Part shown: piece by piece, positions 1 to 64,000 of the stretch
How the letters are laid out: each line of letters starts with the position of its first letter
Numbering within the stretch: the stretch's first letter is position 1
Assembly (NCBI RefSeq): GCF_000802425.1
Contig: NZ_JRUD01000003.1
Coordinates: 124,001 to 188,000, forward strand
Direction of reading: 5' to 3'
Length of the DNA: 64,000 nucleotides
Source of the DNA: Pseudomonas flexibilis
GTDB taxonomy: Bacteria; Pseudomonadota; Gammaproteobacteria; Pseudomonadales; Pseudomonadaceae
Position numbers and translations under genes: made by a program
The notes under the pieces: model-generated
The model's input: only the letters and a program-made list of their open reading frames with translations
The model's database searches: none
Told to the model about the DNA's origin: nothing

Positions 1-331
1 GGAGGCCATGGCCGACGCCGAGCTGTTCGAGCAGCTGTTCCCGGAAAGTCACCCGCGGCGCATCCTGCTCACCCACATGCGCCCGGAAGTGGCGCGCGGG
101 GTACTCTGGCCGCTGTTCCCGGACACCCGCCTGAGCGGCGTGCTGGGCTACCGCAACCGCGGCGGCACCTTCGACGAGCCCGGCATGCTGTTCGCCAACC
201 GCAGCACCTGGGCCAACGTGCTGGCCTCCTGCGCCCGGGTGCTGAACATGCCGCGTACCGCACTGCTGACCAGCGAGGAAGCGGCGACCCTGGCCGGCAA
301 GGGCGATCCGCAGGTGCTGCGCCCGAACTGA
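1..331 (+). CDS. 3' end of a probable phosphoketolase-like TPP enzyme (partial)
   Basis: The reading frame is open from the left edge, so this is the C-terminal part (about 110 residues) of a longer protein whose start lies outside the window. The ATG at 8 is probably internal. Motifs such as GYRNRGGTFD, PGMLFANRSTW and VLASCARVLN recall the C-terminal part of a phosphoketolase-like protein that I remember being annotated in Pseudomonas as xylulose 5-phosphate 3-epimerase. That identity is from memory and only moderately sure. The gene ends about 50 bp before the convergent end of the next gene. Confidence 0.5.
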   Translation, partial: EAMADAELFEQLFPESHPRRILLTHMRPEVARGVLWPLFPDTRLSGVLGYRNRGGTFDEPGMLFANRSTWANVLASCARVLNMPRTALLTSEEAATLAGKGDPQVLRPN

Positions 332-379
332 TGCACGACCTGCAGGAGCGGTCAGCCGCGATGCCTTTTGGCCGCGCGG

Positions 380-790
380 CTAACGCCCCTCCTGCCGATC
401 GGCGCAATCCTCGGCCATGAAGCTTTCGCTGGCCACCGGCCAGTTGCTGCCGTCCTCGCTGAACTGGTAGCGCAGCACGGCGCCGTGGGACAGCAGCAGG
501 CGGAAGTTGGCATTGGTGCAGACACTGGTCGCCAGCTGGCGCCGCACCGCGGCCGGATTGCGGCGCATCTGTTCGGCATGCGCCGGACGCACACTCAGGT
601 GGTTGATCAGCGTGCGCCCGTCCACGGTGAAGCCCTGGTCGGTGATGTCCGGACTGATCACCCGCGGTGTGCCCTGGTTGCTGTCGCGGGCAATGCGCTG
701 CAAATCGCGGATCAGGCGCTCCTCCGCAGGCGTGGCGGCCTGGGCAGGCAACCACGCGGCCAGCAGCAGAACCATCAGCAGGACAGGCAT
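380..790 (-). CDS. Small secreted protein, PA3611-like
   Basis: A 136-residue protein beginning with a clear Sec signal peptide (MPVLLMVLLLAAWLPAQA, cleavage after AQA). The mature part is soluble, with two cysteines (SVCTN and AEDCAD) and an ITDQGFTVDGRTLINHLSV core. It resembles the exported Pseudomonas protein PA3611, which has a structure but no defined enzymatic function. The start at 790 was chosen because the signal peptide begins there; longer upstream frames lack signal-peptide character. Likely periplasmic or extracellular. Confidence 0.7.
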   Translation of the reverse strand: MPVLLMVLLLAAWLPAQAATPAEERLIRDLQRIARDSNQGTPRVISPDITDQGFTVDGRTLINHLSVRPAHAEQMRRNPAAVRRQLATSVCTNANFRLLLSHGAVLRYQFSEDGSNWPVASESFMAEDCADRQEGR

Positions 791-901
791 CGCACAGCTC
801 CTCGACCGGACCCGCTCATTCGACCCGGGCGGACAACGGGCGTTCGGCACCATCTGGTAGACTGCGCGCCCTTCGAACCCAGCGATAGCCGATCCCCACC
901 C

Positions 902-1606
902 ATGCATGCCGTAGCCCGACTGCGTGCCGAGCGCCTGGCGCGCAGCCTGAAACCCTTCGTCGCGCGCGGCTCGCGCATCGAGCGCTGCCCGCGCTGCCGG
1001 GTCGCCCCCGCATACTGCCTTTGTCCCTGGACGCCGCACGTCGCGACCCAGGCCGGCATGTGTCTGGTGATGCACGACATCGAGGCGCTCAAGCCGACCA
1101 ACACCGGCTGGCTGATCGCCGACGTGGTGCCGGACACCTTTGCCTACGGCTGGTCGCGGGTGGACGTGGATGCACGCCTGGAAGCGTTGCTGGCCGATCC
1201 CCAGTGGCAACCCTACGTGGTGTTCCCCGGTGAATATGCCGAGCCGGGCAGGGTGGTCGAGGCGGTGGAGCTGCAGCCCGGCAAGCGACCGCTGTTCATC
1301 CTGCTGGATGCCACCTGGACCGAGGCGCGCAAGATGTTCCGCAAGAGCCCGTATCTGGACCACCTGCCGGTGCTCAGCCTGCAGCCGGAGCAGCTGTCAC
1401 GCTACCGGCTGCGCCGTTCGACGCGCGCGGAGCACCTGTGCACCGCCGAGGTGGCGGCGCTGTGCCTGGAACTGTCCGGGGATTCGGCGGCCGCCGAGGC
1501 GTTGGGCGACCACTTCGAGCTGTTCACCGAGCATTACCTGGCGGCCAAGCATCACCGGGGGGTGAACCCCGATGATGCGTTGCATCGCCGCCTGCGCGAA
1601 CGCTAG
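902..1606 (+). CDS. DTW-domain tRNA-uridine aminocarboxypropyltransferase
   Basis: A 234-residue protein with the DTW signature D-A-T-W-T-E-A-R-K-M in its C-terminal half and an N-terminal cysteine cluster (CPRCRVAPAYCLCPW) typical of the family. DTW proteins such as TapT transfer a 3-amino-3-carboxypropyl group from SAM to a tRNA uridine to make acp3U. The start at 902 gives the usual family length and begins shortly before the Cys cluster. The 3' end overlaps the convergent EamA gene by 4 bp. Family assignment is firm; the exact modified position cannot be read from sequence. Confidence 0.85.
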   Translation: MHAVARLRAERLARSLKPFVARGSRIERCPRCRVAPAYCLCPWTPHVATQAGMCLVMHDIEALKPTNTGWLIADVVPDTFAYGWSRVDVDARLEALLADPQWQPYVVFPGEYAEPGRVVEAVELQPGKRPLFILLDATWTEARKMFRKSPYLDHLPVLSLQPEQLSRYRLRRSTRAEHLCTAEVAALCLELSGDSAAAEALGDHFELFTEHYLAAKHHRGVNPDDALHRRLRER

Positions 1607-2523
1607 CGGGCGTCGGCCGTACCGGCGATGGCTTGCTGCGGCTTGTGGTGCGGCCAGAGCTGTGCCAGCAGCATGCCGGCCAGCATGATGGCGGCACCCA
1701 GGTAGCTCTTGAGGGTCAGGCTTTCATCCAGGAACAGCCAGCCGGCAATGGCGGCGAACACCGCCTCCAGTGACAGGATGATGGCCGCGTGGGAGGGAAT
1801 CGCGTCCTTCTGCGCCACCACCTGCAGGGTGTAGCCGACGGCGACCGCGAAGCAGCCGCCATACAGTACGGCCGGCGCGGCGGCGACGATGGATGCCCAG
1901 ACGATCGGCTCCAGCGCCAGGGCCAGCAGCAGGCTGACCACGGCACAGACCAGGAACTGCAGGATGGACAGGCGCAGCGGGTCGTAGCGGCTGGCGAAGA
2001 AGCCCACCAGCAGCACGTGCACGCCCCAGACGAAGGCGCCGGCCAGTTGCAGCCAGTCGCCGGAGGCCACTTGGAAGTCCTCGCCTACGCTGAGCAGGAA
2101 CATGCCGAACACGGCCAGCAGCGCGCCCAGCCAGATGCCCAATCCGGCGCGCTGGCCAATGAACAGGCCGAGTAGCGGGACCACGATCACGTACAGCCCG
2201 GTGATGAAGCCGGAGTTGGTCACCGAGGTGAACAGCAGGCCGACCTGCTGCAGGTTGATGCCCACAGTCAGGGCCAGGCCCATCAGCACACCGCCCAGCA
2301 ACAGTGGCCGGTGTGCGAAACCCGGCCCCCGGACCTGGCCGAGCGATCGCCGTTGCAGAAGCAGCAGGGGCATCAGCACCAGCGCCCCCAGCAGGAAGCG
2401 CAGGCCGGTAAAAAGGAAGGGTCCGATGTTGTCCATGCCCACGCGCTGTGCGACGAAGGCGGTTCCCCAGATCATGGCAGTGATCAGCATCAACAAATCG
2501 GCGCGCAGGGCTTTGGATTGCAT
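1603..2523 (-). CDS. EamA/DMT-family inner-membrane transporter
   Basis: A 306-residue membrane protein with about ten hydrophobic segments in two repeated halves, the layout of the drug/metabolite transporter superfamily. It opens with LRADLLMLITAMIWGTAFVAQ, the typical first EamA helix, and the second half includes SHAAIILSLEAVFAAIAGW. The start at 2523 (MQSKALRADL) was preferred to an in-frame ATG at 2598, which would add a charged non-membrane extension. Substrate unknown; many relatives export metabolites or amino acids. Confidence 0.85.
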   Translation of the reverse strand: MQSKALRADLLMLITAMIWGTAFVAQRVGMDNIGPFLFTGLRFLLGALVLMPLLLLQRRSLGQVRGPGFAHRPLLLGGVLMGLALTVGINLQQVGLLFTSVTNSGFITGLYVIVVPLLGLFIGQRAGLGIWLGALLAVFGMFLLSVGEDFQVASGDWLQLAGAFVWGVHVLLVGFFASRYDPLRLSILQFLVCAVVSLLLALALEPIVWASIVAAAPAVLYGGCFAVAVGYTLQVVAQKDAIPSHAAIILSLEAVFAAIAGWLFLDESLTLKSYLGAAIMLAGMLLAQLWPHHKPQQAIAGTADAR

Positions 2524-2641
2524 ACGGACATCTCGAAAAAAAAGGCGCAAACTTTGCCGCAAAGTGTGACGCTTGACCACTCCCCCCGGGGGCGGCATGC
2601 TTCCCGCCTGCCCGAACCAGCATAAAAAATAGGGACTTGCA

Positions 2642-3292
2642 GTGGCTGCCTACGACATTCTCATTGCTGATGATCACCCGCTGTTCAGGAGCGCACTGCA
2701 CCAGGCTCTTTCGCTCGGACTGGGTAGCGAGGCCCGGCTGGTGGAGGCGGCCAGCATTGCCGAGCTGGAAGCCCAGCTCTCGGCCAAGTCCGACTGGGAT
2801 CTGGTGCTGCTCGATCTGAACATGCCCGGCGCCTATGGCTTCTCCGGTCTGGTGCTGCTCCGCGGCCAATACCCTCAGGTGCCTGTGGTGATGATTTCCG
2901 CGCAGGAGGAGGCCGCCGTGGTTGCCCGCTCGCGCGAGTTCGGCGCCAGCGGCTTCATCCCCAAGTCCAGCTCCCTGGAAACCATCCAGGAAGCCGTGCG
3001 TGCGGTCCTTGATGGCGATGTGTGGTGGCCGAACCTCGGCGAGGAGCCGGTGGCCGTCTCCGCCGAGGAGCGCGAGGCCAGCGCCGGCCTGGCGAGCCTG
3101 ACGCCCCAGCAGTTCCGGGTGCTGACCATGGTCTGCGAAGGCCTGCTGAACAAGCAGATCGCCTACCAGCTCAACGTTTCCGAGGCCACGGTGAAGGCCC
3201 ACGTCACCGCCATCTTCCGCAAGCTCGGCGTGCGTACCCGCACCCAGGCGGCGCTGTTGCTGCAGCAGCTGGAAACCCTGCCGGGACAGTAG
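2642..3292 (+). CDS. erdR: LuxR-type response regulator ErdR
   Basis: A 216-residue two-domain regulator. The receiver domain (about 1-125) has the acidic pair DD in IADDHPL, the phospho-acceptor Asp in LVLLDLNMPG and the Lys in FIPKSSS. The C-terminal LuxR/FixJ helix-turn-helix (about 150-210) contains LTPQQFRVLTMVCEGLLNKQIAYQL and SEATVKAHVTAIFRKLGV. It matches Pseudomonas ErdR/CrbR, a regulator of ethanol and acetate metabolism (acetyl-CoA synthetase) in P. aeruginosa. The GTG start gives the conserved N-terminus MAAYDILIADDHP. No cognate kinase gene is adjacent. Confidence 0.8.
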   Translation: MAAYDILIADDHPLFRSALHQALSLGLGSEARLVEAASIAELEAQLSAKSDWDLVLLDLNMPGAYGFSGLVLLRGQYPQVPVVMISAQEEAAVVARSREFGASGFIPKSSSLETIQEAVRAVLDGDVWWPNLGEEPVAVSAEEREASAGLASLTPQQFRVLTMVCEGLLNKQIAYQLNVSEATVKAHVTAIFRKLGVRTRTQAALLLQQLETLPGQ

Positions 3293-3309
3293 TCCGGCGA
3301 CTCCTCGCC

Positions 3310-4236
3310 TCAGGCGACCGGCGGCAGCTGAATCAGGTCGCTGCGGGCCACGCCTTCGGTCAGCTCTCGGCACTGCTCGATGAATTCGCGCATCGCCGCG
3401 CTCTGGTGCTTCTGGCGATGCCAGACGAAGCAGAACTGCCGGCGCAGGTCCAGCTCCGGCACCTCCACCGCCACCAGGCTTCCGCGCCGGAAGGCATCGC
3501 GCAGGGCCAGGCGCGAGATGCAGCCGATGCCCAGCCCGGATTCCACCGCGCGCTTGATCGCCTCGGTATGTTCCAGCTCCAGGCGCACGTTCAGATTGCC
3601 GTGCTGCTGGCGCAGCGCCCGGTCGAAGCTGGTGCGCGTCCCCGAGCCCTTTTCGCGCAGGATCCACGCCTCGCCGCGCAGGTCTTCCAGCGTGGCCTGG
3701 CCGCGGCGCGCCAGCGGGTGGCTGGGGGCGCAGAACACCACCAGCTCGTCCTCTACCCAGGGAGTGACTTCCAGGTCCGGGTGTTGGCAGTCGCCCTCGA
3801 TCAGGCCGAGATCCAGCTCGAAATGGGCGACCATCTGCACGATCTGCACGGTGTTGTGCACGTGCAGGGCCGCGCGGCATTCCGGATGGCGCTGCAGGAA
3901 GCGCCCGAGCAGCAGGGTGGCCAGGTAGTTGCCGACCGTCAGGGTGGCGCCCACCTCCAGCGAGCCGAAACCGGTGTTGCCGTTGAGCAGGCTCTCGATT
4001 TCCTGCGCGCGCGAGAGCAGCGCCACCGCCTGGGGCAGCAGGGTGTGGCCCAGGGCATTGAGTTTCAGGCGTTTGCCCAGGCGGTCGAACAGCTGACAGT
4101 CGAACTGGCGTTCCAGCTCGGTCAGCGAGGTGCTGGCCGCCGACTGGGACAGGGCCAGCGATTCGGCTGCACGGGACACGCTCTCGTGCTGGGCAACCGC
4201 CACGAAGACTTCCATTTGCCGCAATGTGAAGCGCAT
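3310..4236 (-). CDS. finR: LysR-type regulator FinR
   Basis: A 308-residue LysR-family regulator. The N-terminal winged helix (about 1-60) contains MEVFVAVAQHESVSRAAESL and LSQSAASTSLTELERQ; an effector domain follows. It is divergently placed from fpr, the arrangement known for Pseudomonas FinR, which activates ferredoxin-NADP reductase under superoxide and iron stress. The start at 4236 gives MRFTLRQMEVF; an upstream extension to 4359 would run through the divergent promoter and into fpr and was rejected. Confidence 0.9.
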   Translation of the reverse strand: MRFTLRQMEVFVAVAQHESVSRAAESLALSQSAASTSLTELERQFDCQLFDRLGKRLKLNALGHTLLPQAVALLSRAQEIESLLNGNTGFGSLEVGATLTVGNYLATLLLGRFLQRHPECRAALHVHNTVQIVQMVAHFELDLGLIEGDCQHPDLEVTPWVEDELVVFCAPSHPLARRGQATLEDLRGEAWILREKGSGTRTSFDRALRQQHGNLNVRLELEHTEAIKRAVESGLGIGCISRLALRDAFRRGSLVAVEVPELDLRRQFCFVWHRQKHQSAAMREFIEQCRELTEGVARSDLIQLPPVA

Positions 4237-4242
4237 ATCTAT

Positions 4243-4260
4243 ATAACCAATAAGGGTTAT
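4243..4260. promoter_or_regulatory. Dyad in the finR-fpr intergenic region, candidate FinR site
   Basis: The sequence ATAACC-N6-GGTTAT is a perfect inverted repeat lying 7 bp upstream of the finR start and just upstream of the fpr promoter -35 element. LysR regulators bind T-N11-A dyads in exactly this position and usually also repress their own gene. A second short dyad (TTATC-TC-GATAA) overlaps its right edge. Binding by FinR is inferred from position. Confidence 0.6.
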
Positions 4261-4273
4261 CTCGATAATCAAT

Positions 4274-4302
4274 TTAACAGATATTTGCGGCGTCGCTAGA
4301 AT
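4274..4302 (+). promoter_or_regulatory. Sigma-70-type promoter for fpr
   Basis: TTAACA (4274-4279) and TAGAAT (4297-4302), each five of six to consensus, are separated by 17 bp and lie about 50 bp upstream of the fpr start. The candidate FinR dyad is immediately upstream, the geometry of an activator-assisted promoter. Confidence 0.65.
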
Positions 4303-4351
4303 CCCGCGCATTCCTGCCCGCCTGGCTGTCGGCATCACTTCGAGGAAGACC

Positions 4352-5128
4352 ATGAGCAATCTGAACGTCGAGCGTGTGCTCAGTGTTCATCACTGGAACG
4401 AAACCCTGTTCAGCTTCAAGACCACCCGTGACCCCGGGTTGCGCTTCGAGAACGGCCAGTTCGTGATGATCGGCCTCGAAGTGGAGGGCCGCCCGCTGAT
4501 GCGCGCCTACTCCATCGCCAGCCCCAACTACGAGGAGCAGCTGGAGTTCTTCAGCATCAAGGTGGAAAACGGCCCGCTGACCTCGCGCCTCCAGCATCTG
4601 AAGGAAGGCGACAGCATCATGATCAGCAAGAAGCCGACCGGCACCCTGGTCCTCGATGACCTGCGCCCCGGCAAGCACTTGTATCTGCTGAGCACCGGCA
4701 CCGGCCTGGCGCCGTTCATGAGCGTGATCCAGGACCCGCAGACCTACGAGCGTTTCGAGAAGGTCATTCTGGTGCACGGCGTGCGCTACGTGAGCGAAGT
4801 GGCCTACGAAGACTTCATCACCCAGCAACTGCCGGAGAACGAGTACTTCGGCGATGCCGTGCGCGAGAAGCTGATCTACTACCCCACCGTGACCCGCGAG
4901 CCGTTCCGCAACCAGGGCCGCCTGACCGACCTGATGCGCAGCGGCAAGCTGTTCGCCGACATCGGCCTGCCGCCCATCAATCCGCAGGATGACCGCGCGA
5001 TGATCTGTGGCAGCCCGAGCATGCTCGAGGAAACCAGCCAGGTACTGGACAGCTTCGGCCTGCAGGTTTCCCCGCGCATGGGCGAGCCCGGCGACTACCT
5101 GATCGAGCGTGCCTTCGTCGAGAAGTGA
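4352..5128 (+). CDS. fpr: Ferredoxin-NADP+ reductase Fpr
   Basis: A 258-residue FAD- and NADP-binding oxidoreductase. The FAD-binding motif RAYSIASPNY (about 51-60) and the NADP-binding STGTGLAPFMS are intact. The C-terminal tail ends in AFVEK, as in the bacterial subfamily I Fpr proteins. It passes electrons between NADPH and ferredoxin/flavodoxin in oxidative-stress defence and iron handling. It is divergent from finR, its likely activator. Full length compared with the family. Confidence 0.93.
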   Translation: MSNLNVERVLSVHHWNETLFSFKTTRDPGLRFENGQFVMIGLEVEGRPLMRAYSIASPNYEEQLEFFSIKVENGPLTSRLQHLKEGDSIMISKKPTGTLVLDDLRPGKHLYLLSTGTGLAPFMSVIQDPQTYERFEKVILVHGVRYVSEVAYEDFITQQLPENEYFGDAVREKLIYYPTVTREPFRNQGRLTDLMRSGKLFADIGLPPINPQDDRAMICGSPSMLEETSQVLDSFGLQVSPRMGEPGDYLIERAFVEK

Positions 5129-5166
5129 CGGACGCGGCGGCCCTCGCCGAGGGCCGCCACGCCTGC

Positions 5167-5469
5167 CTACAGCGGGGCGCGATCCAGCGCCGAGAGCTCC
5201 ACGTTCACCTCGAACAGCTTGGCGTTGATCTTCACGAAGCCTTCGGCGGCGAGCCGCTCGCGGTGTTTCTCCAGGTACATCTCCGCCGCATCCAGCGTCT
5301 CGAACAGGTAGATGCCGCCGGCCTCGCCCAGCTCGCGACTCTCCGTCCATATCTTCCACTTCAGGCCCGGCTCGACCGAGATGTTCTCCGCCATGTGGCG
5401 GAAGTCGGCGGTCATTTTCGCGCCCCAGGGGCCGGGGTAGGGAAAGTCGATCTGCAGCAGCACGGGCAT
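5167..5469 (-). CDS. YdhR-type putative monooxygenase (ABM fold)
   Basis: A 100-residue protein with the YdhR pattern MPVLLQIDFPYPGPWG at the N-terminus, SVEPGLKWKIWTE in the middle and YLFETLDAAEMYLEKH. Members are dimeric alpha-beta barrel proteins proposed to act as cofactor-free monooxygenases; the substrate is unknown. The start at 5469 is preceded by GGAGG at good spacing, which decides against the longer frame from 5502. Confidence 0.8.
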   Translation of the reverse strand: MPVLLQIDFPYPGPWGAKMTADFRHMAENISVEPGLKWKIWTESRELGEAGGIYLFETLDAAEMYLEKHRERLAAEGFVKINAKLFEVNVELSALDRAPL

Positions 5470-5511
5470 GGGGACATCCTCCGGAAACGGGTTGCCCCCC
5501 AAGCGTAGTCG

Positions 5512-6219
5512 CTACGCCGTGGGTACCACCTCGAGCACCCGGATCAGTCCTGGTTGCGGGTAATGCCAGCGCACCTGCACGTCCCACAGGCCCACGCCGT
5601 AAAGCCGTTCGGGCTGGGGCTGCTGGTAGGCGGGGCGGGGGTCCTGTGCCAGGCACTGCTCGATCAGCGCCGCCAGCGGTTCCGCCAGGCGCTGCCCGTG
5701 CCATTCGGCCTGCTGGCGCGCTTCGGGCGTCCAACGCACTTCGATGGTGGCGGGCGCGTCGGCGGCAATGGCGTTCACCGCTTCGGGCCGGCTGTCGGCG
5801 TAGGGTACGTAGGGTTTGATGTCCAGCACCGGCGTGCCGTCCAGCAGGTCGATGCCGGACAGCCACAACCGCCCTGGCTCCACCTTGTCCAGTCGCACTA
5901 CCGACTGACCGATGCCGTTGGGGCGGTGCGTGGCGCGCGTGGCGAACACGCCGAGGCTGCGGTTGCCGCCCAGGCGTGGCGGTCGCACCTTCAGGCGCGG
6001 CGTGTCTTCCAGCGCCTGATGGAACAGGAACAGCAGCCAGACATGGCTGACCTGTTCCAGGCCATCGACCGCTTCCGGCTGATCGAACGGCGGCAGCAGC
6101 TCCAGCACCCCGCGGGCAGCCGGCGCCAGGTGGGGCTGGCGCGGAATGGCGAATTTCTCCCGGAAGCAGGAACGCAGGATGCCGACGGGGCTGACCTGGT
6201 AGGACATGGGCGGACTCAT
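5512..6219 (-). CDS. trmO: tRNA (N6-threonylcarbamoyladenosine37-N6)-methyltransferase TrmO
   Basis: A 235-residue TsaA/YaeB-family enzyme that methylates t6A37 in tRNAs decoding ACY codons, using SAM. Family motifs are present: SPVGILRSCFREKFAIPRQP near the N-terminus, THRPNGIGQSVVRL in the middle and LDGTPVLDIKPYVPYAD. The start at 6219 overlaps the stop of the upstream small gene as ATGA, suggesting translational coupling; an internal ATG at 6207 (MSYQ) is the alternative. Confidence 0.9.
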   Translation of the reverse strand: MSPPMSYQVSPVGILRSCFREKFAIPRQPHLAPAARGVLELLPPFDQPEAVDGLEQVSHVWLLFLFHQALEDTPRLKVRPPRLGGNRSLGVFATRATHRPNGIGQSVVRLDKVEPGRLWLSGIDLLDGTPVLDIKPYVPYADSRPEAVNAIAADAPATIEVRWTPEARQQAEWHGQRLAEPLAALIEQCLAQDPRPAYQQPQPERLYGVGLWDVQVRWHYPQPGLIRVLEVVPTA

Positions 6220-6413
6220 CGCGTCGGATAGGGCGCCGCGCGACAGGCGGCGTTGCGGTAGGGTCCGGCGACCTTGCGCCAGGCTGCGCCCGGACTGGTC
6301 TGCGCACAGACCCGGTGCTCACTGGACGGGCTGGCCCAGACGTACCAGGGCGCCGGAGCAGCCTCGACGGGCGGGACCGCCAGGGCGAAGAGCAAGGACA
6401 GGGCGAACAGCAT
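6216..6413 (-). CDS. Small secreted hypothetical protein
   Basis: A 65-residue product with a signal peptide (MLFALSLLFALAVPPVEA) and a short mature part containing two cysteines (RVCAQ and NAACRAA) that could form one disulfide. Its stop overlaps the trmO start, so the two are probably co-transcribed. Function unknown. Confidence 0.6.
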   Translation of the reverse strand: MLFALSLLFALAVPPVEAAPAPWYVWASPSSEHRVCAQTSPGAAWRKVAGPYRNAACRAAPYPTR

Positions 6414-6572
6414 GACGGTATCCGGTGGGTGCGACCGGGCGATGATACCAGCCGGCTCGCCCGGACCGTTCGCCCCATGCCGGGAATTCCGCGCGCCGGC
6501 GAGGCTCTGAGCTGAACCCGCCAGGCCGATCCGACCTGCGGTCATCGTTCCGAATGCCGGGAGGAGGGCGTC

Positions 6573-6707
6573 ATGATCCTGAACCGTTTTCCGCCAGTGA
6601 CCCTGGGCGATCCGGAGGAACCTGGCAAGCCGCCGTTGCCCAACCAGCCGGGGGAGCCCGGCGAGCCGACCCTGCCCGACCGCGCGCCGCCCGACCCGGT
6701 GGCCTGA
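6573..6707 (+). CDS. 44-residue proline-rich hypothetical protein
   Basis: A short frame beginning MILNRFPPVTLGDPEEPGKP and ending DRAPPDPVA, with a strong Shine-Dalgarno (GAGGAGG at about 6561-6567) at the right distance from the ATG. Pro, Gly and Glu dominate, so it is probably disordered. Short Pro-rich proteins of this type occur in Pseudomonas, but I know no function. Support comes from the ribosome-binding site and the clean stop before the next gene. Confidence 0.45.
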   Translation: MILNRFPPVTLGDPEEPGKPPLPNQPGEPGEPTLPDRAPPDPVA

Positions 6708-6771
6708 CAGTCCGGCGGGAGCAACTAGTCTTGTCAGGCATCCTGTCGTGCATCCACCAAGGAGATCTGCC

Positions 6772-6999
6772 ATGACACGTTGGGTCATCACCTACAACAA
6801 GGACAACAACACCTCGACGTTGGAAATCGAAAGCCCGAACAAGCCCAGCATGGAACAGGCCGTGCGCCACACCCTGAAGATGGCCCGCCAGCGCTATGAA
6901 GAACAGGAGCCCAGTGAAGTGGATGAGGACCTGCGCGGGCCTGCCGTACTCCTGGCTGAACGCTTCGGCATCACCATAACCGGCATTACCCAGGCGTGA
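6772..6999 (+). CDS. Small hypothetical protein
   Basis: A 75-residue soluble protein (MTRWVITYNKDNNTSTLEIE at the start) with an amphipathic middle helix (MEQAVRHTLKMARQRYEEQ) and no signal peptide. AAGGAGA precedes the ATG at 6772 at ideal spacing. It lies 70 bp upstream of cioA, but nothing shows co-transcription. No family recognised. Confidence 0.6.
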   Translation: MTRWVITYNKDNNTSTLEIESPNKPSMEQAVRHTLKMARQRYEEQEPSEVDEDLRGPAVLLAERFGITITGITQA

Positions 7000-7069
7000 C
7001 CCGCCGACCGGCTCCTGCCCGTGCGGGAGTCGGCCGGATGCGGGTGCGGCCACTGACGAGGAGTCGTGC

Positions 7070-8506
7070 ATGTTCGGTCTGGATGCACTAGAGCTCGCGC
7101 GAATCCAGTTCGCGTTTACCGTGTCCTTCCACATCCTGTTCCCCGCCATCACCATCGGTCTGGCCAGCTACCTGACCGTCCTCGAGGCGCTGTGGCTGAA
7201 GACAGGACAGACCGTCTATCGCGACCTCTATCATTTCTGGCTGAAGATCTTCGCGGTGAATTTCGGCATGGGCGTGGTGTCCGGCTTGGTCATGGCTTAC
7301 CAGTTCGGCACCAACTGGAGCGTCTTTTCCGACTTCGCCGGCAGCATCACCGGACCGCTGCTGACCTACGAGGTGCTGACCGCCTTCTTCCTCGAAGCCG
7401 GCTTCCTGGGCGTGATGCTGTTCGGCTGGAACCGCGTGGGGCCGGGGCTGCATTTCTTCTCGACCGCCATGGTGGCGCTGGGCACGCTGGTGTCCACCTT
7501 CTGGATCCTGGCTTCCAACAGCTGGATGCACACGCCCCAGGGCCACGAGATCGTCGATGGTCGGGTGATTCCGGTGGACTGGCTGGCGGTGATCTTCAAC
7601 CCTTCGTTTCCCTACCGCCTGACCCACATGGTCATTGCCGCCTTCCTGGCCACCGCCTTCTTCGTCGGCGCCTCGGCCGCCTGGCACCTGTTGCGCGGCA
7701 ACAACACCCCGGAAACCCGCACCATGCTGTCCATGGCCATGTGGATGGCACTGATCGTCGCCCCGATCCAGGCGTTGGTAGGCGACTTTCACGGCCTCAA
7801 TACCCTGGAGCACCAGCCGGCCAAGATCGCCGCCATCGAGGGCAACTGGGAAAGTACGCCGGGCGAGCCCTCCGGCTTGGCGCTGATCGGCTGGCCGGAC
7901 ATGCAGCGCGAGGAAACCCGTTTCAAGGTCGAGGTGCCCTACCTGGGCAGCCTGATCCTGCGCCACAGCCTCAGCGAGCCGATTCCGGCGCTCAAGGACT
8001 ACCCGCCCGAAGACCGCGCCAATTCCACCCTGGTGTTCTGGACGTTCCGGCTGATGGTAGGCCTCGGCGTTCTGATGATCGTTGCCGGCGTGTGGAGCCT
8101 GGTCCTGCGCCGGCGCGGGCGGCTCTACGATTCGCGTCCCTTCCTGCGCTTCGTGCTCTGGATGGGCGCGTCCGGGCTAGTGGCCATCCTGGCCGGCTGG
8201 TTCACCACGGAGGTGGGGCGCCAGCCGTGGGTCGTGCAGGGACTGCTGCGCACGGCGGATGCCGTGTCGCCCCACGGCGTGGCGCAGATGAGCCTGTCGC
8301 TTGCCCTGTTCGTCGTCATTTATTTCGCGGTGTTCGGCGTGGGCTTGCTGTACGTGCTGCGCCTGGTGGCGCGCGGCCCGGTCAGCGACACGGGCCGCCC
8401 GGCCGAGGGCGGTGGCCCCGGCCGGCCCCGCACGCCGGCGCGCCCCTTGTCGGCCGCCGACCAGGCCTTGCCGGGCGGGCGCGATCAATTGGGCGAGGGG
8501 GGCTGA
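7070..8506 (+). CDS. cioA: Cyanide-insensitive quinol oxidase subunit I CioA (cytochrome bd family)
   Basis: A 478-residue polytopic membrane protein. It has His and Met residues in the conserved haem-ligand region (SFHILFPAITIG near the N-terminus and TNWSVFSDFAG), the GWFTTEVGRQPWVVQG motif, and a short quinol loop, the CIO/bd-I short-loop form. It oxidises quinol and reduces O2 without pumping protons and resists cyanide. It forms an operon with cioB (4 bp later) and a DUF2474 protein. The C-terminal tail is Pro/Gly/Arg-rich and variable. Confidence 0.92.
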   Translation: MFGLDALELARIQFAFTVSFHILFPAITIGLASYLTVLEALWLKTGQTVYRDLYHFWLKIFAVNFGMGVVSGLVMAYQFGTNWSVFSDFAGSITGPLLTYEVLTAFFLEAGFLGVMLFGWNRVGPGLHFFSTAMVALGTLVSTFWILASNSWMHTPQGHEIVDGRVIPVDWLAVIFNPSFPYRLTHMVIAAFLATAFFVGASAAWHLLRGNNTPETRTMLSMAMWMALIVAPIQALVGDFHGLNTLEHQPAKIAAIEGNWESTPGEPSGLALIGWPDMQREETRFKVEVPYLGSLILRHSLSEPIPALKDYPPEDRANSTLVFWTFRLMVGLGVLMIVAGVWSLVLRRRGRLYDSRPFLRFVLWMGASGLVAILAGWFTTEVGRQPWVVQGLLRTADAVSPHGVAQMSLSLALFVVIYFAVFGVGLLYVLRLVARGPVSDTGRPAEGGGPGRPRTPARPLSAADQALPGGRDQLGEGG

Positions 8507-8509
8507 ATC

Positions 8510-9517
8510 ATGGGTATCGATTACTCGCTGATCTGGGCGGTGATCATCATCTTCGGCGTGATGATGTACGTGGTGATGGACGGCTTCGACCTGGGCATCG
8601 GCATCCTCTTCCCGTTCGTACCCGGCAAGCAGGACCGCGACCTGATGATGAACACCGTGGCACCGGTCTGGGATGGCAACGAGACCTGGCTGGTCCTTGG
8701 CGGGGCGGGCCTGTTCGCGGCCTTCCCGCTGGCCTATGCGGTGGTGCTGTCGGCCCTTTATTTGCCCATCGTGTTCATGCTCATCGGTCTGATCTTTCGG
8801 GGTGTGGCCTTCGAGTTCCGTTTCAAGGCGGACGAACGGCATCGGCCTTTCTGGGACTGGGCCTTCATTGGCGGCTCGCTGACCGCGACCTTCTTCCAGG
8901 GGGTGGTACTGGGCGCCTTCATCAGTGGCTTGCCGGTGGAAAACCGCGGCTACGCCGGTGGCCCGCTGGACTGGCTGACCCCCTTCGCGGTGTTCTGCGG
9001 GCTGGGGTTGATCGCCGCCTATGCGCTGCTGGGCTGCACCTGGTTGATCATGAAGACTGGCGGCGAACTGCAGCGGCGCATGCACGACATCGGCATCCCG
9101 CTGCTGGGCGTGTTGCTGGCGGTGATCGGCATAGTAAGCCTGTGGACGCCGCTGGCCCATGAGCGCATCGCGGAGCGCTGGTTCAGCCTGCCGAACCTGT
9201 TCTGGTTCCTGCCGGTGCCAATCCTGGTGCTGTTGTGCAGCTGGGCGTTGTATCGGGCGATCCAGCGTTACGCCCACTACTCGCCGTTCCTGCTTACCCT
9301 GGCGCTGATCTTTCTGGGTTACAGCGGGCTGGGCATCAGCCTGTGGCCGAACATCATTCCGCCAGCGATCAGCATCTGGGACGCCGCCGCGCCGCCGCAA
9401 AGCCAGGGCTTCGCGCTGGTGGGCGCGCTGTTCATCCTGCCGTTCGTGCTGATCTACACCGCCTGGAGCTACTACGTGTTCCGCGGCAAGATCACCCCGG
9501 ACAGTGGTTACCACTGA
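8510..9517 (+). CDS. cioB: Cyanide-insensitive quinol oxidase subunit II CioB
   Basis: A 335-residue subunit II of the bd-type oxidase with about eight membrane helices. Typical subunit II motifs are seen: MYVVMDGFDLGIGIL, VWDGNETWLVLGG and FEFRFKADERHRPFWDWAF. It pairs with CioA in the inner membrane. It starts 4 bp after cioA and its stop overlaps the start of the following small gene (TGATG), so the three are translationally linked. Confidence 0.92.
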   Translation: MGIDYSLIWAVIIIFGVMMYVVMDGFDLGIGILFPFVPGKQDRDLMMNTVAPVWDGNETWLVLGGAGLFAAFPLAYAVVLSALYLPIVFMLIGLIFRGVAFEFRFKADERHRPFWDWAFIGGSLTATFFQGVVLGAFISGLPVENRGYAGGPLDWLTPFAVFCGLGLIAAYALLGCTWLIMKTGGELQRRMHDIGIPLLGVLLAVIGIVSLWTPLAHERIAERWFSLPNLFWFLPVPILVLLCSWALYRAIQRYAHYSPFLLTLALIFLGYSGLGISLWPNIIPPAISIWDAAAPPQSQGFALVGALFILPFVLIYTAWSYYVFRGKITPDSGYH

Positions 9518-9648
9518 TGGCGGAGCGTGCCTGGTGGCGGCGTCTGGCCTGGCTGGCCGGCCTGTGGACGGCCAGCGTGCTGGCGCTGGCGCTGCTGGCC
9601 TGGCTGCTGCGTCTGTTGATGAGCGCGGCGGGGTTGAGTACGCCGTAG
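9517..9648 (+). CDS. DUF2474 small membrane protein, CydX-like partner of CioAB
   Basis: A 43-residue single-span membrane protein: WWRRLAWLAGLWTASVLAL followed by a Leu-rich helix and RLLMSAAGL. This is the DUF2474 pattern found directly after cioB in pseudomonads. By analogy with CydX it may be a small accessory subunit of the oxidase; that role is inferred. Its ATG overlaps the cioB stop. Confidence 0.75.
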   Translation: MAERAWWRRLAWLAGLWTASVLALALLAWLLRLLMSAAGLSTP

Positions 9649-9661
9649 CGTGCCGGTGGCC

Positions 9662-10018
9662 TTAGCGGCAATCGCGCGCACTCGCCTCGCGGTACTCGAG
9701 CACTTCTTCAAGGTGGAGGCTGCCGGGGAAATCGCGGCACCAGGGACAGTCCAGCGCGGGGCCTACCGTACCGCGCACCCGGGCGAAGGCTTCTTCGCCG
9801 GGCTCATCCACCAGCTCGGCGTAACGCGTCTCCAAGCGCTCGCGCAGGGCATCGTCCGCCACGACCCACAACGGTTCCTCGGCCTGGCAGCCAATGAACA
9901 CCTGCATGCGTGGGGCCATCACCAGATGACCCGCCAGCGTGTCGGCGGGCTGTTGCGGGGGCGGTGCGGCGCAACCGGCCAGCGCGCCGAGCAGCAGGGC
10001 GAGTGACGAGCGTTGCAT
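9662..10018 (-). CDS. Hypothetical lipoprotein
   Basis: A 118-residue protein with a lipoprotein signal (MQRSSLALLLGALAGC, lipobox LAGC). The mature part has VFIGCQAEEPLWVVADDALRE and three more cysteines including CPWC. It is expected in the outer or inner membrane leaflet facing the periplasm. No function recognised. Confidence 0.7.
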   Translation of the reverse strand: MQRSSLALLLGALAGCAAPPPQQPADTLAGHLVMAPRMQVFIGCQAEEPLWVVADDALRERLETRYAELVDEPGEEAFARVRGTVGPALDCPWCRDFPGSLHLEEVLEYREASARDCR

Positions 10019-10048
10019 GGGCAGCTCCGTAAGGCCGGTCAGGCCGGA

Positions 10049-10555
10049 TCAGAAGGAGAAGTTGACCCCGAAGCTCATCAGATCGACCTCATCCACCAGG
10101 TTGATCCATTCCATGCTGGCGCTGAGATTCGGTGCCAGGTGCAGATCGACCCCCAGGCCGGCGCTGAAATCGTGTTCGGACCAGGTATGCACCGGGCTGA
10201 CGCGGTTGTAGATCTTGCCTTCCGCACGGGAATAACCACCGATGATGTAGGCGGAGAACTGTGGGTTGAAGGGCATGAGCAGCTTGGCGTAAGCACCGAC
10301 GTAGTTGTCGATCTCGTAGGTCAGGCCGTTGATGCTGTCATCGGTCAGGCCGGTACCCAGGCGGGCTTCCAGGGCGAGGTTCTGGCTGGCCTGGAAGCCC
10401 AGCTTGTAGCCGAGGGAGGTCAGGTCGGTATGGTCGATTTCCGCGCGGGAAATCATCACCCCGCCGTAGGGGCCGATCTGGGCCTGGGCAAGGGTGGTGG
10501 CGGCGAATGTCGACAGCCCGACAGCGAATACGGCGACTTTCAAAGCGCTTTTCAT
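10049..10555 (-). CDS. Small outer-membrane beta-barrel protein
   Basis: A 168-residue protein with a signal peptide ending AQAQ, then alternating hydrophobic strands and a terminal Phe (FGVNFSF), the pattern of 8-stranded opacity/OmpA-like barrels. The start at 10555 was taken from the signal peptide. It lies 30 bp from the preceding lipoprotein gene on the same strand, so the two may be co-transcribed. Confidence 0.7.
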   Translation of the reverse strand: MKSALKVAVFAVGLSTFAATTLAQAQIGPYGGVMISRAEIDHTDLTSLGYKLGFQASQNLALEARLGTGLTDDSINGLTYEIDNYVGAYAKLLMPFNPQFSAYIIGGYSRAEGKIYNRVSPVHTWSEHDFSAGLGVDLHLAPNLSASMEWINLVDEVDLMSFGVNFSF

Positions 10556-10632
10556 AACGGCCTCATGAATAGAAAACCCGCGGATCATAGCGTGGGGCCA
10601 TTAAGCGCTTCAATGAACGGCTGCCGATTCGC

Positions 10633-11172
10633 TCAGGTCAGCACCCGATAACGGTTCTGTACAAAGCCGAATGGATAGGATTGCGAGGCTTCCAGCTGCA
10701 GGCTGGCCGCCACACCGGAGCGTCCGAACAGCGAAACGCCATTGCCCAGCAGCACGGGCACGGTGGTGAGGGTGATGGTGTCGATGAGCCCCTGACGCAG
10801 GCAGCCGCGAATCAGCGATTCGTCGTCCAGAAAGGCGTGGCCGAAGCCCTGCTTTTCCAGTAGCCGCGCCAGCTCCCTGGGTGAACGATTGGTCAGCGAC
10901 ACGCTGGCCGGCACTCCGTCGGGCAGGCTCGCCCACTCCGGACACACCACGAAGACCGGCTTGACGCCGTAGGGCCATTCGGGGAAGCACAGCGCCTGCT
11001 CCAGGGCGCGGCGCCCGAAGACCAGCGCATCCATGCCGGCAAGAAACTCCTGATAACCGCAATCTTCACCCTCCGGCACCTGGCGGGTGAGATCGAGCAG
11101 CCAGCCGATGCCGCCATGGGCATCGGCGACGTAGCCATCGAGACTGGTGGCAACAAAGACGGAAAATTTCAC
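10633..11172 (-). CDS. Dihydrofolate reductase-like (RibD C-terminal domain) protein
   Basis: A 179-residue single-domain protein starting MKFSVFVATSLDGYVAD, the usual opening of the RibD_C/YwjB-like reductases. It includes the NADPH-binding FLDDESLIRGCLRQGLID region and VPVLLGNGVSLFG. The start is a GTG at 11172 preceded by GGGAG. Members reduce pterin- or flavin-related substrates or are uncharacterised; the substrate here is unknown. Confidence 0.8.
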   Translation of the reverse strand: MKFSVFVATSLDGYVADAHGGIGWLLDLTRQVPEGEDCGYQEFLAGMDALVFGRRALEQALCFPEWPYGVKPVFVVCPEWASLPDGVPASVSLTNRSPRELARLLEKQGFGHAFLDDESLIRGCLRQGLIDTITLTTVPVLLGNGVSLFGRSGVAASLQLEASQSYPFGFVQNRYRVLT

Positions 11173-11284
11173 GATCACTCCCCGGTGGGTGGACACGCGA
11201 ATCAGCGTAGCCGTCGATTCGCCAGGGAGCGTTCGCCGAAAGGCGGGGCGCATCAGGGGACCGTCGGACGGCCCCCGAGATCCA

Positions 11285-12493
11285 TTACAGACCCAGCTTC
11301 TGCGCCACGTAGTCGGCGTCCTTGTCGCCGCGACCCGAGAGGTTGACCAGGATGTGCTGGTCCTTCGGCAGCTTCGGTGCGGCGCGCATGGCCCAGGCCA
11401 CCGCGTGTGCGCTTTCCAGCGCCGGGATGATGCCCTCGGTACGCGACAAGGTCATGAAGGCGTCCAGGCATTCCTGGTCGGTGACCGATTGGTAGTCCAC
11501 CCGGCCGATGTCCTTCAGGTAGCTGTGTTGCGGGCCGACGCCGGGATAATCGAGGCCGGAGGCGATGGAGTGCACGGCGGCCGGGTTGCCCTCGGCGTCT
11601 TCCAGGACGTAGCAGGCCATGCCGTGGATCTCGCCGGGCTTGCCGACCGACAGGGTGGCGGCGTGCCGACCGGGCTTGTCCACGCCTTCACCGGCCGGCT
11701 CGACGCCTACCAGATGCACGCCCTCGTCACCCAGGAAGGCGGTGAACAGGCCCATGGCGTTGGAGCCGCCGCCGACACAGGCGGCCGCATGATCGGGCAA
11801 GCGGCCATGCTTGGCGAGGAACTGCTCGCGGGCCTCGCGGCCGATGATCGACTGGAAGTCGCGGACCATCTTCGGGAACGGGTGCGGGCCAACCACCGAG
11901 CCAATGGCGTAGATGTAGTTCTGCGGGTCCTTGAGGTATTCCTCGAAGGCGCTGTCCACGGCTTCCTTGAGGGTCGCGGCGCCACGGGTCACCGGCACCA
12001 GCTTGCAGCCGAGGATCTTCATCTTGGTGACGTTGGGGTGTTCCTTCTCGATGTCCACCTGGCCCATGTGGATCTCGCAGGGAATGCCCACCAGCGCGCA
12101 GGCGGTGGCCAGGGCCACGCCGTGCTGGCCGGCGCCGGTTTCGGCGATCACCTTCTTCTTGCCCATGAACTTGGCCAGCAGCGCCTCGCCCAGGCAGTGG
12201 TTGATCTTGTGCGCGCCGGTGTGGTTCAGGTCTTCGCGCTTGAGGTGGATCTGCGCGCCGCCCAGTTTTTCCGACAGGCGCCTGGCATGGAAGATCGGGC
12301 TCGGCCGGCCGACGTAGTCGGCGAACAGGCTGGCCAGTTCCTCCTGGAAGTCCGCGCGCTGGCGGATTTCCTCGTAGGCGGCGTCGATGTCGTCCATCGC
12401 CTGCTTGAGGTGCGGCGGCACCAGTTGGCCACCGTAGGGGCCGAAATAGCCGCGGGCGTCGGGCATGGGGGCGAAGCGCGAGTCTTGGGTCAT
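11285..12493 (-). CDS. Tryptophan synthase beta-chain-type protein, not next to trpA
   Basis: A 402-residue PLP enzyme of the TrpB family. Key features are the PLP lysine in HTGAHKINH (K96), the phosphate-binding [11 protein letters not shown] loop, the catalytic-Glu region [12 protein letters not shown], and [15 protein letters not shown]. TrpB makes tryptophan from indole and serine, normally with TrpA. Here no trpA or trpI is in view; the neighbours are a RibD-like gene and a membrane protein. It may be the sole trpB relocated, or a second TrpB acting as a stand-alone indole scavenger. Confidence 0.85.
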
Positions 12494-12567
12494 TGGCAGA
12501 GGTCCAGGTTGAGGTCGTATGGGTGTGGCAGTTTATCGGGCGAGCTGCCGCGCCGGTCTGCGGCAAA

Positions 12568-13176
12568 TCAGCATGCGGGCAACTCCTGCGCATCGGCGCT
12601 GGCGATTGCCAGGCCGCGCGGATCGTCCGGCAGTGAACGCAGGCTGACCGGCATCCGGCTCAGCCGCTCCAGCAGCCGGCTTTCGCGGCGCAGCGGCCAC
12701 CAGTCGTACAGGTACATTTCCACCGGGCGCCAGAGCGCGACCCAGCCGATCACCATCAGCCCTTCGGCGAGGGTCTGGGCCAGCAGGTTGTCGAGGACGC
12801 CGATCAGGTTGTACAGCAGCATGCACACGGCCATGAAACACAGGCCCAGCAGGGTGGTGCGGTGGGCCATGCGCAGGTGCTCGCGCAGGCGGCGCTGGCT
12901 GTTCTCGGCTTGCCAGGCGAAGTGGAAGCACACGGTGTGGCGCGCGCGCTCCGCAGTTTCGGCGGACAGCTCGTGGGCGGGCAGCCAGAGGTTCAGGGCC
13001 AGCGGTTCATGCGCCGGCAGCTCGCGGCAGGCGTCGAGGATGTAGCGTTCGGCGTCCGGGGCCAGGTCACGCCGGCTGAAGGGCGACGGATCGCGCGTAT
13101 CGGCCAGCTGTTGCAGGCGATCCAGGCGCAGGTCGATCTGCCAGGTGTCGCCTTCGCGGCGATAAGGCGTGTTCAT
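12568..13176 (-). CDS. Two-helix membrane protein, unknown
   Basis: A 202-residue protein with a soluble N-terminal half (about 1-110), two adjacent hydrophobic helices (about 110-155, TLLGLCFMAVCMLLYNLIGVL and the next) and a charged C-terminal tail. The start at 13176 (MNTPYRREGD) gives a coherent soluble beginning, but no clear ribosome-binding site precedes it. Function unknown. Confidence 0.6.
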   Translation of the reverse strand: MNTPYRREGDTWQIDLRLDRLQQLADTRDPSPFSRRDLAPDAERYILDACRELPAHEPLALNLWLPAHELSAETAERARHTVCFHFAWQAENSQRRLREHLRMAHRTTLLGLCFMAVCMLLYNLIGVLDNLLAQTLAEGLMVIGWVALWRPVEMYLYDWWPLRRESRLLERLSRMPVSLRSLPDDPRGLAIASADAQELPAC

Positions 13177-13277
13177 GGAGGGTTCCGGTCGGGGGTCTGG
13201 GTGAATTCTACGTCGGCGGACCCCGGCCACAGCAATTCGCGGATGGTCAGAGGCAATCCTGATGCGCGCGATTGCCC

Positions 13278-13306
13278 ATGAAAAAGCCCCGCACAGGCGG
13301 GGCTTC
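13278..13306 (-). terminator. Intrinsic terminator downstream of rimO
   Basis: On the minus strand a GCCCCGCC/GGCGGGGC-type stem with a TGTG loop is followed by TTTTT, 17 bp past the rimO stop. Confidence 0.8.
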
Positions 13307-13322
13307 CTTGTAGCGGCGACGC

Positions 13323-14645
13323 TTAGATTCGCTCGGCCCACAGGTCATATTCATCAGCATCGACCACCCGTACGCGCACCTTGTCGCCGGGCTTGAGGGT
13401 CGGGTCGGCGATGAACACGCTGCCATCGATCTCCGGCGCGTCGGCCCAGGAGCGCGCCACCGCGCCTTCATGGTCGACCTCATCGACCAGCACCTCGATC
13501 TCGGTGCCGATCTTGCGTTGCAGGCGTGCGGCGGAGATTGCCTGCTGGTGCGCCATGAAGCGCTCCCAGCGCTCCTGCTTGACCTCGTCCGGCACCGGCT
13601 CCAGGCCCAGTTCCTCGGCTGGCGCGCCTTCCACGGGCGAGTACTGGAAGCAGCCAACACGGTCGAGCTGGGCTTCGGTCAGCCAGTCGAGCAGGTACTG
13701 GAAGTCTTCCTCGGTCTCACCGGGGAAGCCGACGATAAAGGTGGAGCGGATGGTCAGCTCGGGGCAGATCTCGCGCCAGGCCTTGATGCGCGCCAGGGTC
13801 TTGTCCTCGAACGCCGGGCGCTTCATGGCCTTGAGCACCTTCGGGCTGGCGTGCTGGAAGGGGATATCCAGGTAGGGCAGCAGCTTGCCGGCGGCCATCA
13901 GCGGGATCACGTCGTCGACGTTCGGGTACGGGTAGACGTAATGCAGGCGCACCCACACGCCCATCGCCGAAAGCGCCTCGCACAGCTCGAGCATGCGGGT
14001 CTTCACCGGGCGGCCGTCCCAGAAGTCGGTCTTGTACTTGAGGTCCACGCCGTAGGCGCTGGTGTCCTGGGAAATCACCAGGATCTCCTTGACGCCGGCC
14101 TTGACCAGGCGCTGCGCCTCGGACAGCACATCGCCCACCGGGCGGCTGACCAGCTTGCCGCGCATGGACGGGATGATGCAGAAGCTGCAGCTGTGGTTGC
14201 AGCCTTCGGAAATCTTCAGATAGGCGTAGTGGCGCGGGGTGAGCTTGATGCCCTGCGGCGGCACCAGGTCGACGAACGGATCGTGGTCCTTCTTCGGCGG
14301 GATCACCTCGTGCACGGCATTGACCACCTGCTCGTACTGCTGCGGACCGGTGACGGCCAGCACGCTGGGGTGCACGTTGCGAATGCTGTCCTCGTTGACG
14401 CCCATGCAGCCGGTGACGATCACCTTGCCGTTCTCGGCAATCGCCTCGCCGATGGTGTCCAGCGACTCGGCCTTGGCACTGTCGATGAAGCCGCAGGTGT
14501 TGACCACCACCACGTCGGCGTCTTCGTAGGTGGGCACGATCTCGTACCCTTCCATGCGCAGCTGGGTAAGGATGCGTTCGCTATCGACGGTTGCTTTCGG
14601 GCACCCGAGCGACACCCAACCTACACTAGGATTCTTTTGTGACAT
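13323..14645 (-). CDS. rimO: Ribosomal protein S12 methylthiotransferase RimO, with a phage-supplied N-terminus
   Basis: A 440-residue radical-SAM enzyme that adds a methylthio group to Asp89 of ribosomal protein S12. It has the N-terminal MTTase cluster cysteines (first in [11 protein letters not shown], then NTCGF and TGCMG), the radical-SAM motif CNHSCSFC, and a C-terminal TRAM domain. The first 16 residues, [16 protein letters not shown], are encoded by prophage DNA. The native version, MSSTSTPKVGFVSLGCP, survives at 49,124-49,173. The frame is exactly restored, so the enzyme is probably functional. Its ribosome-binding site (GGGGGAG, minus strand about 14,655) and promoter must also come from the phage. 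Confidence 0.95.
14597..14603. other. attL core (left prophage junction) inside rimO
   Basis: TCGGGCA here and at 49,122-49,128 are the identical bases shared by both junctions (TCGGGCA followed by one mismatch and CC). In rimO they encode the C-P of VSLGCP. A short shared core is typical of large serine recombinases. Left of the core is host rimO; right of it is phage. Confidence 0.75.
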
Positions 14646-14680
14646 AGTAGGGGCTCCCCCCGGGTGCAGAGCTCTGAGAC

Positions 14681-16306
14681 GTGGAAAAAAAAGGCGCGCG
14701 AGTATACAGCTATTTGCGGTTTTCCGACCCTCGGCAATCGTCGGGTCACAGTGCTGAAAGGCAGGTGCAATATGCCCGCACCTGGGCAGCCGACCGGGGG
14801 CTGCAACTGGATGAGTCGCTATCGCTACGCGACGAGGGTCTTTCGGCCTACCACCAGCGGCACGTCAAACAGGGCGCCCTGGGTGTCTTCCTCAAGGCGG
14901 TGGACGAAGGCCGCATCCCGCCAGGCTCCGTCCTGGTCGTCGAAGGCCTCGACCGTCTCAGCCGCGCAGAGCCCATCCAGGCGCAGGCGCAGCTCGCGCA
15001 GATCATCAACGCCGGCATCACCGTGGTCACGGCCAGCGATGGCCGCGAGTACAACCGCGCCTCCCTCAAGGCCCAGCCGATGGACCTGGTCTACTCGCTC
15101 CTGGTGATGATCCGCGCCCACGAGGAAAGCGACACCAAGAGCAAGCGCGTGAAGGCCTCGATCCGCCGCCAGTGCGAAGGCTGGGTGGCCGGCACCTACC
15201 GGGGCCTGATCCGCAATGGCAAGGATCCGCAGTGGCTACGCTGGACGGGCGAGGACTGGGAGCTGATCCCGGAGCGCGTCGAAGCAGTGCATTACGCGCT
15301 GCGGCTGTACCGCCAGGGCATGGGCGCAGTGCGCGCGTACCGGCTGATGCGTGACGAGGGTTATGTGCTCAGCGACTGGGGCATCAGCGGCCAGCAGATC
15401 TACCGTCTGGTGCAGCTGCCCGCGCTCAAGGGCGCCAAGCGCATCGAGGTCGATGGCGAGCCATTCCTGCTTGAGGACTACTATCCGCGGCTGCTCAGCG
15501 ATGCTGACTTCGACGAGCTCCAGGACCTGGTCGGCCAGCGCTTCCGGCGCCGTGGCAAGGGCGAGATCCCCGGCATCGTCACCGGCATGGGCATCACCTG
15601 GTGCGGCTACTGCGGCACGGCCATCGTCGGGCAGAACATGATGGGTCGGGCCAAGGCCGACGGAAAAATCTCGGATGGCCACCGCCGCCTGCACTGCACC
15701 GCCTACAGCACAAACGCCGGTTGCAAGGCGGGCGGCACCTGCAGCGTGGCTCCGATCGAGCGGGCCCTGATGTCGTACTGCTCCGACCAGATGAACCTGC
15801 AGCGCCTGCAGGAGCCCACCTCGGACGGTCAGCTGCTGCGCGATCGCGTGGCCAGTGCCCGGCAGCGTGTGGCCGACACCGACCAGCAGTTGGCCCGGGT
15901 CACCGACGCCCTGCTGGCCGACGACAGCGGTGCCGCGCCGCTGGTGTTCGTGCGCAAGGCCCGCGAGCTCGAGCAGCAACTGGCGGAGCGGCAGGCCGAC
16001 CTGCAGCAGGCCGAGCGGGAGCTGGCCAGCGCCGCGACGATTCAGGCGCCGGCCGATGCTCATCGCTGGGCCGAACTAGCCGCCGGTGTCGAGGCGCTGG
16101 ATACCGAGGCGCGCGACCAGGTGCGGCAATTGGTCATGGATACCTTCGAGCGCATCGTGATTTATATGCGGAGTATCAGTGCGCAAGACCGATCCAGTGA
16201 GTTCATTGATGTCCTGTTGGTATCTAAAGCCGGGCAACGTAGATTGCTGCGTATCAATCGACGAACGGGTGCATGGGAAGCAAGTGAGGAAATGGCTGAT
16301 GTTTAA
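14681..16306 (+). CDS. Large serine recombinase (phage integrase)
   Basis: A 541-residue integrase. The resolvase domain (about 1-150) contains [12 protein letters not shown] with the catalytic Ser at 15 and [11 protein letters not shown]. The recombinase domain spans about 165-290. A zinc-ribbon (about 305-360) has CGYCG and later cysteines, followed by a long coiled coil (about 385-450). It cuts and rejoins att sites with a short core crossover. The GTG at 14681 is the only possible start, since an in-frame stop lies two codons upstream. It is divergent from rimO with only 35 bp between starts, so the integrase promoter and the new rimO leader interleave. Confidence 0.93.
14701..14706 (-). 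promoter_or_regulatory. Candidate -10 element of the phage-supplied rimO promoter
   Basis: On the minus strand TATACT lies about 55 bp upstream of the new rimO start, inside the first codons of the recombinase gene. The -35 region 17 bp further up (GGTCGG) is poor, so this is a weak call. It matters because the native rimO promoter is now at the far end of the prophage. Confidence 0.35.
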
Positions 16307-16940
16307 AGATAGATCTGGCATCTTTTTTGCGGTAGGAGTGTGGGGGTATGTGGCTCTAGGATGTGTTCTTGGATTGGTGGTCTCTCCGTTATTAGGCTCG
16401 GACGATTTGGATAGTATTGCGGGTATTGTCAGTGCTCTCTCGGCGCTAACTGTTTCGGTGTGTGCGATGTGTGCATTGGGGGACTGGAAGCGTTCCCTGC
16501 AGTATGGACGGAGACTAGATCATGTGCAGAAGGTGAAGCTTTTGGTAATGAGGCTTCAAGACGAAATTCAAGCCTATTTATCATGGCAAAGCCGACGCAC
16601 AAAAGTTCAAGCTTCACTCGAGTCGGTTAAAGCAATCGGCGGTGTAGCGGTTGGGTATTTTAAGGCAGAGGCTAAGGAGATTGATTTAAGTATAGTGGAA
16701 GTGCGGAAGAATATTGAATTGACTCTGGCTGAGTATAAAGCTGCTTTTGAGCTGGTGAAGCCATTGCTTACTGATCGTGAATCCAATTCTATAGCTCATG
16801 GAAGGGTTTCTGGAATTTGGCTTAACATTAGTAATGAAATCACCAAATGCAAAGATCCCGGGGATTTCTGGGCTTTTAATAAGGAAGCAGTGGTTGCTCC
16901 ACTTGACGATGTACAAAAGGACATAGATGCCCTGCTGTAG
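16299..16940 (+). CDS. AT-rich two-helix membrane protein (moron candidate)
   Basis: A 213-residue protein with two N-terminal transmembrane helices (about 6-30 and 40-62) and a long helical cytoplasmic tail with coiled-coil character. The start overlaps the recombinase stop and has GAGGA 8 nt upstream. Base composition is visibly more AT-rich than the surrounding phage and host genes, a sign of separate acquisition. Such genes beside the integrase are often lysogenic-conversion or superinfection/defence genes; no specific family recognised. Confidence 0.65.
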   Translation: MFKDRSGIFFAVGVWGYVALGCVLGLVVSPLLGSDDLDSIAGIVSALSALTVSVCAMCALGDWKRSLQYGRRLDHVQKVKLLVMRLQDEIQAYLSWQSRRTKVQASLESVKAIGGVAVGYFKAEAKEIDLSIVEVRKNIELTLAEYKAAFELVKPLLTDRESNSIAHGRVSGIWLNISNEITKCKDPGDFWAFNKEAVVAPLDDVQKDIDALL

Positions 16941-16980
16941 CCAGGGCGGTAACTTGCGGACCGTTCGGCCACTTGTCATA

Positions 16981-16996
16981 CTGGATTTATATCCAG
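16981..16996. promoter_or_regulatory. LexA-type SOS box upstream of the DUF1654 gene
   Basis: CTGGATTTATATCCAG fits CTG-N10-CAG and is itself a near-perfect dyad. It overlaps the promoter region, with a TTGTCA -35 candidate at 16,973-16,978, and ends 10 bp before the ATG at 17,007. Confidence 0.7.
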
Positions 16997-17006
16997 TAGT
17001 ACAGGG

Positions 17007-17264
17007 ATGCACCCCCCGATGTCGCAGCACGCAGTACCCCTCCAGACCTCCTACGAACACCTGTTCCTTCGCGTCCTTCGCCAGATCAACCGACCGTCGT
17101 CGCAGTTGCAGCGCCGGACGGTGATCGAGCGCGGGCCTGACGAATCCCTGGACGATTGGGATCAGCTGCTGTGCATGCTGGAGGAGGACGAGAACGTGCA
17201 GGTGGTGCGGCTGGATGATGGTGTCGTCCAGTTGAGCTGGAGAAATCAGCATCCGACGTTTTAA
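17007..17264 (+). CDS. DUF1654-family protein, probably SOS-induced
   Basis: An 85-residue protein with the DUF1654 pattern: SYEHLFLRVLRQINRPSSQL, then PDESLDDWDQLLCMLEEDENV and DDGVVQLSW. The family is common in Pseudomonas chromosomes and phages; its molecular function is not known to me. Start 17007 or the in-frame ATG at 17019 (MSQHAV). A LexA-type box immediately upstream indicates damage induction. Confidence 0.7.
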   Translation: MHPPMSQHAVPLQTSYEHLFLRVLRQINRPSSQLQRRTVIERGPDESLDDWDQLLCMLEEDENVQVVRLDDGVVQLSWRNQHPTF

Positions 17265-17279
17265 GCGCGGCTAACGATA

Positions 17280-17318
17280 TTAGCCGGCGGCGTTGACATG
17301 AAATTAGCCATCGGCTAA
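17280..17318. promoter_or_regulatory. Left repressor operators (two 15-bp sites, 24 bp apart)
   Basis: Site 1, 17280-17294, is TTAGCC-GGC-GGCGTT. Site 2, 17304-17318, is TTAGCC-ATC-GGCTAA, a perfect dyad. They share the half-site TTAGCC with the triplet beside cI and are spaced by the same 24 bp. Both overlap the early promoter, so CI and/or Cro binding would block it. Confidence 0.75.
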
Positions 17319-17321
17319 TTT
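17293..17321 (+). promoter_or_regulatory. Early promoter of the 17,359-21,190 operon
   Basis: TTGACA (17293-17298), a 17-bp spacer and TAATTT (17316-17321), near consensus. It is embedded in the operator pair and points at the gene starting at 17359. Confidence 0.8.
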
Positions 17322-17358
17322 GCTCTTCGTAGCGATTCATCGCAGAACGGAGAGCGCC

Positions 17359-17919
17359 ATGCCCACCATCACCCTCGCACCCGATTCCCGCGACCTGCTG
17401 GTCGCCCAGGTTGCCCAGAACGGCACCTTTATCCATGGCCTGTGCAATGCCCAGGGCCTGACCGTCGCCATCGTCTATGTGCTCATCGAGCAGTGCGACG
17501 CCGCCGTCCACCTGCGCGTGGAGCTGGGCGACAGCCGCAACACCCTGACCCTGGCCCGCCGCGCCGACAACGCCGAGTGTGTGGCCCGCTTCATCGAAGA
17601 GCTGGCCAACGGAGTCAGCCCGGTGAGCGTGCCGACCATCGATGAGATCGAATGGGTCAGCGCGCGGGAGATCCTGCTGCGCGATGCCGTGCGCCTGGGG
17701 CAGGGCACCTTTCACTTGCCGGATGACCAGGACCTCGACCTGGACCTGGTGGTCCATCCGGCCACCACCGATCCGCTTCGCTCCGTCTTCTACTTCGAAA
17801 TGCACGGGCGGTGCGTCACCCTGCCGGTGCTGTTGCCGAAAGACCGGGAACAGGCCTACCGCCTGCTGGCCGACTGCGTACCGGAGCTGATGGCCAACTA
17901 CCGCTCCTGGGCGGCCTGA
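17359..17919 (+). CDS. Phage early protein, unknown
   Basis: A 186-residue soluble protein, first gene of the CI-controlled early operon. No signal peptide or membrane helix. It is rich in beta-prone and acidic stretches (TFHLPDDQDLDLDLVVHP) and ends VPELMANYRSWAA. GGAGAG precedes the ATG. No family recognised; first-operon position suggests an early host-takeover or regulatory role, which is inference. Confidence 0.6.
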   Translation: MPTITLAPDSRDLLVAQVAQNGTFIHGLCNAQGLTVAIVYVLIEQCDAAVHLRVELGDSRNTLTLARRADNAECVARFIEELANGVSPVSVPTIDEIEWVSAREILLRDAVRLGQGTFHLPDDQDLDLDLVVHPATTDPLRSVFYFEMHGRCVTLPVLLPKDREQAYRLLADCVPELMANYRSWAA

Positions 17920-17922
17920 GCC

Positions 17923-18921
17923 ATGCGGGCCTACACCATGCCCGCCTGGGCTCGCTGGGTGTTGCTGATCATTGCGGTCGCGCTGGGCAGTGTTACCGCG
18001 CTGTCGGTGTCCACGGCCGTGGGCGCGCTGATCGCCGACCCGCTGCTGTCTCGCGTGTACGCCGGCGCCGCCGTGCTGCTCGATGCCTACAAGTACCTGG
18101 CCTGGCCCATCGCTCTGGGCCTGTCCGGCGCCGGCCGTAAGGGCTATGCGTTCCTGATGATCGCCACTGCCCTGGTGCTCGGCGCGGTATCGGCCTGGGC
18201 CACCTACGACCGCGCGCTCACTGCGGTGCTGACGGATCAGGCGCGCAAGGTAGCCATTGTCGAGCAGCGCATCGCTGACCTGCAGACGGTACGTGCCGAT
18301 GCGCTGACCCGGCTCGCCACCCTGGACGATGAGGCGCGCTCCATTGGCGAGCAGGCCCGCCAGTTGCGCGAGCGCGACATCGTCACCAAGGCCCAGTTGC
18401 TGGAGAACGCCGCGTTGCCGCGTATCGCCGCCCAGCGCGAGCAGGCGTTGCTGCGACTGGACCGTGTCTCCCTGGAGCTGACTGAGCTGCGCTCGCAACC
18501 GCAGGCCGCTGCCGGGCTGACCGAGCTGCTGGCCATGGTGCTGTGCGGTTTCTTCGCTCTGGCCCTGGAGGTGGTGCCGGCCCTGATCGGTGCCGTGTTG
18601 CGCCTGTCCGCGCCGCTGGCAACGGCATCGGCAACGCCTGTTGCCCAGGTGCCGGCTACTCCCGTGATGCGCCCGGCAACAGCCGATGCGGGACCGGTGG
18701 CGACAGCGGCAACGCCTGTTGCTGTCGAGTCGGCAACGGATGAGGCACTGCTGCAGACGATTCGGGAAATGGCCCAGGGTGCGCCACCCGGTACCGCACT
18801 CACCGTCCGCGACGTTGCGGCCAGCGCCCGGGTGGGCACTCACCGCGCCACGAAATTGCTACGCGCCGCCGTCGAGCTGGGCGAGCTGCGCAAGACCACC
18901 AGCGGCTATGTGACCGCGTAA
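17923..18921 (+). CDS. Membrane-anchored protein with coiled coil and C-terminal winged helix
   Basis: A 332-residue protein 3 bp after its neighbour. Order: hydrophobic helices at about 10-35, 47-65 and 70-88; a long charged coiled coil (about 95-185); another hydrophobic helix (about 190-225, LLAMVLCGFFALALEVVPAL); an Ala/Thr/Pro-Val linker with repeated ATPVA; and a winged-helix domain (about 265-332) with ALTVRDVAASARVGTHRATKLLRAAVELG. A membrane-tethered DNA-binding-type domain is unusual for a phage early gene. Function unknown; it may link DNA to the membrane or sense an envelope signal. Confidence 0.65.
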   Translation: MRAYTMPAWARWVLLIIAVALGSVTALSVSTAVGALIADPLLSRVYAGAAVLLDAYKYLAWPIALGLSGAGRKGYAFLMIATALVLGAVSAWATYDRALTAVLTDQARKVAIVEQRIADLQTVRADALTRLATLDDEARSIGEQARQLRERDIVTKAQLLENAALPRIAAQREQALLRLDRVSLELTELRSQPQAAAGLTELLAMVLCGFFALALEVVPALIGAVLRLSAPLATASATPVAQVPATPVMRPATADAGPVATAATPVAVESATDEALLQTIREMAQGAPPGTALTVRDVAASARVGTHRATKLLRAAVELGELRKTTSGYVTA

Positions 18922-18929
18922 GGAGGCCA

Positions 18930-19151
18930 ATGATGAATATCCAACTGAGTGAGCTGGGCTCGGAGGAAATGAGCCGCCTGTTGCCGGAGTTCACCGAAGC
19001 GAACGCAGCGGTTGACCGTGCGCTGGATGCCAACGACAGGGAAGCCTTTGCGTCGGCAACGATCCACAAGCATCGGCTCTCCGTGCGCATCGCCAACCTG
19101 GTACTGGCAACGGTATCGACTGCGCAATGGGTTGAAGGGGTAACGCAATGA
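18930..19151 (+). CDS. Small phage early protein, unknown
   Basis: A 73-residue helical, acidic protein (MMNIQLSELGSEEMSRLLPE) with a strong AAGGAGG site. It overlaps the next gene by 4 bp (ATGA). No family recognised. Confidence 0.55.
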   Translation: MMNIQLSELGSEEMSRLLPEFTEANAAVDRALDANDREAFASATIHKHRLSVRIANLVLATVSTAQWVEGVTQ

Positions 19152-19450
19152 TCGGCATCCCCGAGACCGGCACCCTGCAGCACGGCTGCATCAGCGCCAA
19201 TGTCACCACCGGCTACCGGTTCACCACGGCCGATGGCCGCCCGGCGCGTATGGCCCTCATCGATGAGCAGGGCAACGTGATCGAGGCCGGCGACACCGTG
19301 GCACGCGAAGCCTGGAACGTGTGCATCAAGGTGCAGAAGAACTTCTGGATCGGCCAGGGCCACCTGGTGGTGCACAGCGCCCCGCCCGGCGTGGCCACTC
19401 AAGCGGCCGCACCGGCCGAGCAAACCCCGCGCCGCCGCGCGCGGGGCTGA
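19148..19450 (+). CDS. Small phage early protein, unknown
   Basis: A 100-residue protein with a beta-rich core (GYRFTTADGRPARMALIDEQG) and a basic tail (TPRRRARG). Its start overlaps the previous stop, so it is translationally coupled. No family recognised. Confidence 0.55.
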   Translation: MIGIPETGTLQHGCISANVTTGYRFTTADGRPARMALIDEQGNVIEAGDTVAREAWNVCIKVQKNFWIGQGHLVVHSAPPGVATQAAAPAEQTPRRRARG

Positions 19451-19468
19451 TACCACCAAGGAGCAGTT

Positions 19469-20407
19469 ATGTTTTTCCGGAACCTGTTGATGTACCGGCT
19501 GTTGGCCGATTTCCGCCTGGATGTCGAAGCGCTGCCCACGGCGCTGGCCGAGAAGCCGGCGCGGCCCTGCGGCAGCCAGGAGCTGTCCACCTATGGCTTT
19601 GTTGCCCCGCTGGGCAAGGGCGAGGAGGCGCCGCTGCTGCACGCCTGCCAGGGCTTCCTTCTGATTGCTGCCCGCCAGGAGGAGCGGATGCTCCCCGGTA
19701 GCGTGGTGCGTGATGCGCTCCAGGAGAAGATCGAGGCGATCGAAGCCGAGCAGATGCGCAAGGTCTACAAGAAGGAGCGCGAACAGTTGAAGGACGAGAT
19801 TGTCCAGGAGTTCCTGCCCCGGGCCTTCACCCGTCGCAAGCAGATCTTCGCCGCCATCGACCCGCAGGCCGGGTTGGTGCTCGTGAATACCAGCAGCCAT
19901 CGTCAGGCCGAGGATCTGCTCAGCACCCTCCGCGAAGTCCTGGGCAGCCTGCCGGTGCGGCCGCTGAACGTGAAGCACGACCCGAGGCGAGCGTTCACTC
20001 AGTGGGTGAAAGACAGGTCCGTCAGCCACGGTCTGCACCTACGCGATCGCGCTGTGCTGATCGATCCCCACGAGGACGGAGGCAAGATCGCCGCCACCCG
20101 GCAGGACCTGTCTAGCGACGAGATCCAGAACCACCTCGCGGCCGGCAAGTTCGTGACCACGCTCAGCCTGGCCTGGGAGGACAAGCTGTCCTTCGTCATC
20201 GACCACAAGCTGACCATCCACCGCCTGACCTTTGATGACCTGCTGCAGGAGCAGGCCGAGCAGGACGGTGGCGACGACAGCAACGGCCAGTTCGACGCCT
20301 CGTTCGTGCTGATGATGCTGACCTTCCGGGAGTTCGTGCCGGCGCTGCTGGAGGCGCTGGGCGGGGAGGAGATCTCGGGCACAGTCAGCGAAGGGGGTGA
20401 GGCATGA
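19469..20407 (+). CDS. rdgC: Phage-encoded recombination-associated protein RdgC
   Basis: A 312-residue RdgC homologue: N-terminal [11 protein letters not shown], the [11 protein letters not shown] region, [19 protein letters not shown] and [11 protein letters not shown] near the middle. RdgC forms a ring on double-stranded DNA and restrains RecA. A phage copy may protect replicating DNA or temper RecA during induction. It overlaps the next gene by 4 bp. Slightly longer than typical, with an acidic QDGGDDSNG stretch. Confidence 0.9.
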
Positions 20408-20742
20408 GAATACGCAGCAGAGGAAGCATCACCATCGACGGCCGAACGTTCAGCGGCGATGTGGTCATCCAGGGGGACGGCACGGTTACGGTGAACGATC
20501 AGCAGCAGGGCAGCTTGGTCGGACCTGTGACCATTACGGTGGACGGTAATGTCGAGCATCTGGAAGCCGGTAGCGGCAGCGTCACGGTGACCGGGGCTGC
20601 CGGTACGGTCAGAACCATGAGCGGCAATGTTCGCTGCGGTGATGTGGAGGGGGATGTCGGCACCATGTCCGGATCGGTGACCTGTGGTGCGATCCGGGGC
20701 AATGTGAAAACCCTTTCGGGCTCGATCAACTGTGGGAGGTAA
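20404..20742 (+). CDS. Small beta-solenoid protein
   Basis: A 112-residue protein made almost wholly of short repeats: [58 protein letters not shown]. The regular Gly/Val/Ser spacing with Cys stacked at the same rung position predicts a right-handed beta-helix, like bactofilin or DUF4097-type repeats. Translationally coupled to rdgC. Function unknown; small beta-solenoids can mimic DNA (pentapeptide proteins) or form filaments. Confidence 0.6.
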
Positions 20743-20748
20743 GGCTCT

Positions 20749-20970
20749 ATGACCGAAGTGACCATTACCGTGCGCTACACCGGGCACACCTACGTGGCCC
20801 GCTGCCGTGGTCATAAACCCACCGCCAGCTGCGTGTACGACCCCGCGCTGGCAGCCAAGGCGCTGGCCCGCAAGCTGGAACTGGATGAGGAGAGCGTGGC
20901 CAAGACGGCGGGTAGCGGTGACTACCTGGAGTTCACGGCCCTGGCCAGCGTGGAGGTGCTGCATGACTGA
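20749..20970 (+). CDS. Small phage early protein, unknown
   Basis: A 73-residue protein (MTEVTITVRYTGHTYVARCR) with a beta-alpha layout and two Cys. It overlaps the next gene by 8 bp. No family recognised. Confidence 0.55.
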   Translation: MTEVTITVRYTGHTYVARCRGHKPTASCVYDPALAAKALARKLELDEESVAKTAGSGDYLEFTALASVEVLHD

Positions 20971-21190
20971 GATCACTCAGGATCAACTGCGCGAGCTGCT
21001 GCGCCTCTACTTCCGCTCAGTCTACGGAAGCCAAAGAAAGGCAGCTGCAGCGTTGGGTGTGAGTGATGCTTACGTTTCAGCGGTGTTGCTTGGGCGAAGC
21101 TCGGTGCCGGCCGGTTGGATGGGGCTGGTGGGTGCTAGAGCTGTGCTGGTTGTGCCAGAGTGTTCGACGAAAGCAGAAAGCCCCGCATGA
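20963..21190 (+). CDS. Small helix-turn-helix protein
   Basis: A 75-residue protein with an XRE-like helix-turn-helix: GSQRKAAAALGVSDAYVSAVLLG. Start 20963 lies within the end of the previous gene. It is the last gene of the early operon, ending at a bidirectional terminator. It could be a late-early regulator or an excisionase-type accessory factor; this is inference. Confidence 0.6.
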   Translation: MTEITQDQLRELLRLYFRSVYGSQRKAAAALGVSDAYVSAVLLGRSSVPAGWMGLVGARAVLVVPECSTKAESPA

Positions 21191-21204
21191 TGCGGGGCTT
21201 TCTT
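21176..21204. terminator. Bidirectional terminator between convergent early and cI operons
   Basis: Near-perfect palindrome: GAAAGCCCCGCAT, one base, ATGCGGGGCTTTC. A-rich sequence on one side and TTTCTT on the other would serve both strands. Confidence 0.8.
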
Positions 21205-21524
21205 CAAGCGGTTTGACTGTGACCAACTAGTTGGGAAAGCCCAATTCCCAGCGCTGAAAGCACAGTCCGGAGCGTATGGAGGCCGGGGTTACCGCCGGTA
21301 TCGAACTGGCGGTACAGGTTGGTACGGCTCAGGCCGGTGGTCCGAGCCAGCTCGGTAAACCCAAGGCGCGCTTCAATTATGCGTCTTACAGCCTGAAGGA
21401 AAACGGCCTCACCGCCTTCCTCATCAATTTCTTCCAGTGCTGCAGAGAGGTATTCGATGGCAAAATCTTGGTCCTCACGGAGCATCTTGAGGACGCTATC
21501 TTCGTGATTGCTGACTCTTTTCAT
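21204..21524 (-). CDS. HigA-like antitoxin (XRE family)
   Basis: A 106-residue protein typical of the putative addiction-module antidote family: an acidic N-terminal segment (EYLSAALEEIDEEGGEAVFLQAVR) then a helix-turn-helix (GFTELARTTGLSRTNLYRQF). AAGGAGA precedes the ATG, and the start overlaps the toxin stop as ATGA. It would neutralise the toxin and autoregulate the pair. Confidence 0.85.
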   Translation of the reverse strand: MKRVSNHEDSVLKMLREDQDFAIEYLSAALEEIDEEGGEAVFLQAVRRIIEARLGFTELARTTGLSRTNLYRQFDTGGNPGLHTLRTVLSALGIGLSQLVGHSQTA

Positions 21525-21847
21525 TGCCTGAGTTCTCCTTTGAGCGCAAGCCATACCTTTACGGCTTCGTCAATGTCCTTCTGCTGGCTTTTTTTGGTGC
21601 CGCCGCCAAGCAGGAGGATTACCTTGGTTCCTTCTACGGCAAAGTAAACCCGGTAGCCGGGGCCGTAGTGAATTTTCAGTTCGCGAACCCCGTGCCCAAC
21701 TGGCTCGTTGTCCCCGAAATTTCCATTTGCAGCTCGGTCAACTCGAGTGGTGATGCGTGCCTTTGCGCTGCGATCCTGGAGGGAGTCGAGCCACGCTTGG
21801 TAGATATCGATACCGTTGTCACTGTGAGCGTGTTCGACTTCGTACAT
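21521..21847 (-). CDS. RelE/HigB-type toxin (phage-derived Gp49-like killer protein)
   Basis: A 108-residue protein: YQAWLDSLQDRSAKARITTRVDR, GVRELKIHYGPGYRVYFAVEG and VILLLGGGTKKSQQKDIDEA, the standard pattern of ParE/RelE-superfamily addiction-module killers. It probably acts as a ribosome-dependent mRNA interferase. The toxin precedes the antitoxin, the HigBA order. It may stabilise the lysogen or act in phage exclusion. Confidence 0.85.
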   Translation of the reverse strand: MYEVEHAHSDNGIDIYQAWLDSLQDRSAKARITTRVDRAANGNFGDNEPVGHGVRELKIHYGPGYRVYFAVEGTKVILLLGGGTKKSQQKDIDEAVKVWLALKGELRQ

Positions 21848-21946
21848 CCGTACCCTTCCCTCGAGCTCAAGTGTACCTTTTAAGGGACAGCTTACTAATT
21901 GAAATAATGCATTGGTGTAACCACACCGATTTGGCCAGAGGCGGGG

Positions 21947-22588
21947 TCAGGCCCCCAGCAGCGCCTGCTGCCATTGCTCCTCGCCCACAATGGCGATCGG
22001 AAAGCCTTCCTCGCGCAGCTCCACGGCGCGCAGGATCTTGGTGCCGTAGCTGGTGTGCCGCCACTGCTCGTTGCCGATGCTGCCCACCACCAGGAAGTTC
22101 ACCTTTCTGCTGACCGAGGCACCGATCTCGCCGCCGCGATCGATCACCAGCTTCTCGCACTCGCGGCGCGGGCCGAAGGCCATGGTGCCGGTGAACAGGA
22201 ATACGCGGCCTTCGCAGATGATGTCCGGCGCCGGCTGGTTGAGGGGCAGGGGGTTGGGCGCGGTGTAGGCCCTGGCGGTGGGGCTGGCCACAGTGAGGCC
22301 AGCGAAGCCGCGCAGGGTATCCAGCAGCTCGGCCGACTCTTCGGCATCGAGCACGCCGTCCTGCAGCATCAGGCTGATGCGCTGGTAAAGCAGGTTGATG
22401 ACGGGGTCGTCCAGGTGCGCCAGTTGAGTCTCGATCCACTGGCGCAGGAACTGCGCTTCTTCGACCTTGACCACACCATCGGCCGCAATGCCGGCGGCCA
22501 GGCCTGCGAGTACATCGGCGCTGCGGCGGTCCATGCGGGCTGCGTTGAAGAAGCGGCTGTTGGCAAACTCGTTGTGCAGATCAGACAT
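21947..22588 (-). CDS. BRCT-domain protein
   Basis: A 213-residue protein. The N-terminal half is helical (about 1-110). The C-terminal half is a BRCT domain with ICEGRVFLFTGTMAFGPRRECEKLVIDRGGE, SRKVNFLVVGSIG and GTKILRAVELREEG, close to the NAD-dependent DNA ligase type. No ligase or exonuclease domain is attached. It lies 32 bp after cI in the same operon, so it is likely expressed in the lysogen. Confidence 0.8.
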   Translation of the reverse strand: MSDLHNEFANSRFFNAARMDRRSADVLAGLAAGIAADGVVKVEEAQFLRQWIETQLAHLDDPVINLLYQRISLMLQDGVLDAEESAELLDTLRGFAGLTVASPTARAYTAPNPLPLNQPAPDIICEGRVFLFTGTMAFGPRRECEKLVIDRGGEIGASVSRKVNFLVVGSIGNEQWRHTSYGTKILRAVELREEGFPIAIVGEEQWQQALLGA

Positions 22589-22620
22589 TTCTCACGTTCC
22601 TTGTGAAGGGGAGGCGTGGA

Positions 22621-23367
22621 CTACAAGCCGGGGATCTTCGCGTCGATCACCCGGCCGATGATTTCCCAGGTGCCGTCCATGGGGATGGTCTGGTACTGGG
22701 GGTTGAGGGGGACCAGGTACTCAATGCCGGCATCCCGGATGTATTGCTTGAAGGTGACGCTGTCGTCGTCATCGCCGCCGCGGCCGTTGAGGTTGCGGGC
22801 GATGTAGTACTTGCCGCTGACCAGGTCGAAGTCCTTGCGCACCAGGATGTAGGTGCCTTCCGGGAAGGAGGGCTGCACGTCGCGGGTCATGGAGTGGCCG
22901 CGCACGGTCAGCCAGTAGGCGCCTTCGCCGGCGTTCTCGGTGGAGCTCAGCCAGGTGTCGGCGATGCCCTGCGGATAGCAGACCGAGGACTCGCACGCCT
23001 CGCCGGCGGCCACCCAACTGATCAGCGGGTACTCGCGGGGTTCGCGGCGTGGCTGCGGTGCGGGGGAAACGTTGCCGTGTTCGGTCGCGGCCGCGAGCTG
23101 GGCAATCTCGGCCGCAAGGCGGGGACTGAAACTGTCCACAGGCTCTTCGATAAGGCGAGCAAAGGCTGCGGCAAACCTGGCGTTTAGAGGGTTGGTGCCG
23201 TTGAGGTAGTAGGCGACAGACGGGGGCGAAACTCCGATCTCGTCAGCGATTTTTTTCTGGCTGAGCTTGAGCGCGTTTTTCTTTGCCAAGAAAAGCTTCT
23301 GCGCTGCATGACATTCAGCCAAAAGCTCTGGACTAAGGGGCTTCTTCTTCGACATGGGCGCAATCAT
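22621..23367 (-). CDS. CI-type phage repressor with LexA/S24 autocleavage domain
   Basis: A 248-residue repressor (numbering from 23367). The helix-turn-helix is at about 36-56 (LSQKKIADEIGVSPPSVAYYL). The C-terminal S24 domain has an Ala-Gly cleavage site (SWVAAGEA, 121/122), the nucleophile Ser159 in GHSM and the catalytic Lys207 in VTFKQY. RecA-stimulated self-cleavage would induce the phage. Start 23367 falls in the first operator; the alternative is 23355 (MSKKKP). Neither has a good ribosome-binding site, so a leaderless or nearly leaderless message, as for lambda cI, is possible. Confidence 0.9.
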   Translation of the reverse strand: MIAPMSKKKPLSPELLAECHAAQKLFLAKKNALKLSQKKIADEIGVSPPSVAYYLNGTNPLNARFAAAFARLIEEPVDSFSPRLAAEIAQLAAATEHGNVSPAPQPRREPREYPLISWVAAGEACESSVCYPQGIADTWLSSTENAGEGAYWLTVRGHSMTRDVQPSFPEGTYILVRKDFDLVSGKYYIARNLNGRGGDDDDSVTFKQYIRDAGIEYLVPLNPQYQTIPMDGTWEIIGRVIDAKIPGL

Positions 23368-23429
23368 AAACCGTCGGTTAATAAAGTAAATTAGCCGACG
23401 GCGTTGCGCTAATCGAAGCCGCCGGCTAA
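23367..23429. promoter_or_regulatory. Right operator triplet (three 15-bp sites at 24-bp spacing)
   Basis: Sites: 23367-23381 TAAACC-GTC-GGTTAA; 23391-23405 TTAGCC-GAC-GGCGTT; 23415-23429 GAAGCC-GCC-GGCTAA. All fit TTAGCC-N3-GGCTAA and start exactly 24 bp apart, like lambda OR1-3. The first overlaps the cI start; the last overlaps the cro promoter -10. Confidence 0.8.
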
Positions 23430-23432
23430 TAT
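23404..23432 (+). promoter_or_regulatory. PR-type promoter for cro
   Basis: TTGCGC (23404-23409), a 17-bp spacer and TAATAT (23427-23432), 31 bp upstream of the cro ATG and overlapped by two operators. Confidence 0.75.
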
Positions 23433-23462
23433 CCCTGCGTCCTAAGGTTGCAGGGGCCAGTC

Positions 23463-23657
23463 ATGCAGAAAATTCAGTTATCAGAGCTCGTCTCTACAAA
23501 GGGGCTTGCTGCGGTTTCCCGGGCCCTTGGTGTGAGTCCGCCCGCCATTCACAAAGCGATAAGTGTCAATCGCAACATCTTTGTCACGGTGCGAGATGAC
23601 GGCACCTGGGTGGCGGAAGAAGTCCGCCCGTTTCCCTCTCAAAAAAAAACCGCCTGA
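23463..23657 (+). CDS. Cro-like repressor
   Basis: A 64-residue protein with the Cro layout: MQKIQLSELVSTKGLAAVSR, the helix-turn-helix ALGVSPPAIHKAISV, then a beta hairpin (RNIFVTVRDDGTWVAEEVRP) and a Lys-containing tail. It is divergent from cI across the operator triplet. It would compete for the same sites and favour lytic growth. The coding end contains a run of nine A. Confidence 0.85.
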   Translation: MQKIQLSELVSTKGLAAVSRALGVSPPAIHKAISVNRNIFVTVRDDGTWVAEEVRPFPSQKKTA

Positions 23658-23710
23658 CCCCGCCCTGCGGCCGGTCAGCGGCGCAGGGCAGGCAGGTCGG
23701 ACTCTAGGAG
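23641..23710 (+). promoter_or_regulatory. A9 run and possible H-type pseudoknot at the cro 3' end and next-gene leader
   Basis: Nine A (23641-23649) in cro are followed four nt later by CTGACC (23654-59) pairing with GGTCAG (23673-78), interleaved with GCCCTGCG (23662-69) pairing with CGCAGGGC (23682-89). Both stems are perfect. A -1 slip would extend Cro to a TAG at 23704-23706, touching the AGGAG of the next gene. Structure and slip are inferred by eye. Confidence 0.35.
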
Positions 23711-23722
23711 CCACCGCCCCTC

Positions 23723-24370
23723 ATGACCACGTCCAACCCCCGACATAACCCGTCTGGCCTGCGGGTTTCCCGCGACCAGGTGCTGGTGGCCTACGCCACC
23801 CAGATGATCGCCCGCACCCAGCTGAGCCAGGACGATTTCGCCCAGGCGCTCAGCGCCCAGCTGCATCTGCTTATTCCTATCAAGGCCGTCGCGGCCAACG
23901 TGCCGGACTTCGAGGCTCTGGCCCGTGGCAACGACACGGCTGCCTTCCTGCGCGCCTCCGGCGCCTGGTTGCGTCGCGTCGGCCGCTGGCTGAGCGGGGA
24001 GGTGGAGGTGCCCGGCTGGATCGAGGAGGCCTGGGTGCAGGCCCTGACAGGCGAGTACCAGGAGCGCTGCCTCAACGAGCTGGCCAGCCGCCACGGCCTG
24101 ACCGGCGCCCGCGCGCTGGAGGGCAACGCCTGCCCAGTGGGTGTGTTCGGCCAACTGGTGGCCCGGCTCGGGCAGACGGTGGAGCTGGGCAGCGAGATCC
24201 TTGCCGACGGCAAGATCGACGAGGGCGATCTGCCGTTGCTGCCAGAGTTCATCGATCGCCTGAAGGCGGTGGAGGCCCGCTGCGGCGAGCTGCGCACCAA
24301 GGCGCAGATGGCCATGGCCAATGAGTCCACGTCTCCCGTTGCGCCGGTGCGCGCCGTGCGTACCCGGTAG
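23723..24370 (+). CDS. Phage early protein preceding rep, unknown
   Basis: A 215-residue, mostly helical protein (QVLVAYATQMIARTQLSQDD, PGWIEEAWVQALTGEYQERC) without membrane segments. AGGAG lies 12 nt before the ATG. It is between cro and the Rep gene, the position of CII or replication-accessory genes in other phages. No family recognised. Confidence 0.6.
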   Translation: MTTSNPRHNPSGLRVSRDQVLVAYATQMIARTQLSQDDFAQALSAQLHLLIPIKAVAANVPDFEALARGNDTAAFLRASGAWLRRVGRWLSGEVEVPGWIEEAWVQALTGEYQERCLNELASRHGLTGARALEGNACPVGVFGQLVARLGQTVELGSEILADGKIDEGDLPLLPEFIDRLKAVEARCGELRTKAQMAMANESTSPVAPVRAVRTR

Positions 24371-24381
24371 CGATCGATTCG

Positions 24382-25218
24382 ATGCGGTTGAAGCCTTCCC
24401 CCAGTTCGCCAGACGCCGGTGCCTACGCCGGGCTGTCGGCCGCCCCGGCGCTCGCCGGGCACGCGGCCGGCCGGCGTCCGCGCGGGCTGTCGGAGAAGCA
24501 GCGCCAGCAGCTCGGGCTGCTGGGGTTGGCGGCCGATCGCGTGAACGAGGAGGCGCGCGATCGCGGCCGGCGCTGGCTGCGTCGGTTGGATACCATCCAC
24601 ATATCCGGATGCCGGACCAAGCAGCAGCGCTGGACGTCGCTGGCCGCCCTGGTGGAGCCGATGCTGGCCCGCCTGGACCTGGCCACCCTCTGCCTGGGCT
24701 GGCTGGACGATAATGGGGCATTCCGCCTCAACCGCCAGCGTGGCCTGGCGGAGGATGGCGGGCTGACCGAGTGCCGCGTGTCACGCACCCTGTCCGCCCT
24801 GGAGGCGGCCGGCTACGTGCGTCGCCGTCGCCGCCGCATCTTCCACAAGGGCAAGCAGTGGATAACCCGGGTGACCCTGCACATTCGCCCGCGCTTCTTC
24901 ATCGACCTGGGCCTGGGCCATCTGCTGGCCGAGACGCGCACGCACTTCAAGGCCCGCCGCGAGGCGCAGCTGCGACAGGTACGCGTGCGGCAGCAGCAGG
25001 ACACACTGCAGGAGCTGGCGGACGCGCAGACGCGCCGGCAGTCGCATCGCCAGGCGCAGGCCGTGCGCAAGGCCAAGGTGGTGAAGCTGGAAAAGGCCCG
25101 CGAGCTCGAGCGCGGTCGCCTGGAAGCGCAGTTGATCCAGCAGTTGGCTGTGGATAACCCCGACTTGACCCCAGGACAGCTTCGAGCGCTCCTGGCGGAG
25201 CACATGCCCCCGGCCTGA
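24382..25218 (+). CDS. Plasmid-type replication initiator (IncFII RepA-like layout)
   Basis: A 278-residue basic protein. Its centre holds a winged-helix-like block: AALVEPMLARLDLATLCLGW, then GLTECRVSRTLSALEAAGYV and KQWITRVTLHIRPRFF. It ends in a long, highly charged Arg/Gln/Lys helix. This order recalls IncFII-type RepA initiators. In such plasmids the origin lies just downstream of repA, and here about 1.1 kb without genes follows. A perfect DnaA box (TGTGGATAA, 25149-25157) lies in its 3' end. Role and origin position are inferred. Confidence 0.6.
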   Translation: MRLKPSPSSPDAGAYAGLSAAPALAGHAAGRRPRGLSEKQRQQLGLLGLAADRVNEEARDRGRRWLRRLDTIHISGCRTKQQRWTSLAALVEPMLARLDLATLCLGWLDDNGAFRLNRQRGLAEDGGLTECRVSRTLSALEAAGYVRRRRRRIFHKGKQWITRVTLHIRPRFFIDLGLGHLLAETRTHFKARREAQLRQVRVRQQQDTLQELADAQTRRQSHRQAQAVRKAKVVKLEKARELERGRLEAQLIQQLAVDNPDLTPGQLRALLAEHMPPA

Positions 25219-26121
25219 TCGGCCGCCCGTCGCGTTTCCTGCGGCGCTCCCCTTCATTGGCTACGCTGGGCCGAGGCACTGGAAACGCCTCGGCAGCGGC
25301 CTTCTGGGCGCCTTTCCGGGCGCTTTCCCTTCCTTACGCTGCCCCGCACCGGTCTCACCGGCGCGCGCACCCATCCCCTCGCCGGGCGGCCTTCCTCTCT
25401 TCTGCAAGTTTTAATGTCCACTGGTACCAGACTGCGTCTGTACAGAGCCGTTTGCCCCCTGCGCGTTACCACCCACGGCATCAGGCTGAGCCCATGGCAG
25501 ATGATGTCCCCTCACTTCGCGCCTGTCGGCGCGGAGGGTACCCGGTCGAGGTCACCGCATCGGCAGCGCCGGACCGACACCGGGCGCCTTCCAGTCGCTG
25601 TACGCCGGGCAAGACCGTGCCAGCGAAACAGCGTGCAACGGCGTTTCGCTCCTTCACGCGCCTGCCTTCGGCATGCCGCGCGGTGCGCGGCGGGTTGATC
25701 TCAGCGTGGGGGGCGGTCGAATCCGTTGCGCAAGTCCGCAGCACCGCGTTGGAAAAAAGTGCCGTGGCGGGGATTTTTCCGCATGGAATGGGGCTTTGCG
25801 GGGAGGCGGCCAGGGCTCGGCCGGGGCCGGACCGTGCAACGAAAACTTCACGGCGTCGCAATTTCTTTCACAGTGTGCAATTCCGGTTCGCGCGCGCGGC
25901 CCCCCGCCGCCGCAGGGCTGGGCCCTAGATTGCATTCGCGCCCCGATTGCACAAAAAACGCACGCAAACCCCGTCGGCGGGAGGGGGATAAGTGCGTTTT
26001 CGCCCAGGTTTTTTTCGTCGGAGGGGATTTTCGTGGGGTGGCGAGGGGTGGCCGCGCGCGCGGGCGCCGGCGGGCCGTGGCCGGGCTTGACCAAGTCAGG
26101 GGAGGGGCGTAGGGTTCACCC
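25219..26121. other. Gene-free region downstream of rep; candidate replication origin
   Basis: About 900 bp where every open frame reads as low-complexity Arg/Pro/Ala text without ribosome-binding sites, so I call no gene. It contains scattered TGCAA/TTGCA words (for example 25634, 25834, 25877, 25930, 25947) that could be imperfect iterons, and A/T runs amid very GC-rich DNA. By analogy with IncFII plasmids this could be the CIS/ori region. The origin call is speculative. Confidence 0.35.
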
Positions 26122-26210
26122 GTCGCGGTCAATCCCGCGACCGACCTTGGCCGGTCGAACTTCTCTAGGCGCACAAGCGCCCCTACCAGCAGCAGGCGCT
26201 TTTTTTGTGC
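26122..26210 (+). ncRNA. Candidate small structured RNA ending in an intrinsic terminator
   Basis: Three successive hairpins: GTCGCGG/CCGCGAC (26122-26128 with 26135-26141); CGACC-TTGGCC-GGTCG (26142-26157); and AAGCGCC/GGCGCTT (26175-26181 with 26195-26201) followed by seven T (26200-26206). The outer GCACAA/TTGTGC could also pair. There is no open frame with a start signal here. Its promoter was not identified. Confidence 0.45.
26171..26210 (+). terminator. Intrinsic terminator in the gene-free region
   Basis: GCACAAGCGCC pairs with GGCGCTT and TTGTGC, with a T7 run following the inner stem. It separates the rep region from the structured leader of the next gene. Confidence 0.65.
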
Positions 26211-26240
26211 CCGCTGTTCGCGTTATGGCGGCTGTGCGTG

Positions 26241-26349
26241 GGACACCTTCGGGTGTGCCGGGTGCCTAGAGTCCCGGTCGGCCAACCCGCGTACAGCCGT
26301 CACCATTCCCTTGCTTGGCCGCAAGCGGTGACGGCTCCAACTCTAGGAG
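26241..26349 (+). promoter_or_regulatory. Structured mRNA leader with pseudoknot sequestering a Shine-Dalgarno (riboswitch-like)
   Basis: Elements in order: a UUCG-tetraloop hairpin (26243-26256). P1 is CCTAGAGT (26265-72) with ACTCTAGG (26340-47). P2 is AGCCGTCACC (26295-304) with GGTGACGGCT (26327-36), 10 perfect pairs. P3 is CTTGC/GCAAG (26310-14 with 26321-25). The six-base P3 loop TTGGCC (26315-20) is fully complementary to GGCCAA (26280-85), giving a pseudoknot. P1 covers part of the AGGAG (26345-49) of the gene at 26357. Regulation is inferred; the ligand or partner is unknown. Confidence 0.6.
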
Positions 26350-26356
26350 CTGCACC

Positions 26357-26656
26357 ATGAACCAGACCGCCCAGAATCCGTCCGCCCACGCTGCTGCCTG
26401 GAAGGCCCGCGCCTTCGCTGCCCTGCGTTCCGATTCGTCCCTGTCCGTCCGGCTGGCCCGGTACCGCGCCGCCATGAGCAAGGCGAAGGCCCTGGAAGCT
26501 GAGGCCCGCCAACGGCAGGTCACCCGCACTGGTGACCCGCGTGCCGCCCTGGCTTGGATCCAGTCCGGCCGCAAGGTGCGGATCCAGGCGGTGAACCACC
26601 AGGATCTGCTGCGCCACGTGCGCGCTCTGGAAGTGGTGGCCGCGCGAGCTGTCTGA
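26357..26656 (+). CDS. Small phage protein under the structured leader, unknown
   Basis: A 99-residue basic, helical protein (MNQTAQNPSAHAAAWKARAF, RLARYRAAMSKAKALEAEARQ). AGGAG lies 7 nt before the ATG and is partly inside the leader stem P1. A basic single-domain protein after a structured leader could be an RNA- or DNA-binding autoregulator; this is inference. No family recognised. Confidence 0.6.
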   Translation: MNQTAQNPSAHAAAWKARAFAALRSDSSLSVRLARYRAAMSKAKALEAEARQRQVTRTGDPRAALAWIQSGRKVRIQAVNHQDLLRHVRALEVVAARAV

Positions 26657-26712
26657 TAGTTGTGGCTGTACAGCAGCATTGATAAGCTTAAATTTTGCTC
26701 ATTGGGTCGAAT

Positions 26713-27393
26713 ATGGATGTATTGTCTCTTGTTGTTTCTATCTGCTCGATTGCCTTATTGCTTGCGTATGTAATGTATGCGAGCCCTGAGGCTAAAAGGC
26801 GTAGGATTAAAAAGAAGCTAAAGAAGGTTCCTGAGTTTGAGCGCGGAAAGCTTGTATTTAAAAATAAATATCCGAAGTATGATTATGGTGTTGGGACCTA
26901 TGGTCTTCCTAAAGTCAGTGATTTTGGCGAGGGCACTACTCTAAGGATTGGATCGTATTGCTCTATTGCTGCGGGAGTGCACATCTTCCTTGGTGGACAT
27001 CATCGAACCGATTGGGTTTCTACGTATCCCTTTCCCGCAAAACTACCAGAGGCGGCTCACATCAAGGATTATGGTGGGTCGAGAGGTGATGTTGTAATAG
27101 GGCACGACGTATGGCTTTGTTCCAACTGCACTATTTTGTCTGGTGTAAATATCGGTACGGGAGCTGTTGTAGCTGCTGAGGCTGTTGTTACCCGGAATGT
27201 GGAGCCTTATTCGATAGTCGCGGGCAATCCGGCCAAAGTCATAGGTTGGCGCTTCGATGAGGAAACAAGAAAAGAGCTCCTCGCCTCGGAGTGGTGGTCT
27301 TGGCCTTACGAGGAGATATTGAGGGCAGTTGAGCTTTTATGTGACAAAGATATTGGTGCGTTTCTTAAATACGCTCGCACTCTCAGGAAATAA
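26713..27393 (+). CDS. CatB-type hexapeptide O-acetyltransferase with membrane anchor (moron)
   Basis: A 226-residue protein. One N-terminal hydrophobic helix (about 3-22) is followed by a basic stretch and a left-handed beta-helix acetyltransferase domain with IGSYCSIAAGVHIFLGGHHR, VVIGHDVWLCSNCTIL and GAVVAAEAVVTRNVEPYSIVAGNPAKVIG. The likely acetyl donor is acetyl-CoA; a cell-surface polysaccharide is a plausible acceptor. The gene is markedly AT-rich against its neighbours, so recently acquired. It lies at the end of the rightward region, a typical lysogenic-conversion slot. Start at the ATG 26713; ribosome-binding site weak. Confidence 0.8.
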   Translation: MDVLSLVVSICSIALLLAYVMYASPEAKRRRIKKKLKKVPEFERGKLVFKNKYPKYDYGVGTYGLPKVSDFGEGTTLRIGSYCSIAAGVHIFLGGHHRTDWVSTYPFPAKLPEAAHIKDYGGSRGDVVIGHDVWLCSNCTILSGVNIGTGAVVAAEAVVTRNVEPYSIVAGNPAKVIGWRFDEETRKELLASEWWSWPYEEILRAVELLCDKDIGAFLKYARTLRK

Positions 27394-27412
27394 CTTGCCA
27401 GGCTTAAATTTC

Positions 27413-27438
27413 AAAGAGGGCGCCGATCGGCGCCCTTT
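27413..27438. terminator. Bidirectional terminator between rightward early and leftward late genes
   Basis: AGGGCGCC-GATC-GGCGCCCT stem flanked by AAAG and TTTG, in the 47 bp between two convergent genes. Confidence 0.8.
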
Positions 27439-27440
27439 GC

Positions 27441-28463
27441 TTATGCGGTGATGGGGGCCAACTGCCCGTTGAGCTGCTGCGCCGTCGAGGCGTTGGTCGT
27501 AAAGGCGGCAGCAGTGCTGGGCGGTGCGTTCAGGGAAGGGTGGCCGTGCCCGGCCAGCTGGGTGTTCATTTGCTGCACCAGGTCGATGAGGTCGAGCAGC
27601 ACCTGCAGCACGTTGACGCTGTCTGAACCCAGCCAGGTGGTGGGGGCTTCCAGGCGCTGGCCTCCGGCGGCGAGGCTCTGGCGCAGGCCCTCGATCTGCT
27701 CCTGGAGGTTGCCGCCGATGGTCGTACTGGCCTCGGCGCCGACCGTGGTCGTGGCCTTGCCGGCGACGGTGGTCTTCAGGTCGCGCGCGGCCGCATGGTT
27801 GAGGTCGCGGCCGGTGGCCAGGTTGAGATCGTCCACACCGCCCAGGGTGGCGCTGCCGCCGGACAGCAGCTTGAGTGCGCCCAGGGCTTCGATGCGCTTG
27901 ATGCCGCCGACCCGCTCGGTGGCGTGGTCGTCGACCTCGATGTCGGTGGTCTGGTAGCGCTCGGCGTTGGCCTGGGCGGACACCTCGCGCTCCAGGGAGT
28001 CATCGCGGATCCGGCCGTCGGTTTGCCGCATCCAGTTGCCATCGGCATCGGCCCGCTGCTGGCAGGCCTCGCTGTGCTGCCAGACCAGGTCGCCGTCGGG
28101 CACGCGCGGCAGGCTCAGGTTGTGGGCGAGGATCTGCTGGATGAACGGGCGATTGGGCAGGCCGTAGGCGAAGCCGATCACCGCCAGGGTTCCGGGCTCC
28201 GGAAAGCCGAACAGGCCGCGCTCCTGGCCGCCGCTCGGTACCGGCAGCGGCAGGGCGTACAGGGTGGGCAGATCCGGGTCGGGTTCACCGTTGGGCAGCA
28301 GCACCTGGACGTCCACCGCGTACCGGGGGCGGAAGTCGTTGGCGATCGCGTGTTCGGCCGGCGCGTCGGGCACGCCCACCACCAACGCGAAGCGGGGCAG
28401 ATGGTAGGCACCGGTCAGCTCGGGGAATTGCCGCTCTACGCTGCGGCGGATTGCTTCTTCCAT
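27441..28463 (-). CDS. Tail spike/baseplate assembly protein V-like
   Basis: A 340-residue protein. The N-terminal half resembles gpV/VgrG OB-fold proteins (LPRFALVVGVPDAPAEHAI, GFPEPGTLAVIGFAYG, PFIQQILAHNLSLPR). A DUF2345-like beta-helical needle follows (ERVGGIKRIEALGALKL, LKTTVAGKATTTVGAEA). The tail ends in a GHGHPS motif typical of spike tips. It is the last gene of the leftward late operon and overlaps the preceding gene by 28 bp. Confidence 0.7.
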   Translation of the reverse strand: MEEAIRRSVERQFPELTGAYHLPRFALVVGVPDAPAEHAIANDFRPRYAVDVQVLLPNGEPDPDLPTLYALPLPVPSGGQERGLFGFPEPGTLAVIGFAYGLPNRPFIQQILAHNLSLPRVPDGDLVWQHSEACQQRADADGNWMRQTDGRIRDDSLEREVSAQANAERYQTTDIEVDDHATERVGGIKRIEALGALKLLSGGSATLGGVDDLNLATGRDLNHAAARDLKTTVAGKATTTVGAEASTTIGGNLQEQIEGLRQSLAAGGQRLEAPTTWLGSDSVNVLQVLLDLIDLVQQMNTQLAGHGHPSLNAPPSTAAAFTTNASTAQQLNGQLAPITA

Positions 28464-29137
28464 TTGATGGCCATCGTGTTGCCGGCCAGCGTCACCGTGG
28501 TGATGCGCAGGCCGCCGTTGAAGGTGGCGCCCGGCCGCACACCGGGCAGGGCGGGAATCTGGGCACTCTGGTTGCCCTGGTAGTCGTCGAAGATCGAGGC
28601 GGGAAGGGGCAGCGGCCGCGAGCTCCAGAAGCTGTCGGCCCAGCTGCCCACGAACATCTCGCCGTTGCCCTGCTGCTGCCAGATCAGATCCGGCACGGCG
28701 AACACGTCGGCGAGGCTGTCCAGGGCGTGGTAGCCGTTGCCCAGGTTGTAGAAGTAGGGCGCCGGGGTGGTGCTGTAGGGGCGCTCTGGGCAGTGGAAGG
28801 TCAGGCCGGTCAGCTCCTGGAGTGCATCGAGCACGCCGCGCAGGTCGGTGTGGCGCAGGTTCAAGGGCATCGGGTTGGCCAGCACCGCCGCCAGTTCGCG
28901 GCAGGCCAGGACCTGCTGGCCATCGCCCGCAGCCGTGCAGCTTTCCACGTAGCCGATGAAGTGGCGTTGCAGGGCCTGGTCGTTGTAGCCGATGTCGAAG
29001 GTCACCAGGCCACGCAGTGGCTCGCCGCCCTGGACGGTGAACACCGCCCGGCCGGGGGTGTGCAGATCCAGGCGGATGTTCTCACTGACCACCTGGATGG
29101 GCTGGCCGGCTACGCGCAGGGCGCGGTTCAGCTTCAT
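28436..29137 (-). CDS. Baseplate hub-like protein
   Basis: A 233-residue protein (MKLNRALRVAGQPIQVVSEN) with features of hub proteins of the gpD/gp44 group: LRGLVTFDIGYND, LRGVLDALQELTGLTFH. Position next to the V-like spike supports a hub role. Overlaps the next gene by 28 bp. Confidence 0.55.
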   Translation of the reverse strand: MKLNRALRVAGQPIQVVSENIRLDLHTPGRAVFTVQGGEPLRGLVTFDIGYNDQALQRHFIGYVESCTAAGDGQQVLACRELAAVLANPMPLNLRHTDLRGVLDALQELTGLTFHCPERPYSTTPAPYFYNLGNGYHALDSLADVFAVPDLIWQQQGNGEMFVGSWADSFWSSRPLPLPASIFDDYQGNQSAQIPALPGVRPGATFNGGLRITTVTLAGNTMAIKWKKQSAAA

Positions 29138-29643
29138 GCCAGAGCCTCGTCCACGCGCTTGAGGACTTTCTCGAAGGCTGTGAGCTCCTGTCCCGGCTCG
29201 GTTTCGGAGACCCCGCCAGGGCCTTGCGCGGTTGCGTCACCGTCCGGTCGCCTGGACTCCACGCGCTCGGCGACAGACAGGTGCTCAACGAGCGTGAACG
29301 ACACCATCCAGGCGCGCAGGCTGTCGTCTTCCCGGGCGCTGAAATTGTCGCTGAAGCGCACCTGACGAATGCCGAAGGCCTGCGCGGTGTCGTTGACGAT
29401 GCGGTACACCTTGGCCTTGCCGCCGGCGTCGGTGGCTTCGGCGAGGCGCAGCGTGGAACGCAGGTCGGCGCTTTCCTGGAAGCGCACCTGCATGGCGACG
29501 GTGAGGGTCTTGGGCTTGAAGCCCTTATGGGCCGCCGCGCTGTTGCTGGACTGGCCGGACAGGTCGTCCTCCTCGATGCGCAGGTTGGCGGTCACCTTGA
29601 TGTTTTTGCCGCGGATTTGCTCGCCGTCGAGTAGCAGGGTCAT
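29134..29643 (-). CDS. Baseplate-associated phage protein
   Basis: A 169-residue protein with IRGKNIKVTANLRIEEDDLSG, SSNSAAAHKGFKPKTLTVAMQV and RVLKRVDEALA-type ending, a pattern shared by conserved phage baseplate proteins of HP1/P2-like tails. The start at 29643 overlaps the upstream stop (ATGA). Specific role unknown. Confidence 0.55.
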   Translation of the reverse strand: MTLLLDGEQIRGKNIKVTANLRIEEDDLSGQSSNSAAAHKGFKPKTLTVAMQVRFQESADLRSTLRLAEATDAGGKAKVYRIVNDTAQAFGIRQVRFSDNFSAREDDSLRAWMVSFTLVEHLSVAERVESRRPDGDATAQGPGGVSETEPGQELTAFEKVLKRVDEALA

Positions 29644-30554
29644 GCGCCGAACAACTCCTTCAGGTAGGTCACGGCCGATTGCGGGCCGGCCAGCAGCACG
29701 CCGGCGCACAGGCCCCATTCATGGCCGGGGGCATCGCCCTCGAGCAGGGCATCGCGAAGCTCGGCCGGCTCGCCTTCACCCAGCCAGTGGGCGCGCAGGG
29801 TGGTGCCGCCGCCGGCGAGTTCGGCCTGCAGGGTGGCCAGGTGCTGGGCCTGGGCTTGCAGGCGTACCGCCTTCCGGTCCGCCAGGGCGACCAGTTCGGC
29901 GACGGGTTGGGTGTCGACCGCGTAGCCTCCCAGTGCGGCCACCTGGGCGGATATCGCCTGCTGCGCCTGACGTGGCCATGTGCTGCGTTGCAGTCCTCGA
30001 GCACGCCATTTCGGCGCGGTGTCGCTGGCCGGCATCAGCCACTTTTCGCCTTCAAGGCGGGCCAGCTGCCCCGCCCGGCGTTCGGCCCGTTGCAGGGCCG
30101 GCAGCGGCAGCACGGCGTTCAGCACAGCCAGGGACTGGGCCAACTGGCCGAGCTCGGTACCGAGCACCAGGATGGCCAGCCCGTGTTGCCGGCCGATCGG
30201 TCGATGCGGATCCCCACCGGTGGTGAGCTGGCCAGCCATGTGCTGCAGCAGGTTGGGCGCCGACAGGTGCCGTTGGATGCCGCTGCCTTGGCCGACACCA
30301 TGCTGAAAGGGCGTCACGGTCAGCACCGCCACATCAGCCAGCAGGCCGGTCAGGCCCTGGCGGCTACTGGCGATCGCGCCGGATGCGGCCGCGCCTGTCG
30401 GGTTCGGCTCGGTGCTGGCTTTGCCAGCAAGTGCATCCAGTCGTCCGGCCGCCGCGTCCAGCTCGCCACCGGCTTGGGCCAGCGGAGCGTTCAGCGCGGC
30501 CAGCCACTGGGTGGATTGGGCCGGCCAGGTGAGGGATAGGGGAAACCAGGTCAT
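29640..30554 (-). CDS. Conserved tail-region phage protein, unknown
   Basis: A 304-residue Ala/Gln/Leu-rich helical protein (MTWFPLSLTWPAQSTQWLAA). It overlaps both neighbours by 4 bp within the tail operon, which suggests a baseplate or tail role. No family recognised. Confidence 0.5.
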   Translation of the reverse strand: MTWFPLSLTWPAQSTQWLAALNAPLAQAGGELDAAAGRLDALAGKASTEPNPTGAAASGAIASSRQGLTGLLADVAVLTVTPFQHGVGQGSGIQRHLSAPNLLQHMAGQLTTGGDPHRPIGRQHGLAILVLGTELGQLAQSLAVLNAVLPLPALQRAERRAGQLARLEGEKWLMPASDTAPKWRARGLQRSTWPRQAQQAISAQVAALGGYAVDTQPVAELVALADRKAVRLQAQAQHLATLQAELAGGGTTLRAHWLGEGEPAELRDALLEGDAPGHEWGLCAGVLLAGPQSAVTYLKELFGA

Positions 30555-30934
30555 GCGACCTCTGGCTCAGGGGCCGCCGGCAGCGGGTAGCGGGCTTTGA
30601 TCGCAGCGACGGCAGCGAGCCAGGCGGTGTAGTCGGGGGCGGTGCCGTTCACCAGGGCGTCGTAATCTGCCTCGTTCTTGATCGGGTCGGATTCTGAAAT
30701 GTAGGCAATGCGGCGAAGCTCTTGAATTTGATTCAGCGTAAAGGGGACATGCTCCGGCTCAACATACGGGGCAATATCCCCGAAATCTCCAGCCACGATC
30801 CGCTCATACAGCTCGCGGCCATGCTTCTCTGGATCATCTGGCGACGCAGTGAATGGGATCCAGCCAAAGTCCGGGTGCTCTAGTTCACAATCGACAGAGC
30901 CGTACTTGTTGAAACGCAGCTCACGAGCATCCAT
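30551..30934 (-). CDS. Tail fibre assembly chaperone-like protein
   Basis: A 127-residue protein directly after the fibre gene, with a DUF4376-like end (NEADYDALVNGTAPDYTAWLAAVAAIKARYP). In P2-like phages this slot holds the fibre-assembly protein (gpG/Tfa). Assignment is mainly positional. Base use in its middle is more AT-rich than its neighbours. Confidence 0.6.
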   Translation of the reverse strand: MDARELRFNKYGSVDCELEHPDFGWIPFTASPDDPEKHGRELYERIVAGDFGDIAPYVEPEHVPFTLNQIQELRRIAYISESDPIKNEADYDALVNGTAPDYTAWLAAVAAIKARYPLPAAPEPEVA

Positions 30935-32580
30935 TAAGCAATCCTCTTACATAGAGTGACACTGTTTTGCCCGCCCCCGTCCGCGTCGCCTGCCCATCCC
31001 ATAACACTCCACGTTCCAGCCGGACTGGTGCTTCCGGTCCCGTCGACAGCGGTGTACCTGCAACCAGAACCTGCAACAGTTGATCCCGGCTCTTTTCGTA
31101 CTCCGGTCGATTGACCGCCGAGCAGCAAGAATGCATAGGTTCCTACTGCTCCTACGGCAGCGGCGGCATTTGCGGCCATTACGGATGCTGATGTTGCTTC
31201 TGCAGTAATAGTTGCATTCGAACCCGCGTTAACTTTCACGCCATTAATGGTGATGTCGGTGGCCAGCTTGGTTGCCGTCGCCGCGTTTCCGGTTGTGCTT
31301 TGGTTCAGGGTCGGCACCCGCGCGGCCGGGATCGTGCCCTTGGTCAGGTTGCTCGCATCGTCCGCGCCAAGGGTTGCGCGCGCGGCTGCTGCGGTAGCGG
31401 ACTGCAGCAGCAGGCTGACGATGTTGGGCAACGCGCCGCTGCCTTCGGTCACCACGCCGGATGCGTCGGTGAACAGGTTCAGTGCCGTCCGCTGGGCCGC
31501 CTGGGTAGAGGCGGCCAGGAAGGTCCGGGCCGCTGCAGTCAGAACGGCCAGGGACAGCGCGCCGGCGCCGGTGAAATAGGGCATGCGATCGGCGGCGCCG
31601 GTGAGGCCAGCCAGTGCCGCCAGGTTCGCGTGGGCCGCCTGGGCACCGATTTCGGCCAGAGTCCAGCTCAGGGGTGCTTCGCCATTGAACGCCTTGCCCG
31701 TCGCGCCCACGGTCAGGGTGCGCGCCGTTTGCAGCTTGGTTGCGGTGCCGGCGTTGCCGGTGGTGGACTGGTTCAGGATCGGCACCCGCGCGGCCGGGAT
31801 CGTGCCCTTGGTCAGGTTGCCCGCATCGTCCGCGCCAAGGGTTGCGCGCGCGGCCGCTGCGGTAGCGGACTGAAGCAGCAGGCTGACGATGTTGGGCAGC
31901 GCGCCGCTGCCTTCGGTCACCACGCCGGATGCGTCGGTGAACAGGTTCAGTGCCGTCCGCTGGGCCGCCTGGGTAGAGGCGGCCAGGAAGGTCCGGGCCG
32001 CTGCAGTCAGAACGGCCAGGGACAGCGCGCCGGCGCCGGTGAAATAGGGCATGCGATCGGCGGCGCCGGTGAGGCTGGCCAGCGCTGTCAGGTTTTCGTG
32101 GAGTGGCTGTCTTGCGCGCAGCGCCTCGGTGAAATCATGCTGCCAAGTCGCGGCATCAATGGTGATCGCCGTCAGAGCCTGGGCGCCATCGAACGAGACT
32201 AGGAAGTTGCGCGTGACGTTGTTGCCGGTCTGCAGCGGCGGGATGTTGCGGCGTTTCTGTTGCACCGGCACGTAGGACACAGCGAACAGCACGCCTTCGG
32301 CCGTCTGCAGGCCGATCCAGTTCCAATCGAAGTCGCCGATGTCGCTGCCCAGCATCAGGCTGTAGACCACCTGGTTGGGGTTTACATAGCCCTTCTGGGT
32401 GTACGGCCAGGATCCGACAATCTGGTCCGCCGGGGGCATGCCTGCGGCGCGATCGACCGGGCTGTTGGGATCCAGGCCGGGCACCATGGCCAAGACGAAC
32501 CGATTGATGTCCAGGACTTCCCGGGCATCCTGCTTCTGGGCGATCAGGCTTTCGCCGGCGAGGGTAATGCTTGCAGCCAT
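30934..32580 (-). CDS. Tail fibre protein with internal duplication
   Basis: A 548-residue fibre. The N-terminal domain (about 1-160) has LIAQKQDAREVLDINRFVLA, like gpH-type fibre N-termini (DUF3751-like). Two long near-identical copies of an Ala/Thr-rich shaft follow, each with LTGAADRMPYFTGAGALSLA and GTIPAARVP. The C-terminal tip (about 480-548) is Gly/Ser-rich. It binds the host surface. The start at 32580 (MAASITLAG) was chosen for its match to fibre N-termini. Confidence 0.8.
   Translation of the reverse strand: MAASITLAGESLIAQKQDAREVLDINRFVLAMVPGLDPNSPVDRAAGMPPADQIVGSWPYTQKGYVNPNQVVYSLMLGSDIGDFDWNWIGLQTAEGVLFAVSYVPVQQKRRNIPPLQTGNNVTRNFLVSFDGAQALTAITIDAATWQHDFTEALRARQPLHENLTALASLTGAADRMPYFTGAGALSLAVLTAAARTFLAASTQAAQRTALNLFTDASGVVTEGSGALPNIVSLLLQSATAAAARATLGADDAGNLTKGTIPAARVPILNQSTTGNAGTATKLQTARTLTVGATGKAFNGEAPLSWTLAEIGAQAAHANLAALAGLTGAADRMPYFTGAGALSLAVLTAAARTFLAASTQAAQRTALNLFTDASGVVTEGSGALPNIVSLLLQSATAAAARATLGADDASNLTKGTIPAARVPTLNQSTTGNAATATKLATDITINGVKVNAGSNATITAEATSASVMAANAAAAVGAVGTYAFLLLGGQSTGVRKEPGSTVAGSGCRYTAVDGTGSTSPAGTWSVMGWAGDADGGGQNSVTLCKRIA
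31260..32085. repeat. Direct duplication inside the tail fibre gene (period 468 bp)
   Basis: About 350 bp around 31,260-31,610 recurs at about 31,735-32,085 with few substitutions. For example GGCACCCGCGCGGCCGGGAT starts at 31,313 and again at 31,781, an offset of 468 bp (156 codons). Confidence 0.9.
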
Positions 32581-32588
32581 GAGTGCTC

Positions 32589-33110
32589 CTACAGGCTGGC
32601 GACCAGCGTCTGCTGGTCGTCGTTGAAATCCACCAGGGCCATATGCAGGCGCACCGGGGTGATGGTTACAAAGTCGTAGCGGCGGCAGGTGCGGCCGTAT
32701 TGCTGCACCAGGACGCGCAGCAGCTCGGGATTGGCGGATAGCTGGCCGTCGCTCAGGTGCAGCAGCACGACATCCCAATCGCGTCCGTCAATGCGTTCCT
32801 CGATATCGACGTAGCCGATGCCGAGGCGCTGCAGCACCCGCTTGAGCCCGGCTGTAGTGCCTGCGTCCAGAGAGTTGATGAAGGCGTGCTTGACCCGCAG
32901 GCGGTAGAGGTTTTCGGGCTCGCCGTTGAAACGGGTGATGTCGCGCTGCCAGGCCAATAGATCGAGGATGGTTGGGTGGCAGGTGTCGGGATCGATCTGT
33001 TGCAGTGGCCACTGCAACCAGCCCTGCGCCCGGGTCCACCAGGCTTCGGCCGCGCGTCGCAGCTTCGAGATCTCCGGGCCGCTCAGCCACACCGGCAGAT
33101 CAATTTTCAT
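32589..33110 (-). CDS. Phage tail protein I-like (baseplate)
   Basis: A 173-residue protein: LQQIDPDTCHPTILDLLAWQRDITRF and LKRVLQRLGIGYVDIEERIDG match the P2 gpI/TIGR01634-type baseplate family. The gene lies between J and the fibre, as in P2. The start at 33110 overlaps the end of gene J. Confidence 0.8.
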   Translation of the reverse strand: MKIDLPVWLSGPEISKLRRAAEAWWTRAQGWLQWPLQQIDPDTCHPTILDLLAWQRDITRFNGEPENLYRLRVKHAFINSLDAGTTAGLKRVLQRLGIGYVDIEERIDGRDWDVVLLHLSDGQLSANPELLRVLVQQYGRTCRRYDFVTITPVRLHMALVDFNDDQQTLVASL

Positions 33111-34278
33111 TGGCGAACTCCACAACCAGCATCCTGATGCGCGGGATGGCCAGGGCGGACACGATGTCGTCGGTGGCGAACTTCAGCGAGGCAATGCGCG
33201 GGAACTGGGCGTGCAGCTCCTCAGTCAGCCGGCTGAAACTGAAGCGGGAATTCGGGTAGGTAAGGGTTGGCTGGTAGTCGTGGGCGCTGCTTTCGCGGAA
33301 GGCCGCGCGGATGAACTGCTCGATGCCGCCACGCAGCTCCATGCGTTGCAGCTCGGTCAGGTTCTGCACCGGCCATACTTGCAGGGCGATGTCATGCAAC
33401 GTCTCGGGCATGGTCATCGCTTGCATGTCGTCGCCCAGCCCGTGGTTGCCGGAATCGCGAATGTGGGCATTAATCTGCTGCAGGTAGGCTGCGGCCGGGG
33501 CGTTCGCTTCGAACAGCACATAAGCCGTGGCGCTGCCTGGGCCACGCGGTGCGCTGTGGTCGAAGAAGATGCCGTCCGCGCGCACGCCCGGGAAAGAGGC
33601 AATCATGGCGCGGTACACCGCGTCGGTGTGCCATTGGTTCACGGCGCTGAATTGGTTGCGCACTCGCAGGCGCAGTTCGTCATCCGGTTCGGCGTCGGCG
33701 CCCGGCTTGGCCAGCCATCCATCCGTGTTGATTACCAAGGTGATGCCTGGTACCGGTGCCGGCAGGATCGAGTAATAGCCCGGGGCGAGGTTGTGCCCGC
33801 TTCCAGCTTCTGTGGCCACCACCGGGATCTCTAGTTGGACCTGGCCGTCAGCGAACGTGCGCGACTCGCGCGTGACCAGCTCGTACACCCGGCCGTTGAT
33901 GCTGGGCGACTGCACGCGGGTTCCGGCCGCGACTTCCAGCGTGCCGCTGCTGCCGGCCCGGCTGAACAGCAGCGTGCCCTGTGCCTTGGCGGCGGCCTTG
34001 CGTTCGATGTCGTAGGCCCAGGCCAGCATATCCAGCCAGGCACCCGTGGCGGTCTTTACAAACAGGTTCGGCAGCAGCGTGTTGCTGACAAAGCCCAGCA
34101 TCCATAGCACCGGCTTGGTGACCAGGGCGGTGATGATGCGCCAGAACGGCGACCAGGCGCTGGTGTTGCTCAGGGTGCTGCCTTGGGCCTTCACTTCCTT
34201 TTCCCACTCGGCGCGCAGTTCGGCGTCGGTGGTGGGAATGCCTGCGTCGCGCAGCACCTGGTTGAAATCAACGCTCAC
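33100..34278 (-). CDS. Baseplate J-like protein
   Basis: A 392-residue baseplate wedge protein. The core has GTRVQSPSINGRVYELVT, IPVVATEAGSGHNLAPG and DDELRLRVRNQFSAVNQWHTDAVYRAMI, clear baseplate J (PF04865) features. It starts 4 bp inside the preceding gene. Confidence 0.9.
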   Translation of the reverse strand: MSVDFNQVLRDAGIPTTDAELRAEWEKEVKAQGSTLSNTSAWSPFWRIITALVTKPVLWMLGFVSNTLLPNLFVKTATGAWLDMLAWAYDIERKAAAKAQGTLLFSRAGSSGTLEVAAGTRVQSPSINGRVYELVTRESRTFADGQVQLEIPVVATEAGSGHNLAPGYYSILPAPVPGITLVINTDGWLAKPGADAEPDDELRLRVRNQFSAVNQWHTDAVYRAMIASFPGVRADGIFFDHSAPRGPGSATAYVLFEANAPAAAYLQQINAHIRDSGNHGLGDDMQAMTMPETLHDIALQVWPVQNLTELQRMELRGGIEQFIRAAFRESSAHDYQPTLTYPNSRFSFSRLTEELHAQFPRIASLKFATDDIVSALAIPRIRMLVVEFANEN

Positions 34279-34586
34279 AGTGTTACCTCGATAGGTCCGA
34301 AATCAACGGTGCGCGCGGTGACCAGGTAGAGGCCGCCCTCGCGCTCCATAATCTCCGCTGTACCCGGTACCAGGCGCACGTCAGCCTCCAGCAGCAGCTC
34401 CATCTGCGACAGGCAGTCTCGCCGGCGAAAGCGGTCGCGCTCGGCCACCAGCTTCACCATCAGCCCGCTGTCGCGGAGCATGTGGACGATGTCCTGAGCG
34501 ATGCTGGCCCGGCCGTCCACCAGTTGCGGCAGGCTGCCGGCATCAAGCACCAGGTCGTTGCCCTGAATCAGAAGGTCGACGTACAT
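34275..34586 (-). CDS. DUF2590-family tail protein (gpW-like)
   Basis: A 103-residue protein: MYVDLLIQGNDLVLDAGSLPQLVDGRASIAQDIVHMLRDSG is the DUF2590 pattern seen before gene J in HP1-like phages, a probable gp25/W-type baseplate component. It overlaps J and shares one base with the tape-measure end. Confidence 0.75.
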   Translation of the reverse strand: MYVDLLIQGNDLVLDAGSLPQLVDGRASIAQDIVHMLRDSGLMVKLVAERDRFRRRDCLSQMELLLEADVRLVPGTAEIMEREGGLYLVTARTVDFGPIEVTL

Positions 34587-37039
34587 CAGCCCACCGCCAT
34601 GCTGAGCATTTGTTCCAGGGCCAAGGGGCTCATTTCCTTGCCTGTATGGATCTCCACCCGCTCGACGTGGGTGCCCTTGCTCTGGTTGTTGGTGGTGTTC
34701 TGGATGCTGCTGAGCAAGCCGCCTTTGGGTACGGCTGTGGGCCGCTCAGGCGACAGGCTGGCTGGCTGTTCCGATTCCAGCGCACCCATGGAGGGCTCCA
34801 TTTGCAGAGCCGCTGCCGGTATTTCCGGTACCGCCGGCAGCGGGTCGATAGCGGTGCCGATACGCAGGGTGGCCTCCGGCAGTTGCGGCGCCGCGAATGC
34901 ACCCATGGCGGGCTCGACCTGGATGACCTGCGCGGGCATGTCCGGTACTGCCGGCAGCGGGCCGATGGCCGTGGTGATGCCGAGGGTGGTTTCCGGCAGC
35001 GTCGGCGCTGCGAGCGCACCCATGGTCGGCTCGATCGGGAGGGCCTGCGCTGGCATGTCCGGTGCTGCCGGCAGCGGGTCGATGGCTGTGGCGATGCCGA
35101 GGGTGGTTTCCGGCAGCGCCGGCGCCGCGAGTGCGCCCATGGCGGGCTCGATGTTTAGTGCCTGCGCCGGCATTTCCGGTACCGCCGGCAGCGGGTCGAT
35201 GGCGGTGCCGATACCCAGGGTGGTCTCCGGCAGTTGCGGCGCCGCGAATGCACCCATGGCGGGCTCGACCTGGAGGACCTGCGCGGGCATCTCCGGAATT
35301 GCAGACAGCGGATCGATGTCCGGCGCGAGGACGCTTTCCCCGGGTTGAGGCTGGGTCAGATCCGCGCCGGGGATCTTTGGAGCTCCACCGAAACTCGTGT
35401 CGATGTTCACGCCCGGGATCTTATTGAGCAGGCCAATCAGGCCTTTGATGGCATCGCCCAGCAGCGCGAAAGGGGAAATGTTGGTGAGCGCCCAGACGAA
35501 GCCGTCCCAGATCGCTTTGGCAGCGGTGGTGACCGCCTCCAGTTGCAGTAACCAGGCCACGAATTGAATGCCGTAAGCGACGACGGCAACCAGCCCGTCC
35601 CATAGACCGCCCAGCAGCGCGCCGAACAGACGGAACAGCAGCACCACCGGCGTCAGCACAGTGATCAGGGCCTGGAACCAGGCAGTGTCGCCAAACGAGG
35701 CCACCAGTGAATCCCAGCGGCTGATCAGCCAAACAACCGCTGCCGCTACCGCGACGATGCCGATCACGATCCAGGTCAAAGGGTTGACAAGCAGGCCTGT
35801 CGAAAACGCAAGCCAGGCCGTCTTCGCCAAGGCCACGGCAAATGTCACAGCGCCGATCGCACCCGCCATTCCCAGCATCGCCAGAGCCACCAGACCAACC
35901 GCGCGGGTAATGTTGGGGAACAGTCCGGTCCAGCGGGTAACAGTGGAGGCAATGCCTGTCAGCCGCTCCATCAGCGGCGTCAGGATCGGCATCAGCGCCT
36001 GGCCTATGGCGATGCGCAGTGCCTGAACCGCCGCGGCGAACTGCTGCCATGGATCGACCATGCCCTTGGCCATCTGCTCAGCCGCTTCCAGCCCGCGCAC
36101 CTGGCCCAGCTTGTCCATGCCGTTGCGCAGCCGGTCGGTATCGCCCATCAGACGAGTCAGCAGCATCGCCGCCTCACCGCCAAATGCTTGCGCCAGTGAG
36201 TCGGAGTTCGCCGCCACGCTCAGGTCGCCGAAGCGGCCCTTGAGCTGTTCGACGATGTCCAGCATTGGTAGCAGCCGGCCGGTGCTGTCGGTGAATGACA
36301 TGCCCAGGGTTTCCGAGGCGGCGCCCACGTTCTCGAAAAACGCCTTGTAGGCCCCGCCGGCGGTACCGGCGTCCATGGTGCTGGCAGCCGTACCCAGCAC
36401 GGCCATCTGCTCGGCCAGCGACACGCCTGCCGTGCTGGCCAGCCCGCCGGCCGCGTTGAAGGCTTCGCCGATCTGCTCGCCGCTGGTGCGGAACAGCTGC
36501 ACCGCGAGCGCGGTCTGGCCGGCCAGCGCGTTGACCCAGGCGCCTTTGCCCATGGCATCGGCCTGGTTCTTGTGCAGGTTGTACATGGTGCCGACGTAGC
36601 TGGTCATGGTGGCCGCATCGGCCTTGGTGGCCTTGGCCAGCACGTTGGAGGCATGGGTGAAGGTGGCCAACTGGCTGCCGGTCAGTCCCTTGATGGCCCC
36701 CTCGACCTGGTAGGCCGAGGCGACGAATGCCTGGGCGTTCTCGCCATAGGCCACCGAGAACGCCAGCGCCTTTTTGTTGAGCGCGTCCAGGGCGTCCTCG
36801 GCAACGCCAAGCGATCGCACGTCCGCCAGCGCACGGTTCATCTCCAAGGCAGGTTGCATCGCTTCGGTGATGGCCACGCCGGCGCCCACCATCCCGGCTA
36901 GGCCTACGCCCATCTGGGTGATGTTCTGCTGGCCTTTTTCGGCCAGTTCGCTGAAACCCATCTTCACCTTGGCCAACGGGGCGCTGACCATGTCGTTGAG
37001 GTGCAGGATGAAGTCCAGCCTGGTGCTGCGATCTGCCAT
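34586..37039 (-). CDS. Tail tape-measure protein
   Basis: An 817-residue tape measure (TIGR01760-type): LDFILHLNDMVSAPLAKVK, LAEQMAVLGTAASTMDAGTAGGAYKAFF, then large hydrophobic helices at about 370-540 (LVALAMLGMAGAIGAVTF, IVIGIVAVAAAVVWLIS). The C-terminal third carries five Pro/Ala-rich repeats of 39 residues before a conserved end. It sets tail length and forms the DNA channel. Confidence 0.9.
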   Translation of the reverse strand: MADRSTRLDFILHLNDMVSAPLAKVKMGFSELAEKGQQNITQMGVGLAGMVGAGVAITEAMQPALEMNRALADVRSLGVAEDALDALNKKALAFSVAYGENAQAFVASAYQVEGAIKGLTGSQLATFTHASNVLAKATKADAATMTSYVGTMYNLHKNQADAMGKGAWVNALAGQTALAVQLFRTSGEQIGEAFNAAGGLASTAGVSLAEQMAVLGTAASTMDAGTAGGAYKAFFENVGAASETLGMSFTDSTGRLLPMLDIVEQLKGRFGDLSVAANSDSLAQAFGGEAAMLLTRLMGDTDRLRNGMDKLGQVRGLEAAEQMAKGMVDPWQQFAAAVQALRIAIGQALMPILTPLMERLTGIASTVTRWTGLFPNITRAVGLVALAMLGMAGAIGAVTFAVALAKTAWLAFSTGLLVNPLTWIVIGIVAVAAAVVWLISRWDSLVASFGDTAWFQALITVLTPVVLLFRLFGALLGGLWDGLVAVVAYGIQFVAWLLQLEAVTTAAKAIWDGFVWALTNISPFALLGDAIKGLIGLLNKIPGVNIDTSFGGAPKIPGADLTQPQPGESVLAPDIDPLSAIPEMPAQVLQVEPAMGAFAAPQLPETTLGIGTAIDPLPAVPEMPAQALNIEPAMGALAAPALPETTLGIATAIDPLPAAPDMPAQALPIEPTMGALAAPTLPETTLGITTAIGPLPAVPDMPAQVIQVEPAMGAFAAPQLPEATLRIGTAIDPLPAVPEIPAAALQMEPSMGALESEQPASLSPERPTAVPKGGLLSSIQNTTNNQSKGTHVERVEIHTGKEMSPLALEQMLSMAVG
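34790..35300. repeat. 117-bp tandem repeats in the tape-measure gene
   Basis: A unit encoding about 39 residues (PEMPAQ..EPAMGA..LPETTLGI..AIDPLPAV) recurs five times with phase positions near 34,794, 34,911, 35,028, 35,145 and 35,262, exactly 117 bp apart; the outermost copy is degenerate. Confidence 0.9.
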
Positions 37040-37045
37040 CGGTTC

Positions 37046-37497
37046 CTACCCGTTCAGCGCCCTGGCGATGCCGTTGGCCACGGCATACTCCATGCGCTTC
37101 CAGTACTCTTCTTCCAGCCACTTGGCGGTGCCCATGTTTTCCACGGTGGGCTGCTGGCCGGGTAGCCAGCGAGTGGTCAGTGCCACCAGCTGGCTCAGCC
37201 CGCTTTCGCTCAGTCGTTCAGCGTGGGCGAGGGCTTTTTTACGGTGATCTCAACGTCCGGGCTGTACTCCTCCAGGAGCGCGCCGGCCAGTTGCATGGCC
37301 AGTACGGGGTTCTTCAGCAGGCCCTTGAGGGGGGCGCGCTGGTCCTGATGCACGGTGTTGCTCAGCAGGTTGGTGGCCGGAGCGACCTTGCTGGTCTGGG
37401 TGATGCTGTTGAAGTACTTGGTGACGTCGGCGGCATCCACGGTGAATTGGAAGTCGGCGTCGCCCACGGTCAGGGTGATTTCGCGGCGTTCGGTCAT
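37046..37497 (-). CDS. Tail assembly chaperone gpE/E', extended by -1 programmed frameshift
   Basis: The short form (gpE, 37210-37497, 95 residues) starts MTERREITLTVGDADFQF and ends KKPSPTLND. At 37,240-37,234 the coding strand reads A-AAA-AAG in the zero frame, the classic -1 slippery heptamer. A -1 shift continues as KKALAHAERLSESGLSQLVA through PTVENMGTAKWLEEEYWKRM to a TAG at 37,046-37,048, giving a fused product of about 150 residues. Two-product chaperones before the tape measure are conserved in P2 and lambda-like phages. Confidence 0.85.
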
Positions 37498-37988
37498 GGG
37501 GTATTCCTCGGGTCGGTGATGTGAAAAGCGGTGCACAGGCGTGCATAGTCCTGCAGGCCGAGGATCATCTGGCGGCTCAGCGCGAGCTCGTCGCGGAGGG
37601 CGAGATAATCCTGTCGAGCCTGGGCAGTGAGTTCGGGGGTTCCTGCATCAGCCACGCCGGCGGCGCCGGCAGGCTGGCAGGTGGCGTTGACGAGCAGCCG
37701 CTGCTGGCCAGCAGCAACAGCAGCGCGCAGACGGTCGTTTTCGGCCTTGGCATGGGTCAGTTCCCGGGTGTGTTGGTTGTCCAGCGCGGCAGCCTCGGCC
37801 GCGAGGGCGCGCTGCAGGCGCAGGGTTTCGGCCAGGCTGGCGGCACGGGCCGTGGCCTGCTGGTGTTTTTCCTGGGCGGCGCCCAGCGCGGCGCTCTTCG
37901 AGCCGTAGGCGGCGTGCAAGCTGTACAGCGCCAGGGCCAGCGCAGCGCAGAGGATGGCCAGGACCCGGGTCACAACCCCACCTCGCAC
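37494..37988 (-). CDS. i-spanin (Rz-like)
   Basis: A 164-residue protein with an N-terminal signal-anchor (RVLAILCAALALALYSLHAAYG) and a long periplasmic coiled coil (about 30-105). It sits directly after the endolysin gene, overlapping it by 19 bp, and contains the Rz1 gene in another frame. It acts with Rz1 to fuse inner and outer membranes at lysis. Confidence 0.85.
   Translation of the reverse strand: MRGGVVTRVLAILCAALALALYSLHAAYGSKSAALGAAQEKHQQATARAASLAETLRLQRALAAEAAALDNQHTRELTHAKAENDRLRAAVAAGQQRLLVNATCQPAGAAGVADAGTPELTAQARQDYLALRDELALSRQMILGLQDYARLCTAFHITDPRNTP
37577..37753 (-). CDS. o-spanin lipoprotein (Rz1-like), embedded in Rz
   Basis: A 58-residue frame wholly inside the Rz gene in a different frame: MPRPKTTVCALLLLLASSGC with lipobox ASSGC, then a proline-rich stretch (TPPASLPAPPAWLMQEPPN). 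Size, lipobox, prolines and nesting are all typical of Rz1. It would be lipidated and face Rz across the periplasm. Confidence 0.85.
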   Translation of the reverse strand: MPRPKTTVCALLLLLASSGCSSTPPASLPAPPAWLMQEPPNSLPRLDRIISPSATSSR

Positions 37989-38437
37989 AGCTCCCGCTCA
38001 GCAGCTCGCCGGCGCACCAGGCCGGCCAGCTCGCGGCCACCGGCGAACACCCAGCGGCTCAGCTCGGCGCAGGCACCGGCCACGTCGCCCGCATTGAGCA
38101 GGCGCAGCAGGGTGGAGCGAGCAAACGCGCCGGCGCCGACGTTGTAGGTGAACGAGGCCAGGGCGGCCCGGCGGGTGTCCGGCTGCGGGTGCAGGGTGTG
38201 GCGGTCCACGGCGGCCAGCGCCGCACCCAGCTCACCAGCCAGCAGCGCATCGCATTCGGCGTCGGTGGCGGTCTGGCCCAGGCTCACGCCTGCGGTGATG
38301 CCGTCGCAGAGGGTGGGGATGCCCACCGGGTCCAGGTACGCAACCAGGCTGCGTCCCTCGAACCAGGTCACCAGCGCACCGGCCATGCCCATGGCACCGG
38401 CCAGGGCGCCGGCGGCGATCTTCGTGCGCAGGCTCAT
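37970..38437 (-). CDS. SAR endolysin (glycoside hydrolase 24 lysozyme)
   Basis: A 155-residue lysozyme. The N-terminus is a weakly hydrophobic Ala/Gly helix (about 7-24) typical of a signal-arrest-release anchor. The catalytic triad E27-x8-D36-x5-T42 is intact (FEGRSLVAYLDPVGIPT). It also has ALASFTYNVGAGAF. The enzyme is exported by Sec, held inactive in the membrane and released when the membrane is depolarised. The start at 38437 overlaps the upstream gene. Confidence 0.9.
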   Translation of the reverse strand: MSLRTKIAAGALAGAMGMAGALVTWFEGRSLVAYLDPVGIPTLCDGITAGVSLGQTATDAECDALLAGELGAALAAVDRHTLHPQPDTRRAALASFTYNVGAGAFARSTLLRLLNAGDVAGACAELSRWVFAGGRELAGLVRRRAAERELCEVGL

Positions 38438-38739
38438 GGCACAAATACCCGCAGCAAAGTTGGGCCGACCATTTGCAGGATCGCCCACAGCGTACTGGCG
38501 ATGGCCAGTGCCCAGGTGATCTTGCGGCCGATGCCGGTTACTACATCGGTTAACGCCTGCTGCCCTTCGTTGAGCTGAGCCAACTGGCCGGACATATGCT
38601 CGAACTGCTGCTCCAACTTTGTCACGCGCGTCGGCACTGACTCGTGACGGTGCTCGATCTGGTGCAGTCGATGCTGGACGACAGCGAGATCACGCTCGAT
38701 GGACCCCAGGCGGGCTTCAGGTGCGGTTGCAGTGCTCAT
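38434..38739 (-). CDS. Holin-like/XhlA-type membrane protein
   Basis: A 101-residue protein: N-terminal coiled coil (SIERDLAVVQHRLHQIEHRHE) and one C-terminal transmembrane helix (ITWALAIASTLWAILQMVG). Its place immediately before the endolysin suggests a holin or pinholin function, as in XhlA-like proteins. Overlaps both neighbours by 4 bp. Confidence 0.6.
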   Translation of the reverse strand: MSTATAPEARLGSIERDLAVVQHRLHQIEHRHESVPTRVTKLEQQFEHMSGQLAQLNEGQQALTDVVTGIGRKITWALAIASTLWAILQMVGPTLLRVFVP

Positions 38740-38951
38740 CGTTGAGCCTCGAACTTCTCGAAAAGGGTTTGGCACGGCACGCAGCGGATGACGCCGCCGA
38801 ACGCCTGGCGCTCGGCGGGGATCGGTTCGTCGCAGGTCAGGCAGGTTTCCCGGCTCGGCAGGTCCGTGCGGGCGCGGCGCAGCGCCGCCTCCAGAGCCTG
38901 CGCGCGGTCCCGCTCCTCGTAAGCCTGGGCGCGATCGAACCAGTCGGCCAT
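38736..38951 (-). CDS. TraR/DksA-type zinc-finger protein
   Basis: A 71-residue protein with an N-terminal helix (RAQAYEERDRAQALEAALRRA) and a four-Cys zinc finger (CLTCDEPIP ... RCVPC). Short TraR-like proteins are common in P2-like tails; some bind RNA polymerase in the secondary channel like DksA. Confidence 0.85.
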   Translation of the reverse strand: MADWFDRAQAYEERDRAQALEAALRRARTDLPSRETCLTCDEPIPAERQAFGGVIRCVPCQTLFEKFEAQR

Positions 38952-39400
38952 CAGCGCAGGCCCTCGATCTCGGTGGCATCCAGGTAGGGCACGCCGTTGA
39001 TGCGGATGAAGTCCGGACTGGTGACGTCGAACGGCACCTTGTGCTTGGTCTTCTCGCCACCCTTGGAGTCGATGTTCAGCAAGCTGGAAACCTTCAACTT
39101 GCAGCCGAAGGCCTCGACGCGCATTTCCTCAGTGCCAGCCTTGGCGAAGAACACCACGTCGGCCGGGTCCAGCTTGCGGAAGCTGCCGGCGCGGCCGGCG
39201 GCCTCGATCAGCAGGGCAAAGTTGTTGCTGTCCAGCTCGAACTCGCCGCTGGCCGAGACGTCGCCGTCCACATGGCCATTGGGCACGCCACGGTCCTGGG
39301 CCACGGCGCTGTTGTCGGTGATGTCGAGCGTGCAGGTCTCCACATGGATCTGCAGGTCGCTCAGGGTGATGTCGAAGTTCTTACCGCCAATGCGCGACAT
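38951..39400 (-). CDS. Tail tube protein (DUF2597)
   Basis: A 149-residue protein: MSRIGGKNFDITLSDLQIHV and GHVDGDVSASGEFELDSNNF match the DUF2597 tail-tube family of HP1/K139-like phages. It follows the sheath gene by 3 bp. It forms the inner tube of the contractile tail. Confidence 0.8.
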   Translation of the reverse strand: MSRIGGKNFDITLSDLQIHVETCTLDITDNSAVAQDRGVPNGHVDGDVSASGEFELDSNNFALLIEAAGRAGSFRKLDPADVVFFAKAGTEEMRVEAFGCKLKVSSLLNIDSKGGEKTKHKVPFDVTSPDFIRINGVPYLDATEIEGLR

Positions 39401-39403
39401 GGC

Positions 39404-40513
39404 TTATTGCTCCTCGGTGGAAAGGTCCAGGGCGATGTTCGCCGTCAGGTCCTTCGGGCAGTTGTAGGGGCGCACCTTGATGTAGGCCTCGACCTTGGTC
39501 TTGCTCATCCACACCAGCTCGATGTCGCCATCCTTGGGCGGCTCGATGTCACCGGGGAACTGCAGGCCCATGAACAGCACGGAGCGGCCCATCTCGCGCA
39601 GCGGCTTCATCAGCGCGGACTTTGTGGCGGCCATGCTGTTGGGTGTGTTGTTGACGGCGCGGTTTGCCACGCGCTGGATCAGCAGCAGGCGCACGCGGCG
39701 GGCGGCCTTGTCGGCAATGCGCAGGTACTCAACCACCTGGAAGTCACTGCCCGGGGCATCCAGCATGTTGCCGTCGCCCCAGAACACGCCGGGGTAGTCC
39801 GGGTAGGTCTGCGGCACCGAAAAGCGCGCCTTGTCCAGCTCGGCCAGGGTTGCCGACGGCAGCGGTACGTCGTTGGCGTCGCTGGGTTCCGGGCCGAGGC
39901 CCATCACCGCGCCGGTGGCCACGCGCATCGGGCTGTCGGCGATGCTGACGGCGGCGTTGGCCAGGCGACCGGCCAGCACACCGAGGTTGTTGCCATGCAG
40001 TTGCGGCACCACCAGCACGCGCGGCGCGGCCAGGCCGTCAACGATGGCTTTCTGTTCGGCCAGATAGCCGGACCAATCCTGCAGCTCGGTGATGCCAGCG
40101 GTGGCGGCCATGAAGAACACACGACGGCCGTACTGGTTGCCGATGGCGATGGCCTTGTCGTGCATCGCGCTCAGCTCGGCGCCGGTGGTCACCGGGGTGG
40201 TGATCACGATGGCCTCGGGCGAGACCTTGCGCATCGCCTGGTCAACGGCTTCGTCCCAGTCGTCGATCAGGGCCAGCGGCAGCGCCGCGCAGGCCCAGCG
40301 ATCACCGCCGTTCTGGCGGGCGGCGATGATCTGGGTCTTGAGCTCGCTGGTTTGGACGCCCAGCTCAACGTCCAGGTCGCTGTCGGTATTGAGGGCCAGC
40401 ACCTTGCCGGTGTTCGCCGCGCCGGTGCCGATGAAAAGGAAATAGCGCTCAATCTCGCTCACGGCACCCTGGCCGAGGTTGAGGTTGTTCACGCTGACTT
40501 TGCCGAGTGCCAT
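39404..40513 (-). CDS. Contractile tail sheath protein (DUF2586)
   Basis: A 369-residue protein: MALGKVSVNNLNLGQGAVSE, GIRELQDW-type region ATAGITELQDWSGYLAEQKA, and a conserved C-terminal half (DFQVVEYLRIADKAARRVRL). This is the DUF2586 sheath family of HP1-like myophages. Confidence 0.85.
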   Translation of the reverse strand: MALGKVSVNNLNLGQGAVSEIERYFLFIGTGAANTGKVLALNTDSDLDVELGVQTSELKTQIIAARQNGGDRWACAALPLALIDDWDEAVDQAMRKVSPEAIVITTPVTTGAELSAMHDKAIAIGNQYGRRVFFMAATAGITELQDWSGYLAEQKAIVDGLAAPRVLVVPQLHGNNLGVLAGRLANAAVSIADSPMRVATGAVMGLGPEPSDANDVPLPSATLAELDKARFSVPQTYPDYPGVFWGDGNMLDAPGSDFQVVEYLRIADKAARRVRLLLIQRVANRAVNNTPNSMAATKSALMKPLREMGRSVLFMGLQFPGDIEPPKDGDIELVWMSKTKVEAYIKVRPYNCPKDLTANIALDLSTEEQ

Positions 40514-40524
40514 AGGGTGCCTCG

Positions 40525-41205
40525 TTAGCGGGGAGAGTTGAGGATTTGCTGCAGCACCTGGTTCACAAGGAGTCGGGTGTCGCGGTCGTGGTTAGCACCG
40601 AGGAACTGGCGTTTTGGCAGGGAGATTTCCCAGCTCTGGGCGCCGGAAGACTCGGCCTTGTCGTTCTGCAGAATGCGGATCAGTAAGCCCGCCTGCTGGT
40701 ACTGGACGTGTTCCACAATCCAGGCGGTGGAAGGCCGTACCAGACTCTTCTTGCCGGCCTGCCGCACCCTAAAACCCAGCCGGCGCAGGCGTTTTGCTTG
40801 CTTTTCCGTAGCGCCTTGGCCAGGGCGCACTTTGTTCCAGCGCCGCATCTGGGCCGCTGTCCGGCGCTCGCTGAGACCGTGGTGCTGTTGCGCGGCAATC
40901 CAGCGGGTCAAGCCGTTCCGCCAACCCAGGACGGCCTCGTCGGCATTGACGCGCGTCACCTGCAGCAGCTTGCCCAGGCCGGCCTCCATCTTCTTTTTGG
41001 CCTTGTCCGGGTTCTTGCGCGGTGCGAAGGGGCTGCCGTCGAGGTTCTTCTGATCGCGGATCCGTTGCCGGCTCATGGTCCGCACGCGCTTGGACACGTT
41101 GTTCAGCAGGCGCCGGCGGAGTTGCGGAGTCAGGTTCAGAAGTGCCAGTTGCTCGGCGATTCCCAGGTAGCCGCGGGCGTCCAGCTCGAAGGTGCTACGC
41201 GCCAT
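40525..41205 (-). CDS. Virion morphogenesis protein (gpS-like tail completion)
   Basis: A 226-residue basic protein: LNLTPQLRRRLLNNVSKRVRTMSRQRIRDQ and RTAAQMRRWNKVRPGQGATEKQAKRLRRLGF are typical of phage virion morphogenesis protein (PF05069). It overlaps gene R by 11 bp. Confidence 0.85.
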   Translation of the reverse strand: MARSTFELDARGYLGIAEQLALLNLTPQLRRRLLNNVSKRVRTMSRQRIRDQKNLDGSPFAPRKNPDKAKKKMEAGLGKLLQVTRVNADEAVLGWRNGLTRWIAAQQHHGLSERRTAAQMRRWNKVRPGQGATEKQAKRLRRLGFRVRQAGKKSLVRPSTAWIVEHVQYQQAGLLIRILQNDKAESSGAQSWEISLPKRQFLGANHDRDTRLLVNQVLQQILNSPR

Positions 41206-41641
41206 GGCTATCCACCTCGCCTTGCTCCGCCACCCACAGGTCGAACGGCACGAACGCCCAGCGCTGGCCGAACGCCTCGATCTCGCCGGTGGGGTCTTCG
41301 CCCAGGTGCAGCGGCTCGACGAATTCCAGCGTCAGCTCCACGTCGAACAGGTCGTTGTCCAGCGGCTCGATGTCGAAGGTGGGCGCCGGCAGGTCGTCGT
41401 CGCGGTCGGCGTCGTGGTTCTCCAGCCAGCTGCCCACCAGGGCCATCAGGCGGCCCGGATGGTCGGCGAAGCGCTCCAGGACGATCACCGCCCGGTAGCG
41501 CTGGTTGCCCATCAGCAGGCCGGAGGTGGTCGGCTTCCACAGCAGCTCCAGCGTGACCTGCTCGGTCCAGCTGTCGAGCTGCTCGGCGCGCACCAGGCGG
41601 CGCTCCAGCAGGTGTCGGGTCAGGCCGCGCAGCTTGTTCAC
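41195..41641 (-). CDS. Tail completion protein R-like
   Basis: A 148-residue protein starting with GTG (MNKLRGLTRHLLER), with WTEQVTLELLWK and VELTLEFVEPLHL, matching P2 gpR. The GTG overlaps the gpL stop (GTGA), which decides the start. Confidence 0.8.
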   Translation of the reverse strand: MNKLRGLTRHLLERRLVRAEQLDSWTEQVTLELLWKPTTSGLLMGNQRYRAVIVLERFADHPGRLMALVGSWLENHDADRDDDLPAPTFDIEPLDNDLFDVELTLEFVEPLHLGEDPTGEIEAFGQRWAFVPFDLWVAEQGEVDSHGA

Positions 41642-42069
41642 AGCAGCACCGCCGTGATCCGGCCGCGCCCCTGCAGGGTGCGCACCGCCTGTTGGCTGAA
41701 GGCCAGAAAGGTTTCGGCGCGTTCGGGCAGTTCCTTGCCGGTGTTCTCCGCCGACTCGCGGCGGTTCACCGTTGCGAACTGGGGCAGCAGGCTGGCCTTT
41801 GCGCGGCAATACACGGCGCGCTTGTAGGTGGCCGCCTGAACGCTGTCCGGTGCGGTGACGCCCCCCGCGAGCAGAGCGGCCTTGCGCCGGTCGAGATCCT
41901 GATTGACCTCAACCATGGCGGTGGTCAGGTCGGCGACCAGCAGCTCCACCAGGTACTCCGCTGGCAGGCGGTAGCCCTTCTGGAACTCGGACACGGAGAG
42001 GTTCGGCCAGAAACCGTCATTCTCGATCGCCTGTTCCACGAAGGTGGTGGGTTTGCCGGAAAAGCTCAT
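41638..42069 (-). CDS. Head completion/stabilisation protein gpL-like
   Basis: A 143-residue protein: NDGFWPNLSVSEFQKGYRLPAEY, AATYKRAVYCRAKASLLPQF. These are features of P2 gpL, which closes the head at the portal. Confidence 0.85.
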   Translation of the reverse strand: MSFSGKPTTFVEQAIENDGFWPNLSVSEFQKGYRLPAEYLVELLVADLTTAMVEVNQDLDRRKAALLAGGVTAPDSVQAATYKRAVYCRAKASLLPQFATVNRRESAENTGKELPERAETFLAFSQQAVRTLQGRGRITAVLL

Positions 42070-42169
42070 CTGCTCGTCGCCAGGAATAGGGCGGGGTGGC
42101 TGTCGTTGGGGTTACTGGCTGCAAGCAGCCGGAACGCCAGGACAGGCCCCGCTGGGGGTGGGAAGTCGG

Positions 42170-42886
42170 TTACTTGGTGTCGTTGGATTGGTCAGATTGC
42201 TGTTTGCGCAGCGCCTTCTCGCACGCGGTGCGACGGGTGCTGACGCCGATCTCGGCATACAGGTCTTCGGCGCGGTCGAAGTGCTCGATGGCGACGGCCC
42301 AGTCCTCACGGTCCATGGCGAGCAGGCCGAGCAGCTTGTGGTAGCGGGCCGGAATGCGCTCGAACAGCTCCCAGGCGTCGAGCAGCGGCAGCAGGTTGGA
42401 GACGTAAGGCTCCGGACTGCGGCCGGCCTTGTGCTCGGCCTCGGCCCACTCGATCACCTCATCGGCGACAAAGGTCTGGATATCGCGGCGCTTGAAGCGC
42501 TCCGGCATCTGCTGGCCCTGTTCGATGGCGAACAGAGCCAACGCCAGTCCGTCCTCGAACTGGGCGGTGTCGAACAGCCAGACCAGCACATGCATCAGCA
42601 CCGGGTTGGGGTAGTTCAGGCCGCTCTCGCGGTAGCGGCGCACGTAGTCCTGGTACTTGGGCAGCAGCTCGTCACGCTTGAGTTGCTGACGCAGCTCGCG
42701 GCTGTTGATCGCGCTGATGCGCTCCAGATCAACGGCCAGCGCGGTTTCCATCAGCTTCAGGTGCTTATGGGCGTTGGCCGGACTGTTCAGGGCATCGGCG
42801 GCGGTATAGGCAGTCGTGGCCGGGGCCGAACGGGTGGGGGCACCACCCGCCAGCACGCGGCGCTTATGGGCCAGGGCCAGGCTCAT
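42170..42886 (-). CDS. Terminase small/endonuclease subunit gpM-like
   Basis: A 238-residue protein: LKLMETALAVDLERISAIN, YRESGLNYPNPVLMHVLVWLFD, conserved in P2 gpM, the terminase subunit that binds and cuts cos DNA with gpP. It overlaps the capsid stop by one base. A 100-bp gap to gpL holds no other gene. Confidence 0.85.
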   Translation of the reverse strand: MSLALAHKRRVLAGGAPTRSAPATTAYTAADALNSPANAHKHLKLMETALAVDLERISAINSRELRQQLKRDELLPKYQDYVRRYRESGLNYPNPVLMHVLVWLFDTAQFEDGLALALFAIEQGQQMPERFKRRDIQTFVADEVIEWAEAEHKAGRSPEPYVSNLLPLLDAWELFERIPARYHKLLGLLAMDREDWAVAIEHFDRAEDLYAEIGVSTRRTACEKALRKQQSDQSNDTK

Positions 42887-43908
42887 CAGATCAGCTCCAG
42901 GTTGGCGGCTTCGATCATGGCGAACTTGCCCAGCTGCTCGATGACATAGCCCTCGTTGCGGCCGTTGTAGTCCTCGACGCGGGAACGCTTGGGGTTCTCG
43001 ATCAGATGGCGGCGCCAGGAGCTGTCCTGGTAGTACAGCGACAGGTTGTCCCAGCTGGTGATCACCACGCCGGTGGCCGGGAAGAACGGCACCATGAACG
43101 CCGGCAGGCCGCCGTAGGTGGCGATCACCTGCTGTTCCTCGATGCGTTCCTTCTCGGTCGGCGTGCCGGCCTGGTTGGCGTACAGCTTGGCCTTGTCGTT
43201 GGCCAGCAGATCGCTGCCGATGATGGCCACCAGGTCGCCCGCGTCGCGGAAGACCGGATCGATCATCTGCTTCACGTCGTGCACCAGGGCGTCCAGGTTG
43301 GCGTAGTCGCCGCCAGCGCCCAGGGTGATCTTGCCGGGTGTGGCACCTTCGCTCAGCACCTGCTGCGGGATCTGCTCGCGGGCGATCTGCAACCAGCCCT
43401 TGTTCACGTCCTGGAGCATCGGGTTGGCCACGATGTCGCTCTGGATCGCGGCGCTGATGCCGTTGAAGCCGATCATGATGCGGTCCAGCGCGATCTGTTT
43501 CTGAACGGCGGCGGTGTAGCGCTGCTGGAAGTCCGGGAACTTGGCCCAGCTGTCGATGGTGGCGAACGGCAGGCCGACGTCGGACTCGGTGTGGAACAGC
43601 TCGTAGCCGAGCGCATCCAGATCGACCATGTCCTTGGCCACGCGGTCGGTGGTCTTGGTGTTGGTGCGACTGGTGACCGGACCACTGACGCCGATCATGA
43701 CCTTCTGGCCCTTCAGCTCGGAGACCGGCACCACGTTGATGCGCTGCAGGAAGTCCGATTTCTCGGTGATTCGGTCGTTGAGCTCCTGGGACAGCGACGG
43801 CTCCACCGCGAACATGCGGGTGGCATCCTCGACGCCGTAAGACTCGGCCATGGCGGCCTGCAGGGCGAAGTACTGCGTTTGCGCAGCGACGGAAAGGGCT
43901 CGGCTCAT
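42886..43908 (-). CDS. Major capsid protein gpN-like
   Basis: A 340-residue capsid protein of the P2 family: FAVEPSLSQELNDRITEKSDFLQRINVVPVSE near the N-terminus, YALGDLDAL-type core DYANLDALVHDVKQMIDP and SLYYQDSSWRRHLIENPKRSRVEDYNG-type end (read in part). Full length for the family. Between O and M, as in P2. Confidence 0.93.
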   Translation of the reverse strand: MSRALSVAAQTQYFALQAAMAESYGVEDATRMFAVEPSLSQELNDRITEKSDFLQRINVVPVSELKGQKVMIGVSGPVTSRTNTKTTDRVAKDMVDLDALGYELFHTESDVGLPFATIDSWAKFPDFQQRYTAAVQKQIALDRIMIGFNGISAAIQSDIVANPMLQDVNKGWLQIAREQIPQQVLSEGATPGKITLGAGGDYANLDALVHDVKQMIDPVFRDAGDLVAIIGSDLLANDKAKLYANQAGTPTEKERIEEQQVIATYGGLPAFMVPFFPATGVVITSWDNLSLYYQDSSWRRHLIENPKRSRVEDYNGRNEGYVIEQLGKFAMIEAANLELI

Positions 43909-44846
43909 TACAGCACCTTCTTCTTGGCGGGGGCTTGCGCGCCGGTGGTGCGCGGCACCTGGCGGCCCTGGGCGGTGTTTTTCATGGTGCTGAACTGTTT
44001 CTCCAGTTCGGTGATGCGCGCGGTCAACGTCGCGTTGGCCTTCTTGAGGCGGCTGAACTCGCGTTCCTCTTCGGCCTCTTCGAGGATCTCGGCCACGGCC
44101 TCTTCGACTGCGGCGACCTGCTCTTCGGTTGTGGAGGTGTCTACCTCCTCGGTAGCCGGTACCACGATGGCTTGCAGGCCAGTGGCGACAGCCAGTAACT
44201 GCTCGCTCAGCGCGGCCAGCGCCTTGGCGGTAGCTTCATCCATTTGGGGGTTGCTCTCGGTTGGGGTTTGCGTGGGGGGGGTGTCGGCCGGCTTGGTGTC
44301 GTCGGCGCCGTCGGCGAAGCGCTTGAATAGGCGGGTCAGGGCGTCGATCAAGCCCGTTTCGGAGGCGTTGCGGCGCGAGTCGTCAAGGGCGCCCAGCTCC
44401 TGGGAGGCGGCGAAGTACGCGGTCTGGCTGGACTTGCGGGAGAAATACAGCTCCTGGGTGCCCAGGCTGGCTGGCTGGTCGGTGACGGCCAGGCCGGTGA
44501 GATAGCACTTGCCGGAGTTGGCGAAGTTCGGGGTGATCTCGATGCTGGTGAACAGCTTTTCGCCCTGGTCGTTTAGGTACAGCAGGCGATCGTTCGGCTT
44601 CAGCTGGGCTTCCAGGGCCACCTGGCCGGATTCCAGCTCGGGGTCATCCTCGACCAGACGCACGGCAAACACGGTGCCGTGGGAGCCCATCCAGCGCTCA
44701 TGCTCCGACCAGATCACGGCGGTGTAGCGAGAGGGCTTGTAGGTCTCGGCGATTTCCCGCAGCTCCTGCGGCGTGATCACGCGACCGTCAGCGGTGGGGC
44801 CGCTGGTGGCGACACGTTTCCAGTACGAAACGAGGGAGCGAGGCAT
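43908..44846 (-). CDS. Capsid scaffolding protease gpO-like
   Basis: A 312-residue protein. The N-terminal serine-protease domain (GPO family) has AETYKPSRYTAVIWSEHERW and TSIEITPNFANSGKCYLTGL. An acidic linker and a C-terminal coiled coil follow (about 225-285), the scaffold part. First gene of the leftward late operon. Confidence 0.92.
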   Translation of the reverse strand: MPRSLVSYWKRVATSGPTADGRVITPQELREIAETYKPSRYTAVIWSEHERWMGSHGTVFAVRLVEDDPELESGQVALEAQLKPNDRLLYLNDQGEKLFTSIEITPNFANSGKCYLTGLAVTDQPASLGTQELYFSRKSSQTAYFAASQELGALDDSRRNASETGLIDALTRLFKRFADGADDTKPADTPPTQTPTESNPQMDEATAKALAALSEQLLAVATGLQAIVVPATEEVDTSTTEEQVAAVEEAVAEILEEAEEEREFSRLKKANATLTARITELEKQFSTMKNTAQGRQVPRTTGAQAPAKKKVL

Positions 44847-44919
44847 GAGGGTGACGGGGCTCTGTACGGTGCTTGGAGCCCCATCATGGGCAGCGCCGCA
44901 ACCCCGGAAAAGCGCGTCG

Positions 44920-44964
44920 ATTGCGCGAAATTCCTAAATCTGTGAAATAGGAAATTCGCGCAAT
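44920..44964. promoter_or_regulatory. Long dyad in the divergent late promoter region
   Basis: ATTGCGCGAAATTCCTA (44920-36) and TAGGAAATTCGCGCAAT (44948-64) are inverted repeats with one mismatch and an 11-bp loop. They sit midway between the scaffold and terminase genes (161-bp gap). Ogr-type activators bind dyads upstream of late promoters, so this is the likely site; binding is inferred. Confidence 0.55.
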
Positions 44965-45007
44965 TTTCGTAGGCGTTGGCCGCGTGTTGGCTGCTTAGAC
45001 TGCGCCA

Positions 45008-47059
45008 ATGTCCTACTCTACCGAAGTCAAGGAAGCCGCCAAACGCCTTTATTTGCGCCGCTGCAAGCCGCGCGAAATTCAGGCTCAGCTCGGTTTGCCC
45101 AACATCCGTATCGTTTACTACTGGATCGCCCGGGGCGGCTGGGATGAGCTGCTGACGGACGAGGAGCCGCTGAGCGCGGTCAGCCGGCGTATCACCCTGC
45201 TGCTGGAGAAAACCGAGGCGCTGAGCAAGGGCGACCTGGACGAGCTGGAGCGGTTGACCAGTATTCGAGAGAAGTTGCTGAAACAGTCACGGCCGCCGGC
45301 GAGCGCAGCGCCCGCGGCTGACGACGGCCCGGCTCCCGCACCCGGTGCCGGCCGGGGCGAGCGGCGGCCGCGTGGGGAAGGCGGCAAGCGTAAGGAAAAG
45401 CCCCTCAAGAACGACATCAGCGCCCTGACCGAAGTGGACTTCCTGGAGAAGTTCACCAGCCGCATGTTCGCCTACCAGATGGAGCTGTTCGAGGCGAAGC
45501 GCAACCCGCTGACCGCGCGTATCCGCAACATCCTCAAGAGTCGCCAGATCGGCCTGACCTACTACTTCGCCGCCGAAGCGTTCATGGACGCGGTGCTGAC
45601 CGGCGACAACCAGATGTTCCTGTCGGCCAGCCGGGCTCAGTCGGAAATCTTCCGCAGCTACATCGTCAAGTTCGCCGCAGAGTGGTTCGACATCAACCTG
45701 ACCGGCAATCCCATCGTGCTGAGCAAGGACGGCAAGCCGTGGGCCGAACTGCGCTTCTTGAGCACGAACAGCAGCACCGCCCAAGGCCACCATGGCCACG
45801 TCTACATCGACGAGTATTTCTGGATCAGGGACTTCGCCAAGCTAAGCGATCTGGCCGGCGCCATGGCGTCCCATGACAAGTGGCGCAAGACGTACTTCTC
45901 TACGCCCAGCGCCGTCACCCACCAGGCCTACCCGTTCTGGACCGGCGAGGAGTTCCGCAACGACAAGCGCGGCAAGAAGGCCGGCCCATGGCCGAGCGAC
46001 GCCCAGATCCACGCCGGCGTGCTGTGTCCGGACGGCCAGTGGCGCAAGGTCATTACCGTCGAGGATGCCAAGGTCGGCGGCTGTAACTTGTTCAACATCG
46101 AGCGCCTGCGTCTGGAAATCAACGAAGACACGTTCGATCAGCTCTACATGTGCAAGTTTATCGACAGCACGATGAGCGCCTTCGCCCTGGTCGACCTGGA
46201 GCGTTGCTACTCGGACCTTGCGTTGTGGACCGACTACGACCCCGAGTCCGATCGTCCGTTCGGCAATAGCCCCGTCTGGCTCGGCTACGACCCGAGCCGC
46301 ACCCGCGACGACGCCACCTGTGTGGTGGTGGCCCCGCCCCTGGAGCAGGGTGGCAAGTTCCGCATCCTGGAGAAGTACTCCTGGCGGGGCACGTCGTTCA
46401 CTCACCAGGCCGCGCAGGTGAAGAAGCTCTGCGAGCGCTTCAACGTCCAACACATCGGCATCGACATCACCGGCGTCGGCTATGGCGTGTTCGACCTAGT
46501 GCGCGACTTCTACCCGCGCGCCACACCCATCCACTACAGCCTGGAAGCCAAGAACACCCTGGTGCTCAAGGCGCAAGACACCATCCAGGGCAGCCGCATT
46601 GAATGGGACGCCGGCTGGAGCGAAGTGGCGGCCGCGTTCCTGTCGATCAAGCGTGGCACCACCGCCAGCGGCCAGATCACCTACAGCGCCTCGCGCACCG
46701 AGGCCACCGGCCACGCCGACGTGGCCTGGGCAATCATGCACGCCCTGGCGCACGAACCCCTCAACACCAACAAGCGGCGCCGCAGCCGCTACGCAATGAG
46801 CAGCCAGAGCAGCCATGTCCAGACGTCGCCCCGCAAGAAACCAGCCGCCAGCCAGCCGCAAGCCCGCACGGATGTTCACGTTCGGCGCGCCGGAGTCGGT
46901 GCTGACCGACAACTACGCCGCCTACCTGGGCGTGTTTGCCAGCGACGACGGCAGGCTCTACACCCCGCCGGTGTCCAAGGCGGGGCTGGCCAAGCTGCTG
47001 CGCGCCAACGCGCACCACGGCGCCATTCCCAAGTTCAAGCGCAACCTGCTGCTGCGTGA
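45008..47059 (+). CDS. Terminase large (ATPase) subunit gpP-like, frame running into the portal gene
   Basis: P2 gpP-type terminase. N-terminal helix-turn-helix (KPREIQAQLGLPNIRIVYYWI); Walker A region LKSRQIGLTYYFA; Walker B GHVYIDEYFW; nuclease acidic residues in LGYDPSRTRDDAT and HIGIDITGVGYG. Family proteins are about 590-600 residues. Here the frame reaches that size near 46,815 and continues another 81 codons through the start of the portal gene. The extension reads as low-complexity shadow sequence, so the functional end may be near 46,800. Confidence 0.88.
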   Translation: MSYSTEVKEAAKRLYLRRCKPREIQAQLGLPNIRIVYYWIARGGWDELLTDEEPLSAVSRRITLLLEKTEALSKGDLDELERLTSIREKLLKQSRPPASAAPAADDGPAPAPGAGRGERRPRGEGGKRKEKPLKNDISALTEVDFLEKFTSRMFAYQMELFEAKRNPLTARIRNILKSRQIGLTYYFAAEAFMDAVLTGDNQMFLSASRAQSEIFRSYIVKFAAEWFDINLTGNPIVLSKDGKPWAELRFLSTNSSTAQGHHGHVYIDEYFWIRDFAKLSDLAGAMASHDKWRKTYFSTPSAVTHQAYPFWTGEEFRNDKRGKKAGPWPSDAQIHAGVLCPDGQWRKVITVEDAKVGGCNLFNIERLRLEINEDTFDQLYMCKFIDSTMSAFALVDLERCYSDLALWTDYDPESDRPFGNSPVWLGYDPSRTRDDATCVVVAPPLEQGGKFRILEKYSWRGTSFTHQAAQVKKLCERFNVQHIGIDITGVGYGVFDLVRDFYPRATPIHYSLEAKNTLVLKAQDTIQGSRIEWDAGWSEVAAAFLSIKRGTTASGQITYSASRTEATGHADVAWAIMHALAHEPLNTNKRRRSRYAMSSQSSHVQTSPRKKPAASQPQARTDVHVRRAGVGADRQLRRLPGRVCQRRRQALHPAGVQGGAGQAAARQRAPRRHSQVQAQPAAA

Positions 47060-47834
47060 GTTCATCCCCAGTGCCGGGTTCTCGGCGCGCACCATGGCCC
47101 GCGCTGCGCTGGACTATGTGGTGTTTGGCGAAGCCTATCTCTACTGCCGCACCAGCCTGTTCGGCGAGGTGCTGGAGGTCGAGCACCTGCCCTCGATCAA
47201 CATGCGGGTGAAAGTGGATGGCGGCTTCGTGATGCTGCTGCCCAACGGGCGAGAAGAGGAGTTCGAGGCGGATGAGGTTATCCACGTCATGGACTACGAC
47301 GTGGAGCAGAACATCTACGGGGTACCAGACTACCTGGGCGGCATGCAGGCGCTGCTGCTCAACGAGGCCGCCACCCTGTTTCGTCGCCGCTACTACAGCA
47401 ATGGCGCCCACGCGGGGTACATCTTCTACACCAACGACCCGGACCTGTCAGAGGAGGACGAAGAGGAGCTGCGCGCGCAGATCAGCGCAAGCAAGGGCGT
47501 GGGGAATTTCCGCTCGATGTTCGTGAACATCCCGGGCGGTACCGAGAAGGCCATCCAGATCATTCCGGTGGGTGACTTCCAGGCCAAGGATGAGCTGGAA
47601 AAGGTGAAGAACATCACCCGCAACGACGTCATCGCCGCCTGGCGCATGAACCCCGCCCTGGCCGGCATCATCCCCGAGAACACCGGTGGCTTCGGCGACA
47701 TCGAGAAGATAGACCGCGTCTACACCGCCAACGAGATCCGGCCCATCTGCCGGGTGTTCGACGAGGTCAACGAAGTGCTGCGGGCGGATCGGCGGTTTGG
47801 GTGGCGGGAAGTGGTACAGCACAACATGGAGTAG
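46815..47834 (+). CDS. Portal protein gpQ-like
   Basis: A 339-residue PBSX/P2-family portal: FTFGAPESVLTDNYAAYLGVF, RAALDYVVFGEAYLYCRTS, MQALLLNEAATLFRRRYYSNGAHAG and KNITRNDVIAAWRMNPALAG. It starts inside the terminase frame. It forms the head vertex for DNA entry and tail joining. Confidence 0.92.
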   Translation: MSRRRPARNQPPASRKPARMFTFGAPESVLTDNYAAYLGVFASDDGRLYTPPVSKAGLAKLLRANAHHGAIPKFKRNLLLREFIPSAGFSARTMARAALDYVVFGEAYLYCRTSLFGEVLEVEHLPSINMRVKVDGGFVMLLPNGREEEFEADEVIHVMDYDVEQNIYGVPDYLGGMQALLLNEAATLFRRRYYSNGAHAGYIFYTNDPDLSEEDEEELRAQISASKGVGNFRSMFVNIPGGTEKAIQIIPVGDFQAKDELEKVKNITRNDVIAAWRMNPALAGIIPENTGGFGDIEKIDRVYTANEIRPICRVFDEVNEVLRADRRFGWREVVQHNME

Positions 47835-47840
47835 TGAGTG

Positions 47841-47870
47841 CTGTATGCCTATACAGCATGTGGGTATAAT
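47841..47870 (+). promoter_or_regulatory. LexA-type box and promoter of the ogr-like gene
   Basis: CTGTATGCCTATACAG (47841-47856) fits CTG-N10-CAG with extended symmetry. A perfect TATAAT (47865-47870) follows, 31 bp before the ATG. LexA bound here would cover the -35 side of the promoter. Confidence 0.78.
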
Positions 47871-47900
47871 GGCGACGTGGCAGTAGACGGGGAGGATGTC

Positions 47901-48152
47901 ATGCGAATCAACTGCAAAGCGTGTGGACACAAGGCGCGGATCAGCTCACGGAACGAACTGTCGCCGACATTCATCGACCTGTACTGCCAGTGCCTGGACG
48001 TGAACTGCGGGCACACGTTCGTGATGAGTCTGACCTACTCGCGCACCCTGCGGCCCTCGGCCGGTGCGATTGATCAGTTGCTGTTCGACCGCTTGAGCCA
48101 ACTGCCGGCATCGCAACAGCGTCAGCTGTTTGATCAGCTGTCCACAAACTAG
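47901..48152 (+). CDS. Ogr/Delta-type late-gene activator
   Basis: An 83-residue zinc-finger protein: MRINCKACGHKARISSRNEL then LYCQCLDVNCGHTFVMSLTYSRTL, the Ogr/Delta four-Cys pattern. Ogr proteins activate P2-like late promoters through RNA polymerase alpha. GGAGG precedes the ATG at 47901; the longer upstream frame would run through the promoter. Preceded by a LexA-type box, so likely SOS-induced. Confidence 0.9.
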   Translation: MRINCKACGHKARISSRNELSPTFIDLYCQCLDVNCGHTFVMSLTYSRTLRPSAGAIDQLLFDRLSQLPASQQRQLFDQLSTN

Positions 48153-48160
48153 AAGGAGCG

Positions 48161-48190
48161 GTAGGGCGGATGTTGGCGCATCCGACCTAC
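48161..48190. repeat. REP-like hairpin downstream of the ogr-like gene
   Basis: GTAGGGCGGATG and CATCCGACCTAC are inverted repeats with one mismatch, 8 bp after the stop. The GTAGGG...CCTAC ends resemble the chromosomal repeat at 58,705. It may act as an mRNA 3' end structure. Confidence 0.5.
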
Positions 48191-48265
48191 CGTCGAACCT
48201 GCAGACCATCCCTGCAAGCCCAACCAAGGCTCCCGCCTCGTGCACGAAGCGCGGCGAGCCTAACA

Positions 48266-48281
48266 CTGTTTATTTATCCAG
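48266..48281. promoter_or_regulatory. LexA-type box upstream of the dam-like gene
   Basis: CTGTTTATTTATCCAG fits CTG-N10-CAG with an A/T-rich centre, flanked by ACA and TAA. It ends 14 bp before the ATG at 48,296. Confidence 0.65.
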
Positions 48282-48295
48282 TAAAAGGCTTGCTT

Positions 48296-49099
48296 ATGAG
48301 CGCACCTATCGTTCCTTGGCTTGGCGGCAAACGCCGCCTGGCCGATCGCCTCATCCCGCTATTCCCGCAGCATGAGTGTTACGTCGAAGCATTTGCTGGC
48401 GGTGCCGCGCTTTTCTTCATGCGACCGCAGCCTGCCCCCGTTGAGGTGCTGAATGACCTCAACGGGGATCTGGTGTGCCTCTACCGGGTAGTGCAAAACC
48501 ACCTGGAAGAGTTTGTCCGCCAGTTCAAGTGGGCGCTATCCAGTCGACAGATCTTCGAGTGGCAGAAGATGACCCGTCCCGAAACGCTTACCGATATTCA
48601 GCGGGCGGCGCGGTTCTTCTACCTGCAGCAGCATGCGTTCGGTGGCAAGGTCAGCGGGCAGAGTTTCGGCACCGCTACCACCGGTCCGGCAATCAACCTG
48701 CTTCGTATTGAGGAGAACCTGTCAGCGGCGTGGCAGCGGCTGGCTGGGGTGTACGTGGAAAACTTGTCCTGGCTGCAGTGTGCCGAGCGCTACGATCGGC
48801 CGCACACCTTCCACTACATGGACCCGCCCTACTGGGCGACGGAAGGCTACGGGGTGGACTTCCCGTTCGAGGAATATGTGGTGATGGCCGATTTCATGCG
48901 GCGCTGCAAAGGAAAGGTGATGGTGAGCATCAATGACCACCCGGATATTCGGCGGGCGTTCGATGGTTTTCACATCGAGCAGACCGACATCCGCTACAGC
49001 TGCACGAATCAAAGGAAGGGAAAGGCTGAGCTGACTGGCGAGCTGATCATCATGAACTGGGAGCCGGCAGCGCTAGGCGGGTTATTCGACGGGATCTAA
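48296..49099 (+). CDS. Dam-type DNA adenine N6-methyltransferase (D12 class)
   Basis: A 267-residue enzyme. The SAM-binding motif PWLGGKRRLADRL and VEAFAGGAALFF are followed by the catalytic MDPPYWATEGYG. Phage Dam-like enzymes protect DNA from restriction or mark replication. It is the last rightward phage gene and ends 23 bp from attR. AAAGG precedes the ATG at 48296. Confidence 0.88.
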   Translation: MSAPIVPWLGGKRRLADRLIPLFPQHECYVEAFAGGAALFFMRPQPAPVEVLNDLNGDLVCLYRVVQNHLEEFVRQFKWALSSRQIFEWQKMTRPETLTDIQRAARFFYLQQHAFGGKVSGQSFGTATTGPAINLLRIEENLSAAWQRLAGVYVENLSWLQCAERYDRPHTFHYMDPPYWATEGYGVDFPFEEYVVMADFMRRCKGKVMVSINDHPDIRRAFDGFHIEQTDIRYSCTNQRKGKAELTGELIIMNWEPAALGGLFDGI

Positions 49100-49173
49100 A
49101 GCGGTATAGATATGTGATCGCTCGGGCAACCAAGGCTCACGAAGCCGACTTTGGGCGTGGAGGTGCTGGACAT
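49096..49173 (-). pseudogene. rimO: Orphaned native 5' end of rimO at attR
   Basis: A 25-codon frame, MSSTSTPKVGFVSLGCP followed by phage-derived SDHISIPL and a stop. The first 17 residues match the native Pseudomonas RimO N-terminus as I remember it. AGAGG precedes the ATG. It keeps the native rimO promoter region, which now reads into the 3' end of the phage methylase gene. Confidence 0.92.
49122..49128. other. attR core (right prophage junction)
   Basis: TCGGGCA, identical to the attL core at 14,597-14,603. Sequence to the right is host rimO 5' end; to the left is phage. Confidence 0.75.
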
Positions 49174-49314
49174 GCGGGTGAAACCTCTGTGGCGCTGACG
49201 GGCGCCTCTGATCAAAAAGTGCGCGATTTTAGCGGCAGGTTGGAAACCTGAACAGACGGAATCACGGTTTTTTTCCTGAGCGGCCAGGCCCATGCGGTGA
49301 ATCGCGCGCAAACG

Positions 49315-49345
49315 AAAAAGGCCACTCGATTGAGTGGCCTTTCTT
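49315..49345 (-). terminator. Terminator of initiator tRNA copy 1
   Basis: Minus strand AAAGGCCACTC-AATC-GAGTGGCC followed by TTTTT, 9 bp after the tRNA 3' end. Confidence 0.85.
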
Positions 49346-49353
49346 CGTGATTC

Positions 49354-49430
<77 letters not shown>

Positions 49431-49516
49431 CCGGCCATTCTACTTATCAATGAGGGGCTGTCAATCAATAGTTTTAAAATCAGCCACTTGCGAAGGTTTC
49501 CAGGACGCGGAAACGA

Positions 49517-49543
49517 GAAAGGCCACTCGATTGAGTGGCCTTT
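49517..49543 (-). terminator. Terminator of initiator tRNA copy 2
   Basis: Same GGCCACTC/GAGTGGCC hairpin as beside copy 1, with a slightly shorter T run (TTTCTCG). Confidence 0.75.
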
Positions 49544-49554
49544 CTGCGTGAATC

Positions 49555-49631
<77 letters not shown>

Positions 49632-49713
49632 CCGGCCATTCTACTTATTAATAAGAGGCTGTCAATCAATAGTTTTTAAAAAGCCGCCAGCCACGTTTCC
49701 GGGCGCTGAAACG

Positions 49714-49744
49714 AAAAAGGCCACTCGATTTGAGTGGCCTTTCT
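49714..49744 (-). terminator. Terminator of initiator tRNA copy 3
   Basis: GGCCACTC stem as for the other copies with one extra loop base and TTTTTCG after it. Confidence 0.85.
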
Positions 49745-49753
49745 TCGTGATTC

Positions 49754-49830
<77 letters not shown>

Positions 49831-49971
49831 CCGGCCATTCTACGCGCCGAAGGATGGCTGTCAACCTTTGATTGCGAAAAAGCCTTTTGCCATCAGCCTC
49901 TTGCGCGTTCACCGGGGTGGTAGACTGCCGGCTCCACGCCACACCTGGCGGCGCTTTCGGCCCTGAATACC

Positions 49972-51021
49972 GTGCGCAAGATCATCCATATCGACTGCGA
50001 TTGCTTCTACGCCGCCATCGAGATGCGCGACGATCCGCGCCTGGCTGGGCGGCCGCTGGCGGTGGGTGGTTCGCCGGAGCAGCGCGGCGTGGTCGCCACC
50101 TGCAACTACGAGGCGCGTGCCTGGGGTATCCATTCGGCAATGCCGATGCGCACCGCGCTCAAGCTTTGCCCGGACCTCAATGTGGTGCGCCCGCGTATGG
50201 ACGCGTACCGGGAAGTGTCCCGGGAGATTCACGGCATCTTCCGTGACTACACCGATCAGATCGAGCCGTTGTCGCTGGATGAGGCCTATCTGGATGTGTC
50301 CAGCGCGACCCATCACGGCGGGAGCGGCACCCTGATCGCTCGCGAAATCCGCCAGCGGGTCTGGGAACAGTTACGCATCACCGTGTCCGCCGGGGTGGCG
50401 CCCAATAAGTTCCTGGCCAAGATCGCCAGCGACTGGCGCAAGCCCAACGGCTTGTTCGTGATTACTCCGGACGAGGTGGAGGCGTTCGTGGCCGAGCTGC
50501 CGGTCGGCAAGCTGCACGGCGTTGGCAAGGTGACCGCCGAGCGCCTGACCCGCCTGGGTATCCGCACCTGCCGGGAGCTGCGCGAGTGGGACCGGCTGGC
50601 GCTACTGCGCGAGTTCGGCAGTTTTGGCGAGCGGCTGTGGCATCTGGCGCGCGGTATCGACGAACGCCCGGTGCAGGTGGACAGCCGTCGTCAGTCACTG
50701 AGCGTGGAGACTACCTTCGATCAGGATCTGCCGAATCTTGCGGCCTGCCTGGCCGAGTTGCCCGATCTATACGACGAGTTGCAGCGCCGGCTGACGCGCC
50801 TGGACCAGAGCTACCGGATCGGCAAGCCGTTCGTGAAGCTCAAGTTCCACGACTTCACCCAGACCACCCTCGAACAGGCCGGCGCTGGCTGGGACCCGGA
50901 CAGCTACCGGTTGCTGCTTGGCCAGGCTTTCGCCCGAGGCGACAAGCCGGTGCGGCTGATTGGCCTGGGCGTGCGACTGGTGGATCTGCAGGGCGTGCAG
51001 GAGCAACTGCGCCTGTTCTAG
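49972..51021 (+). CDS. dinB: DNA polymerase IV DinB
   Basis: A 349-residue Y-family polymerase. Catalytic acidic residues are in HIDCDCFYAAIEMR and SLDEAYLDVS. The helix-hairpin-helix thumb (GKLHGVGKVTAERLTRLG) and little-finger domain follow. It does error-prone translesion synthesis. The GTG start gives the canonical MRKIIHIDCD. It ends QEQLRLF, resembling a beta-clamp-binding tail. No LexA box was obvious in the short upstream gap. Confidence 0.93.
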   Translation: MRKIIHIDCDCFYAAIEMRDDPRLAGRPLAVGGSPEQRGVVATCNYEARAWGIHSAMPMRTALKLCPDLNVVRPRMDAYREVSREIHGIFRDYTDQIEPLSLDEAYLDVSSATHHGGSGTLIAREIRQRVWEQLRITVSAGVAPNKFLAKIASDWRKPNGLFVITPDEVEAFVAELPVGKLHGVGKVTAERLTRLGIRTCRELREWDRLALLREFGSFGERLWHLARGIDERPVQVDSRRQSLSVETTFDQDLPNLAACLAELPDLYDELQRRLTRLDQSYRIGKPFVKLKFHDFTQTTLEQAGAGWDPDSYRLLLGQAFARGDKPVRLIGLGVRLVDLQGVQEQLRLF

Positions 51022-52838
51022 TCGAAGGCGAAATGCTCTGCCGGCAGCTCCATGATCTTCTCCGCCGGGCTGAGCATGCCGGTGGCATGGGCCTTGGCGC
51101 GCGGCAGCAGGCGGCTGAAGTAGAAGTCGCTGGTGGCCAGCTTGGCCTGGTAGAAATCCAGCGATTCCAGCCCGCCGTCGCGCATGCGCTGGCGGGCGGC
51201 GCGCTCCTGCAGGGCCCAGGAATACGCCAGGGTCACGTAGCCGGCGTACATCAGAAAGTCGTGGCTGGCGGTGCCGACCAGGTCGCGCTGCTTGCGGGCG
51301 ATCAGAGCGATGCGCAGGGTCAGCCAGTTCCATTGCGCGCAGAGCCTGAGCAGCGTCAGCGCCTTGCCGCGCATGCCCGGCTCCTCCTTGAGCAGCGTCC
51401 AGGCCAGCGCGGCGATGTCGCCGGTGAACTGGCGCACGGCCTTGCCCCGGGTCATCAGCAGCACCTTGCGACCCAGCAGGTCGAGGGCCTGGATCCCGGT
51501 GGTGCCCTCATAGAGCGTGGCGATGCGCGCGTCGCGGACGATCTGTTCCATGCCGTGCTCGCGGATGTAGCCGTGCCCGCCGTACACCTGCATGCCCAGG
51601 TTGGCGGCTTCCAGGCCCAGCTCGGTCAGGCAGCCCTTGAGGATCGGGGTGAGGAAGCCCAGCTTGTCGTCCCAGTGGGCCTGCTTGGCGCTGTCGCCGG
51701 CGAGGATGCCCTCGATCATGCGATCGGCGTACTGGGCGGCCAGGTAGACCAGCATCCGGCCGCCTTCGGCGACGGCCTTCTGGACCAGCAGCATGCGCCG
51801 CACGTCGCCGTGATTCAGCAGGGCGTCGGCGACCTGCTGTGGTTCCTTGGTGCCGGACAACGCGCGCATCGAGCGGCGCTCGCGAGCGTAGGCCAGCGAG
51901 CCCTGGTAGGCCAGCTCTGCGGTGGCCACGCCCTGGATGGCGGTGCCAATGCGCGCGCTGTTCATGAAGGTGAACATGCACTCCAGGCCCTGGTTGGGCG
52001 GGCCGACCAGGTAGCCGGTGGCGGCGTCGAAGTTCATCACGCAGGTCGCCGAGGCCTTGATGCCCATCTTCTTTTCCAGCGCGCCGCAGGTGACGCCGTT
52101 GCGCGCACCCAGGCTGCCGTCGGCATCGACCAGGAACTTGGGCACGATGAACAGGCTGATGCCGCGGGTGCCCTTGGGCGCGTCGGGCAGGCGCGCCAGC
52201 ACGATGTGGATGATGTTCTCGGTCAGGTCGTGCTCGCCGCTGGAGATGAAGATCTTGGTGCCGGTCAGTGCATAGCTGCCGTCCGCGTTGGCTTCGGCGC
52301 GGGTCTTCACCTGGCCGAGGTCGGTGCCGCACTGCGGCTCGGTGAGGCACATGGTGCCGGCCCAGCGCCCCTCGGTGAGCGGCGGCAGGTAGGTGGCCTT
52401 CTGTTCATCGCTGCCGTGCATCATCAGCGTGTTCATGGCGCCCAGGGAAAGCCCCGGATACATGGCGAACGGCCAGTTGGCGGTGCCGAGCATCTCCTGC
52501 TTGATGGCGCCGAGGCTCATCGGCAGGCCCTGGCCACCGTACTCGACCGGGTGCGACAAGCCCTGCCAGCCGCCTTCCACAAAGGCCTGGTAGGCCTCCT
52601 TGAATCCCTGGGGAGTGCGGACTTCACCGTTCTCCCAATGGCAGCCTTCTTCGTCGCCGGAATGGTAGAGCGGGGCGATCACGTCTTCGCAGAGGCGGGC
52701 GCACTCGTCCAGGATCGCCTCGACCACATCGGGCGTCGCCTCGGCGCCGGCAGCCAGGGCGCCATAGTGGGCGGGGTAATCCAGCACTTCGTTGAGCAGG
52801 AAACGGATGTCACGCAGCGGAGCTTTGTAGGCGGGCAT
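51018..52838 (-). CDS. Acyl-CoA dehydrogenase (FadE-like, with C-terminal extension)
   Basis: A 606-residue flavoenzyme of fatty-acid beta-oxidation. Features: MCLTEPQCGTDLGQVKTRAE (FAD-binding), TKIFISSGEHDLTENI, ARERRSMRALSG, the active-site region YEGTTGIQALDLLGRK and a C-terminal PF12806-type extension. It is convergent with dinB, overlapping by 4 bp. Chain-length preference unknown. Confidence 0.9.
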   Translation of the reverse strand: MPAYKAPLRDIRFLLNEVLDYPAHYGALAAGAEATPDVVEAILDECARLCEDVIAPLYHSGDEEGCHWENGEVRTPQGFKEAYQAFVEGGWQGLSHPVEYGGQGLPMSLGAIKQEMLGTANWPFAMYPGLSLGAMNTLMMHGSDEQKATYLPPLTEGRWAGTMCLTEPQCGTDLGQVKTRAEANADGSYALTGTKIFISSGEHDLTENIIHIVLARLPDAPKGTRGISLFIVPKFLVDADGSLGARNGVTCGALEKKMGIKASATCVMNFDAATGYLVGPPNQGLECMFTFMNSARIGTAIQGVATAELAYQGSLAYARERRSMRALSGTKEPQQVADALLNHGDVRRMLLVQKAVAEGGRMLVYLAAQYADRMIEGILAGDSAKQAHWDDKLGFLTPILKGCLTELGLEAANLGMQVYGGHGYIREHGMEQIVRDARIATLYEGTTGIQALDLLGRKVLLMTRGKAVRQFTGDIAALAWTLLKEEPGMRGKALTLLRLCAQWNWLTLRIALIARKQRDLVGTASHDFLMYAGYVTLAYSWALQERAARQRMRDGGLESLDFYQAKLATSDFYFSRLLPRAKAHATGMLSPAEKIMELPAEHFAFD

Positions 52839-53032
52839 GTTCGGTCTCGACGGGTGGAACGACGCGGCGAGTTATACGAGCGTGGTGTCCGGCATGCCTT
52901 GGCTTGCGGTGCGCGGGTGCGTGGCAGATCGGTCAGAAGGTGGAGATCGCGGGAATGGCTGCGGCGGGAGAGGACGTGTCCGCGAAGGTGCACGCCGGAC
53001 CGGAAAGCTCGCGAATGACTTCGCTCCCACGT

Positions 53033-53812
53033 TCACTCCGAGATCTGCAGCTCCCGTGCCTTGCTGTACACGTAGCGCACCTTTTCATATTCGAACGGTG
53101 AGTTGACCTGGCCGTAGCGGAAGCTGGTCTGGTAGCGCAGGTCCACCACGCGCAGGCCATAGATTTCCGGATGGCCATAACTGGCGGCTTCGCTGACGCC
53201 CAGGTAGTCGATTTCGCCTTCGACCCAGAAGTCGGCCGCCAGGCCGGCGGTGTCGCGCAGGTTGGAGGGGCCGAGGAACGGCAACACCAGGTACGGCCCG
53301 GACGGCACGCCGTAGGCGCCGAGGGTCTGGCCAAAATCTTCCCGGTGGCGCGGCAGACCCATTCGGCTGGCGACGTCCCACAGGCCGAACACCCCGAAGG
53401 TGCTGTTGAACAGCACGCGCGCGGTGATTTCCATGGAACGCTGGCCCTTCAGCTGCAGCAGGCTGTTGAACAGGTTGCCCACGTCGCCGATGTTGTTGAA
53501 GAAGTTGCTCACGCCGCTGCGTACGAAGCGGGGCGTCACCGCCTGGTAGGTGTTGACCACCGGCAGGAAGACCCACTCGTCGAAGCGCTGGTTGAAGTGA
53601 TAGACCCGGCGATTCCAGGGCTCCAGCGGGTCGTAGACATCCAGGGCGAGCAGGGTGGAGCGCTCGAATTCGCGCTGGTCCAGGCCCGGGTTGAAGGTCA
53701 GCCGCTCCAGCGGTCGGGTGAAGCCGTCCTCGTCGGTGGCGAGGGTCTGCGCCTGGCTGATCGGCATGGCCAGTATGAGCAGGGTCAGCAGGGTGAAACG
53801 CTGTCGAAGCAT
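53033..53812 (-). CDS. mlaA: MlaA/VacJ-family outer-membrane lipid-asymmetry protein
   Basis: A 259-residue VacJ-family protein: DVYDPLEPWNRRVYHFNQRFDEW, FVRSGVSNFFNNIGDVGNLFNSLLQLK, REDFGQTLGAYGVPSGPYLVLPFLGPSNLRDTAG. MlaA removes phospholipids from the outer leaflet. The signal (LAMPISQAQT) lacks the lipobox Cys of the E. coli lipoprotein. It lies 13 bp from the next minus-strand gene, so likely an operon. Confidence 0.88.
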   Translation of the reverse strand: MLRQRFTLLTLLILAMPISQAQTLATDEDGFTRPLERLTFNPGLDQREFERSTLLALDVYDPLEPWNRRVYHFNQRFDEWVFLPVVNTYQAVTPRFVRSGVSNFFNNIGDVGNLFNSLLQLKGQRSMEITARVLFNSTFGVFGLWDVASRMGLPRHREDFGQTLGAYGVPSGPYLVLPFLGPSNLRDTAGLAADFWVEGEIDYLGVSEAASYGHPEIYGLRVVDLRYQTSFRYGQVNSPFEYEKVRYVYSKARELQISE

Positions 53813-53825
53813 GGGCAGTGATCCG

Positions 53826-55118
53826 TTACGGGCGCATGAAGTCGAGCATGGCCTGGGTGTTGACCCGGTAATTCATGTTGCCGCAGTGGCCGCCGCGCGG
53901 GTACAGCGTCAGCCGCGAGCCGAAGGTGCGGCGCAGGAAACCCAGATCGCCGGGGCCGAGAATGATGTCATCGGCGTTGTGCATCACGGCGACCTTGTCG
54001 CTGTTGCGCAGGTAGTCCTCCAGGGCATAGAGGCTCACCGCATTCACCAGCTGCGGCAGGCTGCCGCCGTCGAATCGCTTGCGCCACATCGGCACCAGTT
54101 GCTCGGCCATGTAGCAGTCGAAGTCGCAGAGCAGCGCGCGGCGGAAGAACGGAGTGATCTCGGTGCCCTCGTCGATCGGGTAGCCGGGCGGGGTGATCAG
54201 CCCGCGCCGGTTGATCAGGTCCGAGGTGAAGACGATGTCGGCGGCCGAGAAACGAAACGAGGCGCCGATCAGCATCGCCATCTCCTCGTCACTCAGGCGT
54301 TGCTGCGACTGCTGGAAGTCGAACAGCAGCGCCGCGCTCATGTCCAGGCTGCCCTTGTGCTGGAAGTAGTGGGTGAGCTTCTCGAACATGCGCTCGTAGA
54401 AGGAGGCGGCGTCACGAATATCGGCCACCTGCGTCTGCACCAGGCGGTCGAGGTTGGTCACCGAGGTGTAGAGGTTGACCGGCGGGTTGATCATCAGCAC
54501 TCGCTGGAAGTTGAAGTGGCGCCGCTGTTCGTCCAGGTGGCTGACGAAGGCGGCATGCAGGCCGCCGAGGCTGTAGCCGGTCAGGTGGTAGCCGGTGACG
54601 TCAAGCTGTGGGTGGTTGGCCATCACCGCCTGCATGACCCGGTAGAGGTCATCGGCATCCTCGGCGGAAATACCCGGCGTGGCGAAGCGCGAGGCGGCGG
54701 CCATGAAGTCGTAGCTGGTCGGCGAGGACAGCTGCACCACATGGAAACCGCCCTGGTAGAAGACCTTCTTCAGCAGTTCCATGTTGCCGCTGGCGTAGTG
54801 GGCACCGGTGCCGGCAATGATGAAGATCAGCGGCGCCGGGCCGTCCTGGGTGGCGAGTCGATAGCGCAGCTTCTTCACCGCCCAGAAGTTGGCCGGCAGC
54901 TTGTACTCGCGCTCCGGGCGCAAGAGCAGGCTGTAGTCGCCCTGGCTGATCTCGTCATCCCCGGGCAGTTCCGGCCGCAGGTCCGGCGGCGTGCCGGCGA
55001 TGGTGGCCTCGAACGGGTTGCTCAGCGGAAAGCCATAGGCGTCGGGGGAAAGGTCGGCGGCCGGTGCGGGGCCAGCAAGCAGGCCGAGCAGGAGGGCGAG
55101 CGGAATCAGGTGCGGCAT
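53826..55118 (-). CDS. Secreted/periplasmic alpha/beta-hydrolase
   Basis: A 430-residue protein with a signal peptide (MPHLIPLALLLGLLAGPAPA). The nucleophile elbow GYSLGG follows VTGYHLT; oxyanion-type IFIIAGTGAHYASG precedes it; a late HNADDIILGPGDLG and GGHCG supply the acid and His. It is upstream of mlaA in the same direction, suggesting an envelope-lipid role, which is inference. Substrate unknown. Confidence 0.7.
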   Translation of the reverse strand: MPHLIPLALLLGLLAGPAPAADLSPDAYGFPLSNPFEATIAGTPPDLRPELPGDDEISQGDYSLLLRPEREYKLPANFWAVKKLRYRLATQDGPAPLIFIIAGTGAHYASGNMELLKKVFYQGGFHVVQLSSPTSYDFMAAASRFATPGISAEDADDLYRVMQAVMANHPQLDVTGYHLTGYSLGGLHAAFVSHLDEQRRHFNFQRVLMINPPVNLYTSVTNLDRLVQTQVADIRDAASFYERMFEKLTHYFQHKGSLDMSAALLFDFQQSQQRLSDEEMAMLIGASFRFSAADIVFTSDLINRRGLITPPGYPIDEGTEITPFFRRALLCDFDCYMAEQLVPMWRKRFDGGSLPQLVNAVSLYALEDYLRNSDKVAVMHNADDIILGPGDLGFLRRTFGSRLTLYPRGGHCGNMNYRVNTQAMLDFMRP

Positions 55119-55257
55119 GTTCAGTCCGGTGCGGCAGGGGAACGAGGCTTTGACAACGAAACGGCCCGCTGGGTGCGCAGTATGCCGGCGGCGCCGCACG
55201 GCAGACCAGTCGGTGCTGGCTATTCTTCAGGGCCAGGCACATTGCGGGGAGCCCACG

Positions 55258-55671
55258 ATGAGTTCGACACGGCCGTTCGCCATCGGTGAAGCGTCAGCGC
55301 GCTATGGGGGGCTGGTGCTGGGCCTGCTGGTCTGGGTGCTGGCCTGTGGGGTACTGCGTTTCTTCTTCCTGGAAGACGAGCGCTGGCTCGGCTGGTGCGC
55401 CGAAGCGCCGTCCAGTCTCGCCTGTCGCGCGCGGGGCTGGCTGGGCTGGGCCATCCACCTGCGCGTGCTGGCGTGGCTGGCGCTGCCGCCGGCATTGCTC
55501 GGCTTCTGCCTGCCGGGTGTGCCCGGTCGTTGGCTGGCCGGCCTGGCCCTTGTGCCGGCACTGGGCGGCCTGGTGCTGTATGCCGTCACGCCGGCGTCCT
55601 TCGCCACGCTGCTGGCCCTGCTGCGCCTGGTGCGCGACGAGCGCCTCAGTGACGCCAGAACGCGTGGGTGA
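55258..55671 (+). CDS. Hypothetical membrane protein
   Basis: A 137-residue protein with three or four hydrophobic helices (VLGLLVWVLACGVLRFFFL; LAWLALPPALLGFCLPG; LAGLALVPALGGLVLYAV). GGGGA lies upstream of the ATG at 55258. Its 3' end overlaps the convergent trkH by 26 bp. No family recognised. Confidence 0.6.
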   Translation: MSSTRPFAIGEASARYGGLVLGLLVWVLACGVLRFFFLEDERWLGWCAEAPSSLACRARGWLGWAIHLRVLAWLALPPALLGFCLPGVPGRWLAGLALVPALGGLVLYAVTPASFATLLALLRLVRDERLSDARTRG

Positions 55672-57097
55672 ACAGCACCAGCACGGTGATGATTTCCAGA
55701 CGCCCCAGCAGCATGCCCAGCGACAGCAGCCACTTGGCGGCATCCGGCAGGCTGGCGAAATTGCCGGCCGGGCCGATGATCGGACCCAACCCCGGACCGA
55801 CGTTGCACACCGCGGTGGCGGCGCCGGTCAGCGCGGTCAGCGGGTCCAGGCCCAGCAGCGCCAGGCCGAGGGCGACCACGCCGATGGTGATGGTGAAGAA
55901 GAATGAGAAGGTCAGGATCGAGCGGACGATTTCCTCGTCCAGCGGATGGCCGTTGTACTTCTGCTGGATCACCGCACGGGGGTGGATCAACTGCTGGATG
56001 TTGGCGCGCAGCAGTGCGAAGGCCACCTGGAAGCGGAAGATCTTCAGCCCGCCGGTGGAGGAGCCGGAGCAGCCGCCGATGAAGGTCAGGTAGAAGAACG
56101 CCATGATGGCGAAGTCGCCCCACTGGCTGTAATCGCCCAGGGCGTAACCGGTGGTGGTGATGATGGAGACGGTGTTTACCGAGGCCAGGCGCAACGCATC
56201 GTTCCAGGCGTAATCGGAGTTCAGCCACAGCCAGCCGCTGAACAGCAGGCAGGCGGCGACCAGCAGCTTGAGAAAGCCGCGAACCTGCTGATCGCGCAGC
56301 AGCGCCTTGTAATTGCCGCGCAGGGTGGACACATACAGCATGAAGGGCAGACTGCCGAGAACCATGAGCACCACCGCGACCCAGTGCGAGGCGGGCGGGA
56401 AGGCGGCCAGCGAGGCGTCCGAGGTGGAGAAGCCGGCGGTAGCCACCGAGGTCATGGCGTGGTTCACGGCATCGAACCAGCCCATGCCGGCCAGGTGGAA
56501 GGCCAGCGTGCCGAGCAGCGTGAACAGCAGGTACACCCCGACGATGTACTTGGCCACCATGTGCGAACGCGGCAGCACCTTTTCCGACCAGTCCGAGGAC
56601 TCGGTCTGGAACAGGCGCATGCCACCGACGCGCAGCAGCGGCAGGATCGCTACCGCCATGGCGATGAAGCCGATGCCGCCCAGCCATTGCAGCAGCGAGC
56701 GCCACAGCAGCAGGCCGGGCGAGGCATCGTCCAGGCCGGTGAGAACCGTGCCGCCGGTGGTGGTGATGCCCGACATGCTCTCGAAGAAGGCGTCGGTGTA
56801 GCTCAGGTCGCGGATCATCAGCATTGGCAACGCGGCGAAGAGTGCTACCACCAGCCAGCTCGCGGTGGTCAGCAGGTACATGTCGCGCGGACGCAGATGC
56901 GCCTCGGCCGGGCGGCCGGGCAGCACCAGGGCCAGGCCGGTGCCGAAAGTGATCAGACTCGACCAGAGAAACGCCTCCAGCTCATCGGTGCGCCCGTACC
57001 AGAGCTGGGCGAACAACGGCAGCAGCATGCTCGCGGCCAGGGTGATGAGGAAGATCCCGAGAATGAAACCGATGATGCGCAGTGTCGGCAGGGCCAT
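55646..57097 (-). CDS. trkH: Trk potassium uptake protein TrkH
   Basis: A 483-residue transporter with four pore repeats: SGITTTGGTVL, TSVATAGFSTS, VSIITTTGYALG and AVCNVGPGLGPI give the K+ filter glycines. STGGLKIFRF is the conserved gating region. It works with the cytosolic NAD-binding TrkA, not seen here. The start at 57097 (MALPTLRIIG) gives the usual N-terminus. Confidence 0.92.
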   Translation of the reverse strand: MALPTLRIIGFILGIFLITLAASMLLPLFAQLWYGRTDELEAFLWSSLITFGTGLALVLPGRPAEAHLRPRDMYLLTTASWLVVALFAALPMLMIRDLSYTDAFFESMSGITTTGGTVLTGLDDASPGLLLWRSLLQWLGGIGFIAMAVAILPLLRVGGMRLFQTESSDWSEKVLPRSHMVAKYIVGVYLLFTLLGTLAFHLAGMGWFDAVNHAMTSVATAGFSTSDASLAAFPPASHWVAVVLMVLGSLPFMLYVSTLRGNYKALLRDQQVRGFLKLLVAACLLFSGWLWLNSDYAWNDALRLASVNTVSIITTTGYALGDYSQWGDFAIMAFFYLTFIGGCSGSSTGGLKIFRFQVAFALLRANIQQLIHPRAVIQQKYNGHPLDEEIVRSILTFSFFFTITIGVVALGLALLGLDPLTALTGAATAVCNVGPGLGPIIGPAGNFASLPDAAKWLLSLGMLLGRLEIITVLVLFTHAFWRH

Positions 57098-57269
57098 GGG
57101 GTGGCTCGGACGGGAAAAGGAGGGGCGCATTCTAACCTTGTGAACCCGCCTGTAAACCGAGCGGTGAGGGCTGACGAAATTCTTTCGCAGCCCTCTTCAC
57201 AGCCGGAATGCGATGCATAGAATAGCCGCCCAGCGCCGGCTGCTCTGCCGGTTTCCGAGTCTGCTCCCC

Positions 57270-57641
57270 ATGTCTCAAGAGAACCCCTGCCTCACGTGCG
57301 GCGCTTGCTGCGCGTACTTTCGTGTGTCCTTCTACTGGGGCGAATGCCGTTCCGCCGGCGGCAGCGTGCCAGATGATCGGGTCGTGCAGATTTCCCCCTA
57401 TCACGCCGCCATGATCGGCACCGACGCCAAGCCGGCGCGCTGCGTGGCGCTGCTCGGCGATGTCGGCTGCTCGGTGCGCTGCACCATGTACGAACAGCGC
57501 TCCAGCACCTGCCGCGAGTTCGAAGCCTCGTGGGCCAATGGTCAGCACAACCCGAACTGCGATACCGCCCGCGCCGCCCATGGCCTGCCGCCCGTGACGC
57601 CCCCGCTGCAGCCGGACCTGTCCCCCGATCGCGTCGCCTGA
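57270..57641 (+). CDS. YkgJ-family cysteine-cluster protein
   Basis: A 123-residue protein with CLTCGACCAYF near the N-terminus, further Cys in GCSVRCTMYEQRSSTCREF and NPNCDTAR. The family probably binds zinc or an Fe-S cluster; function undefined. The start at 57270 (MSQENPC) fits relatives. Confidence 0.8.
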   Translation: MSQENPCLTCGACCAYFRVSFYWGECRSAGGSVPDDRVVQISPYHAAMIGTDAKPARCVALLGDVGCSVRCTMYEQRSSTCREFEASWANGQHNPNCDTARAAHGLPPVTPPLQPDLSPDRVA

Positions 57642-57721
57642 GCGGGCGCGGCGCGCGCGACATCCCCTTTCTGGCGCCTGGGCCACTAGAATGGCTGCCT
57701 GTATCGATCTGGAGGTGGCCC

Positions 57722-58276
57722 ATGGAGGCTCTTGACGCTCTGCTGACCCGCGTGTCCGTGCCGCGGTTGCATGACCCGGCGCCGGACGCGGCGCAGCGCC
57801 AGCTGCTGTTCCGCGCGGCGTTGCGCGCCCCCGACCATGGCCAGTTGCGGCCCTGGCGGTTCCTGACCATCGAAGGGGCCGCCCGCGAGCGCCTGGGTGA
57901 GCTGTTCGCCCAGGCGGTGTCGGCCAGCGGCGCCAAGCCGGAGATGCTCGCCAAGGCCCGCGCCATGCCGCTGCGCGCGCCGCTGCTAGTGGTCGTCATC
58001 GCCTCGCCGAAGACACACTTCAAGGTGCCGGAGAGCGAGCAGTTGCTCTCCGCCGGCTGTGCCGCCCATGGCATCGTGATCGCCGCCCATGCGCTGGGCC
58101 TCGGGGCGATCTGGCGCAGCGGCGATCTTTCCCACGATCCCCTCGTCAAGGCCGGCCTGGGCGTCGGCGCGAAGGAACAGATCGTCGGCTTCATCTACCT
58201 GGGGCGTGCCGAAGGCGAACGCCGCACCCCGCAGGAGCTGGATCCCGGCGACTTCGTGACCGCCTGGCAGGGCTGA
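57722..58276 (+). CDS. Nitroreductase-family protein (YdjA-like)
   Basis: A 184-residue FMN-dependent reductase: LLFRAALRAPDHGQLRPWRF (FMN phosphate site), LSAGCAAHGIVIAAHALGLGAIWRSG, IVGFIYLGRAEG. The short YdjA type acts as a dimer with NAD(P)H; physiological substrate unknown. Confidence 0.88.
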   Translation: MEALDALLTRVSVPRLHDPAPDAAQRQLLFRAALRAPDHGQLRPWRFLTIEGAARERLGELFAQAVSASGAKPEMLAKARAMPLRAPLLVVVIASPKTHFKVPESEQLLSAGCAAHGIVIAAHALGLGAIWRSGDLSHDPLVKAGLGVGAKEQIVGFIYLGRAEGERRTPQELDPGDFVTAWQG

Positions 58277-58360
58277 TCGCAGGGGCAGAACCCGTCCGGG
58301 GTGGTCCGGTCTCAACAGTTCCGGCAGCGCCATGCTGTCCTGAACCGTCGGAGGGCACCC

Positions 58361-58690
58361 ATGATCAATTCCCGCTACCAAGACTGCGTCCAGGCCTGCA
58401 CCCGGTGTGCCGAGGCCTGCGAACATTGCGCCACCTCCTGCCTGCGCGAGGAGGATGTGAAGATGATGGCCCGCTGCATCCAGCTGGATCGCGATTGTGC
58501 GGACCTGTGTCGGCTGTGCGCCGTGCTGATGATGCGGGACAGCGAGCAGGCCGCAGCGCTGTGTCGGGTGTGCGCCGAAGCCTGCCGCGCCTGCGCCAGC
58601 GAATGTGCCGGTCACGAACACGACCATTGCCAGGCCTGCGCTAAGGCGTGCACGGCCTGCGCCGAGGCCTGCGAGCGCATGGCGGCATAG
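58361..58690 (+). CDS. Four-helix-bundle copper-binding protein (DUF326/Csp-like)
   Basis: A 109-residue protein with many cysteines in CxxxC patterns along helices: CVQACTRCAEACEHCATSC, CRVCAEACRACASEC, CQACAKACTACAEACE. This is the layout of Csp copper-storage and DUF326 proteins, where Cys line the bundle core and bind Cu(I). No signal peptide, so cytosolic (Csp3-like). Confidence 0.88.
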   Translation: MINSRYQDCVQACTRCAEACEHCATSCLREEDVKMMARCIQLDRDCADLCRLCAVLMMRDSEQAAALCRVCAEACRACASECAGHEHDHCQACAKACTACAEACERMAA

Positions 58691-58704
58691 GGTGGCATGC
58701 GTTC

Positions 58705-58782
58705 GTAGGGTGGACAGCGTTTTTCTGTCCACCGCTTGTGTGCGGGCTGCTTGGTGGACAAGAAACGCGTTGTCCACCCTAC
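58705..58782. repeat. REPIN-like inverted repeat
   Basis: GTAGGGTGGACA (58705-58716) and TGTCCACCCTAC (58771-58782) are exact inverted repeats. Each side contains its own smaller hairpin of GGTGGACA/TGTCCACC. This looks like a Pseudomonas REP doublet. Confidence 0.75.
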
Positions 58783-58790
58783 AGAAAATG

Positions 58791-58819
58791 AAAAAGCCGG
58801 ACCCAAGGGGCCGGCTTTT
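58791..58819 (-). terminator. Terminator downstream of the FadL-family gene
   Basis: Minus-strand AAAAGCCGG and CCGGCTTTTT stem, 18 bp after the stop; it could work on both strands. Confidence 0.8.
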
Positions 58820-58836
58820 CGTTACGCCACAGCCGC

Positions 58837-60105
58837 TTAGAAGCGGTAGGTCAGCTGGGCTGCCAGGCCGTGGGCGGAGTTTTCGTACTCGGCGTTGTAG
58901 CCGGCCTGGTTCACCTCACCCTTGTCTTCCTTCAGGTAGGAGTAGGCCAGGTCGAGGGTCATGTCGCGGTTGATGTTCCAGCCGGCGCCCAGGGACAGGA
59001 TGGTGCGATCCGATACCGGAATACGAGTGGTGCGGTGCTCGTCGTTGGTCGGCGACTCGTCGAGTGCCAGGCCGGCGCGCAGCACCCACTGCGGGTTCAG
59101 CTGGTAGGAGGTGCCGACGGCGAACGACCAGGTGTTGCTCCATTTCAGCGGTTCAACCTTGCGGCCAAGGACGCCTGCGGCAACCGGGTTGCTGGTCTGG
59201 TTTTCCACCACCAGGCTTTCCAGGCGACTCCAGCGGGTCCAGGTGGCGCCGCCATACAGGGTCCACTGGTCGTCGAGGCGGTAGGTCACCGAGGTGTCCA
59301 CCGACTCCGGCATGGTGATGTCGACGCTGGCGTCATATTTGCCGTTCAGGGCACTGAAGGGAACGGTGCCTCCAGTGTTAGGTACCGACACCCCTGCAGG
59401 CATATCGCTGACCTTGGTATCACCTTCCAGGCTGTACTTGACCTTGGAGTGGTAGGTCAGGCCCCAGCTCAGTCGCTCGGTGAAATCCACCAGCACGCCG
59501 AGGTTATAGCCGTAGGCGATGTCGTCGCCTTCGATTTCGATCTTGGCGTCGAACGGACCAACAGCCGAGTTGCTGGTCAGCTGGCCGTAGATGCGGCTGA
59601 TCACCAGGCCACCACCCACCGACACCTGGTCGTTGATCTTGTAGCTGAGGGTCGGCTGCAGGTTGACCACTTCCACTTCGCTGTTCAGGCCGTGGTAGCG
59701 GCCCATGTGGCCGTTCTCGTAGTCGCTGATGACCGCGAACGGCACGTACAGGCCGAGACCGAAGTGCAGCTTGTCGTTGATCGGGGTGACGTAGTAGCCG
59801 AACGGCACGGTGGCGAAGGGCACCATGTCGCCATCGGTGCTGCCGGTGCCGCCGGTCGCTTCGATATCGGTGAGTGCATGGATGAACGCCAGACCACCGC
59901 TGACCTCGCGACGCTCAAGCTTGGACATGCCGGCCGGGTTGCCAGCCACGATGCTGGCGTCCAGGACATTGGAGGAACGGCCGGCGAAGGCGGTTCCCAT
60001 GCCGCTGGCGCTGTGCTCGTTGATGGCCAGTCCGTTTGCCAGTGCCTGGCTCGACAGGGCGCCAATCGCCAGAGCCAGTGTTGTTTTTATCCAGGCTTGT
60101 TTCAT
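58837..60105 (-). CDS. FadL/OmpP1-family outer-membrane long-chain fatty-acid transporter
   Basis: A 422-residue 14-stranded porin. The signal peptide ends SQALA. The mature N-terminus NGLAINEHSASGMGTAFAGRS contains the hatch motif, followed by AGNPAGM (the NPA motif). It ends in LTYRF. It takes up long-chain fatty acids or hydrophobic compounds. Paralogues are common in Pseudomonas, so the substrate is uncertain. Confidence 0.9.
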   Translation of the reverse strand: MKQAWIKTTLALAIGALSSQALANGLAINEHSASGMGTAFAGRSSNVLDASIVAGNPAGMSKLERREVSGGLAFIHALTDIEATGGTGSTDGDMVPFATVPFGYYVTPINDKLHFGLGLYVPFAVISDYENGHMGRYHGLNSEVEVVNLQPTLSYKINDQVSVGGGLVISRIYGQLTSNSAVGPFDAKIEIEGDDIAYGYNLGVLVDFTERLSWGLTYHSKVKYSLEGDTKVSDMPAGVSVPNTGGTVPFSALNGKYDASVDITMPESVDTSVTYRLDDQWTLYGGATWTRWSRLESLVVENQTSNPVAAGVLGRKVEPLKWSNTWSFAVGTSYQLNPQWVLRAGLALDESPTNDEHRTTRIPVSDRTILSLGAGWNINRDMTLDLAYSYLKEDKGEVNQAGYNAEYENSAHGLAAQLTYRF

Positions 60106-60310
60106 CGGTAACTCCGGTTTTTCAAGTTGAAGCGAGCGGGCGACGCTAACAGGAAGAATCCCCCCGTTCTAGGTGCAAACCGCTCTGTATCGCGGCTTTC
60201 GCAGGTTTTATGCGTGCCGTGAATGGGTTGCGATAAAGCATGCTAAAAAAACCGGGCTACCAATGTAACTATTTGTTCTCTAAGGAAATACAGGGTCCCT
60301 GAGTGACTGT

Positions 60311-61165
60311 TCAGTCACCTCTGGCCACCGGGCGTGCCGGATCGGTGATCCACTCGCTCCAGGAGCCGGCATACAGCGGCGCCAGCGGCAGGCCGGCGAG
60401 GCTCATGGCGAACAGGTTATGGCAGGCGGTAACGCCCGAGCCGCAATAGGCCACCAGTTGTTCGGGGTTGCGTCCCGCCAGCAGGTTTTCGAAGCGCTGG
60501 CGCAACTGTTCGGGCGGCAGAAAGCGTCCGTCGGCGCCCAGATTGTCGGTGAAGGGAGCGCAGCGGGCGCCGGGGATGTGGCCGGCGACCGGGTCCAGCG
60601 GCTCCACCTCGCCGCGAAAGCGCGGCAGGGCACGGGCATCGATCAGGGTCAGGCCAGGCTCCGCCAGACGCCGGCCCAGTTGATCGGCCTCCACGACCAG
60701 GCAGGCGTCCGGGCGAGCGGTGAAGTCCCCGCGTGCCGGTTCGGTGACCTGCGCGGTTACCGGCAGGTCGGCGGCCTGCCAGGCCTGGAAGCCGCCGTCG
60801 AGCAGGAACACGCCGTCACGCTTGCCGAGCCACGCCAGCAGCCACCAGGCCCGCGCCGCGAAGGCGCCGGGGCCGTCGTCGTAGAGCACGATGGTGCTGT
60901 CCTGATCCACGCCCCAGGCGCGCAGGGCCTCCTGCAGGCGGGCGGGATCCGGCAGCGGGTGGCGACCGGTCACCCCCTTGATGATCGGGCCGGACAGGTC
61001 CCGCTCCAGGTCGGCGAACTGGGCCCCGGGCACATGCCCCTCGGCGTAGCGGGTACGACCGTAGGCGGGGTCGTCGAGGGCGAAACGGCAGTCGAGGATG
61101 CGCAGCTCCGGCGCCGACAGGCGTTCGGCAAGTTGGGGCGCAGTCAGCAGGCGGGCAAAGGACAT
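60311..61165 (-). CDS. sseA: 3-mercaptopyruvate/thiosulfate sulfurtransferase SseA
   Basis: A 284-residue two-rhodanese-domain enzyme. The active-site loop CGSGVTACHN is the mercaptopyruvate type (CG[S/T]GVT). Conserved LDCRFALDDP, YAEGHVPGAQFADLERDLSG and RGEVEPLDPVAGHIPGA. It transfers sulfur to thiol acceptors or cyanide. The start at 61165 (MSFARLL) was chosen over 61204. Confidence 0.9.
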   Translation of the reverse strand: MSFARLLTAPQLAERLSAPELRILDCRFALDDPAYGRTRYAEGHVPGAQFADLERDLSGPIIKGVTGRHPLPDPARLQEALRAWGVDQDSTIVLYDDGPGAFAARAWWLLAWLGKRDGVFLLDGGFQAWQAADLPVTAQVTEPARGDFTARPDACLVVEADQLGRRLAEPGLTLIDARALPRFRGEVEPLDPVAGHIPGARCAPFTDNLGADGRFLPPEQLRQRFENLLAGRNPEQLVAYCGSGVTACHNLFAMSLAGLPLAPLYAGSWSEWITDPARPVARGD

Positions 61166-61266
61166 GGGTGGCTCCTGTGTCGCGAAGGGCAGGGCAGGCA
61201 TCATAAGGTGGCTGTCATATTTCGCCAGTCGCCTGGCATAGACCCGTCAGAGAAATGGGAGCGTTC

Positions 61267-62058
61267 ATGTCTAATCTGGCTGTCATCACCGAGAGCGCCA
61301 CGCTGGCACGCCGCGTGGGGGTTGTCCTGGGCAGTGTGCTGCTGACCGCCTATCACTGCTGCGTCATCCTGATGCGTGCCGCCGTGGGCCGGCTGCGCCG
61401 CGAGCACATCGACCGTTATGCGCGCAGCTGGGCCCGGGTGCTGCTGCGCATGGCGCGCATCGACATTCGCGTGCAGGGGCAGGCGCCGGATTTCTCCGAC
61501 GGCCGCCGCTACATCATTCTCTGCAACCATTCCAGCCACTACGACATCCCGGTGAGCTTCGCCCACCTGCCTGGCTCGATCCGCATGCTGGCCAAGAAGG
61601 AACTGTTCTCCATTCCGCTGTTCGGCCAGACCCTGCGCGCCGGTGAATTCCCTTCCATCAATCGCGGCAACCGCCACCAGGCCGTGCGCGACCTGCAGAA
61701 CGCGCGTCGTCTGATGGAAAGCGGCATCGTGCTGTGGGCCGCTCCGGAAGGCACCCGTTCGGCCGATGGCCGGCTGCTGCCCTTCAAGAAGGGCTGCTTC
61801 CACCTGGCGCTGGACACCGATGCGGTCATCGTGCCGCTGGCGATCCGCGGCATTCACCAGGTGCTGCCGGCACGTACCTGGAGGCTGAACCTGGGCATGC
61901 CGGTGGAGGTGGAAATCGGCGAGCCCATCGACGCCAGCCAGTATTCCGTGGAGCGCCTGCCCGAGCTGATGGCCGAAACCCGCGCGCGCCTGCAGGCCAT
62001 GCTCGACAAGGGCGTCGCCCCGGCCGGGACGGTCAGCGAGGAGCTGACCCTGGCCTGA
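61267..62058 (+). CDS. 1-acylglycerol-3-phosphate acyltransferase-type protein (PlsC family)
   Basis: A 263-residue membrane-bound acyltransferase with motif I NHSSHYD (H-x4-D), motif III PEGTRS and GIHQVLPAR. One N-terminal transmembrane helix (VVLGSVLLTAYHCCVILM). It acylates lysophosphatidate or a related lysolipid. The start at 61267 follows GGGAG. Pseudomonas has several PlsC paralogues, so no specific symbol. Confidence 0.85.
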   Translation: MSNLAVITESATLARRVGVVLGSVLLTAYHCCVILMRAAVGRLRREHIDRYARSWARVLLRMARIDIRVQGQAPDFSDGRRYIILCNHSSHYDIPVSFAHLPGSIRMLAKKELFSIPLFGQTLRAGEFPSINRGNRHQAVRDLQNARRLMESGIVLWAAPEGTRSADGRLLPFKKGCFHLALDTDAVIVPLAIRGIHQVLPARTWRLNLGMPVEVEIGEPIDASQYSVERLPELMAETRARLQAMLDKGVAPAGTVSEELTLA

Positions 62059-62211
62059 GCCCGTTTCCGGGTTCTGTCGACCGGCGTGCAGCCGGCCCCG
62101 CCGGGCGTGCCGCCGTCCCGAGCGAGCCGTATTTGCGACGCCGCGCGCAAAACGCGACGCGCTGTATACTGCGCGCCCGCAATCGACGTGCCGGCAATCG
62201 AGGAGACCCGC

Positions 62212-63345
62212 GTGGCCATCGACATTCACTGGATCCGCGACGACGCCGAGCTGGCGCAGCAGTGCGCCGCCTGGCGCGCGCAGCCTTTCGTGGTGCTGGA
62301 TACCGAGTTCATGCGGGTCGACACCTTCTATCCGATCGCCGGCCTGGTGCAGGTCGGTGATGGCCGGCAGGCCGCGCTGATCGATCCGCTGTGCATCCGC
62401 GACTGGTCACCGTTCGCCGCGCTGCTGGATGATCCCGCGGTGGTCAAGGTGCTGCATGCCTGCAGCGAGGACCTGGAAGTGTTCCAGCGCCTGACCGGCA
62501 CCCTGCCGCAGCCGTTGTTCGACACCCAACTGGCGGCGGCCTATCTCAACCTGGGCTTTTCCATGGGCTACTCGCGCCTGGTGCAGGCGCTGCTGGGCGT
62601 GGAGCTGCCCAAGGGCGAAACCCGCTCCGACTGGTTGCAGCGCCCGCTGAGCGACATGCAGGTGCGCTACGCCGCCGAGGATGTGCAGCACCTGGTCGAG
62701 GTCTATCGCGCGCTGGACGAACGGCTCAGCGCGGAAAAGCGTGGCTGGCTGCTGGAGGACGGCGCCGAGCTGGTCGCCAACCTGCGCCGCGAGGTCGACC
62801 CGGACGAGATGTATCGCGACGGCAAGCTGGCCTGGAAGCTGTCCCGCCAGCAACTGGCGGTGTACCGGGCCCTGTACGCCTGGCGCGAGCGTGAGGCGCG
62901 CCGTCGCGATGTGCCGCGCAACCGCATCCTGCGCGAGGCCTCGCTGTGGCCGCTGGCGCGCTACCAGCCCGCGGAGCTGGGCGCGCTGTCGCGCATTGAA
63001 GACATGCATCCGCGCACTGTGCGCCAGGATGGCGAAACCCTCCTGCAGCTGATCCGCCAGGCGGCGGCGCTGCCGCCCGACGCCTGGCCGCAGCCGGTGG
63101 ACGAACCGCTGCCGCTGGAAGTCGGTCGCCTGCTCAAGAAGCTGCGCGCGGTTGGCCAGGCCGAGGCGGCGCGCCTGGACATGGCGCCCGAGCTGATGCT
63201 GCGCAAGAAATCCCTGGAAGCCCTGCTGCGCAGTGGCTACCCCAACGGCCCCTATGAATTGCCGGACAACCTGCGCGGCTGGCGCCGTGAACGCCTCGGA
63301 CAGGCGTTGCTCGAGGCGTTGTCCGCTCCCGGAGAATCGGCATGA
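62212..63345 (+). CDS. rnd: Ribonuclease D
   Basis: A 377-residue 3'-5' exonuclease for tRNA maturation. DEDD residues lie in [49 protein letters not shown] and YAAEDVQHL. Two HRDC domains follow ([17 protein letters not shown]). The start is GTG (62212) after GAGGAG. It overlaps ycgL by 4 bp. Confidence 0.93.
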
Positions 63346-63641
63346 AACGCATCTGTTCCATCTACAAGAGCCCGCGCAAGCGCGAGATGTACCTCTACGT
63401 ATTGAAAAGCGACGCCTTGGCGCGAGTGCCGGAAGGTCTGCTCGCCGCCTTTGGCACGCCGCAGCTGGCCTTCGATCTGGTGCTGCACCCCGAGCGCCAG
63501 CTGGCCCGCGAGGACATCCACCAGGTGCTGGAGAACCTCGACAAGCAGGGTTACCACCTGCAGATGCCGCCGCCCGATCTGGACGATGACTACATCGAGC
63601 ATCTGCCCGACGAACTGCTGCGCATGAACGATCCGCTGTAA
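63342..63641 (+). CDS. ycgL: YcgL-domain protein
   Basis: A 99-residue protein: [58 protein letters not shown]. This is the YcgL family, usually next to rnd in gammaproteobacteria and coupled to it here. Biochemical role undefined. Confidence 0.92.
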
Positions 63642-63823
63642 GCGAAGGGCTCCTTTCGGAGCTGGCATGTGCAAATCAATATGCTATCGTCGCGCCACTA
63701 AGTGACGAAATCGACGTTTTTCGGGGCGGCCGGGGTGGGCCGTCTCGTCGGTGTGCGCCACCGTCCACTTTCCGACAGCCTGTAGCGCAAGCAAAACTCT
63801 CGCTCAATCAATGACTTGGCCCT

Positions 63824-63838
63824 TGGCACTGATGTTGC
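63824..63838 (+). promoter_or_regulatory. Sigma-54 (RpoN) promoter for fliE
   Basis: TGGCAC-N5-TTGC with correct -24/-12 spacing, 62 bp upstream of the fliE start. Flagellar class III genes of Pseudomonas use RpoN with FleQ/FleR. Confidence 0.85.
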
Positions 63839-63899
63839 TATGTCTGGGCTCTGTGATGTGGGGCGTCAAATCTATGCCGCCAGTAAGAGGAAATGACAC

Positions 63900-64000
63900 A
63901 TGAGTCAGGGTGTGCAGTTCAATCGTTTGCTGATGGACATGCGTTCCATGCAGGCGGACGCCATGGCCCGTTTCAAGCCGGCACAGCCCGAGGCGCCGGC
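63900..64000 (+). CDS. fliE: Flagellar hook-basal body protein FliE (5' part)
   Basis: The first 33 codons, [20 protein letters not shown], match Pseudomonas FliE, the adaptor between the MS ring and the rod. GAGGAAA precedes the ATG. The gene runs off the right edge. The upstream sigma-54 promoter supports the call. Confidence 0.85.

Follow-up and report, generated by a model that had tools for sequence, protein, structure and literature searches.

The leader of ORF99, a short gene in the 64,000-nucleotide stretch of Pseudomonas flexibilis DNA analysed here (the window), raises the question of whether its nested, perfectly paired helices sense a ligand, bind the encoded protein, or serve some other regulatory RNA. 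The original prediction, made from the sequence alone, considered the first two of these, and its description of the pairings was accurate: helices P1 (8 bp, 26265-26272 with 26340-26347), P2 (10 bp, 26295-26304 with 26327-26336) and P3 (5 bp, 26310-26314 with 26321-26325) are all perfect, a UUCG hairpin is present at 26243-26256, and the six-base P3 loop (TTGGCC, 26315-26320) is the complement of GGCCAA at 26280-26285, this pseudoknot complementarity in fact reaching 7 bp (26279-26285 with 26315-26321). The Shine-Dalgarno AGGAG occupies 26345-26349, with its first three bases inside the 3' strand of helix P1, and the ATG follows at 26357. The region 26200-26380 folds better than each of 200 dinucleotide shuffles (200/200, z = -4.23), and the analysis supports a structured, conserved RNA able to mask some of the Shine-Dalgarno bases of ORF99. 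The element reaches further upstream than had been seen, to about 26087 (Table 1).

Table 1. Positions of the features of the C4 locus within the window, with the basis of each.
Feature	Position	Strand	Basis and remarks
Promoter-like site TTGACC-N17-TAGGGT	26087..26115	+	Sequence reading; score 8.5 of 12.5; putative
c4-a1b1-like element (upstream C4 target)	26109..26161	+	RF03163, 39.3 bits, below gathering 46.7; E 1.6e-8 (501-base search)
isrK-like leader	26122..26206	+	RF01394, 42.3 bits, below gathering 50
a1 target site	26147..26153	+	Hairpin loop and first base of 3' arm; same 7-mer as a2
b1 target site	26163..26170	+	Complementary to C4 26264-26271, 8 nt; last three bases in 5' arm of next hairpin
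Antiterminator-like hairpin GGCGC-ACAA-GCGCC	26168..26181	+	Mostly invariant; 97.3% of cells paired (37 loci)
Terminator-like stem and T run	26175..26206	+	26175-26181 with 26195-26201; 91.8% of cells paired, 37 loci
C4 antisense RNA	26221..26307	+	RF01695, model 1-87 full length, 83.5 bits, gathering 45
C4 mature form, predicted	about 26227-26304, ~78 nt	+	Analogy with mature ends in the phage P1 record
b' (C4 loop)	26265..26272	+	5' strand of helix P1; pairs b2, and b1 shifted by one base
a' (C4)	26279..26285	+	5' strand of the pseudoknot; pairs a2 and a1
P2 hairpin	26295..26336	+	5' strand is the 3' strand of C4; alternative to C4 fold
P3 hairpin	26310..26325	+	Displays target loop a2
a2 target site	26315..26321	+	P3 hairpin loop; complementary to a', 7 bp perfect
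Possible Shine-Dalgarno hairpin	26327..26356	+	Fold of 26305-26360, mRNA with C4 removed
b2 target site	26340..26347	+	Complementary to b', 8 bp perfect; overlies part of Shine-Dalgarno
ORF99, cis target gene, 99 aa	26357..26656	+	Relative of leader ORF of P4-like satellites
Acyltransferase gene, AT-rich, hexapeptide repeats	26713..27393	+	Hexapep PF00132 above cut-off

The feature is a member of the known C4 class of antisense RNA, in what looks to be an unusual place for it, a P2-like prophage, and not a new riboswitch. Its covariance model match lies above the gathering score of RF01695 and was the sole C4 match found in the P. flexibilis genome, and the computation establishes this identity together with the matching of its sites. 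Helix P1 is the pairing of C4 site b' with target b2, and the pseudoknot is that of a' with a2; as is typical of the class, a' and b' are thus complementary to sites close to the ribosome-binding site of the following gene, and a second target pair, a1/b1, lies upstream with matches of 7 and 8 nt. A relaxed a..b pattern occurred at three places only in the whole genome, namely a1-b1, C4 itself and a2-b2 (the reversed pattern, a control for chance, occurred six times). The original prediction had recognised no riboswitch class in the layout. This holds to the extent that no Rfam riboswitch family was matched, either across the window at the gathering score or in 25900-26400 at E up to 10, but the layout is a known one, that of C4.

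C4 is common among the relatives of P. flexibilis (family genomes were taken as Pseudomonadaceae from named relatives, Pseudomonas and Stutzerimonas), with matches in 123 of 198 genomes; very many C4 elements per chromosome were seen in six of them (G030, G070, G077, G078, G121 and G122, at least 21 matches each). From searches of the family genomes and from phage and genome records we assembled 90 C4 loci, of which 86 were kept after removal of three duplicates and one that was too short; loci found by way of ORF99 (L064-L084) were left out of these 86. For each locus, the longest perfect complement of each C4 loop to its own flank was compared with that to the flanks of all other loci. Downstream, the mean longest match of b' was 8.33 nt within its own locus versus 5.22 nt in other loci, and that of a' was 7.03 versus 4.87 nt; upstream, the corresponding means were 7.62 versus 5.54 nt (b') and 7.23 versus 5.27 nt (a'). 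Downstream b' matches of at least 8 nt were present in 67/86 loci when compared with themselves and in 244/7310 comparisons with other loci, leaving 19 of the 86 without an 8-nt match. The partners of helix P1 and of the pseudoknot therefore vary in sequence from locus to locus with their complementarity kept, which is the behaviour of an antisense pair. The target specificity of C4 can thus be read from sequence, which makes immunity groups among satellites and prophages predictable.

The proteins encoded behind C4 likewise differ among loci. Ten downstream proteins were selected from 85 ORFs because they looked by eye like antirepressors; nine have antirepressor-type domains (Bro-N in six, AntA in two, Rha in one) and one is a SymE. 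The latter is a SymE-type toxin gene (PF08845; L111 1635-1835) directly behind the C4 target sites, where an antirepressor is found elsewhere. Nothing pointed to the suggested autoregulatory site for the ORF99 protein, given that downstream proteins belong to different families across loci and the RNA layout stays constant.

Compensatory changes among homologues, which the original prediction had named as its own test, were found for helix P1 (6/8 pairs), P2 (7/10), P3 (5/5) and the pseudoknot (5/6), in an alignment that is poor at the 3' strand of helix P1, where 67.8% and 85.1% of cells are paired in its two parts. This alignment comprises 61 loci (a C4 length of 86-88 nt was found in 65 of the 86, from which four sharing at least 90% identity with another were removed). 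For the C4 fold, 98.8% of its cells are paired and 20/27 pairs show double-sided changes, and the originally proposed structure as a whole has 85.0% of cells paired. The latter showed 315 double-change cells versus 103.6 in shuffles (reached by 0/500), and its count of pairs with double-sided changes was reached by 58/500, kinship among sequences being able to lift scores above such shuffles without any structure. Slid controls for the same structure scored at most 0.136 versus 0.457, a comparison in which the counted structures start with an advantage, since the Rfam consensus or the window itself supplied them. In terms of calculated energy, the preferred fold of 26221-26360 was the C4 fold (-75.2 kcal/mol) rather than the one originally proposed (-65.4 kcal/mol with P2 and P3 forced, -61.8 kcal/mol with P1, P2 and P3 forced, the pseudoknot being beyond scoring by the folding model used).

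A riboswitch whose ligand-bound fold comprised P1, P2, P3 and the pseudoknot and masked the Shine-Dalgarno of ORF99 would account for helices that are all perfect and covarying and for the overlap of the P1 3' strand with part of the Shine-Dalgarno, but it can be set aside as exceedingly improbable: the paired sites differ between loci yet remain complementary and hence form no conserved binding pocket there, they also match a second copy upstream, the C4 fold is better than forced P2+P3 by about 10 kcal/mol, Rfam assigns C4, and the downstream genes examined are of different families. The candidate riboswitch is thus replaced by an antisense system that can be checked.

Upstream of C4, the leader resembles the target regions of related systems, although both model matches there stay below their gathering scores (Table 1), and the segment is accordingly not a member of isrK (RF01394), nor of c4-a1b1 (RF03163), which it resembles in its working only. 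Phage P1 itself scores 51.0 with the c4-a1b1 model and 35.1 with the isrK model. The isrK-like leader consists of a hairpin, the a1 hairpin, b1 and the terminator-like stem, and its three hairpins show double-sided changes in 12/17 pairs across 37 loci, a hand-picked set of 36 of the 86 plus phage P1. The predicted transcript start, near 26122, coincides with the start of the isrK model match. The -10 of the promoter-like site lies 111 nt upstream of C4, and in 26/86 loci the -10 of the best-scoring site lies 113-117 nt upstream (mean best promoter score 8.6 versus 7.5 in simple shuffles, 86 loci). A stricter generic scan of 25900-27450 returned no promoters or terminators; its terminator search takes loops of 3-8 only and missed the terminator-like stem at 26175-26206. 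Within this segment, GCGCC at 26177-26181 can pair with the GGCGC before it or with the GGCGC after it, the latter pairing giving the terminator-like stem and its seven T. Most of the 37 loci retain both pairings with hardly any variation, such that covariation barely tests these near-invariant stems. Since b1 ends inside the first GGCGC, binding of C4 should favour the terminator.

RNase P processing of C4 and Rho-dependent polarity belong to the known biology of phage P1. The c4-icd-ant region of phages P1 and P7 (RF01695) has the same fold and the same order as the window, a1-b1-C4-a2-b2-ORF. According to its record, phage P1 has the same C4-complementary 7-mer at a1 and a2, and its b2 and b1 match C4 over 8 and 7 nt, respectively; b2 lies over the Shine-Dalgarno in both systems, and the spacing from b2 to the start codon is 10 nt in phage P1 and 9 nt in the window. 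Phage P1 has icd and ant behind C4, whereas the window has a 99-aa protein without an NCBIfam match and then an acyltransferase; neither ORF99 nor the next gene has an antirepressor domain, which places the locus outside the P1-type immI operon (c4-icd-ant). Upstream hairpins, target sites and a terminator like those of the window are also features of the isrK locus of Salmonella prophage Gifsy-1 (RF01394) and of c4-a1b1 (RF03163), but the antirepressor-like AnrP and antiterminator AntQ of the isrK locus were not found adjoining C4 in the window. At the isrK locus a processed RNA is described as arising downstream of the terminator, and the CI RNA of satellite P4, with seqA and seqC, is similar by description in being an antisense RNA between two target copies (both from sections of PMC4825925). 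C4 and c4-a1b1 appear in a table of Weinberg et al. 2010 (table of PMC2864571). The c4 RNA of phage P1 is stated to repress Ant synthesis in trans (passage of PMC8546580) and to act by binding around the ribosome site (passage of PMC12197685).

The locus as a whole is very probably a C4-type antisense module that represses ORF99. A promoter near 26087-26115 would start a transcript that either terminates at 26206, the end of the terminator-like stem, or reads through, and the read-through RNA would fold C4, which would then be excised as a ~78-nt RNA. On the ORF99 message, b' of this RNA would bind b2 at the Shine-Dalgarno and a' would bind the a2 hairpin loop, blocking translation. The C4 loops may also bind a1/b1 upstream and favour the terminator, so that C4 and its target would be limited together. 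Processing, action in trans and the translational block are expected at this locus because they are known from phage P1 and the isrK locus; for this locus alone we infer attenuation at b1 and likewise any function of P2.

The P2 helix adds a further layer to this module. Because it is built from the 3' strand of C4, P2 and the C4 fold are mutually exclusive, and a single molecule would hold either folded C4 or the P2 hairpin. The 3' strand of C4 covaries with both of these partners, the C4 stem and P2. For P2, we counted 60 double-change cells versus 21.4 ± 5.6 in shuffles (0/500), and for P3, 84 versus 29.1 (0/500); the numbers of pairs with double-sided changes given above were reached by 126/500 shuffles for P2 and 242/500 for P3. 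Phage P1 has a similar P2-like hairpin, with 8/9 pairs as read by eye. With the mature end of C4 at about 26304, excision of C4 would take away the 5' strand of P2. In the possible Shine-Dalgarno hairpin of the remaining message, [CT]TCC..GGAG was present in 56/85 loci, and the flanking pairs were not clearly above shuffles in those 85, a weak covariation. It is plausible from these sequence patterns that P2 serves as an on/off switch for C4, and the conserved second use of the 3' strand makes such a switch within the precursor testable.

These observations also bear on whether the leader acts in cis as a bistable element, with the choice between P2/P3 and folded C4 setting ORF99 translation in an isrK-like manner. 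Covariation of the 3' strand with both partners, and the ability of a message lacking C4 to fold its Shine-Dalgarno into a hairpin, are in keeping with such a mechanism, as are the inactive and active conformers of the isrK locus, where the wild type is almost wholly in one conformer and two mutants show both on native gels (as given in sections of PMC4825925). However, C4 is complete before the 3' strand of P2 is made and is calculated to be the more stable, the helices described at isrK are different ones, and the Shine-Dalgarno hairpin covaries weakly. We regard a bistable leader as a tentative proposal with somewhat less than an even chance, and one that is compatible with antisense control by C4.

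With C4 acting on ORF99 as the preferred reading, the function of the target gene comes into question. ORF99 matches were found in 81 of 298 family genomes (own genome included), with its first half found behind C4 in many. Identity to seven relatives was 47-70%, with differences leaning to codon position 3. ORF99 had no Pfam match at the cut-off, no NCBIfam match, two weak PHROG matches (both of unknown function), and no match among phage records (tblastn at E 0.01); a structural search of its model (pLDDT 78.5, pTM 0.48) with Foldseek against the PDB gave no match at E 0.001, the best being E 2.2. An Icd-like or antirepressor protein was considered and rejected, there being nothing at the Pfam cut-off and no NCBIfam match.

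The acyltransferase behind ORF99 is CatB/Vat-like, although for all 25 NCBIfam models listed its score stays far under the curated cut-off, and its third-position G+C of 0.44 marks a sharp change of composition from the ORF99 side. It is probably phage cargo and possibly the second gene of the ORF99 transcript. The module might accordingly exist to control the acyltransferase, as in lysogenic conversion, with ORF99 as a leader ORF. The gene lies on the same strand 56 nt after ORF99, and in Pseudomonas phage PAJU2 (L062 6028-9082), whose gene order is similar to that of the window, C4 is followed by a Bro-N gene, an annotated acetyltransferase and then structural genes on the opposite strand. 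However, the 56-nt gap leaves the gene without overlap with ORF99, and the shift in composition at the acyltransferase makes an own promoter possible, and we consider acyltransferase control unlikely, at perhaps one chance in a handful.

The C4 module, here taken as repressing ORF99, lies among phage genes. Nearby regulators include an S24-domain repressor, a Cro-like gene and a CII-like gene, and nearby structural genes encode baseplate, tail, connector and small terminase proteins. A BRCT-domain protein (PF00533, phrog_3989) is encoded adjoining the phage repressor (21947-22588, - strand), and the tail-fibre gene at 30934-32778 contains a repeat of about 370 bp (31264-31633 and 31732-32101, 94% identical). 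The baseplate genes resemble those of Peduoviridae such as phi3 (69% DNA identity over 31% of a 7.3-kb query), and from this DNA similarity we judge the host element to be a P2-like prophage. A 62-bp site at 25970-26031 is 84% identical to phi3, near the end of the phi3 record; it marks the edge of a cargo slot and is possibly a packaging site. The place taken in the window by C4, ORF99 and the acyltransferase is occupied in phi3 by HicAB (annotated), with no C4 at E 0.01 within the 5878 bases examined. We read the module as acquired cargo. The baseplate protein is encoded in 13 of 198 family genomes (own genome included), and no C4 was found within up to about 1.5 kb on each side of 14 other such baseplate loci.

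Relatives of ORF99 follow C4 in elements that carry satellite genes. Of the 13 further loci that matched ORF99, 10 also gave hits for satellite queries (integrase, AlpA, primase or helicase) within the stretch examined (four of the 13 had been fetched by way of ORF99 itself, and without them the count is 6/9). One locus (L002) has an integrase gene, C4, an ORF99 relative and then primase- and helicase-like ORFs, with functions assigned from sequence and from matches to annotated genes of phiAH14b. A 219-nt segment that takes in C4 and the opening codons of the target ORF is 74.6% identical in DNA between the window and Pseudomonas satellite phage phiAH14b, but this phage is a putative satellite that encodes a primase and a helicase of its own; neither 'antisense' nor 'C4 RNA' occurs in the main text of the paper describing it (PMC4936722). 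The satellite-like elements found here thus place C4 and an ORF99-like leader ORF before primase and helicase genes, whereas, in contrast to P4, no replication operon stands behind C4 in the window. The window locus has C4 and the leader ORF, but none of the satellite queries (integrase, AlpA, primase, helicase) was matched across the 14 kb around C4 that were checked (L147), and the locus so does not count as a P4-like satellite. It is therefore unusual in combining a C4 copy and a satellite-like target gene, yet lying in an apparent P2-like prophage.

Loci of the same target type were also found elsewhere. The exact a2..b2 pair occurred in 9 of 298 family genomes, own genome included (reversed control in 2), and all eight other loci had a C4-like sequence just upstream, as seen by eye, five of them also being among the Rfam matches listed. 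The same five matched satellite integrase, AlpA, primase or helicase queries, one of them also having a tail tape-measure gene, and the other three had no match to any satellite query. In viral contigs the pattern occurred in 13, of which seven were compared; one (L119) is identical to window positions 18013-31749, and the six others look like chance hits, with no blastn match to the window and no protein-query match.

From this it could be imagined that a P2-like prophage took over a satellite immunity RNA, and that the cargo C4 acts in trans on incoming P4-like satellites, shutting down their replication operon where the a2/b2 sites are the same. ORF99 relatives behind C4 in elements with satellite genes and the five exact-pair loci with satellite matches would suit such a role, as would the 14 baseplate loci without a neighbouring C4 and the cos-adjoining defence hotspot described in the literature. 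However, chance capture or a satellite remnant would fit as well; no satellite primase was found in the P. flexibilis genome (a search run without a positive control), and the three exact-pair loci without satellite matches and the one with a tail gene nearby also count against it. The baseplate comparison would in addition miss a C4 lying further from the baseplate gene (1.1 kb in the window), which larger cargo elsewhere could hide. None of the literature matches listed, as titles and abstract openings and with the older P1/P4 papers outside their range, describes C4 RNA as anti-satellite immunity in a helper. We therefore hold this role to be rather improbable, less so than a riboswitch and more so than control of the acyltransferase; if true, it would amount to an RNA-based phage defence against the phage's own parasites. 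Elsewhere in the window, three tRNA genes lie about 200 bp apart on the - strand (49357-49830).
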